The notes under the pieces are model-generated. The model had not been told where the DNA came from, did no database searches, and worked only from the letters and a program-made list of their open reading frames with translations. 45,944 nucleotides of DNA from Paracholeplasma morum (GTDB taxonomy: Bacteria; Bacillota_I; Bacilli_A; Acholeplasmatales; UBA5453): assembly GCF_016907055.1 (NCBI RefSeq), contig NZ_JAFBBG010000012.1, positions 1 through 45,944 of the forward strand. The letters are read 5' to 3'. A program made the translations under genes and the position numbers. The number at the start of each line of letters is the position of its first letter. Within the stretch, counting starts at the first letter, position 1. Below, in pieces: positions 1 through 45,944 of this stretch.

Positions 1-162
1 CTCAATTAAGGTAATATGATAATTAGTAGCTATATTTTCAAAAATCTCTTTAGCACGATTAGAGATGTCATCTGTAAAGACTTCACGTCTATATTTAGTG
101 ACTAAAATCAAGTGATACCACAACATAAAGACTGAATGTAAATTTGTGTCTAATTTTAACAT
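1..162 (-). CDS. tnpA: IS200/IS605-family transposase TnpA, 5' part (runs off the left edge)
   Basis: This stretch is the start of a Y1-type single-strand transposase that cuts and rejoins IS ends through a tyrosine. Reading leftwards from an ATG at 160-162 gives 54 residues beginning MLKLDTNLHSVF, with the typical family block WYHLILVTKYRREVF at about residues 15-29 and then a DDISNRAKEIFENI helix. The HUH motif and the catalytic tyrosine lie beyond the window, so it cannot be told whether the gene is intact. An IS-type terminal hairpin sits about 105 bp upstream at 267-289, which supports a real insertion-sequence end rather than a chance match. A TATAAT-like -10 occurs in the AT-rich gap between hairpin and gene. 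Confidence 0.8.
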   Translation of the reverse strand, partial: MLKLDTNLHSVFMLWYHLILVTKYRREVFTDDISNRAKEIFENIATNYHITLIE

Positions 163-254
163 TATATAGCCTTCTTTCCGTAATTATACCGAATGTTTAT
201 TATATTTATATTATACCATATTTTATATATAATATTCCACATAAAAAAACAAAA

Positions 255-300
255 AAATCAATTCATCCCGCTACCTATAGAGGAAGGGGACTTATTGATT
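255..300 (-). mobile_element. IS200/IS605 left-end hairpin
   Basis: Read on the minus strand this is an imperfect stem-loop at 267-289: CCCC-T and TCCT arms, a CTAT loop, then AGGT and A-G-C-GGG. A single bulged C interrupts the 3' arm, and GATGAATTGA follows. IS200/IS605 transposases recognise short imperfect hairpins with one extrahelical base near each end. It lies upstream of the tnpA start, as expected for the left end. A close relative occurs at 45815-45860 in the opposite orientation. The exact cleavage site cannot be placed from one partial copy. Confidence 0.65.
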
Positions 301-345
301 AGATTGTTAAAGGATTTAACCTAGTTTTATCATATCATAAAAACG

Positions 346-381
346 ACAAAAAATGTACCCAATAGAGAATTTGGGTACATT
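346..381 (-). terminator. Rho-independent terminator of the metal-ATPase/Fnr operon
   Basis: The arms AATGTACCCAA (352-362) and TTGGGTACATT (371-381) form an 11-bp stem with an 8-nt loop. On the minus strand it is followed by a T-rich run, just after the stop codon of the Crp/Fnr gene. Confidence 0.9.
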
Positions 382-387
382 CTTTCA

Positions 388-1071
388 TCAAAGCTGATCT
401 GGATTGATAATGTTTTGTAAGCGGGTTTTATCTCTGACATAAATGGTTTTATTATTGATGATGTCAATAAACCCATATTCTTTAAGTTCTGATAGTTTTC
501 TACTAAATGTCTCAGGCGTAATACCGATACTTGATGAAAGGTTAACTTTTGTAGTTTGAAATCTAACGTAAGAATCTTTTTCTAAATCTAGTAGTAGTTT
601 AGATACTTTCGCAATCGCACTATAGAGATTACTCTGTTCAATTAGAGCCTCTGCACTTTCTAGACGTTTGGATAGTTCATTCATCATTTTAAATGATAGA
701 GTTGGACTTTTGGCCATTAAATCTTTTAACCCGTCATGCTCAACCATGCAAATGATACTGGGTTCAATCGCTTCTGCGTAGGTAGAAACTTGCCTGTTTG
801 AGAACAAAGAGAGTTCTCCAAGAAAATCACCATGAGATAGTATGCGAATAATTTGTTCCTTACCATCTTCACTATAACGCGTGATTTTGATTTTTCCTCT
901 GTGAACTACATAAAGACTGCTTAAGTCATCACCAGCGTTGAATAAAAAATTTCCTTTATCTAGGCGTTGATGTGTGGATATCATGATGACTTGATCTAAC
1001 TCTTTATCTGTTAAGTTCTTAAAAATCGGAACTGTTTTAATGCAGCTAGTAGCGTTTGTGTCCTTTTCCAT
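388..1071 (-). CDS. Crp/Fnr-family regulator, FLP-like with two cysteines
   Basis: This 227-residue DNA-binding regulator has a cyclic-nucleotide-binding-like beta-barrel (about residues 15-125, with GDFLGELSLF at 81-90), a dimerisation helix, and a Crp-type winged helix-turn-helix (about 150-225, with ITPETFSRKLSEL as recognition region). It lacks the N-terminal four-cysteine cluster of oxygen-sensing Fnr. It contains exactly two cysteines, C10 near the N-terminus and C108 in the sensory barrel. That is the arrangement of Lactobacillus FLP, in which two such cysteines form a regulatory disulfide. It is the last gene of the metal operon and overlaps the ATPase gene by 26 bp, so it is probably co-translated. 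The Fnr-type box before the first gene suggests that it controls its own operon. The ligand or signal is inferred, not shown. Confidence 0.88.
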   Translation of the reverse strand: MEKDTNATSCIKTVPIFKNLTDKELDQVIMISTHQRLDKGNFLFNAGDDLSSLYVVHRGKIKITRYSEDGKEQIIRILSHGDFLGELSLFSNRQVSTYAEAIEPSIICMVEHDGLKDLMAKSPTLSFKMMNELSKRLESAEALIEQSNLYSAIAKVSKLLLDLEKDSYVRFQTTKVNLSSSIGITPETFSRKLSELKEYGFIDIINNKTIYVRDKTRLQNIINPDQL

Positions 1072-2902
1072 GCTGACCCCCTAAATTATACTTTAAAAGC
1101 CTCATTGCGTTCAGTAATACGAGTAATACAGATAATTCATGTACAAGCATGCCTATTGACATTGATACTTTCTTAAATAGGACACCTGTCATTAATACCA
1201 GCACAACTAGAAGTGCAAAGGTAATATTCTGAACCATATTTGATTTTACTTTTCGACTAATTCTAATTGCCTCAGGCAACTTAGAAATGTCTTCAGACAT
1301 TAAAACAACATCTGCCGTTTCCATTGCTAGATCTTTACCAAATCCACCGATAGCAACTGAAGCATCCGCGTAAGTTAATGCAATCGCATCATTGATTCCA
1401 TCACCAACAAACAAAGTATGCTCTCCTGCATGTTGCTTTATGATTTCAGCTTTCTCTTCTGGAAATATAGAAGCCCTGTAGTCATCTATATTAATCGATT
1501 CCGAAACGGCTTTTGCTACGCGTTCGTTATCCCCTGTTAACATCATTGTTTTCTTAATACCGAGTGTCCTCAGTTCTAATATCATGGATTTAGAATGATG
1601 TCTTATTTGATCTTCAATTCCAAAAATACCAAGAACACTATATTCATCTGCTAGTAATATGGTAGATAACCCTAAATCCATAAATGTATGGATATCCTTT
1701 TGGACAATGTCATTTGCTTTTATCCAAGTGTCATTCCCTATTGAATACTTACTGTTATTATACCTAAACGTGATGCCTTTTCCAATAATCATGTTTGGGT
1801 CTGTTGGTTTATCATTTATATCTAAACCATGCTTTACTGCATAGTCGATGATCGCTTTAGATAATGGGTGTTCGCTGTAGGATTCCCCAATAGCAGCGAT
1901 TCTCAAGACTTCATCTTCATCCAATCCATAACTCTTAAATCGAGTCACTACTGGTCTTCCTTCAGTGAGCGTTCCTGTCTTATCAAAGAACACCATACTG
2001 GTTTTAGATAAACGCTCTATGGAGTCTCCTCCTTTGAAAAGAATCCCTTTTTTAGCTGCATTGCCAATACCCGCGACGAATGAAACTGGGGTTGCGATTA
2101 CCAATGCACCAGGACAAGCTATTACAAGAATTGTTACTGCTAATCTAATATCCTTTGTAACAACGGACATAATAATCGCGAATAAGACGATTACAGGCGT
2201 ATAGTACTTAGAGAAAGTATCCATAAACTTCTCAGTCTTGGCTTTTTTATCTTGCGCTTCTTCTACCATATGAATGATTCTAGATAGCGTTGTCTCTTCA
2301 CCTACATGTGTCGTCTTCATTTTAATATAGCCTGATTGTAGTAAGGTTGATCCATAAACGATTTCATTAACCTGTTTAAATACAGGCATAGATTCACCGG
2401 TCATCATTTGTTCATCGATGTAAACTTCTCCTTCTAAAATAATACCATCAACTGGAATCTTCTCACCCGGCTTAACAAGTAAGACGTCTCCTGGTTTAAT
2501 TTGGTTAAATGGTATTATTTCTTCTACATTTTCGTTGAGCCTTCTACCTGTAGTTGGTTTCAAATCCATGAGCGTTTTCAAAGCACTTCTTGTTTTTTCT
2601 AGTGAATTTTTCTCAAGGATGTGTCCAATGGTAAATAGATAAGTGACTGCTGCTGCTTCAAAGTAGTCTCCGATAATAAATGCTGCTATTACAGCTATAG
2701 ATACCAACAAGTCGATACCAACAATTCGGTATTTAATATCAATTAAGGCTTTCTTAAAAATGTGCACCCCAGCTAGTAACGTTAATAACGACATGACTAC
2801 TATTGATATGAAGTGGCTTTTGGCCACTTCATTCAACACAAATGATACTAGAAACAGCAGACTTATTATATATGTGTAACTGTGTTTAAGAACCTGTTTC
2901 AT
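1046..2902 (-). CDS. Heavy-metal P1B-type ATPase with a CPG motif
   Basis: This 618-residue integral membrane pump exports a transition metal by ATP hydrolysis. Visible motifs are TGES (168-171, actuator domain), IACPGALVIATP in the metal-binding transmembrane helix (C263, P264, G265), the phosphorylation site DKTGTLT (D307), SEHPLSKAI with the family HP pair, and GDGINDAIAL. The last helix carries HELSVLLVLLNAMRLL. Most family members have CPC, CPH, SPC or TPC in the sixth helix, so CPG is unusual and the transported metal cannot be named. There is no N-terminal HMA domain; that domain is a separate gene directly upstream, whose stop codon overlaps this start as TAATG. Cadmium, zinc, lead or copper are all possible. 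Confidence 0.9.
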   Translation of the reverse strand: MKQVLKHSYTYIISLLFLVSFVLNEVAKSHFISIVVMSLLTLLAGVHIFKKALIDIKYRIVGIDLLVSIAVIAAFIIGDYFEAAAVTYLFTIGHILEKNSLEKTRSALKTLMDLKPTTGRRLNENVEEIIPFNQIKPGDVLLVKPGEKIPVDGIILEGEVYIDEQMMTGESMPVFKQVNEIVYGSTLLQSGYIKMKTTHVGEETTLSRIIHMVEEAQDKKAKTEKFMDTFSKYYTPVIVLFAIIMSVVTKDIRLAVTILVIACPGALVIATPVSFVAGIGNAAKKGILFKGGDSIERLSKTSMVFFDKTGTLTEGRPVVTRFKSYGLDEDEVLRIAAIGESYSEHPLSKAIIDYAVKHGLDINDKPTDPNMIIGKGITFRYNNSKYSIGNDTWIKANDIVQKDIHTFMDLGLSTILLADEYSVLGIFGIEDQIRHHSKSMILELRTLGIKKTMMLTGDNERVAKAVSESINIDDYRASIFPEEKAEIIKQHAGEHTLFVGDGINDAIALTYADASVAIGGFGKDLAMETADVVLMSEDISKLPEAIRISRKVKSNMVQNITFALLVVLVLMTGVLFKKVSMSIGMLVHELSVLLVLLNAMRLLKYNLGGQHGKGHKRY

Positions 2903-3114
2903 TATTTTGTTGATAACACTTTGTACCCAAGCTTAGTGACAATGTCTGTAATGTGACCCTTATCAATGCCTGATTCGTGTTCGACTTCAACTTTGGATGC
3001 ATTAAACTTGACTGTAGCGTTACTCACACCAGCAGTCTTAGATAGTGTCCCTTCAATTCTTCTAACGCACGATGGGCAAGTTAGCGTTTCTAATTGTAAT
3101 ACTGTTTTTTCCAC
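2902..3114 (-). CDS. HMA-domain metal-binding protein (metallochaperone)
   Basis: This is a 70-residue free-standing heavy-metal-associated domain of the CopZ/MerP fold. The metal site is LTCPSC in the first loop, in place of the usual GMTCxxC, followed by the expected beta-alpha-beta pattern. The start is taken as GTG at 3112-3114, 8 nt after an AAGGAG ribosome-binding site. The GTG three codons earlier directly abuts that site and is unlikely to be used. Its stop overlaps the ATPase start. It probably delivers metal to the ATPase, replacing the missing N-terminal domain of that protein. Confidence 0.88.
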   Translation of the reverse strand: MEKTVLQLETLTCPSCVRRIEGTLSKTAGVSNATVKFNASKVEVEHESGIDKGHITDIVTKLGYKVLSTK

Positions 3115-3130
3115 AATAATCACTCCTTTA

Positions 3131-3179
3131 TGCCTAAAGTATAGTCTAGGTTGGTGATTTGATCCTTGACATAAATCAA
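3131..3179 (-). promoter_or_regulatory. Promoter of the HMA-ATPase-Fnr operon with an Fnr-type box
   Basis: On the minus strand there is a -10 box TATACT (3138-3143) but no recognisable -35 box at the right distance. Instead TTGATTTATGTCAA (3166-3179) matches the Fnr/FLP consensus TTGAT-N4-ATCAA at nine of ten positions. With transcription starting near 3131, the centre of the box is at about -41.5, the class II activator position. This suggests activation by the Fnr-like protein of the same operon. Confidence 0.7.
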
Positions 3180-3202
3180 GTTTATTGTTAGTTATTACTC
3201 AT

Positions 3203-3259
3203 TAGAAAAAATCCCCTTAATCATACTTCATAAAAAGGGGATCGTATGATAAGGGGATT
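3203..3259 (-). terminator. Terminator of the pectin operon
   Basis: Arms 3210-3226 and 3244-3259 (AATCCCCTTA...CATAC with GTATG...AAGGGGATT) pair over about 16 bp. The minus strand then runs into a T tract at 3204-3209. It lies 12 bp beyond the stop of the 1460-residue lipoprotein. Confidence 0.88.
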
Positions 3260-3270
3260 AATGTATCGGT

Positions 3271-6200
3271 CTAGTAAACTAAATTGTCTACTAAAACGTC
3301 ACGAGTTATTTCGCCATTACTTGAGATTATATATAAATCAGAAGTAAATATGTTATTTAAGTTTGTTTCCCACCAAGTTGCATCTGTAGGAACGGCTTCG
3401 TTGGTCAAAGCTAGCGCGTTGCTATGGTGTGTATTATTGGTGAAACTACCAAAAATACTTGATTGGTCTAATACAACAGTTTGATCTCTGTTGTAACCAA
3501 TTAAACCGGAACGCTCATTATTAACGAATGTAACTTCAAAGTATGCATCCATTAATTCCGCTGTACCAGGGTAACGGTTATAACCAACAAATGCAGCCGT
3601 TACATTACCATCAACGACTGTATCAACAACAACCACACGAACACCGCTGAATACTGTATCTGCGGCGTTTGCGACATACCCGACTAATGCAGATGCGGCA
3701 ACATCACTTGTACCAGTGCCATCTGATTTAACAGATACGCCACTGATAAAGATATCATCCGCGATTACAACCGCGCCACTATCTAATCTACCCACTAGTC
3801 CGCCTACGTTATTAAGGGCATTATGAACATTGGTTTCTGAGATAACAATATTGAATAGACTACTACTCTTAGATATTTGACCTACTAACCCACCAACACC
3901 ATTGGATTCATTTCCAGTGACACTTGAGTTTTTAATCACGATATTTTGAATTGTTGTTTCATTGTTTTCAATTCTACCAACTAAAATACCTGCTCTACCT
4001 GTTCCTGTAACAGAAACATTGTCTAGTACAAGATTTGAAATGACTGCGCCATTCGCTCTTGGGAATACTGCAGAATAAGTGGTTCCTATGAGTGTTAGAT
4101 TTGATATCTCATAGCCTTTTCCATCCAATGAGCCTTTAAATGACGTATTGACATAGGTCCATTCAAACCCTGTAAAGTCTAGATTATTTTCTAATACATA
4201 GCTATAGGTTGATTCCACAGTAGCCATATGATGAAACATTTCTGGTGTAGAGATCTTAATATCGCCTGTTGGAGCTGAGAAATGAGGCACTAAGGTGATA
4301 TTTGAAGTGACTGCAGATTCAAAATCATAGGCAACTCCATCTTTACGCCATTCAGCAAATAGTACTTCCGCGAAGTAATGTGTAGGATCTTCCAATGGTC
4401 TATCAACCTTATCACCATATTCGACTACGACATCTTCACCACCAGTGAATTTGACTGTGTATTTTACCTTAGTCCATACAGCAACCAGTTCAACATTCTC
4501 TAAGATAGGAGTAGAAAAATCAAATGGTTCACCGTCTAATGTCCATGATTGAGCCTCCATCACGAACTCACCAATCATTTGATTAGGCACGACTGGTTTA
4601 GTTGCTAATCCTCCGTAGTTAACGGCTTGATTATCCACCAATACTTCTTGAATGTTGGTTATAAAACTAACCACTGAAGCAGGGGCTGTTTCATATTTAG
4701 CATAAATCGTATCCGCCGCTTCTACCACATAATCCAGAGGTAATGCTACTGTTAAGTTTTCATCTAAGAAGAAACCTTTGAATACATAACCACCAATGGA
4801 TGGTGCTACAAAATCAAATGATTTTCCTTGTCTAATTGAAACGACTTCATTTGGCTCTTCGATGTTATAGATGACTGTAACATCGATAAGAGGTAATGAG
4901 TTTTCTAAATAATTATTAAGAACGAATACGAAGTTTTGATCAATCGTCCATAAATTAGAACTTGTAAACTCTGATAAGTTGGTTGTCCACCATTCTAAAT
5001 TAGTAGGTGTGGTTGTATTCGTAAATGCTTGAGCTTGTGCATGTGTAACTTGATTTTCAATCACGCCAAATATGGAAGTTGTTGAAATCTTATCTGTCTC
5101 ATTACTAACTCTACCAATTAAGCCTGTTGATACCTTGGTTTCATGATTAAATGAGACATCCAAATAAGCGTTAGTAACGGTTACTGTCGGCTTTAGTGTA
5201 TCAGTTGATTTTATGTATCCAATGAGTGCGCCACCGATTTGTGCTTCAATTGTCGTATCAACGATTACGATACGGTTAGCTGTAACGATAGAGGCGTTAC
5301 TATCTCTTACATAGCCTACTAATCCACCAGCCGCGATATCAAGGGCATCAAGAACAGTTGATTTAACGGTTACGCCTAGGACGAATATGTCTGTTGCGAT
5401 TAGCTCACCGCCATCGACTCTACCGACCACAGCACCAACATTCTTAACGCCAGATGCTGTAACTATAGAATCCATTATAGAAACGTTTGAAAGTCTTGTT
5501 TCTTTGGATACTAATCCAATGACGCCACCAACACCATTCGAGTTAGCAGCTGTGATGGATGAATTAGTAATTACGATGTTTTCAATGACTGAACTTGTAT
5601 TTTCTACACGACCCACTAATATACCACCGCGGTCATTTGAGGTCACATGGATGTTATCCAGTACTAAATCTCTAACCATACCGCCATTAATTCTAGCGAA
5701 TAATCCACCGTATTTATCCCCAGTCTTAGTCATGGTTAGATTAGAAATCTTATGCCCATTCCCATAGAACTTCCCCTTAAACGATGTATTACCATCTGCC
5801 CAAGTGATACCTGTTAAATCGATATCCGCTGTTAAAGCATAGGTCTCTTTAATTTCTGTTGCGGTTACTGAGAATACAGATGCGAATGCTTCAGTTGTAT
5901 TAATCTCTATAACGGCTTCTTTAAGAATTTTATGGTTAATGATGTTTGAATCACCATTAAGTTCTACAATCACATGAATGTATTCAAAGCCCTCTACAGA
6001 TAAATCTGTTAATGTGACAGTTTGAGTAATCACATCCACGGATTCTCCTGCTTTAATTTGAAGCGCATCTGCTGTTTCACTGTTACTTAGCAAGTAATAG
6101 AGTTTACCTAAAGGTTGAACGAGTGTAATCGTGATATCAGACTCTTGAACTAAATAGTTTGCTTCACTAGAAACCACACTATTAATCACGTTTGGTTGTG

Positions 6201-7653
6201 CCTTAGAGTACACAGTTACCGTTTGGGTAACACTCTTAACGTCTAATGCATTATGTTTATTGGTAAACGTATAAACTACATCATAGTCACCAGCAACAGC
6301 AGTATCAACTGGATTAGTAACTGTAAGTGTATAGTCAGTATCTAATACAAGTAGGTCTCTCATACCATAGTAGTTATGGATTTTTGGTGTATCTAATGAG
6401 AATGTACTACCTTCTTCAATCGAAACCGTCTCGCGAAGGTCAGTGACATGACCAAGTTTCTTAACTTCTACTGGTCTTGGTAATGCTTCAATACGGTTAG
6501 CTACCAAGTTAGATATGTAAGCTGGTTGTTTTAAGAATTCTGTGTTTGAAGATCCACTTCTAATGAATAGACTTTGAAGTGGGGTAGACCCTGTGTAAGT
6601 AACCTTACCCATAGATAAGGAGACAAGTTGTCCATCTTCATAATAGAACGCTTCAATGGTCTTATTAACTAGGTCTACTTCAACTCTTAACGTATACCAT
6701 TTGTTAACTTCAATTTCAGTCTTCATTAATGTGCCGTTATCGGTTCTATAGAATAGATTAGCACCATCTAACCCGAACGCTACGACTGGGCTTGATGAAG
6801 AGGATTGAATATTGATTGCTGAAGCATTTGAAGAGCTAGACTGCATTAAATCGACTTCAAATACGACAAAATCATAGGAATGTGTAATCGGCGCTTCAAT
6901 TTGAAGTTCACTAAAAGCTTCAATCTTTAAGGCTTTAGAGCCTTTAGGAATTTCAAGTGATTGAGTGGAAACTACAGTGAATTGTGAGTTTCCTGATTTG
7001 GCTGATACTGGTGCCCATAAGCCTGATTGACCAATGATATTACCATCTGTATAACCTTTAAAGTCTTCACTAATTAAAGGTGTGGTTTCACTTAGACTTG
7101 GTAAGGCTAGAACGGTTGCTGTAAATGTCTTTGTACGACTAGCATCATTCTTAGTTAGGGTTGCTGTAAGTGTTACTACTTGGTCCCCTACTTCATGTTC
7201 AGGTTGAGTAATTAACCCATTTGCCTTAATGTAATCTGTCTTGTCAATCGCCCATGTAATGGAAACAGAATCACGAGTGGCTGGGAAAATGATTCTTGGA
7301 GATTGATTCGTTAATCCGGTTAAATCTCCTAAAGATAACCAATCGTAAACTTGATTCACTAATGCAATATCCGAAACAGCCCACATAGCATAAAGTGTAG
7401 TGTTTTCGGTGATTTTATCAGTTTCGAATATAAAACGGTCAGTTAAATCAGAATCCTTATACCAACCTCCAAAAACGAATCCTGGTCTAGTAGGGTCAAC
7501 TGGCTTATTTAAAAGTTTGTCTTTCTCTACTTTGACTTCAGTGATTTCAGTACCTCCATTGGATTCAAATGTAACGGTGTAAGTCGTCTTAGCACACGCC
7601 ACAAGTATCAATCCAAGGGTGATCAATGCGAATAAATTAATGACTCTTTTCAT
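3271..7653 (-). CDS. Giant surface lipoprotein with InlB-type, Ig-like, LamG-like and GLUG-type repeats
   Basis: This 1460-residue protein is exported and lipid-anchored: lipobox LVAC with Cys20. From the N-terminus I see an InlB B-repeat (about 24-92, with FGGWYKDSDLTDRF), a degenerate bacterial Ig-like domain (95-183), a concanavalin/LamG-like region (190-390), another Ig-like region (400-483), a GLUG-type glycine-rich repeat block (585-905), two or three further InlB-like repeats (925-1125) and a second GLUG block (1131-1450). The two GLUG blocks are clearly duplicated, sharing for example SNGVGG, VGGLVGR-like and GxLVGR motifs in the same order. No catalytic motif is recognised. As the last gene of the pectin operon it may bind polysaccharide or plant surfaces, but that is inferred from position and domains only. 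RBS GGAGGAAAT. Confidence 0.85.
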   Translation of the reverse strand: MKRVINLFALITLGLILVACAKTTYTVTFESNGGTEITEVKVEKDKLLNKPVDPTRPGFVFGGWYKDSDLTDRFIFETDKITENTTLYAMWAVSDIALVNQVYDWLSLGDLTGLTNQSPRIIFPATRDSVSITWAIDKTDYIKANGLITQPEHEVGDQVVTLTATLTKNDASRTKTFTATVLALPSLSETTPLISEDFKGYTDGNIIGQSGLWAPVSAKSGNSQFTVVSTQSLEIPKGSKALKIEAFSELQIEAPITHSYDFVVFEVDLMQSSSSNASAINIQSSSSSPVVAFGLDGANLFYRTDNGTLMKTEIEVNKWYTLRVEVDLVNKTIEAFYYEDGQLVSLSMGKVTYTGSTPLQSLFIRSGSSNTEFLKQPAYISNLVANRIEALPRPVEVKKLGHVTDLRETVSIEEGSTFSLDTPKIHNYYGMRDLLVLDTDYTLTVTNPVDTAVAGDYDVVYTFTNKHNALDVKSVTQTVTVYSKAQPNVINSVVSSEANYLVQESDITITLVQPLGKLYYLLSNSETADALQIKAGESVDVITQTVTLTDLSVEGFEYIHVIVELNGDSNIINHKILKEAVIEINTTEAFASVFSVTATEIKETYALTADIDLTGITWADGNTSFKGKFYGNGHKISNLTMTKTGDKYGGLFARINGGMVRDLVLDNIHVTSNDRGGILVGRVENTSSVIENIVITNSSITAANSNGVGGVIGLVSKETRLSNVSIMDSIVTASGVKNVGAVVGRVDGGELIATDIFVLGVTVKSTVLDALDIAAGGLVGYVRDSNASIVTANRIVIVDTTIEAQIGGALIGYIKSTDTLKPTVTVTNAYLDVSFNHETKVSTGLIGRVSNETDKISTTSIFGVIENQVTHAQAQAFTNTTTPTNLEWWTTNLSEFTSSNLWTIDQNFVFVLNNYLENSLPLIDVTVIYNIEEPNEVVSIRQGKSFDFVAPSIGGYVFKGFFLDENLTVALPLDYVVEAADTIYAKYETAPASVVSFITNIQEVLVDNQAVNYGGLATKPVVPNQMIGEFVMEAQSWTLDGEPFDFSTPILENVELVAVWTKVKYTVKFTGGEDVVVEYGDKVDRPLEDPTHYFAEVLFAEWRKDGVAYDFESAVTSNITLVPHFSAPTGDIKISTPEMFHHMATVESTYSYVLENNLDFTGFEWTYVNTSFKGSLDGKGYEISNLTLIGTTYSAVFPRANGAVISNLVLDNVSVTGTGRAGILVGRIENNETTIQNIVIKNSSVTGNESNGVGGLVGQISKSSSLFNIVISETNVHNALNNVGGLVGRLDSGAVVIADDIFISGVSVKSDGTGTSDVAASALVGYVANAADTVFSGVRVVVVDTVVDGNVTAAFVGYNRYPGTAELMDAYFEVTFVNNERSGLIGYNRDQTVVLDQSSIFGSFTNNTHHSNALALTNEAVPTDATWWETNLNNIFTSDLYIISSNGEITRDVLVDNLVY

Positions 7654-7669
7654 ATTTCCTCCCTATTTA

Positions 7670-8134
7670 TTACCCTTTATAATTACTACAAGTAAAGCCT
7701 TCTCTTGGTGCCACAACAAATAACAATTTAGCCCTTCTTGTTTGACCATTTAGGCTTAATACGACATCTATTACAACCGGCCAGTTATCATTAAGCCCAA
7801 TAAACTCTTCATTTACTTGGCCTTGTTGATCACGGGATTCAATCCAGCATGTATTTGGTCTTGTGACAACCCCACTATCGCTAATAATCTCTTTATTGCG
7901 AGATTCATATGTAATTGATACCCCTTTATAAGAAGTTGGAAGACCTAGACTGCCATCCTCAGTAATGGTCGTCTTAGTTTTTGAAGACATTCCTGATAAG
8001 TCTTCTGCTTCAATCAATAAAAGGTATGTGTTATCTAGTTCATTATCTGCTGTTGCACTAGCATTGGATTTTTGACAACCAACTAATGTTATTGCTAAAA
8101 AGCTTAATACTAGTAATCCATATAGTTTTCTCAT
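7670..8134 (-). CDS. Small Ig-like lipoprotein of the pectin operon
   Basis: This is a 154-residue lipoprotein with lipobox LVGC (Cys20). The start is the ATG at 8132-8134, preceded by AGGGGTG; a longer upstream reading frame overlaps the previous gene and lacks a signal peptide. The mature part resembles a degenerate bacterial Ig-like domain: GLPTSYKGVSITYESRNKEI followed by SGVVTRP, the same plan as residues 95-183 of the neighbouring giant lipoprotein. Two further cysteines (C96, C149) could form a disulfide. The function is unknown. It lies between PL2 and the giant lipoprotein and is probably an accessory surface protein. Confidence 0.72.
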   Translation of the reverse strand: MRKLYGLLVLSFLAITLVGCQKSNASATADNELDNTYLLLIEAEDLSGMSSKTKTTITEDGSLGLPTSYKGVSITYESRNKEIISDSGVVTRPNTCWIESRDQQGQVNEEFIGLNDNWPVVIDVVLSLNGQTRRAKLLFVVAPREGFTCSNYKG

Positions 8135-8144
8135 ACAGACACCC

Positions 8145-9911
8145 CTAATCGTATATGGTCTTCGTGTAGACCATGTTTTGTGTGTAGCTTCTGTCTTCAA
8201 CGACACCGTCGTTTGAAAGAAGGTATCCATGAATATATCCACTATCTGCTAAGTAGAAAGGCATCTCATCTAAAGATATGCCTCTAATCACCGCATCAAG
8301 TGTTAATAGTGCAAGTGTATCAGGTTGGTCAAGTCTACTGTAAAGCATTACTTCGGATTCTACAAAGAATCCTCTGTGGAACTTCGCTTCAACAATATTA
8401 TTACCAATGGTTCTAGCAACTTCTAAATAAGCTTCGTTCTTCGTGTAATCGTAAAGTTCTACCATTGCCATTAAGGCATATGGGTCATCAATTGAGGTAT
8501 CCAGGTTTAGATTAGGCTTAGCTCCACCTAATTCTCCAATATCCCCTAACCCAAATGTGTAGACGATATCTCTAAAATAACCCCATAAATCTTGTTGATT
8601 CTCTTTATCTATTGTTTGAAGAATGGTTCTTAGAATTGGAAGTAAGTAAGTGGTTGGCATATCAACATAATCAAGTCTCATTTTGGATGGTCCAAAATAC
8701 CCTACTTCAGGAACGATATAGCCATAAGTAACTGTTCCATCGATAAACATTGGAATGATTTTATTTCTACCATCTACTCTGATATAGGCATATTTCAAAT
8801 AGCCTTCGATATATGTTCTTGCCCAATCAACGAACTCTGTTACACCATATTTATCGGCAGCCTCTAATAACATTAAGATATTATCGACATATACTGCTTG
8901 TGTATTTTTCCATGCGACATTGGCTTCTCTAGCAATCTCTCCAAAATCTCTGAATTGACGTGCAACTCTATCCCCACACCCTGAATTGGTATAAGCTGGA
9001 TCAGCACACTCTATTTGAGATTTTGTAACTAGGGTTGATTTGTATTGATAAACTGTCATCCCTGTCACTGGATTAGACGCTAGGTTATATTGACGCATTA
9101 AGTATTTTGCCCAGTCCGCAGGCACTGGGTCTGATGTATGATTAGAAAGTGTAAATGCGGCATAAGCTAAGTCTGTTGCTGAGTTAACAAATGGCAATAG
9201 CCCTGGTGAATCTGCAGGAATAATTGGATTATTGTTTTCATCCATTTGAATGACATCCAGAGGAATCGTTTGACCAAACACATTTACGTTATAAGCAGTT
9301 GAATAACTGCCGTGACGGTTCATATCGGTTGAATCCCAATAGAAATGTGCAGTCCAGAGTTGTCTCATAAACTTCAGGGTTGCTTCTTCATTCACTTCTA
9401 ACATCAACTCATAGTAAGGCATCATGTTTTTTAGTTCATGAGGCCCATTTGGCCCTTCAAAGCTTTGGACTTCAAGGGTATCAAGGTTAATTGCTCTATG
9501 ACCACCCCATTGGAATAAGCCATTATCAGATTGATAATTGTCCATGAACTCCTCTAGAATACCTACCGCTTCATTTTTATATTTATCACTGTTAGTCACT
9601 TTCGATAATGCGACTAACGTTCTAAAAAAGTTTTGTTGATTGGCTAAATTGGCATAAGGCACTGAAGCTCTATTTGGAAATACCCATTTAGCTGGTTCAC
9701 CAGTAAGTGTATTGATCGCGTCTGGTAGTAAGTTTGTGTCTTCGTTATACTCATGCCCATACTTTAAGACATTTTCAACATAATGGATGACTGAGGATAA
9801 TCTGTTGTAATCTTGTTCAGTATAAATAATGCTATCCGTCTTTCCAATCACATTTGAAGAAACCCATAGACTGGATGTAATAAGTAATAATATGATTAGT
9901 AGTTTTTTCAT
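8145..9911 (-). CDS. Exported PL2-family pectate (exopolygalacturonate) lyase
   Basis: This 588-residue enzyme resembles family 2 polysaccharide lyases, which release unsaturated digalacturonate from polygalacturonate by beta-elimination. Matching blocks include ANQQNFFRTLVALS (90-103), WGGHRAINLDTLE (135-147), HELKNMMPYYELM (158-170) and NRHGSY (198-203). H138, E159, R199 and H200 correspond, with nearly the same spacing, to the metal ligands His, Glu and His and the catalytic Arg described for Yersinia PL2A. Known PL2 enzymes are mostly cytoplasmic or periplasmic in enterobacteria. This one starts with a hydrophobic signal (residues 3-19) and has no lipobox cysteine, so it is secreted or N-terminally anchored. 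It sits 10 bp before the small lipoprotein in the pectin operon. Confidence 0.85.
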   Translation of the reverse strand: MKKLLIILLLITSSLWVSSNVIGKTDSIIYTEQDYNRLSSVIHYVENVLKYGHEYNEDTNLLPDAINTLTGEPAKWVFPNRASVPYANLANQQNFFRTLVALSKVTNSDKYKNEAVGILEEFMDNYQSDNGLFQWGGHRAINLDTLEVQSFEGPNGPHELKNMMPYYELMLEVNEEATLKFMRQLWTAHFYWDSTDMNRHGSYSTAYNVNVFGQTIPLDVIQMDENNNPIIPADSPGLLPFVNSATDLAYAAFTLSNHTSDPVPADWAKYLMRQYNLASNPVTGMTVYQYKSTLVTKSQIECADPAYTNSGCGDRVARQFRDFGEIAREANVAWKNTQAVYVDNILMLLEAADKYGVTEFVDWARTYIEGYLKYAYIRVDGRNKIIPMFIDGTVTYGYIVPEVGYFGPSKMRLDYVDMPTTYLLPILRTILQTIDKENQQDLWGYFRDIVYTFGLGDIGELGGAKPNLNLDTSIDDPYALMAMVELYDYTKNEAYLEVARTIGNNIVEAKFHRGFFVESEVMLYSRLDQPDTLALLTLDAVIRGISLDEMPFYLADSGYIHGYLLSNDGVVEDRSYTQNMVYTKTIYD

Positions 9912-9913
9912 AT

Positions 9914-10771
9914 CTATGGTCTCCTTTCAATGATGACATTATCGATATAGGCATAACTATTCTTATAGTTTCTAGGCATCGTTACTTTAAACACGTTAGG
10001 AACTAAAATCTCTCCTGTGGGTAAAGCATTAACTCTATTTGAAATATGGAATATCCCACTATAAAGCGGTAAGAAAGTGCCTTCATCTTCTAAGTATGCC
10101 GCAAGAAAATCTAAGTCTTTGTCCCATTCGAACTTAAACGTATACCAAGTATCTTTTTCTAATGTGTAACTTGTACTGTGGGTATCCCCACCATCGGCGG
10201 TACCTGAGTAATAAAAGAATGGTCCACCGACTTTAATGTTCACTTTCAAATCTGCATTAATAACCGCTTGAATGGTATTAACTGCACCAGTAGATACACC
10301 AAATGAGATTGAATCTGTTGGTTTATCACTTGGGATTAAGATATCCATATAGGCAACGCCTTTCTTTGAAGTATCTAAATTGAACTTAGTTGAAAAGATG
10401 AATGTTGGATTTGGCGCTGATTGTGGATACATTGGCGCTTTTAATCCGTCTGAGAATAACTCCACATACTGATTAGAATCCTTTGAAACCACAGAAGCTT
10501 TAACCCCATCGGTCTTATACTCTTCATTTCTATACAATAACCAGTTTCTAGGTAATTGCCCTAATCGTTCTGTTTCAAAATCTTCCGTGATTAAGTATTC
10601 TTCTTTAACCGGAGATACAAACTCTAAATCATCGCTTGGGATGTAACATCCTTCAGAAAGTGGTGTATTCTTACATGCGTGATCTAGAACAACAGGCACA
10701 TCTGGTTTCTTTTGGCATCCAGCCAAAAAGAGTATCATCAAAACTAATACTGCAAGAAGCTTTTTCTTCAT
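9914..10771 (-). CDS. LamG/concanavalin-like lipoprotein of the pectin operon
   Basis: This 285-residue lipoprotein has lipobox LAGC (Cys19) and RBS GGAGG. The mature region looks like a beta-sandwich carbohydrate-binding domain. It starts ITEDFETERLGQLPRNW, has a WYTFKFEWDKD strand in the middle, and ends AYIDNVIIERRP. The same layout, with an EDF-G start and a central KWYTLRVEVD-like strand, is seen in residues 190-390 of the giant lipoprotein downstream. No catalytic residues are recognised. It probably binds pectic substrate at the cell surface next to the lyases. The function is inferred from domain type and operon position. Confidence 0.7.
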   Translation of the reverse strand: MKKKLLAVLVLMILFLAGCQKKPDVPVVLDHACKNTPLSEGCYIPSDDLEFVSPVKEEYLITEDFETERLGQLPRNWLLYRNEEYKTDGVKASVVSKDSNQYVELFSDGLKAPMYPQSAPNPTFIFSTKFNLDTSKKGVAYMDILIPSDKPTDSISFGVSTGAVNTIQAVINADLKVNIKVGGPFFYYSGTADGGDTHSTSYTLEKDTWYTFKFEWDKDLDFLAAYLEDEGTFLPLYSGIFHISNRVNALPTGEILVPNVFKVTMPRNYKNSYAYIDNVIIERRP

Positions 10772-10780
10772 ACTAACCTC

Positions 10781-11665
10781 CTAACCTTTAATGGCTGAAT
10801 CTGCGTTGTTACCAACAAAGTATTTTTGTGCCACGAAAAATACGAGAATTAAAATGCTTACCGATACAATCGAACGTGCATACACGTGTGCATACGTATT
10901 GGTGGAATCTAACCCTAATAAAGGTAATACTTTGGCTAATGGGAAAAACTCAGCATTGGTAATGTAAATGAGTGGCCCTTGGAAATCATTGAACTCCGCA
11001 ATGAATAACAATAAAGCGACTGTAATGACTATTGGTTTTAGTACTGGCATTAATACATACCATAATACTTGCAGTTTATTGGCACCATCCATGTACGCGG
11101 CTTCATCTAGGTCGCGTGGGATGGTTCTAAAAAACTGAATGAACATGAATATTGAAAATGAATTTACTGCAAACATCGATCCTGCCCATAGTGGTAAGAA
11201 CCCCATAAATGGTACTGAGTTATTCTCCCATATAGCAGCAATCCCAGGGCTAGTCCAGAAGGCATACATTGGGATTCTAAAAATCGTATTTGGCATTAAA
11301 AGTGTACCAATGACTAACGCAAACACCAACTTCTTCCCTTTAAAGTGCATACGCGTTAAGACATATGCAGTAATGAGGGTTGAAAGTGTTCCAAATATTA
11401 CATGGGGAATAACATACTGCATCGTATTCCAAAGGGCTTTTAGTAACGAATACCCTTTAACGCTACCCCAACCTGGGGCTGTTAGCGATTCTTTCCATCC
11501 GATTAAGGTGAAATCGTTTGGCCAGAAACTAAACTTTGTATTCGCACCTTCATTAAAAGATGCCCCTATGATCCATAAAAGTGGGTATAACATGATAAAT
11601 GCAACCCCAACAATGATTGCGTATTTGAAAAACGCAATGATTCTTTTCTTAGTTTGTTTTCTCAT
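10781..11665 (-). CDS. CUT1 sugar ABC transporter permease, MalG/LacG type
   Basis: This 294-residue membrane protein has about six transmembrane helices. It carries the MalG-type cytoplasmic coupling motif EAAYMDGANKLQVLWYVLMP (about residues 188-207), where the ATPase docks. The N-terminal segment KKRIIAFFKYAIIVGVAFIMLYPLLW is typical of the family. It forms the importer with the MalF-type permease upstream (4-bp gap) and the binding lipoprotein. The context points to oligogalacturonide import. No ATPase gene accompanies the set, so a shared MsmX-like ATPase elsewhere is expected. Confidence 0.92.
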   Translation of the reverse strand: MRKQTKKRIIAFFKYAIIVGVAFIMLYPLLWIIGASFNEGANTKFSFWPNDFTLIGWKESLTAPGWGSVKGYSLLKALWNTMQYVIPHVIFGTLSTLITAYVLTRMHFKGKKLVFALVIGTLLMPNTIFRIPMYAFWTSPGIAAIWENNSVPFMGFLPLWAGSMFAVNSFSIFMFIQFFRTIPRDLDEAAYMDGANKLQVLWYVLMPVLKPIVITVALLLFIAEFNDFQGPLIYITNAEFFPLAKVLPLLGLDSTNTYAHVYARSIVSVSILILVFFVAQKYFVGNNADSAIKG

Positions 11666-11669
11666 AGGC

Positions 11670-12551
11670 TTAGTCCTGATAGTGAACCCAGTATTTACTC
11701 GATCTAAAGATCAATACAGTAAATACCATGATAATTACAAACAATACCCATGACATCGCACTACCAACGTTTAAGTCTCCACCTTTAAAGGCGATGTCAT
11801 ATATGAGTTTATTTAACACATTGGTTGACCCTTCAGGTCCACCATTCGTAATAAGCATTGGGCCATTAAACACCTGAAAGGCTTCTACCAAACGCATGAC
11901 CCCATTGAATAAAATAATAGGGGTAATCATCGGGATGGTTACTTTCATAAACTGTTTAAACTTACCTGCCCCATCAATGGTTGCTGCCTCATATAAGGTC
12001 TCAGGTACATTGACTAAAGCATTTAAGAAGATTAACATCGTTGAACCGAACTGCCAAACTCTCAGTAATACTACCGACATCATCGCTCCACCCGCAGTAC
12101 CTAAAAACGATATTGGTGAAATCCCAAGTAGTTTTAAACCTGAATTGATTAGACCGTTGTATTCAAAGATATAACGCCACAAGATGATTACTGCGACGTT
12201 CGCACCTAAGACGGTTGGCATGTAAAATGCGGTCCTAAAGAACCCAACGCCTTTCATCTTTAAACTTAAGAGGTATGCCACTAACAATGACACAATTAAT
12301 ATGAGTGGTACTGTGACAAACACATAGATGAACGTAACTTTAAGTGAATTTACAAATTCCTCCCCAAGGTAAGTGGATGTATCCATAATGAGTTTAAAGT
12401 TCTTAAGTCCTACAAAGGTAGAGATTCTCCCTCTTTTCTCATATAAGCTCATGACAAATGCGCTTATAAAAGGATATACCTTAAATACGATAAACCCAAC
12501 TAACCAAGGAATTAATAAAACGTATGGTACCCATTTCTTTTCACCTACCAT
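11670..12551 (-). CDS. CUT1 sugar ABC transporter permease, MalF/LacF type
   Basis: This 293-residue permease has about six transmembrane helices. It opens with KKWVPYVLLIPWLVGFIVF and carries the coupling motif EAATIDGAGKFKQFMKVTIP in the expected cytoplasmic loop. The start follows a GGAGG site that overlaps the stop of the binding-protein gene (GGATTAGTATG). It is the partner of the MalG-type permease directly downstream. The substrate is inferred from the flanking PL1 and PL2 lyases to be galacturonate oligomers. Confidence 0.92.
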   Translation of the reverse strand: MVGEKKWVPYVLLIPWLVGFIVFKVYPFISAFVMSLYEKRGRISTFVGLKNFKLIMDTSTYLGEEFVNSLKVTFIYVFVTVPLILIVSLLVAYLLSLKMKGVGFFRTAFYMPTVLGANVAVIILWRYIFEYNGLINSGLKLLGISPISFLGTAGGAMMSVVLLRVWQFGSTMLIFLNALVNVPETLYEAATIDGAGKFKQFMKVTIPMITPIILFNGVMRLVEAFQVFNGPMLITNGGPEGSTNVLNKLIYDIAFKGGDLNVGSAMSWVLFVIIMVFTVLIFRSSKYWVHYQD

Positions 12552-12552
12552 A

Positions 12553-13881
12553 CTAATCCTCCATAATGCGTTTCAGTTCTGCATTAAACTTAGAAATGAT
12601 TCTCGATGCTGCTTCTGTTGCATTGATGTTATTGAGCAAGAAGGATTCAATTGGACCTTCATAAATGGCTCTAAAGGTATTGTGTTCATAATAAGGGTGA
12701 ATGTATAGGTTAATGGATTCTTCTAGTTGATGGTTATACATCGATTGAACAACCTCATGCCCTTTCCATTCTAATGAGTTAGAGTAGTCTGCATCAGACA
12801 CAGCTTTTAGCGCAGTTTGTGTATCTGTATTAGAAGAAACCCCACGGTCAACTCCCAAAATGGCTACTGCTTCTGGGTCAGTAGTCATAAACTCGATAAA
12901 TGTCTTAACAGCTTCTTGTTTTTCTTTACTGCCTTCTACTCTCTTAGAAACTGCATAAGCCATCGATACTTTCTTATACATGCCTAGTGATTCCCCTGAG
13001 GCTTGTTGAAACATCCCAGCCATAACAAGATTAGCATCACTAGGTAAGGTGTTTTGGTATTCAGAGATTGCTGTATTCCATTGTAAGATACCGCCATATT
13101 TTTGTTGAGTCCAGTTTGGATTGGTTGGACCATCAATGTGAGTATCGATCGCATTCGATGGAATGAGTACGCCTGTACTTCTTAAATCCGAGATGAAATT
13201 AAACCCATCTACAAGTTCTGCTTGTGTGAAGTTAAGTTGATTATTCTCATTAATCACATTTTTGCCTGTTTTTTGGGCTAAGTATGAAAACATTAAGATT
13301 GCTACTTGTTGAGCATCTAATCTACCCAGTGCATAATGTGAACTGTTATGTGCTTGAATCGTTTCTCCAGCAACCATGAGTTCTTCCCATGTTTCTGGGA
13401 TGATTCTGTCACCTTCAAAGGAAACCCCTGCATCTTCATAGACTTTTTGATTCAAATAGAAGATATAGCCTGTTTCAGAAACAGATAGTCCTAGAACTTT
13501 TCCATCTACAGTAAGTGGTTTATGTTCGTCGGTTGGGTATTTACTTAAGTCGATTCCAAGTTCCGTAATATCCATGAAATAGTCTTTACCATACATAGAA
13601 TAAATCCAGTTATAGTTTACTTGGAATACATCAGCTTCAGTACCGCGGTTAAGTTTGTTGTTTAATGCTTGTTGGTAACCATTCCATGTGGACTGTTCAC
13701 CTTTGACTTTATATTGTGGGTATTTTTCTTCAAAGAGTTCAATGGCTCTATAGGTAGCCACGTTTCGATCAGAGGTTCCCCACCAACCAAATGTGATTTC
13801 ATTATCAGCTGTTTTCTTTCCACATGCTGATAAAACTACGACTGTGATTAAGACTAATAAAACAGATACTACTTTTTTCAT
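12553..13881 (-). CDS. Extracellular solute-binding lipoprotein for pectin oligosaccharides (predicted)
   Basis: This 442-residue CUT1-type binding protein has lipobox LSAC (Cys20). The start is ATG at 13879-13881, six bases after GAGGAG; an in-frame ATG five codons earlier forms part of that ribosome-binding site and is rejected. The mature protein shows family landmarks: EITFGWWGTSDRN at the start, an NKLNRGTEADVFQVNYNW segment, PETWEELMVAGETI, and a C-terminal AVKTFIEFMTTDPEAV segment. In a wall-less cell such a protein is tethered to the outer face of the membrane. It should hand substrate to the two permeases downstream. The specificity for unsaturated or saturated oligogalacturonides is inferred from operon context. 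Confidence 0.9.
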   Translation of the reverse strand: MKKVVSVLLVLITVVVLSACGKKTADNEITFGWWGTSDRNVATYRAIELFEEKYPQYKVKGEQSTWNGYQQALNNKLNRGTEADVFQVNYNWIYSMYGKDYFMDITELGIDLSKYPTDEHKPLTVDGKVLGLSVSETGYIFYLNQKVYEDAGVSFEGDRIIPETWEELMVAGETIQAHNSSHYALGRLDAQQVAILMFSYLAQKTGKNVINENNQLNFTQAELVDGFNFISDLRSTGVLIPSNAIDTHIDGPTNPNWTQQKYGGILQWNTAISEYQNTLPSDANLVMAGMFQQASGESLGMYKKVSMAYAVSKRVEGSKEKQEAVKTFIEFMTTDPEAVAILGVDRGVSSNTDTQTALKAVSDADYSNSLEWKGHEVVQSMYNHQLEESINLYIHPYYEHNTFRAIYEGPIESFLLNNINATEAASRIISKFNAELKRIMED

Positions 13882-13892
13882 GTGAATTCTCC

Positions 13893-15323
13893 TCATTGAC
13901 TTAAATTTGTGTTAATTGATAACCAATCAAAGGTTTCGATGGTTTGTGCACCTGTTGGAAAGCTTTTAAATGTGTCTTTCAAATAATAGATGTCTTCTAA
14001 GAGATACTTATAAGGTATTGCCTTATAGTTTCTCATTTGATAAGGCAAGTAATTACTGCCATTATGAACCCATAGAGAGTTCTTATCTTCACTAGAGCCG
14101 AAATAGGTTCTATTGGCAGTAATCAATTCTGAGTTTGTCACTTGATAGGCCCCTGTGTACTTTAGATCAGGGTTACTATCTTGATGATTCTTTATTGGCG
14201 TTGAAACAAACATATAGATTGAGTTTTCAAGTAAGATAGACCCTTCTTCGGTACTTACTAACCCTTGATTAACAAATGATAGATTTGGGCTATTCAGTTT
14301 AAGCCTTAACTCGTGTATGCGCGTATTATCTAATATCATGTGATATAGATGCGCATCCCCTTTTCTGATTCTCGGCATTCTATCCATTAGATTAAACACT
14401 TCTAAATGATGAAACGTCATCGTAATGTCTTCGAAGCCTTCACCATCTGTAGTGTTACCTAAATTGAAGCCCTTCTTTTGAAAACTCATGAATAGTTCTA
14501 AGTCTTCTTTTGAAATCCCTTCATTTCTTAATGAATCATAGTATGGATGCGTACTTCTATTCTCTTCAAGGTAATGGATTTGTGTACTAATAAAGTCATT
14601 TGGATTGAAATTAAGTTTTGACCAAGATAGCGTTACATTTTTAGAATGTTCTCTTAAATCAATAATGCCATCATAAGCTTGGTCAAATGTTAAATGATCA
14701 AACCATATGCCATTAACATTCTTTAGACCAAAATAGTCCCAGTCATTTCGTTTATATCCACCTGTTGAGGTTTCATCCCATTCCCATAACTCAGAAAAAT
14801 GAATGTTTCTGAATACCAGGTTATTAGAATCTTCAATAAGAAAAGCTGCATGTTTAATCTTAATACCCGATTCTGAGTAAATCACTAAGTCAGATCGATT
14901 AAGCAGTCTTACTTCACCTATACCACTTTCCATTAAAGTTGGATGTGTCAGTGGGGTATTTCTATGGGCTCTATAGACATTCTTATAATCGTTTAGTGTT
15001 TTTCCAACTTCTTCTAGCTTTATGCTTAACTCCTTTGACCCTAAGGATAAATCATTCATTAATTTGATTATCATGACTTCTTCATTCATTAAAGCATCTA
15101 GAAACTCAATTTCATTAGTAACAACTTCTATATCATTCTTATAACTAGAACGATCTGTAATAACCAACGAAGAAAAACCAAATGGGTTTTGAAACCTAGA
15201 ATAATCAATAACAGGTTTATCATTTGGTATGGTTGTATCGGGTTTGTCAGTTACAGTGGGTTTAGTACAAGAGGCCATCATAGATACTAAACATAATACA
15301 AATACCAGTGAAAGTCTTTTCAT
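13893..15323 (-). CDS. PL1-family pectate lyase lipoprotein
   Basis: This 476-residue parallel beta-helix lyase cuts polygalacturonate by beta-elimination. The start is ATG at 15321-15323 after GGAGAT; the longer frame adds ten residues before the signal peptide. The lipobox is MASC with Cys19, so the enzyme is anchored outside the membrane. Family motifs are LVFRNIHFSELWEWD (169-183), NGIWFDHLTFDQAYDGIIDL (204-223, equivalent to the classic WIDH and YDGLLDI blocks), VTLSW (230-234) and DRMPRIRKGDAHLY (314-327, with the conserved arginines and the HVYNNYF-type strand). It is the first gene of the operon, directly behind a cre-containing promoter. Confidence 0.9.
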   Translation of the reverse strand: MKRLSLVFVLCLVSMMASCTKPTVTDKPDTTIPNDKPVIDYSRFQNPFGFSSLVITDRSSYKNDIEVVTNEIEFLDALMNEEVMIIKLMNDLSLGSKELSIKLEEVGKTLNDYKNVYRAHRNTPLTHPTLMESGIGEVRLLNRSDLVIYSESGIKIKHAAFLIEDSNNLVFRNIHFSELWEWDETSTGGYKRNDWDYFGLKNVNGIWFDHLTFDQAYDGIIDLREHSKNVTLSWSKLNFNPNDFISTQIHYLEENRSTHPYYDSLRNEGISKEDLELFMSFQKKGFNLGNTTDGEGFEDITMTFHHLEVFNLMDRMPRIRKGDAHLYHMILDNTRIHELRLKLNSPNLSFVNQGLVSTEEGSILLENSIYMFVSTPIKNHQDSNPDLKYTGAYQVTNSELITANRTYFGSSEDKNSLWVHNGSNYLPYQMRNYKAIPYKYLLEDIYYLKDTFKSFPTGAQTIETFDWLSINTNLSQ

Positions 15324-15369
15324 GTTATCTCCATCGTTTATTATATTGAACACTGTTTATTTCTATTAA

Positions 15370-15407
15370 ATTATACCATGAGTTAACCAAAAATGTCAAC
15401 GCTTACA
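15370..15407 (-). promoter_or_regulatory. Pectin-operon promoter with a cre-type operator over the -35 box
   Basis: On the minus strand the -35 TTGACA (15394-15399) and the -10 TATAAT (15370-15375) are separated by 18 bp. TGTAAGCGTTGACA at 15394-15407 fits the catabolite-responsive-element consensus TGWAANCGNTNWCA at every position and covers the -35 box. CcpA or another LacI-family repressor is the likely ligand. Binding there would block RNA polymerase. Confidence 0.85.
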
Positions 15408-15712
15408 TAACTATTAATAAGGACGATGTTTTATCAAAAAGAGATCCAATTTAAGAACGAATCGGAAAGAAATGAATGAATAAACCATTAGTTATAAATT
15501 TCTGAGACAAAAAGTAAAAAACCACCAATTTTCACAGTGGTTGATGTTTAAATATTTATCCACACTAGATGATACCTTTAGTAACTATACGAGACGAAAA
15601 CACAAAAAAAAAAATTCATTGGTCTTATCTTTCATTTTATGGTTAAATACACAGTCTTATTTACATAAACTAGTCAATCTATAAAAATTACACTCCTAAA
15701 GACTATATTTAT
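15408..15712. other. Gene-free spacer between the pectin operon and lemA
   Basis: This is AT-rich DNA between divergent promoters, including an A-run of about 11 at 15604-15614. I find no start with a ribosome-binding site leading to a credible protein. The only structure is a terminator-like hairpin at 15520-15546. It may be decayed sequence. Confidence 0.6.
15516..15546 (-). terminator. Orphan terminator-like hairpin
   Basis: On the minus strand, AACCACTG, a short loop, and a GGTGGTT arm are followed by a TTTTTT run. No gene on that strand ends here, since the sequence upstream on the minus strand is empty up to the divergent lemA promoter. It could end a small RNA or be a remnant. Confidence 0.45.
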
Positions 15713-15741
15713 TTGATATATGAACGCTCTGGGTATATAAT
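15713..15741 (+). promoter_or_regulatory. Promoter of the lemA operon
   Basis: TTGATA (15713-15718), a 17-bp spacer and TATAAT (15736-15741) lie 26 bp before the lemA ATG, with AGGAGG in between. Confidence 0.8.
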
Positions 15742-15767
15742 AATTGCAAAAATCTAGGAGGGTAATT

Positions 15768-16358
15768 ATGAATAGACAAAAAAGTATTATTTTATCTGTT
15801 TTGGGGATTGTTGTTTTAATTGTTTTAATAATAGGCATACAAACCATTGTGTTCTATAACCGTTTCATCGATAAAGATGAAACCATTGAAGACAACTATG
15901 CGACTGTGTTCAGTAACTTTGAGCAACGTCACAATACCATTACCCAAATAGTAGCAACCGTTAATGGTCTACAACAACACGAACTTGCGATTTATAATAA
16001 GATCATTGAAGCCCGTACTGCCTATGCAGCAGCGTTAGCTAATAATGATGTTGAAGCCTTAGCTGAAGCGGATGCTTTAGAAGCAGTCGCAGTAACGGAA
16101 TTATTGTTTGCGATTGAGAATAACCCGAATCTAGTGACTGCAGATTCATTTGAAGGCTTAATGGATACCATCTATGTTCTAGAGTCTATGTTAAAGACTG
16201 CTCGTGACGACTATAATGATGCCGTAAAGGAATATAATAAGACTTCTAAACGATTCCCTGGATTAGTATATAGATCCATCTTTGGTTTTGAAAAAGAAAA
16301 AGAATACTGGAAGATAGACGATGGTAAGACCGACATTCCAGATATAAGTTTTAACTAG
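15768..16358 (+). CDS. lemA: LemA-family membrane protein
   Basis: This is a 196-residue protein with one N-terminal transmembrane helix (about 6-28) followed by a helical bundle, the LemA layout. Recognisable pieces are YNRFIDKDETIEDNYATVFSNF near the start, a long coiled region with LLFAIENNPNLVTADSFEGL, and the ending YNDAVKEYNKTSKRFPGLVY, which matches the YN..V..YN...FP pattern of the family. The start is the ATG after AGGAGGGTAATT; the frame is open for eight more codons upstream, but these overlap the promoter. The family function is unknown. It is paired with a TPM-domain lipoprotein, a common partnership. Confidence 0.85.
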   Translation: MNRQKSIILSVLGIVVLIVLIIGIQTIVFYNRFIDKDETIEDNYATVFSNFEQRHNTITQIVATVNGLQQHELAIYNKIIEARTAYAAALANNDVEALAEADALEAVAVTELLFAIENNPNLVTADSFEGLMDTIYVLESMLKTARDDYNDAVKEYNKTSKRFPGLVYRSIFGFEKEKEYWKIDDGKTDIPDISFN

Positions 16359-16361
16359 TTT

Positions 16362-17108
16362 ATGAAGAAAGTCATTAGCCTATTAATAATATTAGTGCTT
16401 TTGGGATGTAAAAAAGACAACTTACCCGAACCCACAAAGAATTTTTATGTTAACGATTATGCTGATGCTTTAATGACCTATACTGAAGTTGAGATTGCAT
16501 CTTATAATCGTTATTTATACGAGGAACTTGGTGAAGTCCAAATCGTATACGCAACATTTCTAATTGAGAATGATGATGAAATGCTCAAAGTCGATAAAAC
16601 AGCGCTTTACCGTAAATGGGGTATTGGTAAAAATGATAAAGGGTTATTAGTAATGTTATTCTATAAACAAACCTATATTGATGATATTGAGTCAAGAGAG
16701 CTTGTAGGTTATGGATATGAGGTGGGTTACCATCTTGAATATCTATTCACACCAATATACATGAATAACACGCTTAAAATCCTTTTTAGCGATGAATACT
16801 ATGGCATCGCTGATATGACTGTTGTGCATCTCAATTTTGAATTACTGAACCGTGTGTATACGCTAGTATATGACATGACGCCAATCGATTATAATTTAGA
16901 CGAGTACTTTGATGAATTATTGAATGCGCCATATATTCCACCAGATGACAGTCCTGATGGATGGGACTTGTTATACATACTCGGAAACTACCCTGTTATC
17001 TACGCAGTTCTATTTGGAGTATTAACCATTGGTGGAGGTTTATTCTTTAAAATAAGAGGTGGCGGAGGTTCTTCTGGTGGTGCTGGTCTATTTAAGAAAA
17101 GAAGGTAG
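16362..17108 (+). CDS. TPM-domain (YgcG-like) lipoprotein
   Basis: This 248-residue lipoprotein (LLGC, Cys16) has a TPM domain at about residues 28-165: VNDYADALMTYTEVEI at the start and GIGKNDKGLLVMLFYKQ in the middle. A C-terminal transmembrane helix (about 210-230) leads into a glycine-rich tail GGGGSSGGAG, a usual ending of YgcG-type proteins. Both ends are therefore membrane-attached. It begins 3 bp after the lemA stop without a clear ribosome-binding site, which suggests translational coupling. TPM proteins have been linked to phosphatase activity or membrane-protein quality control; neither can be assigned here. Confidence 0.8.
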   Translation: MKKVISLLIILVLLGCKKDNLPEPTKNFYVNDYADALMTYTEVEIASYNRYLYEELGEVQIVYATFLIENDDEMLKVDKTALYRKWGIGKNDKGLLVMLFYKQTYIDDIESRELVGYGYEVGYHLEYLFTPIYMNNTLKILFSDEYYGIADMTVVHLNFELLNRVYTLVYDMTPIDYNLDEYFDELLNAPYIPPDDSPDGWDLLYILGNYPVIYAVLFGVLTIGGGLFFKIRGGGGSSGGAGLFKKRR

Positions 17109-17116
17109 AATTAACT

Positions 17117-17326
17117 ATGTCCAAAGAAGATAAATATACGCTCGTTACAGTTGAAAGCTATCCAAGATCATTTGATACGCATCATTTTTATATTGAAAAA
17201 CAAAGTCATCTTCAAATAGGAGATGTCATCACTAGTAATGCTGGACATCAATACAGAATCATTGATGGTAAGACTCATGTAGACTTTGAAGACATTGACC
17301 TATCTATATATAAAAAGTTCGAATAG
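17117..17326 (+). CDS. Small conserved-looking protein of unknown function
   Basis: This is a 69-residue soluble protein that I do not recognise. It begins MSKEDKYTLVTVESYPRSFD and includes a short beta-rich segment, LQIGDVITSNAGHQYRIIDG. An AAGAAGG site lies 11 bp before the ATG. It follows the TPM gene by 8 bp and is followed by a good terminator, so it appears to be the third gene of the lemA operon. Confidence 0.65.
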   Translation: MSKEDKYTLVTVESYPRSFDTHHFYIEKQSHLQIGDVITSNAGHQYRIIDGKTHVDFEDIDLSIYKKFE

Positions 17327-17334
17327 AAATAAAA

Positions 17335-17380
17335 CCTGTCTCGTAAAAATGGACCAAACCCATTTGAGACAGGCTTTTAT
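17335..17380 (+). terminator. Terminator of the lemA operon
   Basis: CCTGTCTC (17335-17342) pairs with GAGACAGG (17366-17373), with an inner AATGG/CCATT stem, followed by CTTTTATTAT. Confidence 0.9.
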
Positions 17381-17472
17381 TATACACTCTAGACTCTCTA
17401 TTCAGTGATTATAGGTTTTATATAATAAAGTTTTATCCCTATTTTTTGTTTTTTTAAAAACACAACACACAA

Positions 17473-17499
17473 GAAAAAAAGACTCATATTGGAGTCTTT
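17473..17499 (-). terminator. Terminator after tRNA-Leu
   Basis: On the minus strand AAAGACTC and GAGTCTTT form a stem around a 6-nt loop (17478-17499), followed by TTTTTTTCTTG. It lies 11 bp beyond the tRNA 3' end. Confidence 0.88.
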
Positions 17500-17510
17500 A
17501 ATGTTTGTTT

Positions 17511-17597
17511 TGGTGCCCAAGGCCGGACTCGAACCGGCACGGGTTTGATCCCTCTGGATTTTGAGTCCAGCGCGTCTACCAATTTCACCACTTGGGC
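17511..17597 (-). tRNA. tRNA-Leu(CAA)
   Basis: This 87-nt tRNA has the long variable arm expected for leucine. The acceptor stem GCCCAAG/CTTGGGC is perfect, the T-arm loop is GTTCGAGTC-like, and CCA is encoded. The anticodon stem closes on loop CTCAAAA, giving anticodon CAA for TTG codons. It follows the glucosyltransferase gene by 12 bp and may be read through from it. Confidence 0.95.
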
Positions 17598-17609
17598 ATG
17601 AAAAGCTTC

Positions 17610-18782
17610 TTATGAAGCTTTTTTCATATTAATTGCGTACTCATAAGCTTTGAGCGCACTACTAGAATAACATTCTTGAGAATATTTTTCAATAGATTTC
17701 GATGCATTTTCACTAAGTTTAGTTCTCAAGGATTCGACTTCATAAACTTGTCTTAGTAGTAATGGTAATTCTTTGTTGTCTCTAAAGAATAATCCATTAT
17801 TAAATTCATCAATAACTTCTAGTAAGCAAGAGTCATATTTAACAATGACTGGCATACTCGCTGCTAGGGCTTCTATATAGGTTAAGCCTTGAGTTTCTGT
17901 CACGCTTGCGTTAAGGAATACATCGCCTAATTGATAGTAAAGTCCTACTTCAGTCCATTTTACAAACCCTGTGAAAATAACTCTATCTTCGATTTTAAGC
18001 TTTTTAACTTTATCTTTTAATTGGGACATGGCTGGGCCATCTCCGATGATTAAAAACTTGGATTTTTGTTCTTTGGCTACTTGTGAATAGGCATCTAGTA
18101 ATACGTCAATCGATTTCTCTGCTGAGATACGTCCTAAAAATAAATAGACAAAGTCATTTTCGATACCTAAACTCTTCTTCAGTTCAAGAATTCTAGACTC
18201 TTCATAGTTTTCACGTTTAAACTTATCTAATTGAATGCCAGTAGGAATAATATCATAATGCCCCTCAATGTTATAACTCTTCATTAAGTCCATAACTTTT
18301 TGAGTCGGTGTGATTGTAACATCTGCACGTCTAATAAAGCGTTTCATAAGTTTCTTTAAATAGTGCATTAATGGGCGTCTAAAGAACTTGTTTAAGAACT
18401 TAGACACATAATGCAAGTATTCTTCATACATGGTGTGTACTGTAAATACCATTGGAATTTCATATTTATCCCTCATATGGACAGCAACTGAACCAATAGA
18501 AAATTCGGTATGAACATGCATGACGTCTAAATTTAAGGCGTGAATCTTTTTGATGTGTGCTGATGTAAATGGCACAATTCTAAAAGACTTTAGCCCTTTC
18601 TTTGGAATTGGCATGCCTTTAAGTCTAATAATGTAAGGATCTTCTACTGTATTTGCAGCAGAAGTTGTAATAATGTAAACCTCATGACCTAACGAACGTA
18701 GGCCTTCAGCCAACATATATATAGAAGTTGTTACACCACTAATTTGTGGTAAATAAGCATCTGTAAATAATCCAATTCTCAT
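17610..18782 (-). CDS. 1,2-diacylglycerol glucosyltransferase (GT4), glycolipid synthesis
   Basis: This is a 390-residue GT-B glycosyltransferase of family 4. It opens MRIGLFTDAYLPQISGVTTS and includes MHVHTEFSIGSVAV, HTMYEEYLHYVSKF and PTGIQLDKF. The EX7E nucleotide-sugar motif is present as ETQGLTYIE in the second domain. It closely resembles the Acholeplasma laidlawii enzyme that adds glucose to diacylglycerol, the first step of mono- and diglucosyl lipid synthesis. These lipids control membrane curvature. The flippase-like gene is 2 bp upstream, which fits a glycolipid role. A stem-loop overlaps its stop codon (about 17601-17622). Whether it makes the mono- or diglucosyl product cannot be decided from sequence alone. 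Confidence 0.85.
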   Translation of the reverse strand: MRIGLFTDAYLPQISGVTTSIYMLAEGLRSLGHEVYIITTSAANTVEDPYIIRLKGMPIPKKGLKSFRIVPFTSAHIKKIHALNLDVMHVHTEFSIGSVAVHMRDKYEIPMVFTVHTMYEEYLHYVSKFLNKFFRRPLMHYLKKLMKRFIRRADVTITPTQKVMDLMKSYNIEGHYDIIPTGIQLDKFKRENYEESRILELKKSLGIENDFVYLFLGRISAEKSIDVLLDAYSQVAKEQKSKFLIIGDGPAMSQLKDKVKKLKIEDRVIFTGFVKWTEVGLYYQLGDVFLNASVTETQGLTYIEALAASMPVIVKYDSCLLEVIDEFNNGLFFRDNKELPLLLRQVYEVESLRTKLSENASKSIEKYSQECYSSSALKAYEYAINMKKAS

Positions 18783-18784
18783 AT

Positions 18785-19816
18785 CTAAATCCCTCTCTTA
18801 CGCACAACGATATACGAAGCAAATCCTACTAGCATGCCAAAGTAATAAGTCACAAATCGCCAGATTAACATCGAAGTGACTAAGACCGCTGTAGCCCCTG
18901 TGATTAAGGAACTAAAGATGACTGTGAATGCCCATTCGGTTCCACCAGTTGCACCTGGCGTTGGTATCCAGAGCATAAATGTGGATGCGAAAAGAGTCAT
19001 CGCAATTACAAAGACTAAATCGCTTGGTGATAGATTGACACCTAGTGCTAAAAATATAACATAAGGAATAGAATTTAACAAGATTAAACCCGCAATTCTT
19101 AACAGACTTGCACCAATTAATACTCTTTTACGTTTAAATAAGAGCCCCATGGAGATTTGGAAGTTTGTCACGAACGCAACCGTTTTCTTTTCAGCCTTTT
19201 CCATCGTTTTTTTCAAGAATTTAATTTTCCCTAATCCTCTCAATACTAGGTTAAGAAGTTTTTCGAATTGAGGAATAGTTGAGATCAAAACTAACAACAC
19301 CATAATGGATAAATTCATAATATAACCAATCAAGATGAAAAAGAAATAATTATCTAAAACCACGCGTACACGGTCATAATAAAGAATGAGTCCGATCGTT
19401 GACATGGTTGTCATCACAACTTGATAAATGATGAAATTAGACATCAGTATTGCCATGGTGTTATCACCACTGACGCCTTTTTTCATATAGAAATACGCTT
19501 GAAATGGTTGCCCACCGCTGCTAAATGGTGTAATCGCATTGAAAAAATATTCTGATGACCCAATGGCCATAGAATCAATCATGTGAAGTTTAATCCCTAA
19601 CCCTGTTGTAATAAAGTGTAAGGATAAGTTTGTAGTTATCATATAGAGTAATAACAACCCCATACCCACAAACACATATAAAAGATTAACCCCTTTTAAA
19701 GCGTTATAAATCTCTCCTATGTCGTTTAGACTAAAGACAACGACTAATACTAAAACCAGTGATATAAATACGAAGAAAAGATTTTTAACGATATTGGTTT
19801 TCTTGGTTTCTTGCAT
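18785..19816 (-). CDS. YbhN/LPG-synthase-TM-like flippase-domain membrane protein
   Basis: This 343-residue integral membrane protein has about eight hydrophobic helices and family pieces LSLHFITTGLGIKLHMIDSM, NAITPFSSGGQPFQAYFYMK and PTPGATGGTEWAF. Members of this family flip or modify lipids (the MprF transmembrane part and AglD-like proteins). The start codon overlaps the argS stop as TAATG, and the glucosyltransferase follows after 2 bp, so the three genes are translated as a unit. A role in moving or supporting membrane glycolipids is inferred from that pairing. Confidence 0.82.
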   Translation of the reverse strand: MQETKKTNIVKNLFFVFISLVLVLVVVFSLNDIGEIYNALKGVNLLYVFVGMGLLLLYMITTNLSLHFITTGLGIKLHMIDSMAIGSSEYFFNAITPFSSGGQPFQAYFYMKKGVSGDNTMAILMSNFIIYQVVMTTMSTIGLILYYDRVRVVLDNYFFFILIGYIMNLSIMVLLVLISTIPQFEKLLNLVLRGLGKIKFLKKTMEKAEKKTVAFVTNFQISMGLLFKRKRVLIGASLLRIAGLILLNSIPYVIFLALGVNLSPSDLVFVIAMTLFASTFMLWIPTPGATGGTEWAFTVIFSSLITGATAVLVTSMLIWRFVTYYFGMLVGFASYIVVRKRGI

Positions 19817-21486
19817 TACATTTCATCGAGCGCAGTCATTCCAAGCAATCTTAAGCCTTCATTTAATACTGTACGAACAGCTAAAATCAGGTGTAAGTTA
19901 GCTTGTTTAACGGCCTCATCCTCCGTAATAATTTTATGTTGCCCATAAAACTGATTGAATGTCTGAGATAACTGTAATAAATAACGGCTAATGACATGTG
20001 GTCCATTTACTTCGGTTGCTTTCTTCAAGGTTTGATTGAAGGAAGCAAGCAGCTTAACGAGTTCAAAGTAAAGCGGTTCATTAAAAATATCGTAATTGGA
20101 TATTTCACTTAAAGTTTGGTTTTTTAAGATGGATGCAATTCTAACACTACTGTATTGTAAGTAAGGGCCGGTTTGACCTTCAAATGCCAACATTTGGTCT
20201 AGATTGAACTCGATTTCAGAGTTTCGATCGTTCTTCAGGTCGTTAAAGATGACTGCGCCAATCCCTACTGCTTTCGCAACCATTTCTTTGTTAGAAATGT
20301 TAGGGTTTTTTAGCGTAATCGCATTTAAGGCTTGTTCAATCGCTTCTTTAATCACATCGTATAGTTTAACAACGTTACCCCCACGAGTAGACATCTTCTT
20401 ACCATCTTGCAAGACTAATCCGAAGTTCACATGTTCAATGTCAAAATCATGTCCCATTAATTTGGTTACAGCTTTTAATTGTTCAAAGTGAAGTTTTTGT
20501 TCGTTACCTACAACATATAAAACCTTATCAAAATGATAATGATTGTATCGATACATTAAAGCGGCTAAATCACGTGTGATGTATAGTGTAGCGCCATCTC
20601 TACGTTTGATTAAAGCAGGCGGAATTTGATCCCCTAGACGAACAATCATTGCACCGTCGTCTTCGACTAATAATCCGAGTTCATCTAATCTATCTGCGAT
20701 GGCTTCCATCTTATCATTATAGAAAGACTCTCCATCGTAAGAATCAAAGCTTACCCCAAGTAAGTCATACATAGACATAAATTCTTTTAAGGATTCATCT
20801 CTAAAATATTGCCATAACTCTAGCATTTCTTGATCGCCATCTTCTAAGCGTTTAAAGATGGCTCTTGCATCGTCTTCCAAACTTGGATTTGATTCGGATT
20901 CTTGGTGGAACTTAACATAGAGTTTTTGAAGTTCTGTAATTGGGTTTTGTTCAATAAGTTTTCTATCGCCCCATAGTTTGTAGGCAACAATCATCTTTCC
21001 AAATTGAGTACCCCAGTCTCCAAGGTGGTTAATCCCGATGACTTTATAACCAAGTTTGGTATAAATGTTTTTAAGGGCATTTCCAATCATGGTTGAACGT
21101 AAGTGTCCAATTGAGAAACTTTTCGCAATATTTGGGGCACTGTAGTCTATACATACCGTTTGGTTGATCGTATCATTACCAAACTTTTCTTTTTCTGTTA
21201 ATACTTCCTCAATCACTTCTTTAGATAATCTTACGCGGTCAATGGAAATGTTTAAAAACCCATTTAAGAATTGGGTTTCACTAATAGAAGGATTATCTTC
21301 TAGGATTGCTGATACTTTGCTTGAGAGTTCAGCCATAGACATCCCTAATTGTTTTACTAATCCAAAAAGTGGTATTGCTAAATCGGCATTTCCTCTTTTG
21401 GGTTCTTCTACAACCACATTAATGTCAGGGTTATTCAAACCTAACATTACACTGGTTTTAATATCGTCTTTAATTGCTTGAATCAT
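19816..21486 (-). CDS. argS: Arginyl-tRNA synthetase
   Basis: This 556-residue class I synthetase charges tRNA-Arg. Visible features are the N-terminal arginyl domain (about 1-85), the ATP-site motif SIGHLRST (125-132, the HIGH equivalent), HLGDWGTQFGKMI, and DGKKMSTRGGNVVKL with the KMSKS-equivalent loop. The C-terminal anticodon-binding DALR domain ends LNEGLRLLGMTALDEM. The length is normal. The ATG follows AAGGTG at a good distance. Confidence 0.96.
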   Translation of the reverse strand: MIQAIKDDIKTSVMLGLNNPDINVVVEEPKRGNADLAIPLFGLVKQLGMSMAELSSKVSAILEDNPSISETQFLNGFLNISIDRVRLSKEVIEEVLTEKEKFGNDTINQTVCIDYSAPNIAKSFSIGHLRSTMIGNALKNIYTKLGYKVIGINHLGDWGTQFGKMIVAYKLWGDRKLIEQNPITELQKLYVKFHQESESNPSLEDDARAIFKRLEDGDQEMLELWQYFRDESLKEFMSMYDLLGVSFDSYDGESFYNDKMEAIADRLDELGLLVEDDGAMIVRLGDQIPPALIKRRDGATLYITRDLAALMYRYNHYHFDKVLYVVGNEQKLHFEQLKAVTKLMGHDFDIEHVNFGLVLQDGKKMSTRGGNVVKLYDVIKEAIEQALNAITLKNPNISNKEMVAKAVGIGAVIFNDLKNDRNSEIEFNLDQMLAFEGQTGPYLQYSSVRIASILKNQTLSEISNYDIFNEPLYFELVKLLASFNQTLKKATEVNGPHVISRYLLQLSQTFNQFYGQHKIITEDEAVKQANLHLILAVRTVLNEGLRLLGMTALDEM

Positions 21487-21512
21487 TTTAACACCTTACT
21501 TTCTAATAACAT

Positions 21513-21538
21513 ACAAAAAAAGCACGTGTGTGCTTTTT
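21513..21538 (-). terminator. Terminator of the thioredoxin-like gene
   Basis: AAAAGCAC/GTGCTTTTT stem read on the minus strand, followed by T residues. It overlaps the last bases of the stop codon region of the thioredoxin-like gene and separates it from argS. Confidence 0.8.
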
Positions 21539-22076
21539 AATTTGATAGACTGACTAAACGCATGAATTCTTTGATTTGAGCCACTTGAGTATCTCCAGTA
21601 ACATCAGCTCTATTTAGAACGATAGCGCCATTGTTAACGTAGTATAACTCAGGGGTTGCTTCAAGTTTAAATTTATAGGTATCTTGAAGTTCTTTAATCA
21701 TTTTTGTTGATAATGTCCTAGTATCAACATAATAGATTTGCTTAATAGATTCTTTCAACCCATAAGATTGGAATTGAATATCGTAGTAACCAATTTCAGT
21801 TACACATACACTGCAAGAAGGATTTCCAAAGAATACAATGATTGGTTCTTCAGATTTAATCACTTTAATGAGTTTTGAAGCTGAAATAGATTCAAAAACG
21901 TGATCTTGTTGCAAGTTTGGTGAACCAGCACTTGTATAAGCTTTATATATTTTTTCCTTATCTGATGGGATTAAAACTGCGATCAATGCTGCAAACAAAA
22001 ACAGAATACCGACTACAATAATGATTGTAAGTGGTTTAACCTTGTGTTGAGGTCTTGCATAAGCCTTTTTTGACAT
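21537..22076 (-). CDS. Membrane-anchored thioredoxin-fold protein
   Basis: This 179-residue protein has one N-terminal transmembrane helix (about 17-36) and an outward thioredoxin-like domain. The active site is FFGNPSCSVCVTE, a CxxC motif (about C85 and C88). A YKFKLEATPELYYV segment carries the cis-proline loop (TPELYYV). It probably handles thiols of exported proteins or oxidised lipoproteins. It is monocistronic, with its own promoter (22106-22134) and terminator. Confidence 0.82.
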   Translation of the reverse strand: MSKKAYARPQHKVKPLTIIIVVGILFLFAALIAVLIPSDKEKIYKAYTSAGSPNLQQDHVFESISASKLIKVIKSEEPIIVFFGNPSCSVCVTEIGYYDIQFQSYGLKESIKQIYYVDTRTLSTKMIKELQDTYKFKLEATPELYYVNNGAIVLNRADVTGDTQVAQIKEFMRLVSLSN

Positions 22077-22105
22077 ATATGAATCTCCTTTAAATTACTA
22101 GTATT

Positions 22106-22134
22106 ATTATAACATAGCGATTTTTTTTATTCAA
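22106..22134 (-). promoter_or_regulatory. Promoter of the thioredoxin-like gene
   Basis: On the minus strand TTGAAT (22129-22134), a 17-bp spacer and TATAAT (22106-22111); AAGGAG precedes the ATG. Confidence 0.8.
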
Positions 22135-22191
22135 TTGATTTTATGATTAGTTTTAATTATGGGCAAAATAAGTAAATTGTTATTTACTCAG

Positions 22192-22220
22192 TTGTGTAAC
22201 CCGTTTCATTGGGTTATAAT
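22192..22220 (+). promoter_or_regulatory. glgA promoter with inverted repeat in the spacer
   Basis: TTGTGT (22192-22197), a 17-bp spacer and TATAAT (22215-22220). The spacer holds AACCC (22198-22202) and GGGTT (22211-22215) as inverted arms, a possible repressor site. An AGGGAG site precedes the ATG. Confidence 0.72.
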
Positions 22221-22241
22221 TGAAGTAAGGGAGATGAGTCT

Positions 22242-23666
22242 ATGAATATTCTTTTTTGTGCAAGTGAAGCCTACCCATTTTCTAAGTCAGGCGGCTTAGC
22301 AGATATGGCTTCAGCACTGCCAAAAATAATTAATCAAAAAGGTGAGAAAGCCATTGTGATAACCCCATTTTATGATGCTTTATACGATAAGAAGTCCTCA
22401 TTCAAATGGATTGGTTCTAAAGACATTTTAATCCAAGATGTTGTCTACGAGGCGAACTTCTATGAAACATTTTACGATGGCGTTACTTATGTATTTGTCG
22501 AGAATGAAACATTCTTTAAACGAGCCAACTATTACGGCTACTATGATGATGATAAAAGGTTCTTATTCTTCTCTTATGCAATCTTAGAATACATACCGAT
22601 TAGTAAAGTCAAGTTTGACCTACTTCACATCAATGACTGGCAGACGGGATTAGTCCCATTCTTACTGGATGATATTTACAGGGTTAATCCACTTTATAAA
22701 GACATTAAAACACTACTTACCATCCATAATTTGGAATACCAAGGGTCATTTCCTAAGGATGCGCATAAGCTGATTAATCGTCCGTTCAATTATGCCTACA
22801 TTCACTTTGACCGTATGAATTATTTGAAAGCAGCCATAATGAGAGCCAATCATATTAATACTGTAAGCCCTACTTACAGAGAGGAAGTTCAATATGAGTA
22901 TTATGGTTTTACTCTAGATGGTGCTTTAAAATCTAGACTCAATCATTTCTCAGGAATCCTAAATGGCATTGACTATGAAATCTATAATCCTGAAACAGAC
23001 ACACTGATTGAACAAACATTTAACTACAAGCATTTCAGTTCTGCAAAAAAGAAGAACAAACTTGCCTTATTAAAAAAATTAAACCTCGATATGTCTACTG
23101 ACACAGCGCTTGTAGCGTATATCGGAAGACTAGCAAAACAAAAAGGAATTGACTTAATGATGGCAACCCTTGAAGAAGCAATAGCTGAAAGCACTGCTAA
23201 ATTCGTATTTATCGGTAGTGGTGACCCTTTATATGAAGACTTTTTCAGAAAACTTCAAGAAAAATACCGTACAAGAGTCTATAGTTTTATCGGGTTTAAC
23301 AACACCCTTGCACATCAACTCTATGCAAGTGCTGACATCTTAATGATGCCAAGTCAGTTTGAGCCTTGTGGGCTTGGTCAATTGATGGCTATGCGTTATG
23401 GATGCTTACCGCTTGTAAGAGAAACGGGTGGTCTTAAAGATACCGTAACACCGTATAACAAATACACGAAGGATGGTCATGGATTTAGCTTCTCAAACTA
23501 CAATGCACATGAACTCAAACAAGTGTTACTAGATGCAATCCTTCTTTATGCGAACAATCAAGACGATTGGAAGATATTAGTTAGAAACGCAATGAAACAA
23601 GACCATTCGCTTGAACAAATGGGCAAGGAATACCTAGAACTATACGAAAGAATACTTAAATCATAA
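22242..23666 (+). CDS. glgA: Glycogen/starch synthase
   Basis: This 474-residue GT5 enzyme extends alpha-1,4-glucan from ADP-glucose. The ADP-glucose motif KSGGLADMASALP is at residues 15-27. Other family blocks are LLHINDWQTGLVPF, HNLEYQGSFP, NGIDYEIYNPETD, YIGRLAKQKGIDLM and the C-terminal PSQFEPCGLGQLMAMRYGCLP. The length is typical. glgC follows 12 bp downstream and supplies the substrate. No branching-enzyme, phosphorylase or debranching gene is nearby. Confidence 0.95.
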   Translation: MNILFCASEAYPFSKSGGLADMASALPKIINQKGEKAIVITPFYDALYDKKSSFKWIGSKDILIQDVVYEANFYETFYDGVTYVFVENETFFKRANYYGYYDDDKRFLFFSYAILEYIPISKVKFDLLHINDWQTGLVPFLLDDIYRVNPLYKDIKTLLTIHNLEYQGSFPKDAHKLINRPFNYAYIHFDRMNYLKAAIMRANHINTVSPTYREEVQYEYYGFTLDGALKSRLNHFSGILNGIDYEIYNPETDTLIEQTFNYKHFSSAKKKNKLALLKKLNLDMSTDTALVAYIGRLAKQKGIDLMMATLEEAIAESTAKFVFIGSGDPLYEDFFRKLQEKYRTRVYSFIGFNNTLAHQLYASADILMMPSQFEPCGLGQLMAMRYGCLPLVRETGGLKDTVTPYNKYTKDGHGFSFSNYNAHELKQVLLDAILLYANNQDDWKILVRNAMKQDHSLEQMGKEYLELYERILKS

Positions 23667-23678
23667 AGGAGAAACCCT

Positions 23679-24908
23679 ATGGAAACATTAGCATTGATTT
23701 TAGCTGGAGGAAAAGGCTCTAGACTAGATATATTATCAGAAAAACGCAGTAAACCGGCTGTACCATTTGCTGGTAAATTTAGAATCATCGACTTCTCACT
23801 TTCAAACTGTGCGAACTCAGGCATTTATGATATCGCAATCCTAACACAATACTTACCATTCTCACTTAACGAACACATCGGTTCCGGTAAACCATGGGAT
23901 CTAGACAGAAGAGATTCTCAAGTCACACTACTTCAACCTCATAATGAATGGTATATGGGAACTGCAGACTCTGTGTTAAAAAACTTGAATTTCGTTAAGC
24001 GTAGAGACCCAAAGTACATTTTAATACTCTCTGGCGATCATATCTATAAAATGAACTATAAAAAGATGATTGATTTCCACATTGAAAAAGGTGCAAAACT
24101 TACGATTGCAACTCAACAAGTACCCTTCGAAGAGGCACACCGTTTTGGAATCATGGAAACCGACAAAAACTCAAGAATCATCGGGTTTGAAGAAAAGCCA
24201 AAACAACCTAAATCTAACCAAGCATCCATGGGTATTTATGTATTTTCCGCTGAAGTGTTATACAATGCTTTAGAAACCATTAAAGACCCTAACCTAGATT
24301 TTGGTAAACATATTATTCCAAGTCTAATCAACAACCATAATACCCCTGTCTATGGGTATGAGTTTAATGGTTATTGGCGCGATGTAGGTACCTATGATTC
24401 CTACCTTCAAACCAATATCGAACTCCTTAATATGCAAGAACCGAGACTGGACCTTTATAGTGATCAATGGAAGATCTATACGCGAAGCGAAGAAATGCCA
24501 CCTGTAAGAGTTGGCAATAATGCGAAAATTGTTAACTCATTAATCTCTAACGGTTCTGTTATCGATGGCACAGTAATCAATAGTGTATTAAGCCCAGGCG
24601 TTCGTGTTGAAAAAGGCGCTGTAGTGAGAGATTCTGTTATTCTAAACAATACGATTATCAGTGAGAATGCGGTTGTTGATAAAGCCATTCTCGATAAGAA
24701 AGTCTATGTTGGTAGAAACGCAATTATTGGGTTTGGTGAAGACTATACACCAAATGAAGAAAGACCAAATGTCCTATCATCTGGTATTAATGTCATTGAA
24801 AAACATGGCTTCGTTCCAGATGGTGCGAAGATTCCACGTAACTGTAGAATTTATAGAAATGCCAAGTTTGATCAATTAGAAATTAAATCTGGTTCAACCA
24901 TAAGATAA
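23679..24908 (+). CDS. glgC: Glucose-1-phosphate adenylyltransferase
   Basis: This 409-residue ADP-glucose pyrophosphorylase makes ADP-glucose from ATP and glucose-1-phosphate. The nucleotide-binding start is ALILAGGKGSRLDILSEKRS, followed by KPAVPFAGKFRIIDF, PHNEWYMGTADSV, LSGDHIYKMNYKKM, HRFGIM, FEEKP, ASMGIYVF and GYWRDVGTYDSY. The C-terminal third is a left-handed beta-helix with hexapeptide repeats (about 285-400). It has catalytic residues of a GlgC type rather than the inactive GlgD type as far as can be seen. It is the second gene after glgA with AAGGAG upstream. Confidence 0.93.
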   Translation: METLALILAGGKGSRLDILSEKRSKPAVPFAGKFRIIDFSLSNCANSGIYDIAILTQYLPFSLNEHIGSGKPWDLDRRDSQVTLLQPHNEWYMGTADSVLKNLNFVKRRDPKYILILSGDHIYKMNYKKMIDFHIEKGAKLTIATQQVPFEEAHRFGIMETDKNSRIIGFEEKPKQPKSNQASMGIYVFSAEVLYNALETIKDPNLDFGKHIIPSLINNHNTPVYGYEFNGYWRDVGTYDSYLQTNIELLNMQEPRLDLYSDQWKIYTRSEEMPPVRVGNNAKIVNSLISNGSVIDGTVINSVLSPGVRVEKGAVVRDSVILNNTIISENAVVDKAILDKKVYVGRNAIIGFGEDYTPNEERPNVLSSGINVIEKHGFVPDGAKIPRNCRIYRNAKFDQLEIKSGSTIR

Positions 24909-24911
24909 AGT

Positions 24912-24945
24912 AAAGCCCTCACAAAATGATGTGAGGGCTTTTATT
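24912..24945. terminator. Bidirectional terminator between glgC and degV
   Basis: AAAGCCCTCAC (24912-24922) pairs with GTGAGGGCTTT (24931-24941) around an 8-nt loop. There is a T run on the plus strand and A residues on the other side, so it can serve both convergent genes. Confidence 0.9.
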
Positions 24946-25816
24946 ATCTATGTTTCGCAAAGAAGAATAATGCAATCGTATTAGGTCCAGAATGGGCACC
25001 AATGACTGGTCCAATATGGTTAATCAATCTAATATCGACATCTAGTTCTTTTTCAATAATTTCTTTTAAAATGATTGCATCTTTAAGGTCATCTCCATGA
25101 CTAATGAAACAAACATTTGAGATCGTTGGATCATACGTTTCTTTCATTTTTTCAAACAACGCCTTAAGTGCTTTTTTACGTCCAATCGGCTTCATTCTTG
25201 AGATGAGTTTACCTTCATCTGAAACGTGTAAGACTGGGTTAATGTTTAACATGCCAGCAACTAACGCTGCTGCCCCACTTACTCTTCCCCCACGCTTTAA
25301 ATGTTGAATATCAGATACGGTAAACCAATGAGCTAAATGAAGTTTGTGTGCTTCTAAGAATTCTGTTACTTCTTCGATGGAGTGATTATTAGCCCTCATT
25401 GTTGCTGCATGGTATACTAATAATCCTTGACCTAGTGAAGCTGCTTTTGAGTCGACCAACATCACTTTTCGGGTCGGATACATTTCTTTCAATTGTTCTA
25501 CTGCAATTCTAGCGCTGTTATATGTTCCAGATAGTGCACTTGAGAACGCAATGATTAATACATCATCGCCTTTTTTCAAGAATGGTTCAGCTATCTCTAT
25601 GTATTCTTCTGTATTGACTTGCGCAGTAGATGGCATTAAGCCACTTCTTACTTTTGCATAAAAATCCTCTGGTGACATTGCCCTGTGATCTAAATAATCC
25701 GGGTATTCAACGCCTTCGATCACGAACTTCAATGGACAAACTTGTAAATCGAACTTCTTTGCTACTTCATCGGTTAAATCACATGCTGAATCTGTAATAA
25801 TGACATACTTATTCAT
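24944..25816 (-). CDS. DegV-family fatty-acid-binding protein
   Basis: This 290-residue protein binds a fatty acid between two domains and acts with a FakA-type kinase in Firmicutes. Diagnostic segments are YVIITDSACDLTDEVAKKF at the start, STAQVNTEEYIEI, FSSALSGTYNSARIA, LVDSKAASLGQGLLV, HLKRGGRVSGAAAL and the end IGPVIGAHSGPNTIALFFF. It has its own promoter on the minus strand: TTGAAA (25871-25876), 16 bp, TATAAT (25849-25854), and then AGGAGG before the ATG. No kinase gene is present in the window. Confidence 0.92.
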   Translation of the reverse strand: MNKYVIITDSACDLTDEVAKKFDLQVCPLKFVIEGVEYPDYLDHRAMSPEDFYAKVRSGLMPSTAQVNTEEYIEIAEPFLKKGDDVLIIAFSSALSGTYNSARIAVEQLKEMYPTRKVMLVDSKAASLGQGLLVYHAATMRANNHSIEEVTEFLEAHKLHLAHWFTVSDIQHLKRGGRVSGAAALVAGMLNINPVLHVSDEGKLISRMKPIGRKKALKALFEKMKETYDPTISNVCFISHGDDLKDAIILKEIIEKELDVDIRLINHIGPVIGAHSGPNTIALFFFAKHR

Positions 25817-25882
25817 ATAATGCCTCCTTTTATTATTATTGTAATCTAATTATACTATTTTTCAATTATATTTCAATATGCT

Positions 25883-26770
25883 TTAATTCTCGCTTACTTC
25901 AGAAATTAAGTTTTCGTTAAATACTCTCTTTCTAATCATTTCAATTTCAGCTTTATAAGGCGCTTTATCATTGATATAAGGGGTTTCAAGTATTTTAGGG
26001 ATATCTTTAAAGTCTTCGTGATAAATAACTTCTAAGAGACTATCAAAGCCGATTTCACCATAACCAATATTCGCGTGTCTGTCTTTTCGAGCACCTTGAG
26101 GGTTTTTGGAGTCGTTAATGTGGAATACACTAATGTATTTTTTACCAATGATTTGATCAAACTGTTCAATAACGCCTTTAAAATCATCTTTGATCGGGTA
26201 ACCTGCATCACTAGTATGACATGTATCAAAACAAACAGATACTCTAGATTTATCTTCAATGAGGTTAATCATATCTCTAATCTCTTCAAAGGTTTTACCC
26301 ATTTCATTGCCTTTACCAGCCATGGTTTCAATCGCAATTCTAACGTTTAAGTCTTTAGTGTTTGAAATGACTTGATTTATGCCTTCTGCAATCCAGTGAA
26401 GAGCTTCATTTCGATCTTTACCCACAGCTGAACCTGGATGTAATACAATTTGGTTAACATGCATTTTTGCAGTTCTAATCACTTCACTTGTTAAGAAATC
26501 CACGGCAAATTGACGCTTTTCAGGGTCTGGGTTCGCGAGGTTGATGATGTAAGGCGCATGCACGACAACATTATCAAACGATAGCCCAGCTTCTGCCATC
26601 AGCCTTTCAGCCCCTTCGATGTTCATGTCTTCAATCTTTTTTCTAATGGTGTTTTGAGGTGCACCTGTATAAACCATGAATGCGTTTGCCCCGTAAGATA
26701 AGGCTTCTTTAACTGAACCTTCATACATGTCTTTACCTGATAGGGCAACATGTGAACCAATTTTTAACAT
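25883..26770 (-). CDS. nfo: Endonuclease IV (AP endonuclease)
   Basis: This 295-residue TIM-barrel nuclease cuts abasic sites in DNA using three zinc ions. Metal ligands are visible in VVHAPYIINLANP, IVLHPGSAVGKD, IAIETMAGKGNEMG, VCFDTCHTSDAGY, VFHINDSKNPQGARKDRHANIG and ILETPY. The start overlaps the stop of the helicase gene as TAATG, so the two are co-translated. The length and motif set are complete. Confidence 0.96.
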   Translation of the reverse strand: MLKIGSHVALSGKDMYEGSVKEALSYGANAFMVYTGAPQNTIRKKIEDMNIEGAERLMAEAGLSFDNVVVHAPYIINLANPDPEKRQFAVDFLTSEVIRTAKMHVNQIVLHPGSAVGKDRNEALHWIAEGINQVISNTKDLNVRIAIETMAGKGNEMGKTFEEIRDMINLIEDKSRVSVCFDTCHTSDAGYPIKDDFKGVIEQFDQIIGKKYISVFHINDSKNPQGARKDRHANIGYGEIGFDSLLEVIYHEDFKDIPKILETPYINDKAPYKAEIEMIRKRVFNENLISEVSEN

Positions 26771-28011
26771 TACTTACCTCCATACCTAGCGATACGTTTC
26801 GCTTTTTTTATTTTCTCTGCGTTTTTCTTTTTGTAGTTTGGTGCTACTTTAGTTGGTTTCTTGATTTTCTTGATGGCATCCAGTTCTTCTTCACTTAATC
26901 CTTTTGGCTTTTTAATGATTTCAACAATATCATCTTTAGTGAGTTGGAATTTCTTAAAGCGAATGCCTTTTTTCTCAATAGATTCTATCTTTCTTGCTTG
27001 TTCATTGGTATAAAGTGTATAAACGATGCCGCTGCGATTGGCTCTACCAGTTCTACCTGAACGGTGAATGTAGAATTCTAATTGATAAGGGAGTTCATAG
27101 TTGATAACGTGCGTTACACCTTCAAGGTCAATCCCTCTTGAAGCAATGTCTGAAGATACGATAAAACGGTACTTCAAGTTTCTTACTTGATCTAGTATTT
27201 GTTTACGTTCTTTGACTTTGGTCTCTCCTGAGATTTTAACTGCGCTATACCCTGATTCTGTAAGCAGGTTATAGACGTGATCGATGGTTTCTCTTTTTGA
27301 GACAAAAACCATTCCGATGTATGGGTTTATCTTACTAATGATATCTAGAAAATCTTTGTCTTTATTTTCCATTTTGGTCATAATTAATCCATGGGTAATA
27401 TTCAGTACAGATGGGTCCTTAAGATCAATTCGGTAAGACTGTCCAAAGTATCTAGTAATAAACTTATCTAAACCATCTGGAAGGGTTGCTGAAAACATCC
27501 ATAAGTGAGAGGCCTTGACTGAGTAGAATACTTTATCTAAAGTTGTGATAAAGTCTAGATCTAACATCATATCCGCTTCATCTAAGACAAAATAGTTGGC
27601 AGTATGGATTTTTAATTTATTCTCTTTAATCGCATAATCTTCAAGTTTCCCTGGCGTAGCGATAACCAGTTGAGGTTGTCTTTTAGTTAGTTGATCCAGT
27701 TCTCTTAGGCGGTCTTTACCAGAGACATAAGCTTTGATATCCACTTCTAAACCTAAGGTTTTAGCCATCTTTTCTACTTGGATGACTAAGTCATTGGTTG
27801 GGACACAAACGACTGCCTGAACGGCCTTTAAATTAGGATCTATCTCATTCATGATTGGCAACAAATACGCATGGGTCTTCCCCGTGCCGGTTGGAGCCAA
27901 TCCAATAATGTGTTCGTGTTTCAAATAGGCATCAAACATACTTTTTTGAATCGGTGTAAACGTATGATACCCTAGTTTTTCAATTGCATTTTTTATTTCT
28001 TGTTTAAACAT
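26770..28011 (-). CDS. DEAD-box RNA helicase, CshB-like
   Basis: This 413-residue ATP-dependent RNA helicase has the Q motif (HTFTPIQKSMFD), Walker A GTGKTH, VCVPTNDLVIQV (Ia), ATPGKLEDY (Ib), DEADMMLDLD (II), FSATLP (III), VSSDIASRGIDLEGV and HRSGRTGRANRSG (VI). The tail is lysine-rich (TKVAPNYKKKNAEKIKKAK). It resembles the CshB branch, which acts in ribosome assembly or cold adaptation. The minus-strand promoter has TATAAT at 28029-28034. It is co-transcribed with nfo. Confidence 0.93.
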   Translation of the reverse strand: MFKQEIKNAIEKLGYHTFTPIQKSMFDAYLKHEHIIGLAPTGTGKTHAYLLPIMNEIDPNLKAVQAVVCVPTNDLVIQVEKMAKTLGLEVDIKAYVSGKDRLRELDQLTKRQPQLVIATPGKLEDYAIKENKLKIHTANYFVLDEADMMLDLDFITTLDKVFYSVKASHLWMFSATLPDGLDKFITRYFGQSYRIDLKDPSVLNITHGLIMTKMENKDKDFLDIISKINPYIGMVFVSKRETIDHVYNLLTESGYSAVKISGETKVKERKQILDQVRNLKYRFIVSSDIASRGIDLEGVTHVINYELPYQLEFYIHRSGRTGRANRSGIVYTLYTNEQARKIESIEKKGIRFKKFQLTKDDIVEIIKKPKGLSEEELDAIKKIKKPTKVAPNYKKKNAEKIKKAKRIARYGGK

Positions 28012-28105
28012 AAAATCACCTTCTTTTAATTATATCAAAATAAGACTATTTTTCCTAACATTCGCATTTATGAATTGTTCTTGTTATAATAGATTTGGTG
28101 ATAAT

Positions 28106-29038
28106 ATGGAAGTTTATGACTTAAGACCTAGAGGCTATTGCCATGGCGTAGCTAAAGCGCTAAGCATGGTAAAAAAAGCATCCCTAGACGAATCAATCCC
28201 AAAGCCTATTTACGTGCTGGGGTTAATCGTTCACAATAAAAAAATAACTGAAGCGTTTAAATCACTTGGCGTCATCAGTTTAGATACCCCTAACAAGACG
28301 CGTTTAGAGTTGCTTGATTTAGTAGATCAAGGTACTGTGATTATGACCGCTCATGGTGTGTCCGATGGTGTAAAAGAGAAAGCACTAAATAAGTCACTCA
28401 ACGTTATTGATGCGACTTGTAAGGATGTAACTAAAGTTCATGATGCTGTCAAGAATCATCTAAAAGAGGGTTACGAAATCGTATATATTGGTCATAAGAA
28501 CCACCCTGAACCAGAAGGCGTATTAGGGATTAGTAAAGAGATTACTTTCTTAACAAACAAGACTGATGCGATGAACTATCAAATGAGAAACCCACACCAT
28601 AAGTTATTTGTAACCAATCAAACTACCCTGTCTAGATATGACATCAATGTGGTCTTAGATGTATTAAGACTTAAATACCCTGACTTAATCTTTGATGATG
28701 ACATTTGTGATGCAACTACTTTAAGACAAAAAGCAGTCATTGACCAACCTCAAGTTGAGTTATGTATTGTTGTGGGAGACACCTTATCATCCAATTCTAA
28801 CAAGCTACAATTTGTTTCAGAACACGAGCGCAATATCAAATCATTCCGTGTTGAGGATATTTCTGAAATCAACCCAGAATGGTTTAAGGGCATAAAAAAA
28901 ATCTCACTGACTAGTGGTGCTTCTACACCTACTGCTGTTACCAATGAGATACTAGGTTTCTTAAGACAATTCAATTATGAAGACAAATCCACTTGGGATA
29001 CTACTTCAAAACTCACGTATTTGGATATTTTAGGCTAA
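28106..29038 (+). CDS. ispH: 4-hydroxy-3-methylbut-2-enyl diphosphate reductase
   Basis: This 310-residue iron-sulfur enzyme catalyses the last step of the MEP pathway, forming IPP and DMAPP. Cluster cysteines are C12 (RGYCHGV), C105 (IDATCKDV) and C201 (ICDATT), at the expected spacing. Substrate-site motifs LIVHNK, MTAHGVS, IGHKNHPEPEGVLG, TNQTTLS and SLTSGASTPTAV are all present. The start is the ATG at 28106 with GGTGAT upstream. A longer frame begins upstream of the TATAAT box (28085-28090) and is not plausible. It belongs with dxs (37378-39225) in the same pathway. Confidence 0.95.
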   Translation: MEVYDLRPRGYCHGVAKALSMVKKASLDESIPKPIYVLGLIVHNKKITEAFKSLGVISLDTPNKTRLELLDLVDQGTVIMTAHGVSDGVKEKALNKSLNVIDATCKDVTKVHDAVKNHLKEGYEIVYIGHKNHPEPEGVLGISKEITFLTNKTDAMNYQMRNPHHKLFVTNQTTLSRYDINVVLDVLRLKYPDLIFDDDICDATTLRQKAVIDQPQVELCIVVGDTLSSNSNKLQFVSEHERNIKSFRVEDISEINPEWFKGIKKISLTSGASTPTAVTNEILGFLRQFNYEDKSTWDTTSKLTYLDILG

Positions 29039-29042
29039 AAAA

Positions 29043-29078
29043 ATGGCACTTAAGCGAAAACTTAAGTGCCTTTATTTT
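29043..29078. terminator. Bidirectional terminator between ispH and the ABC genes
   Basis: GGCACTTAAG (29045-29054) pairs with CTTAAGTGCC (29061-29070), with a T-rich tail on the plus strand and an A run on the left. Confidence 0.9.
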
Positions 29079-31291
29079 TATGCATCATAGCTACTCATAA
29101 TTTGAGCAGGTGTCTTTCTTAGTAATCCAAATACTGGCAATAGTCCAATTAATTGGTTCCCACCATATATTACTACTAGTGATAGAATTACGGTAATTGG
29201 TGTAAACTTGATGATATCACCATTAATCAATGCTTTGTTCATATTTGTGAAATAATAGAAACCAAATACGTATCCAATCGCAAATGAGACTGAGGTGATG
29301 ATTAAGATTTCAATCACATAGCTCTTGAGGATGTCTATTCGTCTAACACCAAGTGCGCGATAAACAGAGATTTCAGAGACTCTTTCAAGCAATGATCCTC
29401 TCATTACGAAAAATAGACTTATCCACGTAATGCCTACGATAACTCCAATAAACACTGTAAAGATAATCGTTGTCATACGCATGCTTTCTTCATACTCCTT
29501 TTGGTTTTCAGGGAATAGATAGTAAGCATTAAATGTGCTTTCTGTTTCGTTTAAACTTTCTACAGATTTTTCAGGATTACTTGAATACACAATGATATTG
29601 GAGAATCTCATATCACTAGTATCATAGAAATCTTTTTGAAGTTCTTCAATGGTAGCTGTTGGCCCAAGATCACTTCTAGCTCTCAAGAAAGCCTCTTCTT
29701 GTATAATGAGTACTTCAAATCCTCTATTGGTAAATCCGACAATCTCAAAAGGTTTACCATTGACTAAAAGCGTTTTATTGAGCACCTCTTTATAATCGTT
29801 AATTCCAAAAGAGCGGGTAACTTGAGTAACTGAAGTATAATACCCTTCAAAAAGAACGACATCCATAAGGACTTCATTGGGTGACTCAATGTTTCTACCA
29901 TAGACAATATCTTTATTAGAGACTGTATTTGCATACTCAATTGAGAGGAACATGTCTCGTTGAAAATCTCCTAATTGATAGACTTCTAAAAACTCAAACT
30001 TAAGTGGAACAGAATAATAAGCCGATCTAACGTGGATGGTATAAGGATCATCAAGAAGCTTTTTATATTTATCCCATGTATTAATGTTTTGGACCTCTAC
30101 ATAGTTTTCCGGATATGACTGATAAGGGTTAATCATTTCTGTATTTAATCTTGTTACTAGCCCTGAAGCAATCGTTAAAAGGAATCCCGCTAAGGCAAAT
30201 CCAACAAACAACATTCGACGTTTTTTAGTTTGATTAAGGATTTTATTGAATGCGAGTTTAACTGCGTGCTTGACGGTAATGATAGGTTGACGCTTGTTAC
30301 GCTTGGTCTCATCAATGATCGATTCAAAATCATAGTTTCCAAGGTCATTAACGGTTTCTTTTGAAACAGCCTTATAGTGTTCATCAATCAGTTTAACTGT
30401 TGTATTGCCATCTAAGATCTTTACATTCTTGTAGTTGTTATCACCTAAGTCGATGTATAAAGTTCCGTTTTTATAGACAAGTCTGACTTTAAACTTTTCA
30501 CTTGGTTGATCCGAATAGAACTTATAGTCAATTTCATCTTGTTGGACTTCTACTTTGTTTAAATCTTTTAAGTAAATATCAGACTCATGTTTTAAATCCA
30601 GTGAGCCAGTTGCCTCATTTGTGCGGTCATTTACGACTTTACCATCGTACAATTCAATGACTCTATCGGCATAGAACTCTGCAATATCACGTTCATGTGT
30701 CACCAAGATAACCAGCTTAGTTTTAGAAATCTTCTTGATGATGTTCATGACTTCTACAGTATTTTTAGAGTCAAGGTTCCCCGTAGGTTCATCCGCGATG
30801 ATGATGCTGGGATTTTTAGCTAAAGCTCTGGCGATGGCAACCCTTTGTTGTTGACCACCAGACAGTAATCCCGCTTTACGTTTTTTGAAGTTTTTCATAC
30901 CTACCGATTCAAGTAAGTATTCCACACGTTTGTTGATTTCTTCTTTGTCGGTAATCCCAACCATATTTAGGACAAGTCTAATGTTTTCATAGATTGATAA
31001 GTGTTCCAACAACATATAGTTTTGGAAGATATACCCAATCTTCTCATTACGGATTTTATCCCATTTACCCATGTCATATCGATCTAATACTGCACCATCT
31101 AGTTCAATCTTACCGGACGCTCTATCTAGACCACCAATGACATTTAGAAGGGTTGTTTTACCTGAGCCTGATGGCCCAAACAACACCACTAACCCTGAAT
31201 CTGGCAGTTCAATAGAAATGTCGTTCATGACATGAATTTCGTTTTTCTTACGCTTATTAAAATATTTATGTAAATTCGCTGTTTTTATCAT
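29078..31291 (-). CDS. ABC exporter-like ATPase-permease fusion (FtsX/MacB type), copy 1
   Basis: This 737-residue protein fuses an N-terminal ABC ATPase (1-225: Walker A GPSGSGKT 39-46, signature LSGGQQQR 143-150, Walker B IIIADEPTGNLD) to a MacB/FtsX-type permease. The permease has one helix (about 361-379), a large outside loop (about 250 residues) and three C-terminal helices. Between ATPase and first helix lies an additional roughly 110-residue region (226-335, beta-rich, KFKVRLVYKNGTLYIDLGDN) that the next gene lacks. It follows copy 2 after 8 bp, so the pair may work as a heterodimer. Peptide or lipoprotein export or antibiotic resistance is possible; the substrate is unknown. Confidence 0.88.
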   Translation of the reverse strand: MIKTANLHKYFNKRKKNEIHVMNDISIELPDSGLVVLFGPSGSGKTTLLNVIGGLDRASGKIELDGAVLDRYDMGKWDKIRNEKIGYIFQNYMLLEHLSIYENIRLVLNMVGITDKEEINKRVEYLLESVGMKNFKKRKAGLLSGGQQQRVAIARALAKNPSIIIADEPTGNLDSKNTVEVMNIIKKISKTKLVILVTHERDIAEFYADRVIELYDGKVVNDRTNEATGSLDLKHESDIYLKDLNKVEVQQDEIDYKFYSDQPSEKFKVRLVYKNGTLYIDLGDNNYKNVKILDGNTTVKLIDEHYKAVSKETVNDLGNYDFESIIDETKRNKRQPIITVKHAVKLAFNKILNQTKKRRMLFVGFALAGFLLTIASGLVTRLNTEMINPYQSYPENYVEVQNINTWDKYKKLLDDPYTIHVRSAYYSVPLKFEFLEVYQLGDFQRDMFLSIEYANTVSNKDIVYGRNIESPNEVLMDVVLFEGYYTSVTQVTRSFGINDYKEVLNKTLLVNGKPFEIVGFTNRGFEVLIIQEEAFLRARSDLGPTATIEELQKDFYDTSDMRFSNIIVYSSNPEKSVESLNETESTFNAYYLFPENQKEYEESMRMTTIIFTVFIGVIVGITWISLFFVMRGSLLERVSEISVYRALGVRRIDILKSYVIEILIITSVSFAIGYVFGFYYFTNMNKALINGDIIKFTPITVILSLVVIYGGNQLIGLLPVFGLLRKTPAQIMSSYDA

Positions 31292-31299
31292 GTCATCAC

Positions 31300-33534
31300 C
31301 TACTCTGACTTAAGTGTGGTAATCACACTACGTCCAAATAATCTAATAGAGAACTTGCGGGCAATCATAAGAAGAATTACTAAGAATGCACCATAGATCA
31401 GGAGATACGATCTAAACTTCAAGTATTCTAATACTTTAAACTCTTCAATCTTGATATTCATAATCACTAATGGAATAAACATTAAGACAAACGCAATGGA
31501 AACATAAAGAACTTGTTCAAGCATTAGCATGCGTTTTAAGTCAATTTGGCTTGCTCCAATCGATCTAAAGATGACAAAGTCTTTCTTTCTCGATTGGATG
31601 ATTGATTTCAAGACTAAGTTTAAAATGATGTAAATGAATATTGCTAATACCACAAAGACAAAATTAGTCATCGTAGTGAAACCTACTGCACTATAATTTG
31701 GTTGTGTTTTTGCTGAAGCTGGATGAAAAGTGATCAACGAGTCATCGATTTTGCTTCTCACACTGGCTAAATTATCTACATTATCTAAAACCAATGTAAC
31801 TTGATACATGTCGTTATATCCAAAAAGTTTAATGAACGTATCAAAATTCATTCTACGCTCATGTGGAAGTGTTGGTTCATTGGCTACTTTAACTGTTGCT
31901 ACACGAGGTTCTTTTTCAAATGCTCGTTTAGTTAAACCAATTTCTAGGAGTGTGTCTTTAAGGGCGCTGTAATCAGGTTCTTGATCCTGATAAATGTATG
32001 AGGCAAGTGAGTAAAATGCTGATTCTCCCAAAAATACATAGTCATCTTCGATCGAATTATCAATCCAATAACTAAAAATATAGTCTCTATCTATCTGATA
32101 ATTATCATAGGTAAGATTAAAAGAGTCATATTTCGATAAGATCGGTATCATGTTATTGGGATTAAATAGGTTTGTTAAAGACTGGTTTAGGAATGAATCA
32201 TGAACGATAACATTTCCGTTGCCGGTTAATTTTGCCACCCCTGAAACCGTCATTTTATATTTTCCATAGACTTCGAAGTTACTTCCGTACAATAGATTCC
32301 TTGTAATCAATTCAATTTCTGTTCCAATTGGGTAAGCCATCGCTAACCATTCTGATACAACGATTGTCTTATCATCCGTAGGCAAAGTGCCATCAGCAAG
32401 CATGGACTCTCTAGCAGCACTCACAGGCAATGCCTTGACTGAATTACTGTAGAATGAGTCGCTATCTCCAGCTGTTTTGATCTCAAAATCAATATCATTC
32501 AAATAATCGTTATGAATGACTGATTTAACTCCGGTGATATTATATAGTTCGTCTATTTCTGCTTGAGTAATTTTTGAGTTATCCTTTTTCTTAACGATCA
32601 AGCGTTCTTTGTAGTTATTGTTAAATATTCTATTATATGTATAACCACCATCAGCCCCCCCACCCGCTAAAAACTCGGGGATGAAATTATTCAGCGATAA
32701 AAGGCTTGCCGAACTTACTAATGCAAATAGAAGCGTAATGAATAAGAGAATGCTTTTCTTTGGCATTCTAAAAATCGAGATAAAAGCTAGCTTTAACACA
32801 TCTAATAAGGCAAGATTGACGGTTGGTTTTGGCTCGTAAGCACTAACCTCTTCTTTTGGCTTAATTGGTTTATCTTCAACAATCTCACCATCGGATAATC
32901 TAATCTTTCTAGTAACATAAGGTTCTGCTTGTTCATAGTTATGTGTTACAACCACCACGAGTTTATCCTTAGACACTTCTTTAAGGAGTGCCATAATCAT
33001 TAACCCTGTTTTGGAATCTAAGTTCCCGGTTGGTTCATCGGCAACAATAATAGGACAGTCTTTAGCAAGAGCTCTTGCAATAACGGCTCTTTGTTTTTGA
33101 CCACCTGATAACTTACTAGCTCTATGGTTCTTATGAGAAGTTAATCCCACTTTATCGATGAGTTCTAGTGCTCTAGCTTTACGTTTTTTAGGGTCATATC
33201 CTTGAATCATCAAGGCTGCCATTACGTTTTCTAACACTGTAAATGAATCGATAATATTATAATTTTGGAATACAAATCCAATATATTGTTTACGGTATTG
33301 CTCCTGTTCTTCAATGCTAAAATAAGAGGTCTCTTCGCCATTAACGAACATTTCCCCTTCATCGTATTTATCTAAACCCGAAATCACATTAAGAAGCGTA
33401 GATTTACCACTACCGGACTCCCCAGTAATCGCAACAAACTCTCCAAGTTTTAGTTCAAGACTAACTTTTCTTAATCCTAAAACTACGTTTGCATCGGAGT
33501 TATAGTATTTCGAAATTCCTTCTAACTTTATCAT
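31300..33534 (-). CDS. ABC exporter-like ATPase-permease fusion (FtsX/MacB type), copy 2
   Basis: This 744-residue protein has the same plan as its downstream neighbour: ABC ATPase (1-225, GESGSGKST, LSGGQKQRAVIARAL, IIVADEPTGNLD), a first transmembrane helix at about 257-277, an outside region of about 340 residues, and three helices at the C-terminus. The outside part includes an unusual glycine-rich stretch GGGADGGYTYN. MacB-type systems transmit force across the membrane rather than carrying substrate through a central channel. It is the first gene of a pair, with a short gap to the second. Confidence 0.88.
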   Translation of the reverse strand: MIKLEGISKYYNSDANVVLGLRKVSLELKLGEFVAITGESGSGKSTLLNVISGLDKYDEGEMFVNGEETSYFSIEEQEQYRKQYIGFVFQNYNIIDSFTVLENVMAALMIQGYDPKKRKARALELIDKVGLTSHKNHRASKLSGGQKQRAVIARALAKDCPIIVADEPTGNLDSKTGLMIMALLKEVSKDKLVVVVTHNYEQAEPYVTRKIRLSDGEIVEDKPIKPKEEVSAYEPKPTVNLALLDVLKLAFISIFRMPKKSILLFITLLFALVSSASLLSLNNFIPEFLAGGGADGGYTYNRIFNNNYKERLIVKKKDNSKITQAEIDELYNITGVKSVIHNDYLNDIDFEIKTAGDSDSFYSNSVKALPVSAARESMLADGTLPTDDKTIVVSEWLAMAYPIGTEIELITRNLLYGSNFEVYGKYKMTVSGVAKLTGNGNVIVHDSFLNQSLTNLFNPNNMIPILSKYDSFNLTYDNYQIDRDYIFSYWIDNSIEDDYVFLGESAFYSLASYIYQDQEPDYSALKDTLLEIGLTKRAFEKEPRVATVKVANEPTLPHERRMNFDTFIKLFGYNDMYQVTLVLDNVDNLASVRSKIDDSLITFHPASAKTQPNYSAVGFTTMTNFVFVVLAIFIYIILNLVLKSIIQSRKKDFVIFRSIGASQIDLKRMLMLEQVLYVSIAFVLMFIPLVIMNIKIEEFKVLEYLKFRSYLLIYGAFLVILLMIARKFSIRLFGRSVITTLKSE

Positions 33535-33582
33535 TTTGCGTTCACCTCATTATTTCTATAATATACAAATGTCAACTATTTA

Positions 33583-34758
33583 TCAAGGTTTTTTAATGGT
33601 ATTTTTCCCAAATTTTGAATTAATGGCTTCTATCGTATCATTTAGTGTGTTTTTCTTAGTCTCCATCTTTTCATAAGTGAAAAGATCGTATGTTTCCTTG
33701 ATGAGTTTTTTTTGTTCTAATTGTCCTAAAGATACTCCAACTAACCTAACTGGCTTACCAGAATAGAATGTCTCAAAAAGATTAATAACTTGTTCCATAA
33801 TTATGTCTTTACTATTAGTATGTTCTAATAGTGTATGCGATTTTTGAACCGTCTTAAAGTTTTCGTAACGAATCTTGATTCCGATGGTTTTTGTAAGCAT
33901 ATCATCAGAAATCATGCGTTCATAGGTTTCATTCGCTAAATCTTTAATTTGGGTTAGAATCATGTCTTCCACATCGGTATCGAATGAGAACGTAGTTTCG
34001 TTGGATATGCTTTTTGGTATTGCATATTTTTTTGGGTCTACGATGTCATTGCTTGAACCCTCTAAATCACTCAAATAACTGTAATAACTCTTTTCACTCA
34101 TTACAGACAACAGTTTTTCCTTATTAATCGGATCGATGAAATCCTTAATTGTTAAAATGCCTAATCGCTTAAGTCTTGGTTGAGTTTTCTTCCCTATTCC
34201 AAACATCTCACTAATACTGAGTGGATAAAGTTTGTCTTTGATGTCTCTTTTCCTTAATACAGTAATTCCAAGGGGTTTTTTCATGTCTGATGCCATCTTC
34301 GCTAAGAATAAGGTTGGGGCGATTCCAATCGAACAAGGTAGTTGATATAACTCAATTAAATCTTTTTGGATTTTCTTGGCCAACTCAAGCGGGTGTATGT
34401 CCGTAATCGATGTGACATCCATATATGCTTCATCAATGGATGCTTGTAATACAAGAGGAGTATATCCTCTTAAATAAGTTATAAAGAGTCTAGAGTACTT
34501 ACTGTAGATGTTGTGCCTATTAGGAACCACGATGAGTTTAGGATAAATGTTTAAAGCCTCTGTGATTGACATCCCACTTTTTATGCCGTACTTACGCGCT
34601 TTATAGCTTGCTGTCGTCAAAATTCCACCTCTAAAAAAGTTGAGCCCACCGCCAACTGCGAATACTTTATTTTTTAGTTGTGGGTTTTCAATCATCTCGA
34701 CTGAAGCGAAAAAAGCGTTTAAGTCGACATGAAAGATGATCCGAACAGGTTTTTTCAT
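33583..34758 (-). CDS. dinB: DNA polymerase IV (Y-family)
   Basis: This 391-residue translesion polymerase begins RIIFHVDLNAFFASVEM, with the first catalytic aspartate. SIDEAYMDVTS carries the paired acidic residues. The fingers and little-finger segments follow (IGIAPTLFLAKMASDMKKP, MFGIGKKTQPRLKRLGI). The start is ATG at 34756-34758 after AAAGGG; the longer frame extends over the divergent promoter. The C-terminus ends SKFGKNTIKKP. Confidence 0.95.
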   Translation of the reverse strand: MKKPVRIIFHVDLNAFFASVEMIENPQLKNKVFAVGGGLNFFRGGILTTASYKARKYGIKSGMSITEALNIYPKLIVVPNRHNIYSKYSRLFITYLRGYTPLVLQASIDEAYMDVTSITDIHPLELAKKIQKDLIELYQLPCSIGIAPTLFLAKMASDMKKPLGITVLRKRDIKDKLYPLSISEMFGIGKKTQPRLKRLGILTIKDFIDPINKEKLLSVMSEKSYYSYLSDLEGSSNDIVDPKKYAIPKSISNETTFSFDTDVEDMILTQIKDLANETYERMISDDMLTKTIGIKIRYENFKTVQKSHTLLEHTNSKDIIMEQVINLFETFYSGKPVRLVGVSLGQLEQKKLIKETYDLFTYEKMETKKNTLNDTIEAINSKFGKNTIKKP

Positions 34759-34787
34759 TGAAATCCCTTTCTTTTTAAGTGGTTTTA

Positions 34788-34796
34788 TATTATAAT
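34788..34796. promoter_or_regulatory. Overlapping divergent -10 boxes of dinB and the small membrane-protein gene
   Basis: The sequence ATTATAAT contains TATAAT on the plus strand (34791-34796) and a TATAAT read on the minus strand (34788-34793). The two promoters share the same bases and should compete. Both -35 boxes are weak. Confidence 0.6.
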
Positions 34797-34830
34797 GATT
34801 TTGAGTAAAATTCAAGTTGAGGTGAAATTT

Positions 34831-35007
34831 ATGGCAGACAAAGACAAAAAGAACAAAAAGAATACTTCATCAACTGGTTATGATGTTCCTACACTAAAGA
34901 ATCCACTAAAAACTTTATGGGGCAAAATCATCGTTGTTATTATCCTAGCTGGAATGGTGTTACTACCTGTAGTTGGTTTAATCATCATGTTGATTGAAAA
35001 AGCATAG
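34831..35007 (+). CDS. Small single-span membrane protein, unknown
   Basis: This 58-residue protein, MADKDKKNKKN at the start, has one transmembrane helix (about 33-53, IIVVIILAGMVLLPVVGLII). The start is ATG at 34831 with GAGGTG upstream; the frame is open 12 codons earlier but overlaps the promoter. The lysine-rich cytoplasmic tail suggests an N-in orientation. A terminator follows directly, so it is a one-gene unit divergent from dinB. I recognise no family. Confidence 0.7.
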   Translation: MADKDKKNKKNTSSTGYDVPTLKNPLKTLWGKIIVVIILAGMVLLPVVGLIIMLIEKA

Positions 35008-35030
35008 AAAAAGGCGAAAGCCTTTTTTTA
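35008..35030. terminator. Bidirectional terminator between the small membrane gene and recN
   Basis: AAAAAGGC (35008-35015), GAAA loop, GCCTTTTT (35020-35027), with T's on both strands. It overlaps the recN stop codon. Confidence 0.9.
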
Positions 35031-36689
35031 TTTTACAAGTAAGGCTTTCGCATGTTCGATGGCGTAAAGATCGATTCGTTCACCGGAAAGCATTTCTGCT
35101 AAAACTTCTACCCTTCTATCATAAGAAAGGGGCTCAAGATGGGTTTGAGTTCTATGATCTTTAACTTCTTTTTTAATATGATAATGATGATCCGCTTTAG
35201 AGGCTACTTGAGGTAAATGGGTAATCGATAAGACCTGTAAAAGATTACTTAGTGCTTTAATTCTTAAAGCCACTTTTGAAGCTGCTTTACCTGAAATACC
35301 CATATCGATTTCATCAAATACCACTAGGTTTAAACCAAGTGTCTTCGCGAAAACAATCTTTAGCGCTAACATAAATCTAGAGAGTTCCCCACCTGATGCT
35401 GTTTTATAAAGAGGTTTGAGTGGTTCACCTTCATTAAGTCCGATATTAAACGTGACAAAATCAATGCCGTCATCGTATAGTTCAACGTCTTCTTTTAAAG
35501 GTTCAAAGGTAATCTCGAATCTAACTTTATCTAGGTCAAGTTGATTGAGTTCGTTTATCAATTCTTGTTCAAGTGCTTTGGATAACTTCATTCTTTCTTT
35601 TCTTAGGGCCATACCCGCTTTAATAAGCGTTTTATGGGCTTCGGTCGACTCTGTCTTAAGCTTCTTTAAATAGCCTTCATAATCCTCGGAAATGAGGATT
35701 TTTTCTTCTAATTCTGCCTTATACTCTATTAATTCAGAAACTGTTTTTCCATATTTCTTTTCAAGCGTCTTAATCTCATGTAGTCTTTCTTCTAAGCTGT
35801 TGAGTTCAGAGTCGCTAAAATAATCGAACATGTTTAAGCTCTTTTTAAGATCACTTCTAAACCCTTCCAGTTCATAATATATTTCTTTTAATCTATTTGA
35901 ACCCTCTAGATAAAGTGGATCATAATGTTTGATTTCTCCCAAGGCATCCCCTGCTTCGTATAAATCGCCTTTTTGATAGAGTTCATCCAATACTTCAAAG
36001 GCTTTGTTAACGTTACTAAGGATTTTTTCTTGATGGGATAGTTTTTCGATCTGAATCGTTAATGTTTCTTCTTCATTTTCAATTAACTTCATTTTTGTGA
36101 GTTCATCGAATTGATCTTTTAAAGATTCCAGTTCAGTTTCTTTCTTTTGTTTATCTTTTAATGCGAGTTCGTATTTATGCTTGGATTGGTTGTATTTGTC
36201 TTTTTGAATCACAAAAGTGTTATATAAAGGTTCGATATCTTCATATGCGATTTGATCGATTAAAGATAACTGTAATTTTGGGTCTAGGAGTTTAGTAATA
36301 TCGTGTTGTTCATGGATATCTCCTAGAAAATAGGTGAGTCTTCTAAGTTCTTGAAGCGTAATGGATTTTTGATTGACCGACAACAGGTTTTTATTAGCTC
36401 TGTTGATTTGTCTTTTAATGATCAGTTCATCACTGTTCAGCCCTAGACGTTCAAGTTCTATTTTAAGTCTATCATTTAAATTGGTAAAAAACCCTTCAAC
36501 AATGGCTTCTTCTTTACCGAAACGAATGAGATCTTGGTCAGCTCTAGCCCCAAATAGGAGTTTGAGTGAATCAATTAACAATGACTTACCCGCACCAGTT
36601 TGACCGGTTAATGCAGTCATGCCTTGTTGAAATCCAATTTCCAAATCTTCAATAATCGCTAAGTTTTCGATTTTTAAACGTTTTAGCAT
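35028..36689 (-). CDS. recN: DNA repair protein RecN
   Basis: This 553-residue SMC-like ATPase acts early in double-strand break repair. It has N- and C-terminal ATPase halves separated by coiled-coil arms: Walker A GQTGAGKSLLI near the N-terminus, signature TASGGELSRFMLALK, and Walker B LNLVVFDEIDMGISGKAA. The middle region is rich in heptad-like leucine and lysine patterns. It is the last gene of the nusB operon and starts 9 bp after tlyA. Confidence 0.95.
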   Translation of the reverse strand: MLKRLKIENLAIIEDLEIGFQQGMTALTGQTGAGKSLLIDSLKLLFGARADQDLIRFGKEEAIVEGFFTNLNDRLKIELERLGLNSDELIIKRQINRANKNLLSVNQKSITLQELRRLTYFLGDIHEQHDITKLLDPKLQLSLIDQIAYEDIEPLYNTFVIQKDKYNQSKHKYELALKDKQKKETELESLKDQFDELTKMKLIENEEETLTIQIEKLSHQEKILSNVNKAFEVLDELYQKGDLYEAGDALGEIKHYDPLYLEGSNRLKEIYYELEGFRSDLKKSLNMFDYFSDSELNSLEERLHEIKTLEKKYGKTVSELIEYKAELEEKILISEDYEGYLKKLKTESTEAHKTLIKAGMALRKERMKLSKALEQELINELNQLDLDKVRFEITFEPLKEDVELYDDGIDFVTFNIGLNEGEPLKPLYKTASGGELSRFMLALKIVFAKTLGLNLVVFDEIDMGISGKAASKVALRIKALSNLLQVLSITHLPQVASKADHHYHIKKEVKDHRTQTHLEPLSYDRRVEVLAEMLSGERIDLYAIEHAKALLVK

Positions 36690-36698
36690 ACGACACCT

Positions 36699-37391
36699 CT
36701 ATTTGTTAAGGATTAATAAATACTCCTGGTTACCCATTTTGCCTTTTAAGTCGCTTTTCTTACTGCCTATGATTTTGAATCCTAATGCACTTACATATTC
36801 GATAATACCATTTAAAGCTTCTTTTTGCTTTAAAGGGTTAGTAACAATGCCATTTTTGATGTATTTTGGGCCAACCTCGAACTGAGGTTTGACCAAAACA
36901 ATGTAAAGACCTTGTGTATCTTTGATATGGGTTAATATGGGTTTAACTGATGTAAACGACACATCCACTGTAAAAAGCCTAATTGATGGGTCAAGTGTGA
37001 CATCTAATATGTTGGTTTGTTCAAATAGTTTGACCTTAGGATGGTTTCTTAATGAATCATGAAGTTGGTTACTACCAACATCGTAAGCATAAACCAACGA
37101 TACCCCTTCTTGTAGGGCACAATCCGTAAATCCGCCTGTAGAAGAACCGATATCTGCCATCACTAAACCCTTGATATCGATCTTGAAACTGTCGATAGCA
37201 TCTTTGAGTTTTAATCCACCTCTTGAAACATAAGGGAGGTCATCAATGATGGTTACAGTTTCCTCTTTAAGTTCATACCCTGTCTTAGTTACAACCACGC
37301 CATTAACCAAGACTTTTTCTTGTTTGATTAAATCTTGAGCTTGACTTCTGGTTTTATTAAAGACCATAACCATATACCTATCGAGTCTCAT
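36699..37391 (-). CDS. tlyA: TlyA-family rRNA 2'-O-methyltransferase
   Basis: This 230-residue protein combines an N-terminal S4 RNA-binding domain (LDRYMVMVFNKTRSQAQDLI, QEKVLVNGVVV) with an FtsJ-type methyltransferase (VMADIGSSTGGFTDCALQ as the AdoMet loop, VKPQFEVGPKYI later). TlyA modifies 23S and 16S rRNA cytidines. The start is ATG at 37389-37391 after AAAGG, overlapping the end of dxs by 14 bp. A longer frame exists but adds a non-homologous leader. Confidence 0.92.
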   Translation of the reverse strand: MRLDRYMVMVFNKTRSQAQDLIKQEKVLVNGVVVTKTGYELKEETVTIIDDLPYVSRGGLKLKDAIDSFKIDIKGLVMADIGSSTGGFTDCALQEGVSLVYAYDVGSNQLHDSLRNHPKVKLFEQTNILDVTLDPSIRLFTVDVSFTSVKPILTHIKDTQGLYIVLVKPQFEVGPKYIKNGIVTNPLKQKEALNGIIEYVSALGFKIIGSKKSDLKGKMGNQEYLLILNK

Positions 37392-39225
37392 ATAAACCTT
37401 TGATGGCTTTAATGACATCTTCTTTGGTGAGTTTGGCATCCCTTTGATTATCTAGGCGAGTCCCATGATGGATGATTTCTTCTACTGACATCCCTCTGAT
37501 GTCATTTTTATACAGCATTTTAGCCATATATTTCAGAATTTGAGGATACAAAGATCCACTTCCATAAGCTTCTTCATAAACCAGTAGTTTCTTGTGTGTT
37601 TTAAGGACTTCATCTAGTGTTTCTAAATCCATCGGTTTAATGAATCTAGCATTAATGATCGTTCCGTTTAAGCCAAGTTCTTTCGCTACTTCTTCCATTA
37701 AAGAAACCCCAGGACCATAGGAGATTAACGCAATCTCTTCACCTTTTTGAACCGTTGTCCAAAGAGGTTTAATGTCTTCAAACTTAGGTAAGTTTTGTTT
37801 GTCAAACATCGTTTCTGCTCGAGGGTAACGGATGACAAATGGCTTATCCTGCATAAACCCGTATCTTAATAAGTTAAAGGCTTCTTCGGCATCCTTAGGC
37901 ATGGTGATTACCACATTAGGCATACTATAAAACATCGATACGTCATATAAGCCTTGGTGGGTTGACCCATCGTCACCAACAAACCCCGCACGGTCAATAC
38001 CAAAGATGACTTTAGTGTTTGATCTAGCGATGTCGTTCATGATTTGGTCATAAGCTCGTTGGGCGAATGTCGCATATAGGGGTAAGAACACATTAATACC
38101 TTCTCTAGCCATGGCGCTTGCCATGGTAGCTGCGTGTTCTTCTGCAATCCCAACATCGATTAGACGGTCTGGGTATAAACTATAGAATTTTTCAAATTTA
38201 GTACCTACAAGCATGGCTGGCATCACTACAAATGTATTCATCTCTTTTTGTAGTTCTATCATTGCTTCGCTGATAACTTCACTAAAAGAAGCATACCCTG
38301 CTTGAGTTTTTTTAACCATTTCACCTGTATTTAAGTCAAATGGCGATACACCATGATAAGTGCCTTTACGGTCCATTTCAGCTACTTCAAAGCCTTTACC
38401 CTTCTCAGTAACTGCGTGAATCACAACGCTCTTTTTCATTTTTTTAGCCATTTTCAATGTCTTAATCATTGTTTTCATCGAATTTCCATTGACTGGACCG
38501 ATGTATACATACCCTAGATCTTCAAAGACATTATTCGCTTGGAAGAATGCTTTAAAAACTCTTTTTAGGCGTCTATAGACTTTATATACAAAGTTAGGGG
38601 ATATTTTTTCTAATAGTCTTCTTGTCTTACTAATGAACTTATTGCCTCTAAGTGAGGTAAGGACTTTAGACAATGATCCGACATTTTTAGAAATAGACAT
38701 ATTATTATCGTTAAGGATGATAATGCCTTTATGGTTTGGGTCTGAACCGATGAGGTTAAGTGCTTCAAAGCTCATACCTGATGTAACAGAGCCGTCACCA
38801 ATTAACGCAATGACGTCACAAGACTCACCTTTGAGTTCTTTAGCTTTTAAGAACCCATGCATCGCAGAGATTGAAGTCCCTGCATGACCGGATTCCCATA
38901 AATCATGTTCTGATTCATCGTAATTAATGTAACCTGATAAGCCTCGATGTTGTCTTAAAGTTGAAAAATCTTTAGCCCTACCGGTAAGGATTTTATGGGT
39001 ATAGGCTTGATGTCCAACATCAAAGATAAAGGGGTCTTTAGGAGAGTCAAACACGTAGTGCATCGCAATCGTTAATTCAACCACACCTAAATTAGAGGCT
39101 AAATGCCCCCCAGTTTTGGAGATATTTTCTATCAAAAAGACCCTAATCTCTTCTGCTAGGGTTTCTAATTCTTTCATCGATAGTTCTTTTAAGAATGCAG
39201 GGTCTTTAATGTCTTTTAATTCCAT
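37378..39225 (-). CDS. dxs: 1-deoxy-D-xylulose-5-phosphate synthase
   Basis: This 615-residue thiamine-diphosphate enzyme starts the MEP isoprenoid pathway by condensing pyruvate and glyceraldehyde-3-phosphate. Motifs are DVGHQAYTHKILTGR, ESGHAGTSISAMHGF, the cofactor loop GDGSVTSGMSFEALN and DDGSTHQGLYDVSM. The start ATG at 39223-39225 aligns with the usual N-terminus (MELKDIKDPAFLKELS); a TTG four codons earlier is possible but less likely. Its position in the nusB operon is conserved in Firmicutes. The ispA gene usually next to it is absent. Confidence 0.95.
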   Translation of the reverse strand: MELKDIKDPAFLKELSMKELETLAEEIRVFLIENISKTGGHLASNLGVVELTIAMHYVFDSPKDPFIFDVGHQAYTHKILTGRAKDFSTLRQHRGLSGYINYDESEHDLWESGHAGTSISAMHGFLKAKELKGESCDVIALIGDGSVTSGMSFEALNLIGSDPNHKGIIILNDNNMSISKNVGSLSKVLTSLRGNKFISKTRRLLEKISPNFVYKVYRRLKRVFKAFFQANNVFEDLGYVYIGPVNGNSMKTMIKTLKMAKKMKKSVVIHAVTEKGKGFEVAEMDRKGTYHGVSPFDLNTGEMVKKTQAGYASFSEVISEAMIELQKEMNTFVVMPAMLVGTKFEKFYSLYPDRLIDVGIAEEHAATMASAMAREGINVFLPLYATFAQRAYDQIMNDIARSNTKVIFGIDRAGFVGDDGSTHQGLYDVSMFYSMPNVVITMPKDAEEAFNLLRYGFMQDKPFVIRYPRAETMFDKQNLPKFEDIKPLWTTVQKGEEIALISYGPGVSLMEEVAKELGLNGTIINARFIKPMDLETLDEVLKTHKKLLVYEEAYGSGSLYPQILKYMAKMLYKNDIRGMSVEEIIHHGTRLDNQRDAKLTKEDVIKAIKGLYETR

Positions 39226-39229
39226 AGGT

Positions 39230-39442
39230 TTATTCAAGACTAAAGTCTAATTCGCCTTCCGGTTTCATTTCTTTGACGACTAGTTTTTCAGATTCAGTTA
39301 ATAACTCATAACATAGTTTAGATAGCGCTAAACCTTCATTGTAAAGTTTTACAGCTTCATCTAAAGCGATGTCCTTGTTTTCGAGTGCCTTAACGGTTTT
39401 CTCTAAAGCTTGAATGGCTTGTTCAAAACTCATTTTTTCCAT
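39230..39442 (-). CDS. xseB: Exodeoxyribonuclease VII small subunit
   Basis: This is a 70-residue helical subunit: MSFEQAIQALEKTVKALENK, then LDEAVKLYNEGLALSKLC and LTESEKLVVK. It forms a complex with XseA and regulates single-strand DNA degradation. Its start overlaps the end of xseA by 13 bp, and its stop comes 4 bp before the chosen dxs ATG. The length is typical. Confidence 0.95.
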   Translation of the reverse strand: MEKMSFEQAIQALEKTVKALENKDIALDEAVKLYNEGLALSKLCYELLTESEKLVVKEMKPEGELDFSLE

Positions 39443-40782
39443 GATAGTGTCTCCTTCTTAGTAACAACCGAATGGATTTGTCCGTCTTTAACTCGGGTAA
39501 TGAGTGTATCGTTTATGGATAACTCATTGACGGACTCTATTCGTTTGTTATCTTTAGTTGTATAAGTATATCCTTTATCCATTAAGGCTAAAGGGTTTAA
39601 GTGTTTTAAAGCATCTACCAATAATCCAAATTGGTTGTTTTTCTTTTCGATTAGATAAGTTGCATTTCTAGATAAAGACCCATCCAAAAGACTTAATTTT
39701 TCACGTTTCAGCTTGATTAAATGAGATATATCAAATGATTTTAGTTTGGAATCTAAGTAAGTTAGTCTTTCTTTTTTACGTTCAAGCTGTAATAAGTAAT
39801 TACGTTTCAACAAGTAATCATTATTTTCATAGCGTTCTTTTAGTTTGATGATATGGGACTTAGGTGAGGCATTGCTCAAGCGTTCATCTAAGTTCATTAA
39901 CCTCATACTTTGGTTTTGAATGTATGAGTTCATTACCTTGGTTAACGTATCTCGGTAGTTATTAACCAGTTCGTATATATCGATGATATTTGGGGTTGAA
40001 AGCTCTGCAGCTGCTGTAGGGGTTGGTGCCCTTAAATCTGAAACAAAATCACTTAAAGTGAAGTCTGTTTCATGTCCAACTGCGGATATCACTGGAATTT
40101 CTGATTGATAAATTGCAAGCACGACTTCCAGTTCGTTGAATCCCCAAAGGTCTTCAATAGACCCACCGCCTCTACCAACGATTAAAGTGTCAACGAGTTT
40201 ATCGTCATTTGCCTTTTTGATCTGGCTAGAGATCGATTGTTTAGCTCCTTCACCCTGAACTAACGCTGGGTATAAGATAAGTTTAGCTAATGGGTATCTA
40301 CGTTCAATTGTATGAATAATGTCTCTAATGGCCGCGCCCGTAGGTGAGGTTACTACGCCAATGGCTTTAGGGTAAGCAGGGATTGGTTTTTTCTTAGATG
40401 GGTCAAAATAGCCCTTTTCTTGAAGTTCATTTTTAAGCTTTTCATAAGCCAAAAAGAGATCTCCAACACCATCTTTTTCCATTTGGAAACAGTTAATGTT
40501 ATAAGACCCACCAGCTTCATACAAACTCATTGCGCCTAAAACTTTGACTTTATCCCCATCTTTTGGGTTGAAATTCAGCTTCATCACATAATTCGCGAAC
40601 ATGGTTACGCGAATTTGAGCTTTATCATCTTTAAGTGTGAAATAGTAGTGACCTCTAGAATGTTTGGTCAAGTTCGAGATTTCACCTTTGATGTATATTT
40701 GTCTTAAATGGGTATCATTCTCTAAGATGTTTTTTAAATACTTCGTTAAAGCACTGACGGTTAGATATCTAACGTCTTGCAT
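39430..40782 (-). CDS. xseA: Exodeoxyribonuclease VII large subunit
   Basis: This 450-residue subunit contains an OB-fold near the N-terminus (LRQIYIKGEISNLTKHSRGH), the catalytic region with PKAIGVVTSPTGAAIRDI, GRGGGSIEDLWGFNE and SAVGHETDFTLSDFVSDLRA, and a long coiled-coil C-terminal part (about 270-400) for XseB binding. It degrades single-stranded DNA from both ends. It lies 4 bp after nusB. folD, often placed between these genes in Bacillus, is missing. Confidence 0.96.
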   Translation of the reverse strand: MQDVRYLTVSALTKYLKNILENDTHLRQIYIKGEISNLTKHSRGHYYFTLKDDKAQIRVTMFANYVMKLNFNPKDGDKVKVLGAMSLYEAGGSYNINCFQMEKDGVGDLFLAYEKLKNELQEKGYFDPSKKKPIPAYPKAIGVVTSPTGAAIRDIIHTIERRYPLAKLILYPALVQGEGAKQSISSQIKKANDDKLVDTLIVGRGGGSIEDLWGFNELEVVLAIYQSEIPVISAVGHETDFTLSDFVSDLRAPTPTAAAELSTPNIIDIYELVNNYRDTLTKVMNSYIQNQSMRLMNLDERLSNASPKSHIIKLKERYENNDYLLKRNYLLQLERKKERLTYLDSKLKSFDISHLIKLKREKLSLLDGSLSRNATYLIEKKNNQFGLLVDALKHLNPLALMDKGYTYTTKDNKRIESVNELSINDTLITRVKDGQIHSVVTKKETLSWKK

Positions 40783-40786
40783 AGAA

Positions 40787-41158
40787 TCACCCTACTCTTT
40801 TGGCTATTGTGTCTAGTAGTTTATTGGTAAACGCACTTTGTTTCTCATCATCTAAGTTTGAAAACTTTTTAGTAAGTCTAACTGCCTCATTGATGACTAC
40901 CGGATTTGGTGTATCGGTATATTTGATTTCGTATACAGCCAGTCTAATAATGGCGCGGTCGACGAAAGAAAGTCTTTCAATTGAATAGTTGAAAAGGTTG
41001 TCTTTGATAAGTGTGTCAATTTCACTCAAGTGGTCCATTACCCCTTGATATAGTTCGAACCCTAATTTAAATGGTTCAACGATTAAATCTTCGCGTAAAT
41101 CTTGTTGATAAAGCAAATGCATTGCTTCAACACGTAGTTCATGTTTTGTTTTTTCCAT
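40787..41158 (-). CDS. nusB: Transcription antitermination factor NusB
   Basis: This 123-residue all-helical RNA-binding protein, with NusE, promotes antitermination of rRNA operons. Segments include HELRVEAMHLLYQQDLRED at the start, FVDRAIIRLAVYEIKYT and PNPVVINEAVRLTKKFSN. It is the first gene of the nusB-to-recN operon. The ATG is preceded by a GAGG site and AT-rich sequence with several weak -10-like boxes, none convincing enough to mark. Confidence 0.94.
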   Translation of the reverse strand: MEKTKHELRVEAMHLLYQQDLREDLIVEPFKLGFELYQGVMDHLSEIDTLIKDNLFNYSIERLSFVDRAIIRLAVYEIKYTDTPNPVVINEAVRLTKKFSNLDDEKQSAFTNKLLDTIAKRVG

Positions 41159-41261
41159 AATAAAACCTCAATTCTATACTATTTTACCATAAACATTGTA
41201 AATCCTATAGCACAATATACATAGTATATAGGCTTTCTAAACATAACAAAATCAAAAGAAA

Positions 41262-41286
41262 AGGGATGCAAGTTGCATCCCCACTA
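41262..41286 (-). terminator. Terminator of the potABCD operon
   Basis: GGGATGCAA (41263-41271) and TTGCATCCC (41273-41281) form a tight hairpin followed on the minus strand by TTTTCTTTTG. It lies 5 bp after the potD stop. Confidence 0.9.
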
Positions 41287-42360
41287 TTAAAGTACTCTTA
41301 TTCTTGCCCAAGCATCGCTCATGATAGCTTTGGTTGTTGAATTAAAGCCATAAACTTCATCATTCTCATGAATAACGACGTTATAAGCCTCTACATAATC
41401 ATAGAAGTCAGAGCCTTCTACAATCAATTCTTCATATAGATCTTTTCTTACAGTTGTATACATAACGTATTCTGTATTCGCTTTTTGTGAATCATAAGAA
41501 AGCATGAAATTAATGAACTTGTATGCTAAATCTTCATTCTTCGCATTCTTAGGAATCACCATGGTATCTACCCAAACGTTGGTTCCGCTATTTGGTACAT
41601 AGAATCCGAGTTTTTCTTGTTCACTCATTAAATAGATTGCATCACCGCTATACGTTAAAGCAATGTCATAAGTCAGTTTAACCATGTCATCCAAGATTTC
41701 ATCAGTTAGGAATACAACATTGTCCTTCTTAGCAAGAGCAGTTAGCCATGCTTCTGCCTCTTCTAATTCAGAAGTTACTGTAGTATTCATAGAATACCCT
41801 AATGTTTTTAAGGCAACCATAAAGCCATCTCTAGAAGAGTCATAGAATGCGACTTCTAAATCCTCGTTGAATATTTCCCACTCTTTTGCTTCTAGGGTTT
41901 CTAATGAGACTTTGTCTTTATTATATAAAACACCAACATTACCCCAGAAATAAGGTACACCATATTTTAGAATGTCAAAATCTACGTTTTCCAGAATGGA
42001 AACTAAGCCTGTAGCTAATTCTGTTTCTTTATCGAAATCTGTGATTTTTGACCAGTCGATTTCAGCAATCAAATCTTCTTCAACCATTTGTTCAACCGCA
42101 TAATCACTTGGAATAATTAAGTCAAACGATTGAGTCTTCATCTTTGTGATGGCTGACTCATTCGAATCAAATGTTGACATGTTTACACATACATCATTTT
42201 CTTTTTCAAATGCTTTAATTAGGTCTGGATCAATATATTCGCCCCAGTTAAATAAAGCTAGTTTTTCTTTGCTTGAACAGGTAAATGATCTAACAATACC
42301 ACACCCTGATAAAGTGGCACCAGTGAGCACAAGTGCTAATAATGCAATAATTTTTTTCAT
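41287..42360 (-). CDS. potD: Polyamine ABC transporter substrate-binding lipoprotein
   Basis: This 357-residue binding protein has lipobox LSGC (Cys20). The mature N-terminus contains LALFNWGEYIDPDLIKAFEKE, typical of PotD/PotF, followed by FDLIIPSDYAVEQM, FWGNVGVLYNKDK and SGTNVWVDTMVIPKNAKN. It captures spermidine or putrescine outside the membrane. It starts at the potC stop (TAATG overlap). The exact polyamine cannot be read from sequence. Confidence 0.93.
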   Translation of the reverse strand: MKKIIALLALVLTGATLSGCGIVRSFTCSSKEKLALFNWGEYIDPDLIKAFEKENDVCVNMSTFDSNESAITKMKTQSFDLIIPSDYAVEQMVEEDLIAEIDWSKITDFDKETELATGLVSILENVDFDILKYGVPYFWGNVGVLYNKDKVSLETLEAKEWEIFNEDLEVAFYDSSRDGFMVALKTLGYSMNTTVTSELEEAEAWLTALAKKDNVVFLTDEILDDMVKLTYDIALTYSGDAIYLMSEQEKLGFYVPNSGTNVWVDTMVIPKNAKNEDLAYKFINFMLSYDSQKANTEYVMYTTVRKDLYEELIVEGSDFYDYVEAYNVVIHENDEVYGFNSTTKAIMSDAWARIRVL

Positions 42361-43145
42361 TAATCAATCTCCTTTTTCTCTTCTTCGCTTGACTTAAAGA
42401 ACCGATAAGTAACTAAAAGTCCAATGACCAAAATGATGATGGTCGATAACGCATTGATCGTCGGTTCAACACCGCGTCTTAACGTGTATAAATAAATGCT
42501 AATATTGGTTGCAGAACCTGCAGTAAAATACGAAATAACAAAGTCATCAAAACTCATCGTAAATGCGATTGCGGCAGCAGCAACCACAGCCACTTTAATC
42601 TCAGGTAGTATGACCATTCTTAAAGCTTGTAGTGGGGTTGCCCCAAGGTCGTTCGCGGCTTCTGCTAAGTTAGGATCTAATGATCTAACCTTAGGGTAAA
42701 CCGTAATGATGACGTAAGGGGTACAAAACGCTATATGAGCCAATAACATTGTTGTATAGCCTCTATCTATTTGAAAGCTTACAAACAATAACAATAACCC
42801 AACTGCGGTAACAATTTCTGGGTTAACGATAGGAATGTTGTTAACCGTTAAAACCATATCTTTTACCAGTTTTTTTGACTTACTTAAAGCAATTGCCGCA
42901 AACGTCCCAATCACAGTTGAAATCAGTGTCGCTAATACTGCGATTAATAGGGTCATTACGACTGCTGTCATAATGTCTGTTGAATCAAAGAGTTTCGTAT
43001 ACCATTTTAAGGAGAAACCTCCCCAATTGGTTAAACTCTTATTTTCATTAAATGAGAATACAATTAAGGATACGATTGGTGCGTATATGAATACTAACAA
43101 TAACCCCATGAATCCTTTTGCCAGTGGCTTATGAAGTTTTTTCAT
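42360..43145 (-). CDS. potC: Polyamine ABC transporter permease PotC
   Basis: This 261-residue permease has about six transmembrane helices. It carries the coupling motif EAANDLGATPLQALRMVILPE in the cytoplasmic loop. It starts KKLHKPLAKGFMGLLLVFIYAP and contains FSFNENKSLTNWGGFSLKWYTK, a PotC hallmark. Its start overlaps the potB stop as ATGA. The pairing with PotB gives the membrane channel. Confidence 0.94.
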   Translation of the reverse strand: MKKLHKPLAKGFMGLLLVFIYAPIVSLIVFSFNENKSLTNWGGFSLKWYTKLFDSTDIMTAVVMTLLIAVLATLISTVIGTFAAIALSKSKKLVKDMVLTVNNIPIVNPEIVTAVGLLLLFVSFQIDRGYTTMLLAHIAFCTPYVIITVYPKVRSLDPNLAEAANDLGATPLQALRMVILPEIKVAVVAAAAIAFTMSFDDFVISYFTAGSATNISIYLYTLRRGVEPTINALSTIIILVIGLLVTYRFFKSSEEEKKEID

Positions 43146-43978
43146 TCTTTTGCCTCCGGATTTCTATCAAGTTTTCTTGTTAAGTATACAAGAACCATGA
43201 TGAGTGCTGAAAGGATGATTGCAATTGCAGACCCATAACCCCAATCTCCAAACTGTAAGAACCTATTTTCGATTAAGTTACCAATAAGATAACGATTCTT
43301 ACCTAAGTATTTAGGAATAACTAGCGTGGTTGCTGCTGGAAGTAACACCATTGTGATTCCTGATAAAATCCCACTTATTGAAAGGGGTAATGTCACCTTG
43401 AAGAATGTCTCTACCTTAGAAGCCCCTAAATCATCTGCAGCTTCATAAAGTTTGGGATCAATCTTTGATAAAACGGTGTAAATAGGCAACACCATGAATG
43501 GTAAGAATACATAAACCATCCCTGTGATAATCGCGAAATCTGTGCCGAGTAAATCGGCATTAAACATTTCAAAAAGTTGTTTCCACGCGAGTGTTCTTAA
43601 TAACATATTTACCCACATAGGGGCAGTTAAAATTAATATAAGTAAGCTTTGGGTTTTCTTCTTTGTCTTCGTGATTAAGTAAGCTGTAGGGTACCCAATC
43701 ATTAAAGCAACAACCGTTGTATAAACCGCAAGTTTGATTGAATCAAACATGGTTTTAATGAACGCTGGTTCATTTATAAACTGTCTGAAATAAGTTAAGG
43801 AAAACGTGATGAAAAGGTCATTTACCCTTTCAGTAACTGCATAGAATACAATCAGAATTACTGGAATTAAAATGAGTGCAATCAATACACCATAATAAGG
43901 AATACCCATTAACTGAGTCGAATTAATTGTGAGCTTCTTTTTAGGACTTTTCTCCTTGTATACAGGGTTTCTAAACAT
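43142..43978 (-). CDS. potB: Polyamine ABC transporter permease PotB
   Basis: This 278-residue permease has about six helices and the coupling motif EAADDLGASKVETFFKVTLP. The start is ATG at 43976-43978, which follows the potA stop directly (TGGTAATATG) with a GGAG site nine bases upstream inside potA. A longer frame begins 13 codons earlier and overlaps potA by 38 bp, which is less likely. It ends with TGA overlapping the potC ATG. Confidence 0.92.
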   Translation of the reverse strand: MFRNPVYKEKSPKKKLTINSTQLMGIPYYGVLIALILIPVILIVFYAVTERVNDLFITFSLTYFRQFINEPAFIKTMFDSIKLAVYTTVVALMIGYPTAYLITKTKKKTQSLLILILTAPMWVNMLLRTLAWKQLFEMFNADLLGTDFAIITGMVYVFLPFMVLPIYTVLSKIDPKLYEAADDLGASKVETFFKVTLPLSISGILSGITMVLLPAATTLVIPKYLGKNRYLIGNLIENRFLQFGDWGYGSAIAIILSALIMVLVYLTRKLDRNPEAKE

Positions 43979-43979
43979 A

Positions 43980-45038
43980 TTACCACTTCTCCATGACATG
44001 AATATCTTCTTTGTCAAAAATGATGGATACGTCAGAGCCTTCTTCGTGATACTTTATCGTATGAATGGTATATAAACGGTCTTTGGTCTTAACATCAATT
44101 TCATAGTGAACACCTTTAAAGATGATCGAATCAACCACCCCATCAATAAAGCCTTCGCCTTGTGCAACAATATCTAAATCTTCAGGACGTAGGACAATGT
44201 CCACTTCTTCATTTCGCTTAAACCCTTTATCAACACAGACATAATCCTTACCATCAAAATGAACTAGATAATCATCTTTCATAATGCCTTCAATGATGTT
44301 TGATTCACCGATGAACCCAGCGACAAATCTATTAATTGGTTCATTATAAATATCCTCAGGTGTTCCTATTTGTTGGATCTCACCATCATTCATTACAACA
44401 ATCTTATCACTCATCGTTAGCGCTTCTTCCTGATCATGAGTTACAAAGATAAAGGTAATTCCTGCATTGCGTTGAATCTCTTTAAGTTCGTATTGCATTT
44501 CTTGTCTAAGTTTTAAGTCAAGTGCAGCAAGTGGTTCATCTAGTAATAGTACTTCTGGTTCATTAATTAGCGCACGTGCGATGGCAACACGTTGTTGTTG
44601 CCCACCAGAAAGCTTATTAATGCTTCTTTTCTCATAGCCCACTAAACCAACCATTTGAAGATACTTAGATACTTTACGTTCAATCTCTGCTTCTTTTTCT
44701 TTACTGGAAAGCTTTGACTTCTTCAGTTTTAATCTAAGTCCAAAAGCAACGTTTTCATACACATCAAGATGTGGAAATAAAGCATAGCGTTGAAACACCG
44801 TATTCGTTGGTCTTTTATGTGGAGGTAAATCTACCACCGAAACGCCATTGAATAAAACTTCACCTTTAGAAGGTTTTTCAAAACCACCAATAATTCTTAA
44901 AGTTGTTGTTTTACCACATCCAGAAGGACCTAGTAATGTCACAAACTCATTTTCATAGATGTCTAAATCTATCCCCTTTAGTACCACTTGGCTACTAAAA
45001 GCCTTGGTTACATTTTTTAATTCGATTACTTTTTTCAT
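43980..45038 (-). CDS. potA: Polyamine ABC transporter ATPase PotA
   Basis: This 352-residue ATPase has the full ABC motif set: [12 protein letters not shown] (Walker A), [16 protein letters not shown] (signature), [12 protein letters not shown] (Walker B) and [13 protein letters not shown] (switch histidine). A C-terminal TOBE domain (about 280-350) is regulatory. The start is ATG at 45036-45038, six bases after GGAGG. It leads a four-gene operon potA-B-C-D that drives uptake. A roughly 120-nt leader separates it from its promoter. Confidence 0.94.
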
Positions 45039-45164
45039 GTTATCCTCCACTGTTTATCAAGATTAAACAAAAAATCTTTAAATGGCTTAGTGGTATGCTT
45101 ACATTTTCTTATGTTTAGTATAATTAAACTTTAGGTTAAGCAATTATAAACCAAATTCAATACT
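45039..45164 (-). other. AT-rich 5' leader of potA
   Basis: About 120 nt lie between the inferred start site and potA. It includes a stem GTTTA-N7-TAAAC and an AAGATT-N8-AATCTT hairpin near the ribosome-binding site, but no recognised riboswitch. Function unknown. Confidence 0.4.
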
Positions 45165-45192
45165 ATTATATAGTAATTCAAAAAGATGTCAA
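45161..45192 (-). promoter_or_regulatory. potA promoter with palindrome over the -10 box
   Basis: On the minus strand TTGACA (45187-45192), a 16-bp spacer and TATAAT (45165-45170). The palindrome TACTAT-TAT-ATAGTA (45161-45175) covers the -10 box and could be an operator. Confidence 0.75.
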
Positions 45193-45278
45193 TCAAAAAG
45201 TAACAGATATTTTTTTCTAACAATAATCTTCTACTTTTATCCCTTCTAAAATAACAAGGGATTAATAACATGATTTGA

Positions 45279-45307
45279 TTGATTTATACGATTAAATAGA
45301 CTATAAT
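45279..45307 (+). promoter_or_regulatory. ssrA promoter
   Basis: TTGATT (45279-45284), a 17-bp spacer and TATAAT (45302-45307), 9 bp before the tmRNA 5' end. Confidence 0.85.
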
Positions 45308-45316
45308 GCTTTTGCT

Positions 45317-45665
45317 GGGGATGTTTTCTGGATTCGTCAGGGTTTTGAAAATGATATAAGCATGTCTTGGTGGTGCAAGTAAAAACACACGAGGTTCTAA
45401 ATAACCGGAAACCAAAATTTAGCTTTCGCTGCTTAAGAAAAAGTGCGAGCCTACTCTAAGTATTCTTACGACTTAGACGCGGTACAACTCAGTAAGATAT
45501 ATTTAGCTGCTGCCACCTTAAGCGACTAAACGAATTAACAAGGTTAGTCTATGAGAAATATGTCAATCTATGTCTCCTAGATGAATTTAACTGATTGACT
45601 AAACATGTAGAAAGTATCATTGTTTAGGGCTTTGCACAGGGGTTCGACTCCCCTCATCTCCACCA
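45317..45665 (+). ncRNA. ssrA: tmRNA (ribosome rescue)
   Basis: This 349-nt single-piece tmRNA frees stalled ribosomes and adds a degradation tag. The tRNA-like ends pair as GGGGATG (45317-45323) with CATCTCC (45655-45661), followed by discriminator A and encoded CCA. The 5' part has GGATTCGTCAGGG, and the T arm is AGGGG-TTCGACT-CCCCT. The tag frame begins at GGA (45407-45409) after AAATAACC, as in Bacillus, and ends at TAA (45434-45436), giving GNQNLAFAA after the tmRNA-borne alanine. This is a short tag with the usual AA end recognised by proteases. Confidence 0.95.
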
Positions 45666-45676
45666 ATTCAATAAGT

Positions 45677-45731
45677 AAAGCTTTGATATATAAGCGAATT
45701 AGCATTCGCCTCAAATATCGAAGCTTTTTTG
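45677..45731 (+). terminator. ssrA terminator
   Basis: AAAGCTTTGATAT pairs with ATATCGAAGCTTT, with an inner GCGAAT/ATTCGC hairpin, followed by TTTTTTG. Confidence 0.88.
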
Positions 45732-45814
45732 TTTTATAAACTATAATATTACATGTTTTTATGGTAAAATACTGATTAAATATATCGATGAACTATCGTT
45801 TTAACACCCCAATC

Positions 45815-45860
45815 AAGAAGTCCCCTACCTCTATAGGTGGTGGGATGAATTGACTTATTT
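45815..45860 (+). mobile_element. IS200/IS605-type terminal hairpin (second copy)
   Basis: CCCCT-ACCT, loop CTAT, AGGT-GG-T-GGG forms a stem at 45822-45844 with one bulged T (45841), followed by GATGAATTGA. It matches the left-edge hairpin (255-300) over about 45 bp with a few changes, but it is on the other strand and the next 85 bp differ from that copy. It may be an IS end continuing past the window, or a solo end left by excision. Confidence 0.65.
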
Positions 45861-45864
45861 TATA

Positions 45865-45894
45865 TTTACAAAACATAATAAATAATGTTATAAT
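45865..45894 (+). promoter_or_regulatory. Strong promoter reading out of the right edge
   Basis: TTTACA (45865-45870), 18 bp, TATAAT (45889-45894). The transcript would begin around 45901 with a small hairpin (GTGTA-TTCA-TACAC, 45899-45912). The downstream gene is outside the window. Confidence 0.6.
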
Positions 45895-45944
45895 AAAGGT
45901 GTATTCATACACGTTTCTGCACTCTACTGAAAGCCAAGGTGACC

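What the first reader, a model, noticed from the sequence alone, without database searches (positions are those of the whole stretch)
3271..15323. A pectin-foraging operon in a wall-less bacterium
One predicted transcript encodes PL1 and PL2 lyases, a binding protein, two permeases and three further lipoproteins, most of them anchored to the outer surface. Mollicutes are better known for taking up simple sugars, and a dedicated plant-polysaccharide system like this is unexpected. It suggests growth on plant material.
Basis: partly seen in the sequence, partly recalled or inferred. Interest (0 to 1): 0.75.

Follow-up and report, generated by a model that had tools for sequence, protein, structure and literature searches.

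The report
Pectin-eating operon in wall-less bacteria
A bacterium without a cell wall carries a complete gene set for cutting up pectin, the glue of plant cell walls, and importing and fermenting the pieces; the same eight-gene operon recurs in about nineteen related genomes, which points to an overlooked plant-polymer-degrading lifestyle.

Summary
Eight tightly packed co-directional genes (15323 to 3271, minus strand) encode a lipoprotein PL1 pectate lyase, an ABC binding lipoprotein, two permeases, a jelly-roll lipoprotein, a secreted PL2 pectate lyase and two further surface lipoproteins. Both lyases keep their families' catalytic motifs. A consensus promoter and two conserved DNA sites precede PL1.

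The genome (99% complete) is wall-less: no MurC-F ligase, no penicillin-binding transpeptidase. Elsewhere it encodes the rest of homogalacturonan catabolism: MsmX-type ATPase, GH28, CE8, GH105, KduI, KduD, UxaC, UxaB, a UxaA-like dehydratase, KDG kinase, KDPG aldolase and an IclR regulator. The promoter palindrome is shared with the uxaB operon.

The same gene order occurs in Acholeplasma (Paracholeplasma) brassicae, cultured wall-less Peloplasma aerotolerans and many MAGs. Trees suggest, with modest AU support, that the operon moved between families.

Best reading: a Gram-positive-type pectin-utilisation system, like those of Paenibacillus and Bacillus, in mollicutes, with PL2 as a secreted exo-acting enzyme. 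Activities are predicted, not assayed. I found no description in the papers held, but the A. brassicae genome paper was unavailable. Real and moderately surprising; the chemistry is known.

The parts
15394..15407 (-). cre-like site TGTAAGCGTTGACA overlapping the -35 box (candidate CcpA site)
   Evidence: Matches TGWNANCGNTNWCA (consensus from memory), only match in the window, 0.17 expected; conserved as TG[TA]AAGCGTTGACA upstream of PL1 in most relatives. The stricter form TGWAARCGYTWNCW does not match. A CcpA-like LacI regulator exists in the genome at 286 bits, below NCBIfam's cut-off.
15370..15399 (-). promoter TTGACA-18-TATAAT with extended TG
   Evidence: 12/12 hexamer match, same position in relatives
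15336..15353 (-). conserved palindrome GTGTTCAATATAATAAAC just downstream of -10: candidate operator
   Evidence: Weight matrix trained on other genomes: best scores in 106 kb of own DNA are upstream of uxaB (21.3) and here (16.0); best in 10 shuffles 4.2-15.8. Not enriched genome-wide as a degenerate pattern.
13893..15323 (-). PL1 pectate lyase, lipoprotein (lipobox MASC)
   Evidence: PF00544; 5gt5 pectate lyase E 1.4e-71, motifs YDGIID and RMPRIRKGDAH kept
12553..13881 (-). ABC solute-binding lipoprotein (lipobox LSAC)
   Evidence: PF13416/PF01547, lipobox conserved
11670..12551 (-). ABC permease A
   Evidence: PF00528
10781..11665 (-). ABC permease B
   Evidence: PF00528
9914..10771 (-). 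lipoprotein with concanavalin-like jelly-roll domain (probably carbohydrate-binding; an unrecognised enzyme is not excluded)
   Evidence: AlphaFold2 model pLDDT 69.8; VIA Z 14-17 to jelly-roll carbohydrate-active proteins incl. a BT_1020 domain, PL7 lyases, Aly36B, CBM66, SO2946
8145..9911 (-). PL2 pectate lyase, Sec signal, no lipobox: predicted secreted exolyase
   Evidence: PF06917 E 1.9e-163; closest solved 5a29 exopolygalacturonate lyase E 5e-113; H138, E159, R199, H200 invariant
7670..8134 (-). small lipoprotein with atrophied Ig-like domain
   Evidence: PF20578 E 4e-5, below cut-off; present in all clusters not cut by a contig end
3271..7653 (-). 1460-aa surface lipoprotein: InlB-type repeat, Ig-like, jelly-roll, two GLUG beta-helix regions (only the N-terminal M26 GLUG part matches, no protease domain)
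   Evidence: PF09479, PF20578, PF05342; N-terminal model pLDDT 87.5

Best explanation
This is a homogalacturonan (pectin backbone) utilisation operon of a wall-less, acholeplasma-type bacterium. Proposed mechanism: a lipid-anchored PL1 lyase cuts de-esterified polygalacturonate at the cell surface, probably endolytically. A secreted PL2 lyase trims the chains, probably exolytically, to short unsaturated oligogalacturonides. The binding lipoprotein and two permeases import these, energised by a shared MsmX/UgpC-type ATPase that is encoded on another contig inside the uronate catabolic cluster. In the cytoplasm CE8, GH28 and GH105 finish depolymerisation. KduI-KduD take the unsaturated unit, and UxaC-UxaB and a UxaA-like dehydratase take galacturonate, to KDG; KDG kinase and KDPG aldolase give pyruvate and glyceraldehyde-3-phosphate for fermentation. 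Transcription is probably induced through a palindromic operator (candidate: the IclR-family regulator of the uronate cluster) and catabolite-repressed through a cre-like site. The three accessory lipoproteins probably hold the polymer, or the cell, in place at the bare membrane. Shown: gene content, order, motifs, conservation, absence of wall genes. Inferred: enzyme activities, exo/endo modes, transport substrate, regulation. The operon has probably been exchanged between families of Acholeplasmatales.
For: Genes and domains. PL2's nearest solved enzyme is an exopolygalacturonate lyase, with metal/catalytic residues invariant; PL1's nearest is pectate lyase 5gt5. Uronate cluster on C4: KduD and KduI above NCBIfam cut-offs, KDPG aldolase, KDG-type kinase, IclR regulator, GH28, UgpC/MsmX-type ATPase; UxaC and tagaturonate reductase above cut-off, altronate/galactarate dehydratase, CE8, second importer; GH88/105. 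Only two MalK-type ATPases in the genome, one in the uronate cluster. Wall-less. Cluster colinear in the genus of A. brassicae, the Peloplasma lineage and others. Shared palindrome at PL1 and uxaB promoters. Operon tree conflicts with rpoB tree; AU p 0.034 and 0.046. Precedents: Paenibacillus amylolyticus (PMC7267202) and B. subtilis MsmX (PMC5730181).
Against: No activity, growth or expression data. The PL1 Pfam score is modest. The substrate of the importer and the exo/endo modes are inferred from relatives. The UxaA-like protein matches the galactarate dehydratase model, below its cut-off. The operator pattern is not enriched genome-wide. AU p-values are only just under 0.05 and the groups were named after seeing the tree. 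Two same-genus genomes lack PL2 though they have the uronate pathway (one is only 85% complete). P. aerotolerans was not reported to be tested on pectin.
Confidence: 0.85

Rival explanations
1. The operon serves attachment to or colonisation of living plants (softening the pectin matrix) more than feeding.
For: A. brassicae was described from plant surfaces (title in the reference list read); a large InlB/GLUG surface protein that could be an adhesin is always in the cluster. 16S of the genus was seen in one plant stem sample (PMC12472997).
Against: The importer genes sit between the two lyases; the full catabolic pathway and a palindrome shared with uxaB argue for nutrition. Carriers include a mud volcano isolate and, by MAG titles, other non-plant sources.
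Confidence: 0.08
2. The true substrate is another polyuronide (algal or microbial exopolymer), or oligomers left by other microbes, not plant pectin.
For: Habitats of many relatives look non-plant by title; same-genus G003 keeps the uronate pathway without PL2, as a scavenger would; the jelly-roll lipoprotein resembles alginate/glucuronan lyase folds among many others.
Against: PL1, PL2, GH28, CE8 and UxaC/UxaB together point to alpha-1,4-galacturonan in characterised systems; the fold match is generic and without a catalytic motif.
Confidence: 0.12
3. The contig is a mis-binned fragment of a walled bacterium.
For: The window is one contig of a 29-contig draft; for one relative (G008) the operon is on an 8-kb contig in a genome without GH88, KduI or UxaC, which does look like possible mis-binning.
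Against: The operon is colinear and 63-89% identical in same-genus genomes on contigs up to 167 kb, and present in the single-contig 1.88 Mb chromosome of A. brassicae and in an isolate genome; G000 has the matching uronate cluster and palindrome.
Confidence: 0.01

Closest known systems
Homogalacturonan system of Paenibacillus amylolyticus 27C64 (PMC7267202)
   Same: Extracellular lyases of endo and exo type, cytoplasmic GH105, putative cytoplasmic pectin methylesterase and polygalacturonase
   Different: Here two lyases instead of five and no pectin lyase in the operon; exo role predicted for a PL2 enzyme; PL1 is a lipoprotein; no cell wall; three extra surface lipoproteins
Bacillus subtilis YtcQP-YteP / YesOPQ importers with MsmX ATPase (PMC5730181)
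   Same: Binding protein plus two permeases without own ATPase, served by a shared MsmX-type ATPase, for galacturonate oligomers
   Different: Lyases are in the same operon; the ATPase gene is in the uronate catabolic cluster here
PL2 pectate lyases: exopolygalacturonate lyase 5a29 and Yersinia PL2 (2v8i, 6ojk)
   Same: Same family over full length, metal and catalytic residues kept
   Different: Secreted by a single-membrane, wall-less cell instead of a Gram-negative; 69-89% identity within the mollicute clade, about 42% or less to other bacteria in the scan
Enterobacterial KdgR-regulated pectin regulon (Dickeya, Pectobacterium; from knowledge)
   Same: Kdu/Uxa/Kdg pathway and an IclR-family regulator
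   Different: Gram-positive-type ABC import and a different, untested palindrome; the regulator matches the KdgR model only weakly

Membership tests
Polysaccharide lyase family 2 | Full-length PF06917 match | tested here: met
   E 1.9e-163, profile 1-490 of 491
Polysaccharide lyase family 2 | Catalytic Arg and His/His/Glu metal site | tested here: met
   R199, H138, E159, H200 invariant in ten relatives and aligned to 2v8i/5a29; 6ojl has Lys at the Arg position; residue roles recalled from the literature
Polysaccharide lyase family 2 | Lyase activity, exo mode | not testable with these tools
   Closest solved relative is named exopolygalacturonate lyase
Polysaccharide lyase family 1 | PL1 sequence with the Ca-site Asp region and RxPxxR motif | tested here: met
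   YDGIID and RMPRIR aligned with 5gt5 and 3zsc; motif roles recalled
Gram-positive-type pectin utilisation system | Extracellular depolymerase plus oligosaccharide ABC importer | tested here: met
Gram-positive-type pectin utilisation system | MsmX-type ATPase encoded in trans | tested here: met
   UgpC-type ATPase in the uronate cluster, two MalK-type in the genome; function not tested
Gram-positive-type pectin utilisation system | Cytoplasmic GH105 and Kdu/Uxa/Kdg pathway | tested here: met
Gram-positive-type pectin utilisation system | Growth on polygalacturonate | not testable with these tools
   no assay; not reported for P. aerotolerans
Wall-less mollicute (Acholeplasmatales) | No MurC-F, no PBP transpeptidase | tested here: met
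CcpA cre regulon | cre site at promoter and CcpA present | tested here: inconclusive
   loose consensus met, strict not; CcpA-like protein below curated cut-off

The most novel reading that the evidence does not exclude
Free-living wall-less bacteria are primary pectin degraders: a transferable eight-gene module with a membrane-tethered endolyase, a freely secreted exolyase and three unstudied surface lipoproteins lets a cell without a wall hold and digest a plant polymer at its bare membrane, and has passed between families of Acholeplasmatales, the order that also holds the phytoplasmas.
Probability: 0.4. Interest if true: 0.7.

Novelty: new variant of a known kind. Interest (0 to 1): 0.55.

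Why it matters
Mollicutes are usually pictured as reduced parasites living on host sugars. A complete pectin system with a conserved, apparently regulated promoter in wall-less bacteria makes them candidate primary degraders of plant debris, and gives a concrete test in cultured strains (A. brassicae O502, P. aerotolerans M4Ah). It also offers a simple model of polysaccharide capture on a bare membrane, and PL2 enzymes far from the enterobacterial ones. The chemistry itself is known, which limits the surprise.

Tried and rejected
Code 4 (TGA=Trp) reading: not needed; the genes are open in table 11. Strict cre consensus: no match in the window; only the looser one fits. Degenerate operator pattern genome-wide: 11 hits in the own genome against 12 for the reversed control, so no enrichment; only the weight matrix on held DNA is informative. 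GC and GC3 of the operon do not differ usefully from neighbours, so they give no sign of transfer. Protease role of the M26_N hit: only the GLUG-type N-terminal part matches. Jelly-roll lipoprotein as a lyase: fold hits are generic (Z 14-17 to many families), no known motif seen, left open. PL1 of A. brassicae: very long branch (3.23), not used for tree conclusions. Literature: ten searches of the held library gave no paper on pectin use by mollicutes; the A. brassicae genome paper (J Mol Microbiol Biotechnol 2014, seen only as a citation) and the PL2 evolution paper (10.1074/jbc.M115.664847) could not be read, so prior mention cannot be excluded.

Full report
What is there. Under table 11 the minus strand from 15323 to 3271 carries eight genes in one direction with gaps of about 1 to 16 bases: PL1 lyase, ABC binding protein, permease A, permease B, a 285-aa lipoprotein, PL2 lyase, a 154-aa lipoprotein and a 1460-aa lipoprotein. 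Pfam gives PF06917 E 1.9e-163 for PL2, PF00544 E 2.6e-8 for PL1, SBP_bac_8 and BPD_transp_1 for the transporter, and Flg_new, aBig_2 and M26_N (GLUG) pieces for the large protein. Lipobox cysteines are conserved in PL1, SBP and the three accessory proteins of relatives; PL2 has a signal peptide but no lipobox.

Enzymes. PL2 aligns over its whole length with the exopolygalacturonate lyase 5a29 (E 5e-113) and the Yersinia-type enzymes 2v8i and 6ojk. The residues that by recall form the metal and base site align to H138, E159, R199 and H200, which are invariant in ten mollicute sequences. PL1 is a close relative of pectate lyase 5gt5 (E 1.4e-71) and keeps DGIID and RMPRIR. Activity is inferred, not shown.

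Wall-less host. The window is contig C12 of a 1,556,252-base genome, 99% complete. It has no PBP transpeptidase domain and one Mur-ligase-type hit, which is FolC (373.6 bits against a cut-off of 162.65). The PBP search rings in ten of fourteen control genomes, so the search works.

Rest of the pathway. On contig C4 lie KduD, KduI, a TIM-barrel protein, an IclR-family regulator, a KDG-type kinase, a YhcH-type protein, KDPG aldolase, GH28 and a UgpC/MsmX-type ATPase, and within 20 kb a second importer, a CE8 pectinesterase without an evident signal peptide, UxaC, an altronate/galactarate dehydratase and tagaturonate reductase. GH88/105 is on C10. Ten of these were compared with A. brassicae and are 53-93% identical there. 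The operon lacks an ATPase; the genome has only two MalK-type ATPases, one inside the uronate cluster. This is the arrangement shown for B. subtilis MsmX (PMC5730181), and the split of extracellular lyases and cytoplasmic GH105, esterase and polygalacturonase matches Paenibacillus amylolyticus (PMC7267202).

Regulation. A 12/12 promoter (two in the window, 0.09 expected) ends 46 bases before the PL1 start. Upstream of PL1 in nearly all relatives are a TGTAAGCGTTGACA site over the -35 box and a palindrome just after the -10 box. A weight matrix from other genomes gives its best scores in 106 kb of own DNA at the uxaB promoter (21.3) and at PL1 (16.0), against 4.2 to 15.8 for the best of each of ten shuffles. 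The pattern form is not enriched genome-wide. A cre-like reading fits the loose but not the strict consensus, and a CcpA-like regulator is present below the curated cut-off. So induction by the uronate regulator and catabolite repression are reasonable proposals, not results.

Distribution and history. The eight genes are colinear in the genus that holds A. brassicae (G005, identified by its 1,877,792-base chromosome), in Peloplasma aerotolerans M4Ah and its lineage, and in several other MAGs; some clusters are cut by contig ends, and two MAG clusters show no PL1. M4Ah is a cultured cell-wall-less mollicute whose description does not mention pectin. The rpoB tree separates the two families by long, fully supported branches. 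The operon tree instead nests the window's operon and three same-genus ones inside the Peloplasma lineage (98/96) with the A. brassicae operon elsewhere. AU tests reject one clade for the genus (p 0.034) and for the Peloplasma lineage (p 0.046): modest support for transfer between families, since groups were named after seeing the tree. Genomic neighbours differ between lineages, which fits.

Accessory proteins. The 285-aa lipoprotein models as a concanavalin-like jelly roll (pLDDT 69.8) with matches at Z 14-17 to many carbohydrate-active proteins, so the fold is fairly clear but the function open. The N-terminal 599 residues of the large protein model well (87.5) as several beta domains. Their constant company suggests a role in holding polymer or cell in place; this is inference.

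Literature. Ten searches of the held library found no account of pectin use by mollicutes. The A. brassicae genome paper is not held, so an earlier mention is possible.

Verdict. A real, conserved and functionally coherent pectin-utilisation operon in wall-less bacteria. The kind of system is known; the lineage, the use of PL2 and the three constant surface proteins make it a variant. The inference of growth on plant material is sensible and untested.

Noticed in passing
L043 (G008:C11, 8055 bp): A genome scored 100% complete carries the PL2 operon on an 8-kb contig but has no GH88, KduI or UxaC: either mis-binned or lyases without catabolism.
   Followed up: partly
G003 and G002 (same genus): They keep GH88, KduI and UxaC but lack PL2 (G003 is 99% complete): possible scavengers of oligogalacturonides.
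   Followed up: no
L040:3328-5259: In A. brassicae the PL1 slot of the operon holds a very divergent 643-aa PL1 (36% identity, branch 3.23): gene replacement in place.
   Followed up: partly
L084:3746-6310: 854-aa lipoprotein with Big_3 domains and no recognised binding-protein domain sits where the binding protein of the second importer should be.
   Followed up: no
same-order genomes: Within family f3 some genomes have six Mur-ligase hits and others one, even within genus g6; G016 has seventeen: hints of repeated wall loss and of an odd ligase expansion.
   Followed up: no
rpoB loci L097-L111: RpoB open frames of family f1 are about 1480-1495 residues against about 1285 in family f4, so f1 seems to carry an insert of about 200 residues.
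   Followed up: no
window 37378-39237 and 28070-29038: Dxs and IspH (LytB): non-mevalonate isoprenoid pathway genes kept in a wall-less bacterium.
   Followed up: no
window 22242-24908: Starch/glycogen synthase and GlgC-type genes: storage polymer synthesis.
   Followed up: no
window 388-2902: P-type ATPase followed by a Crp/Fnr-type regulator downstream of the operon.
   Followed up: no
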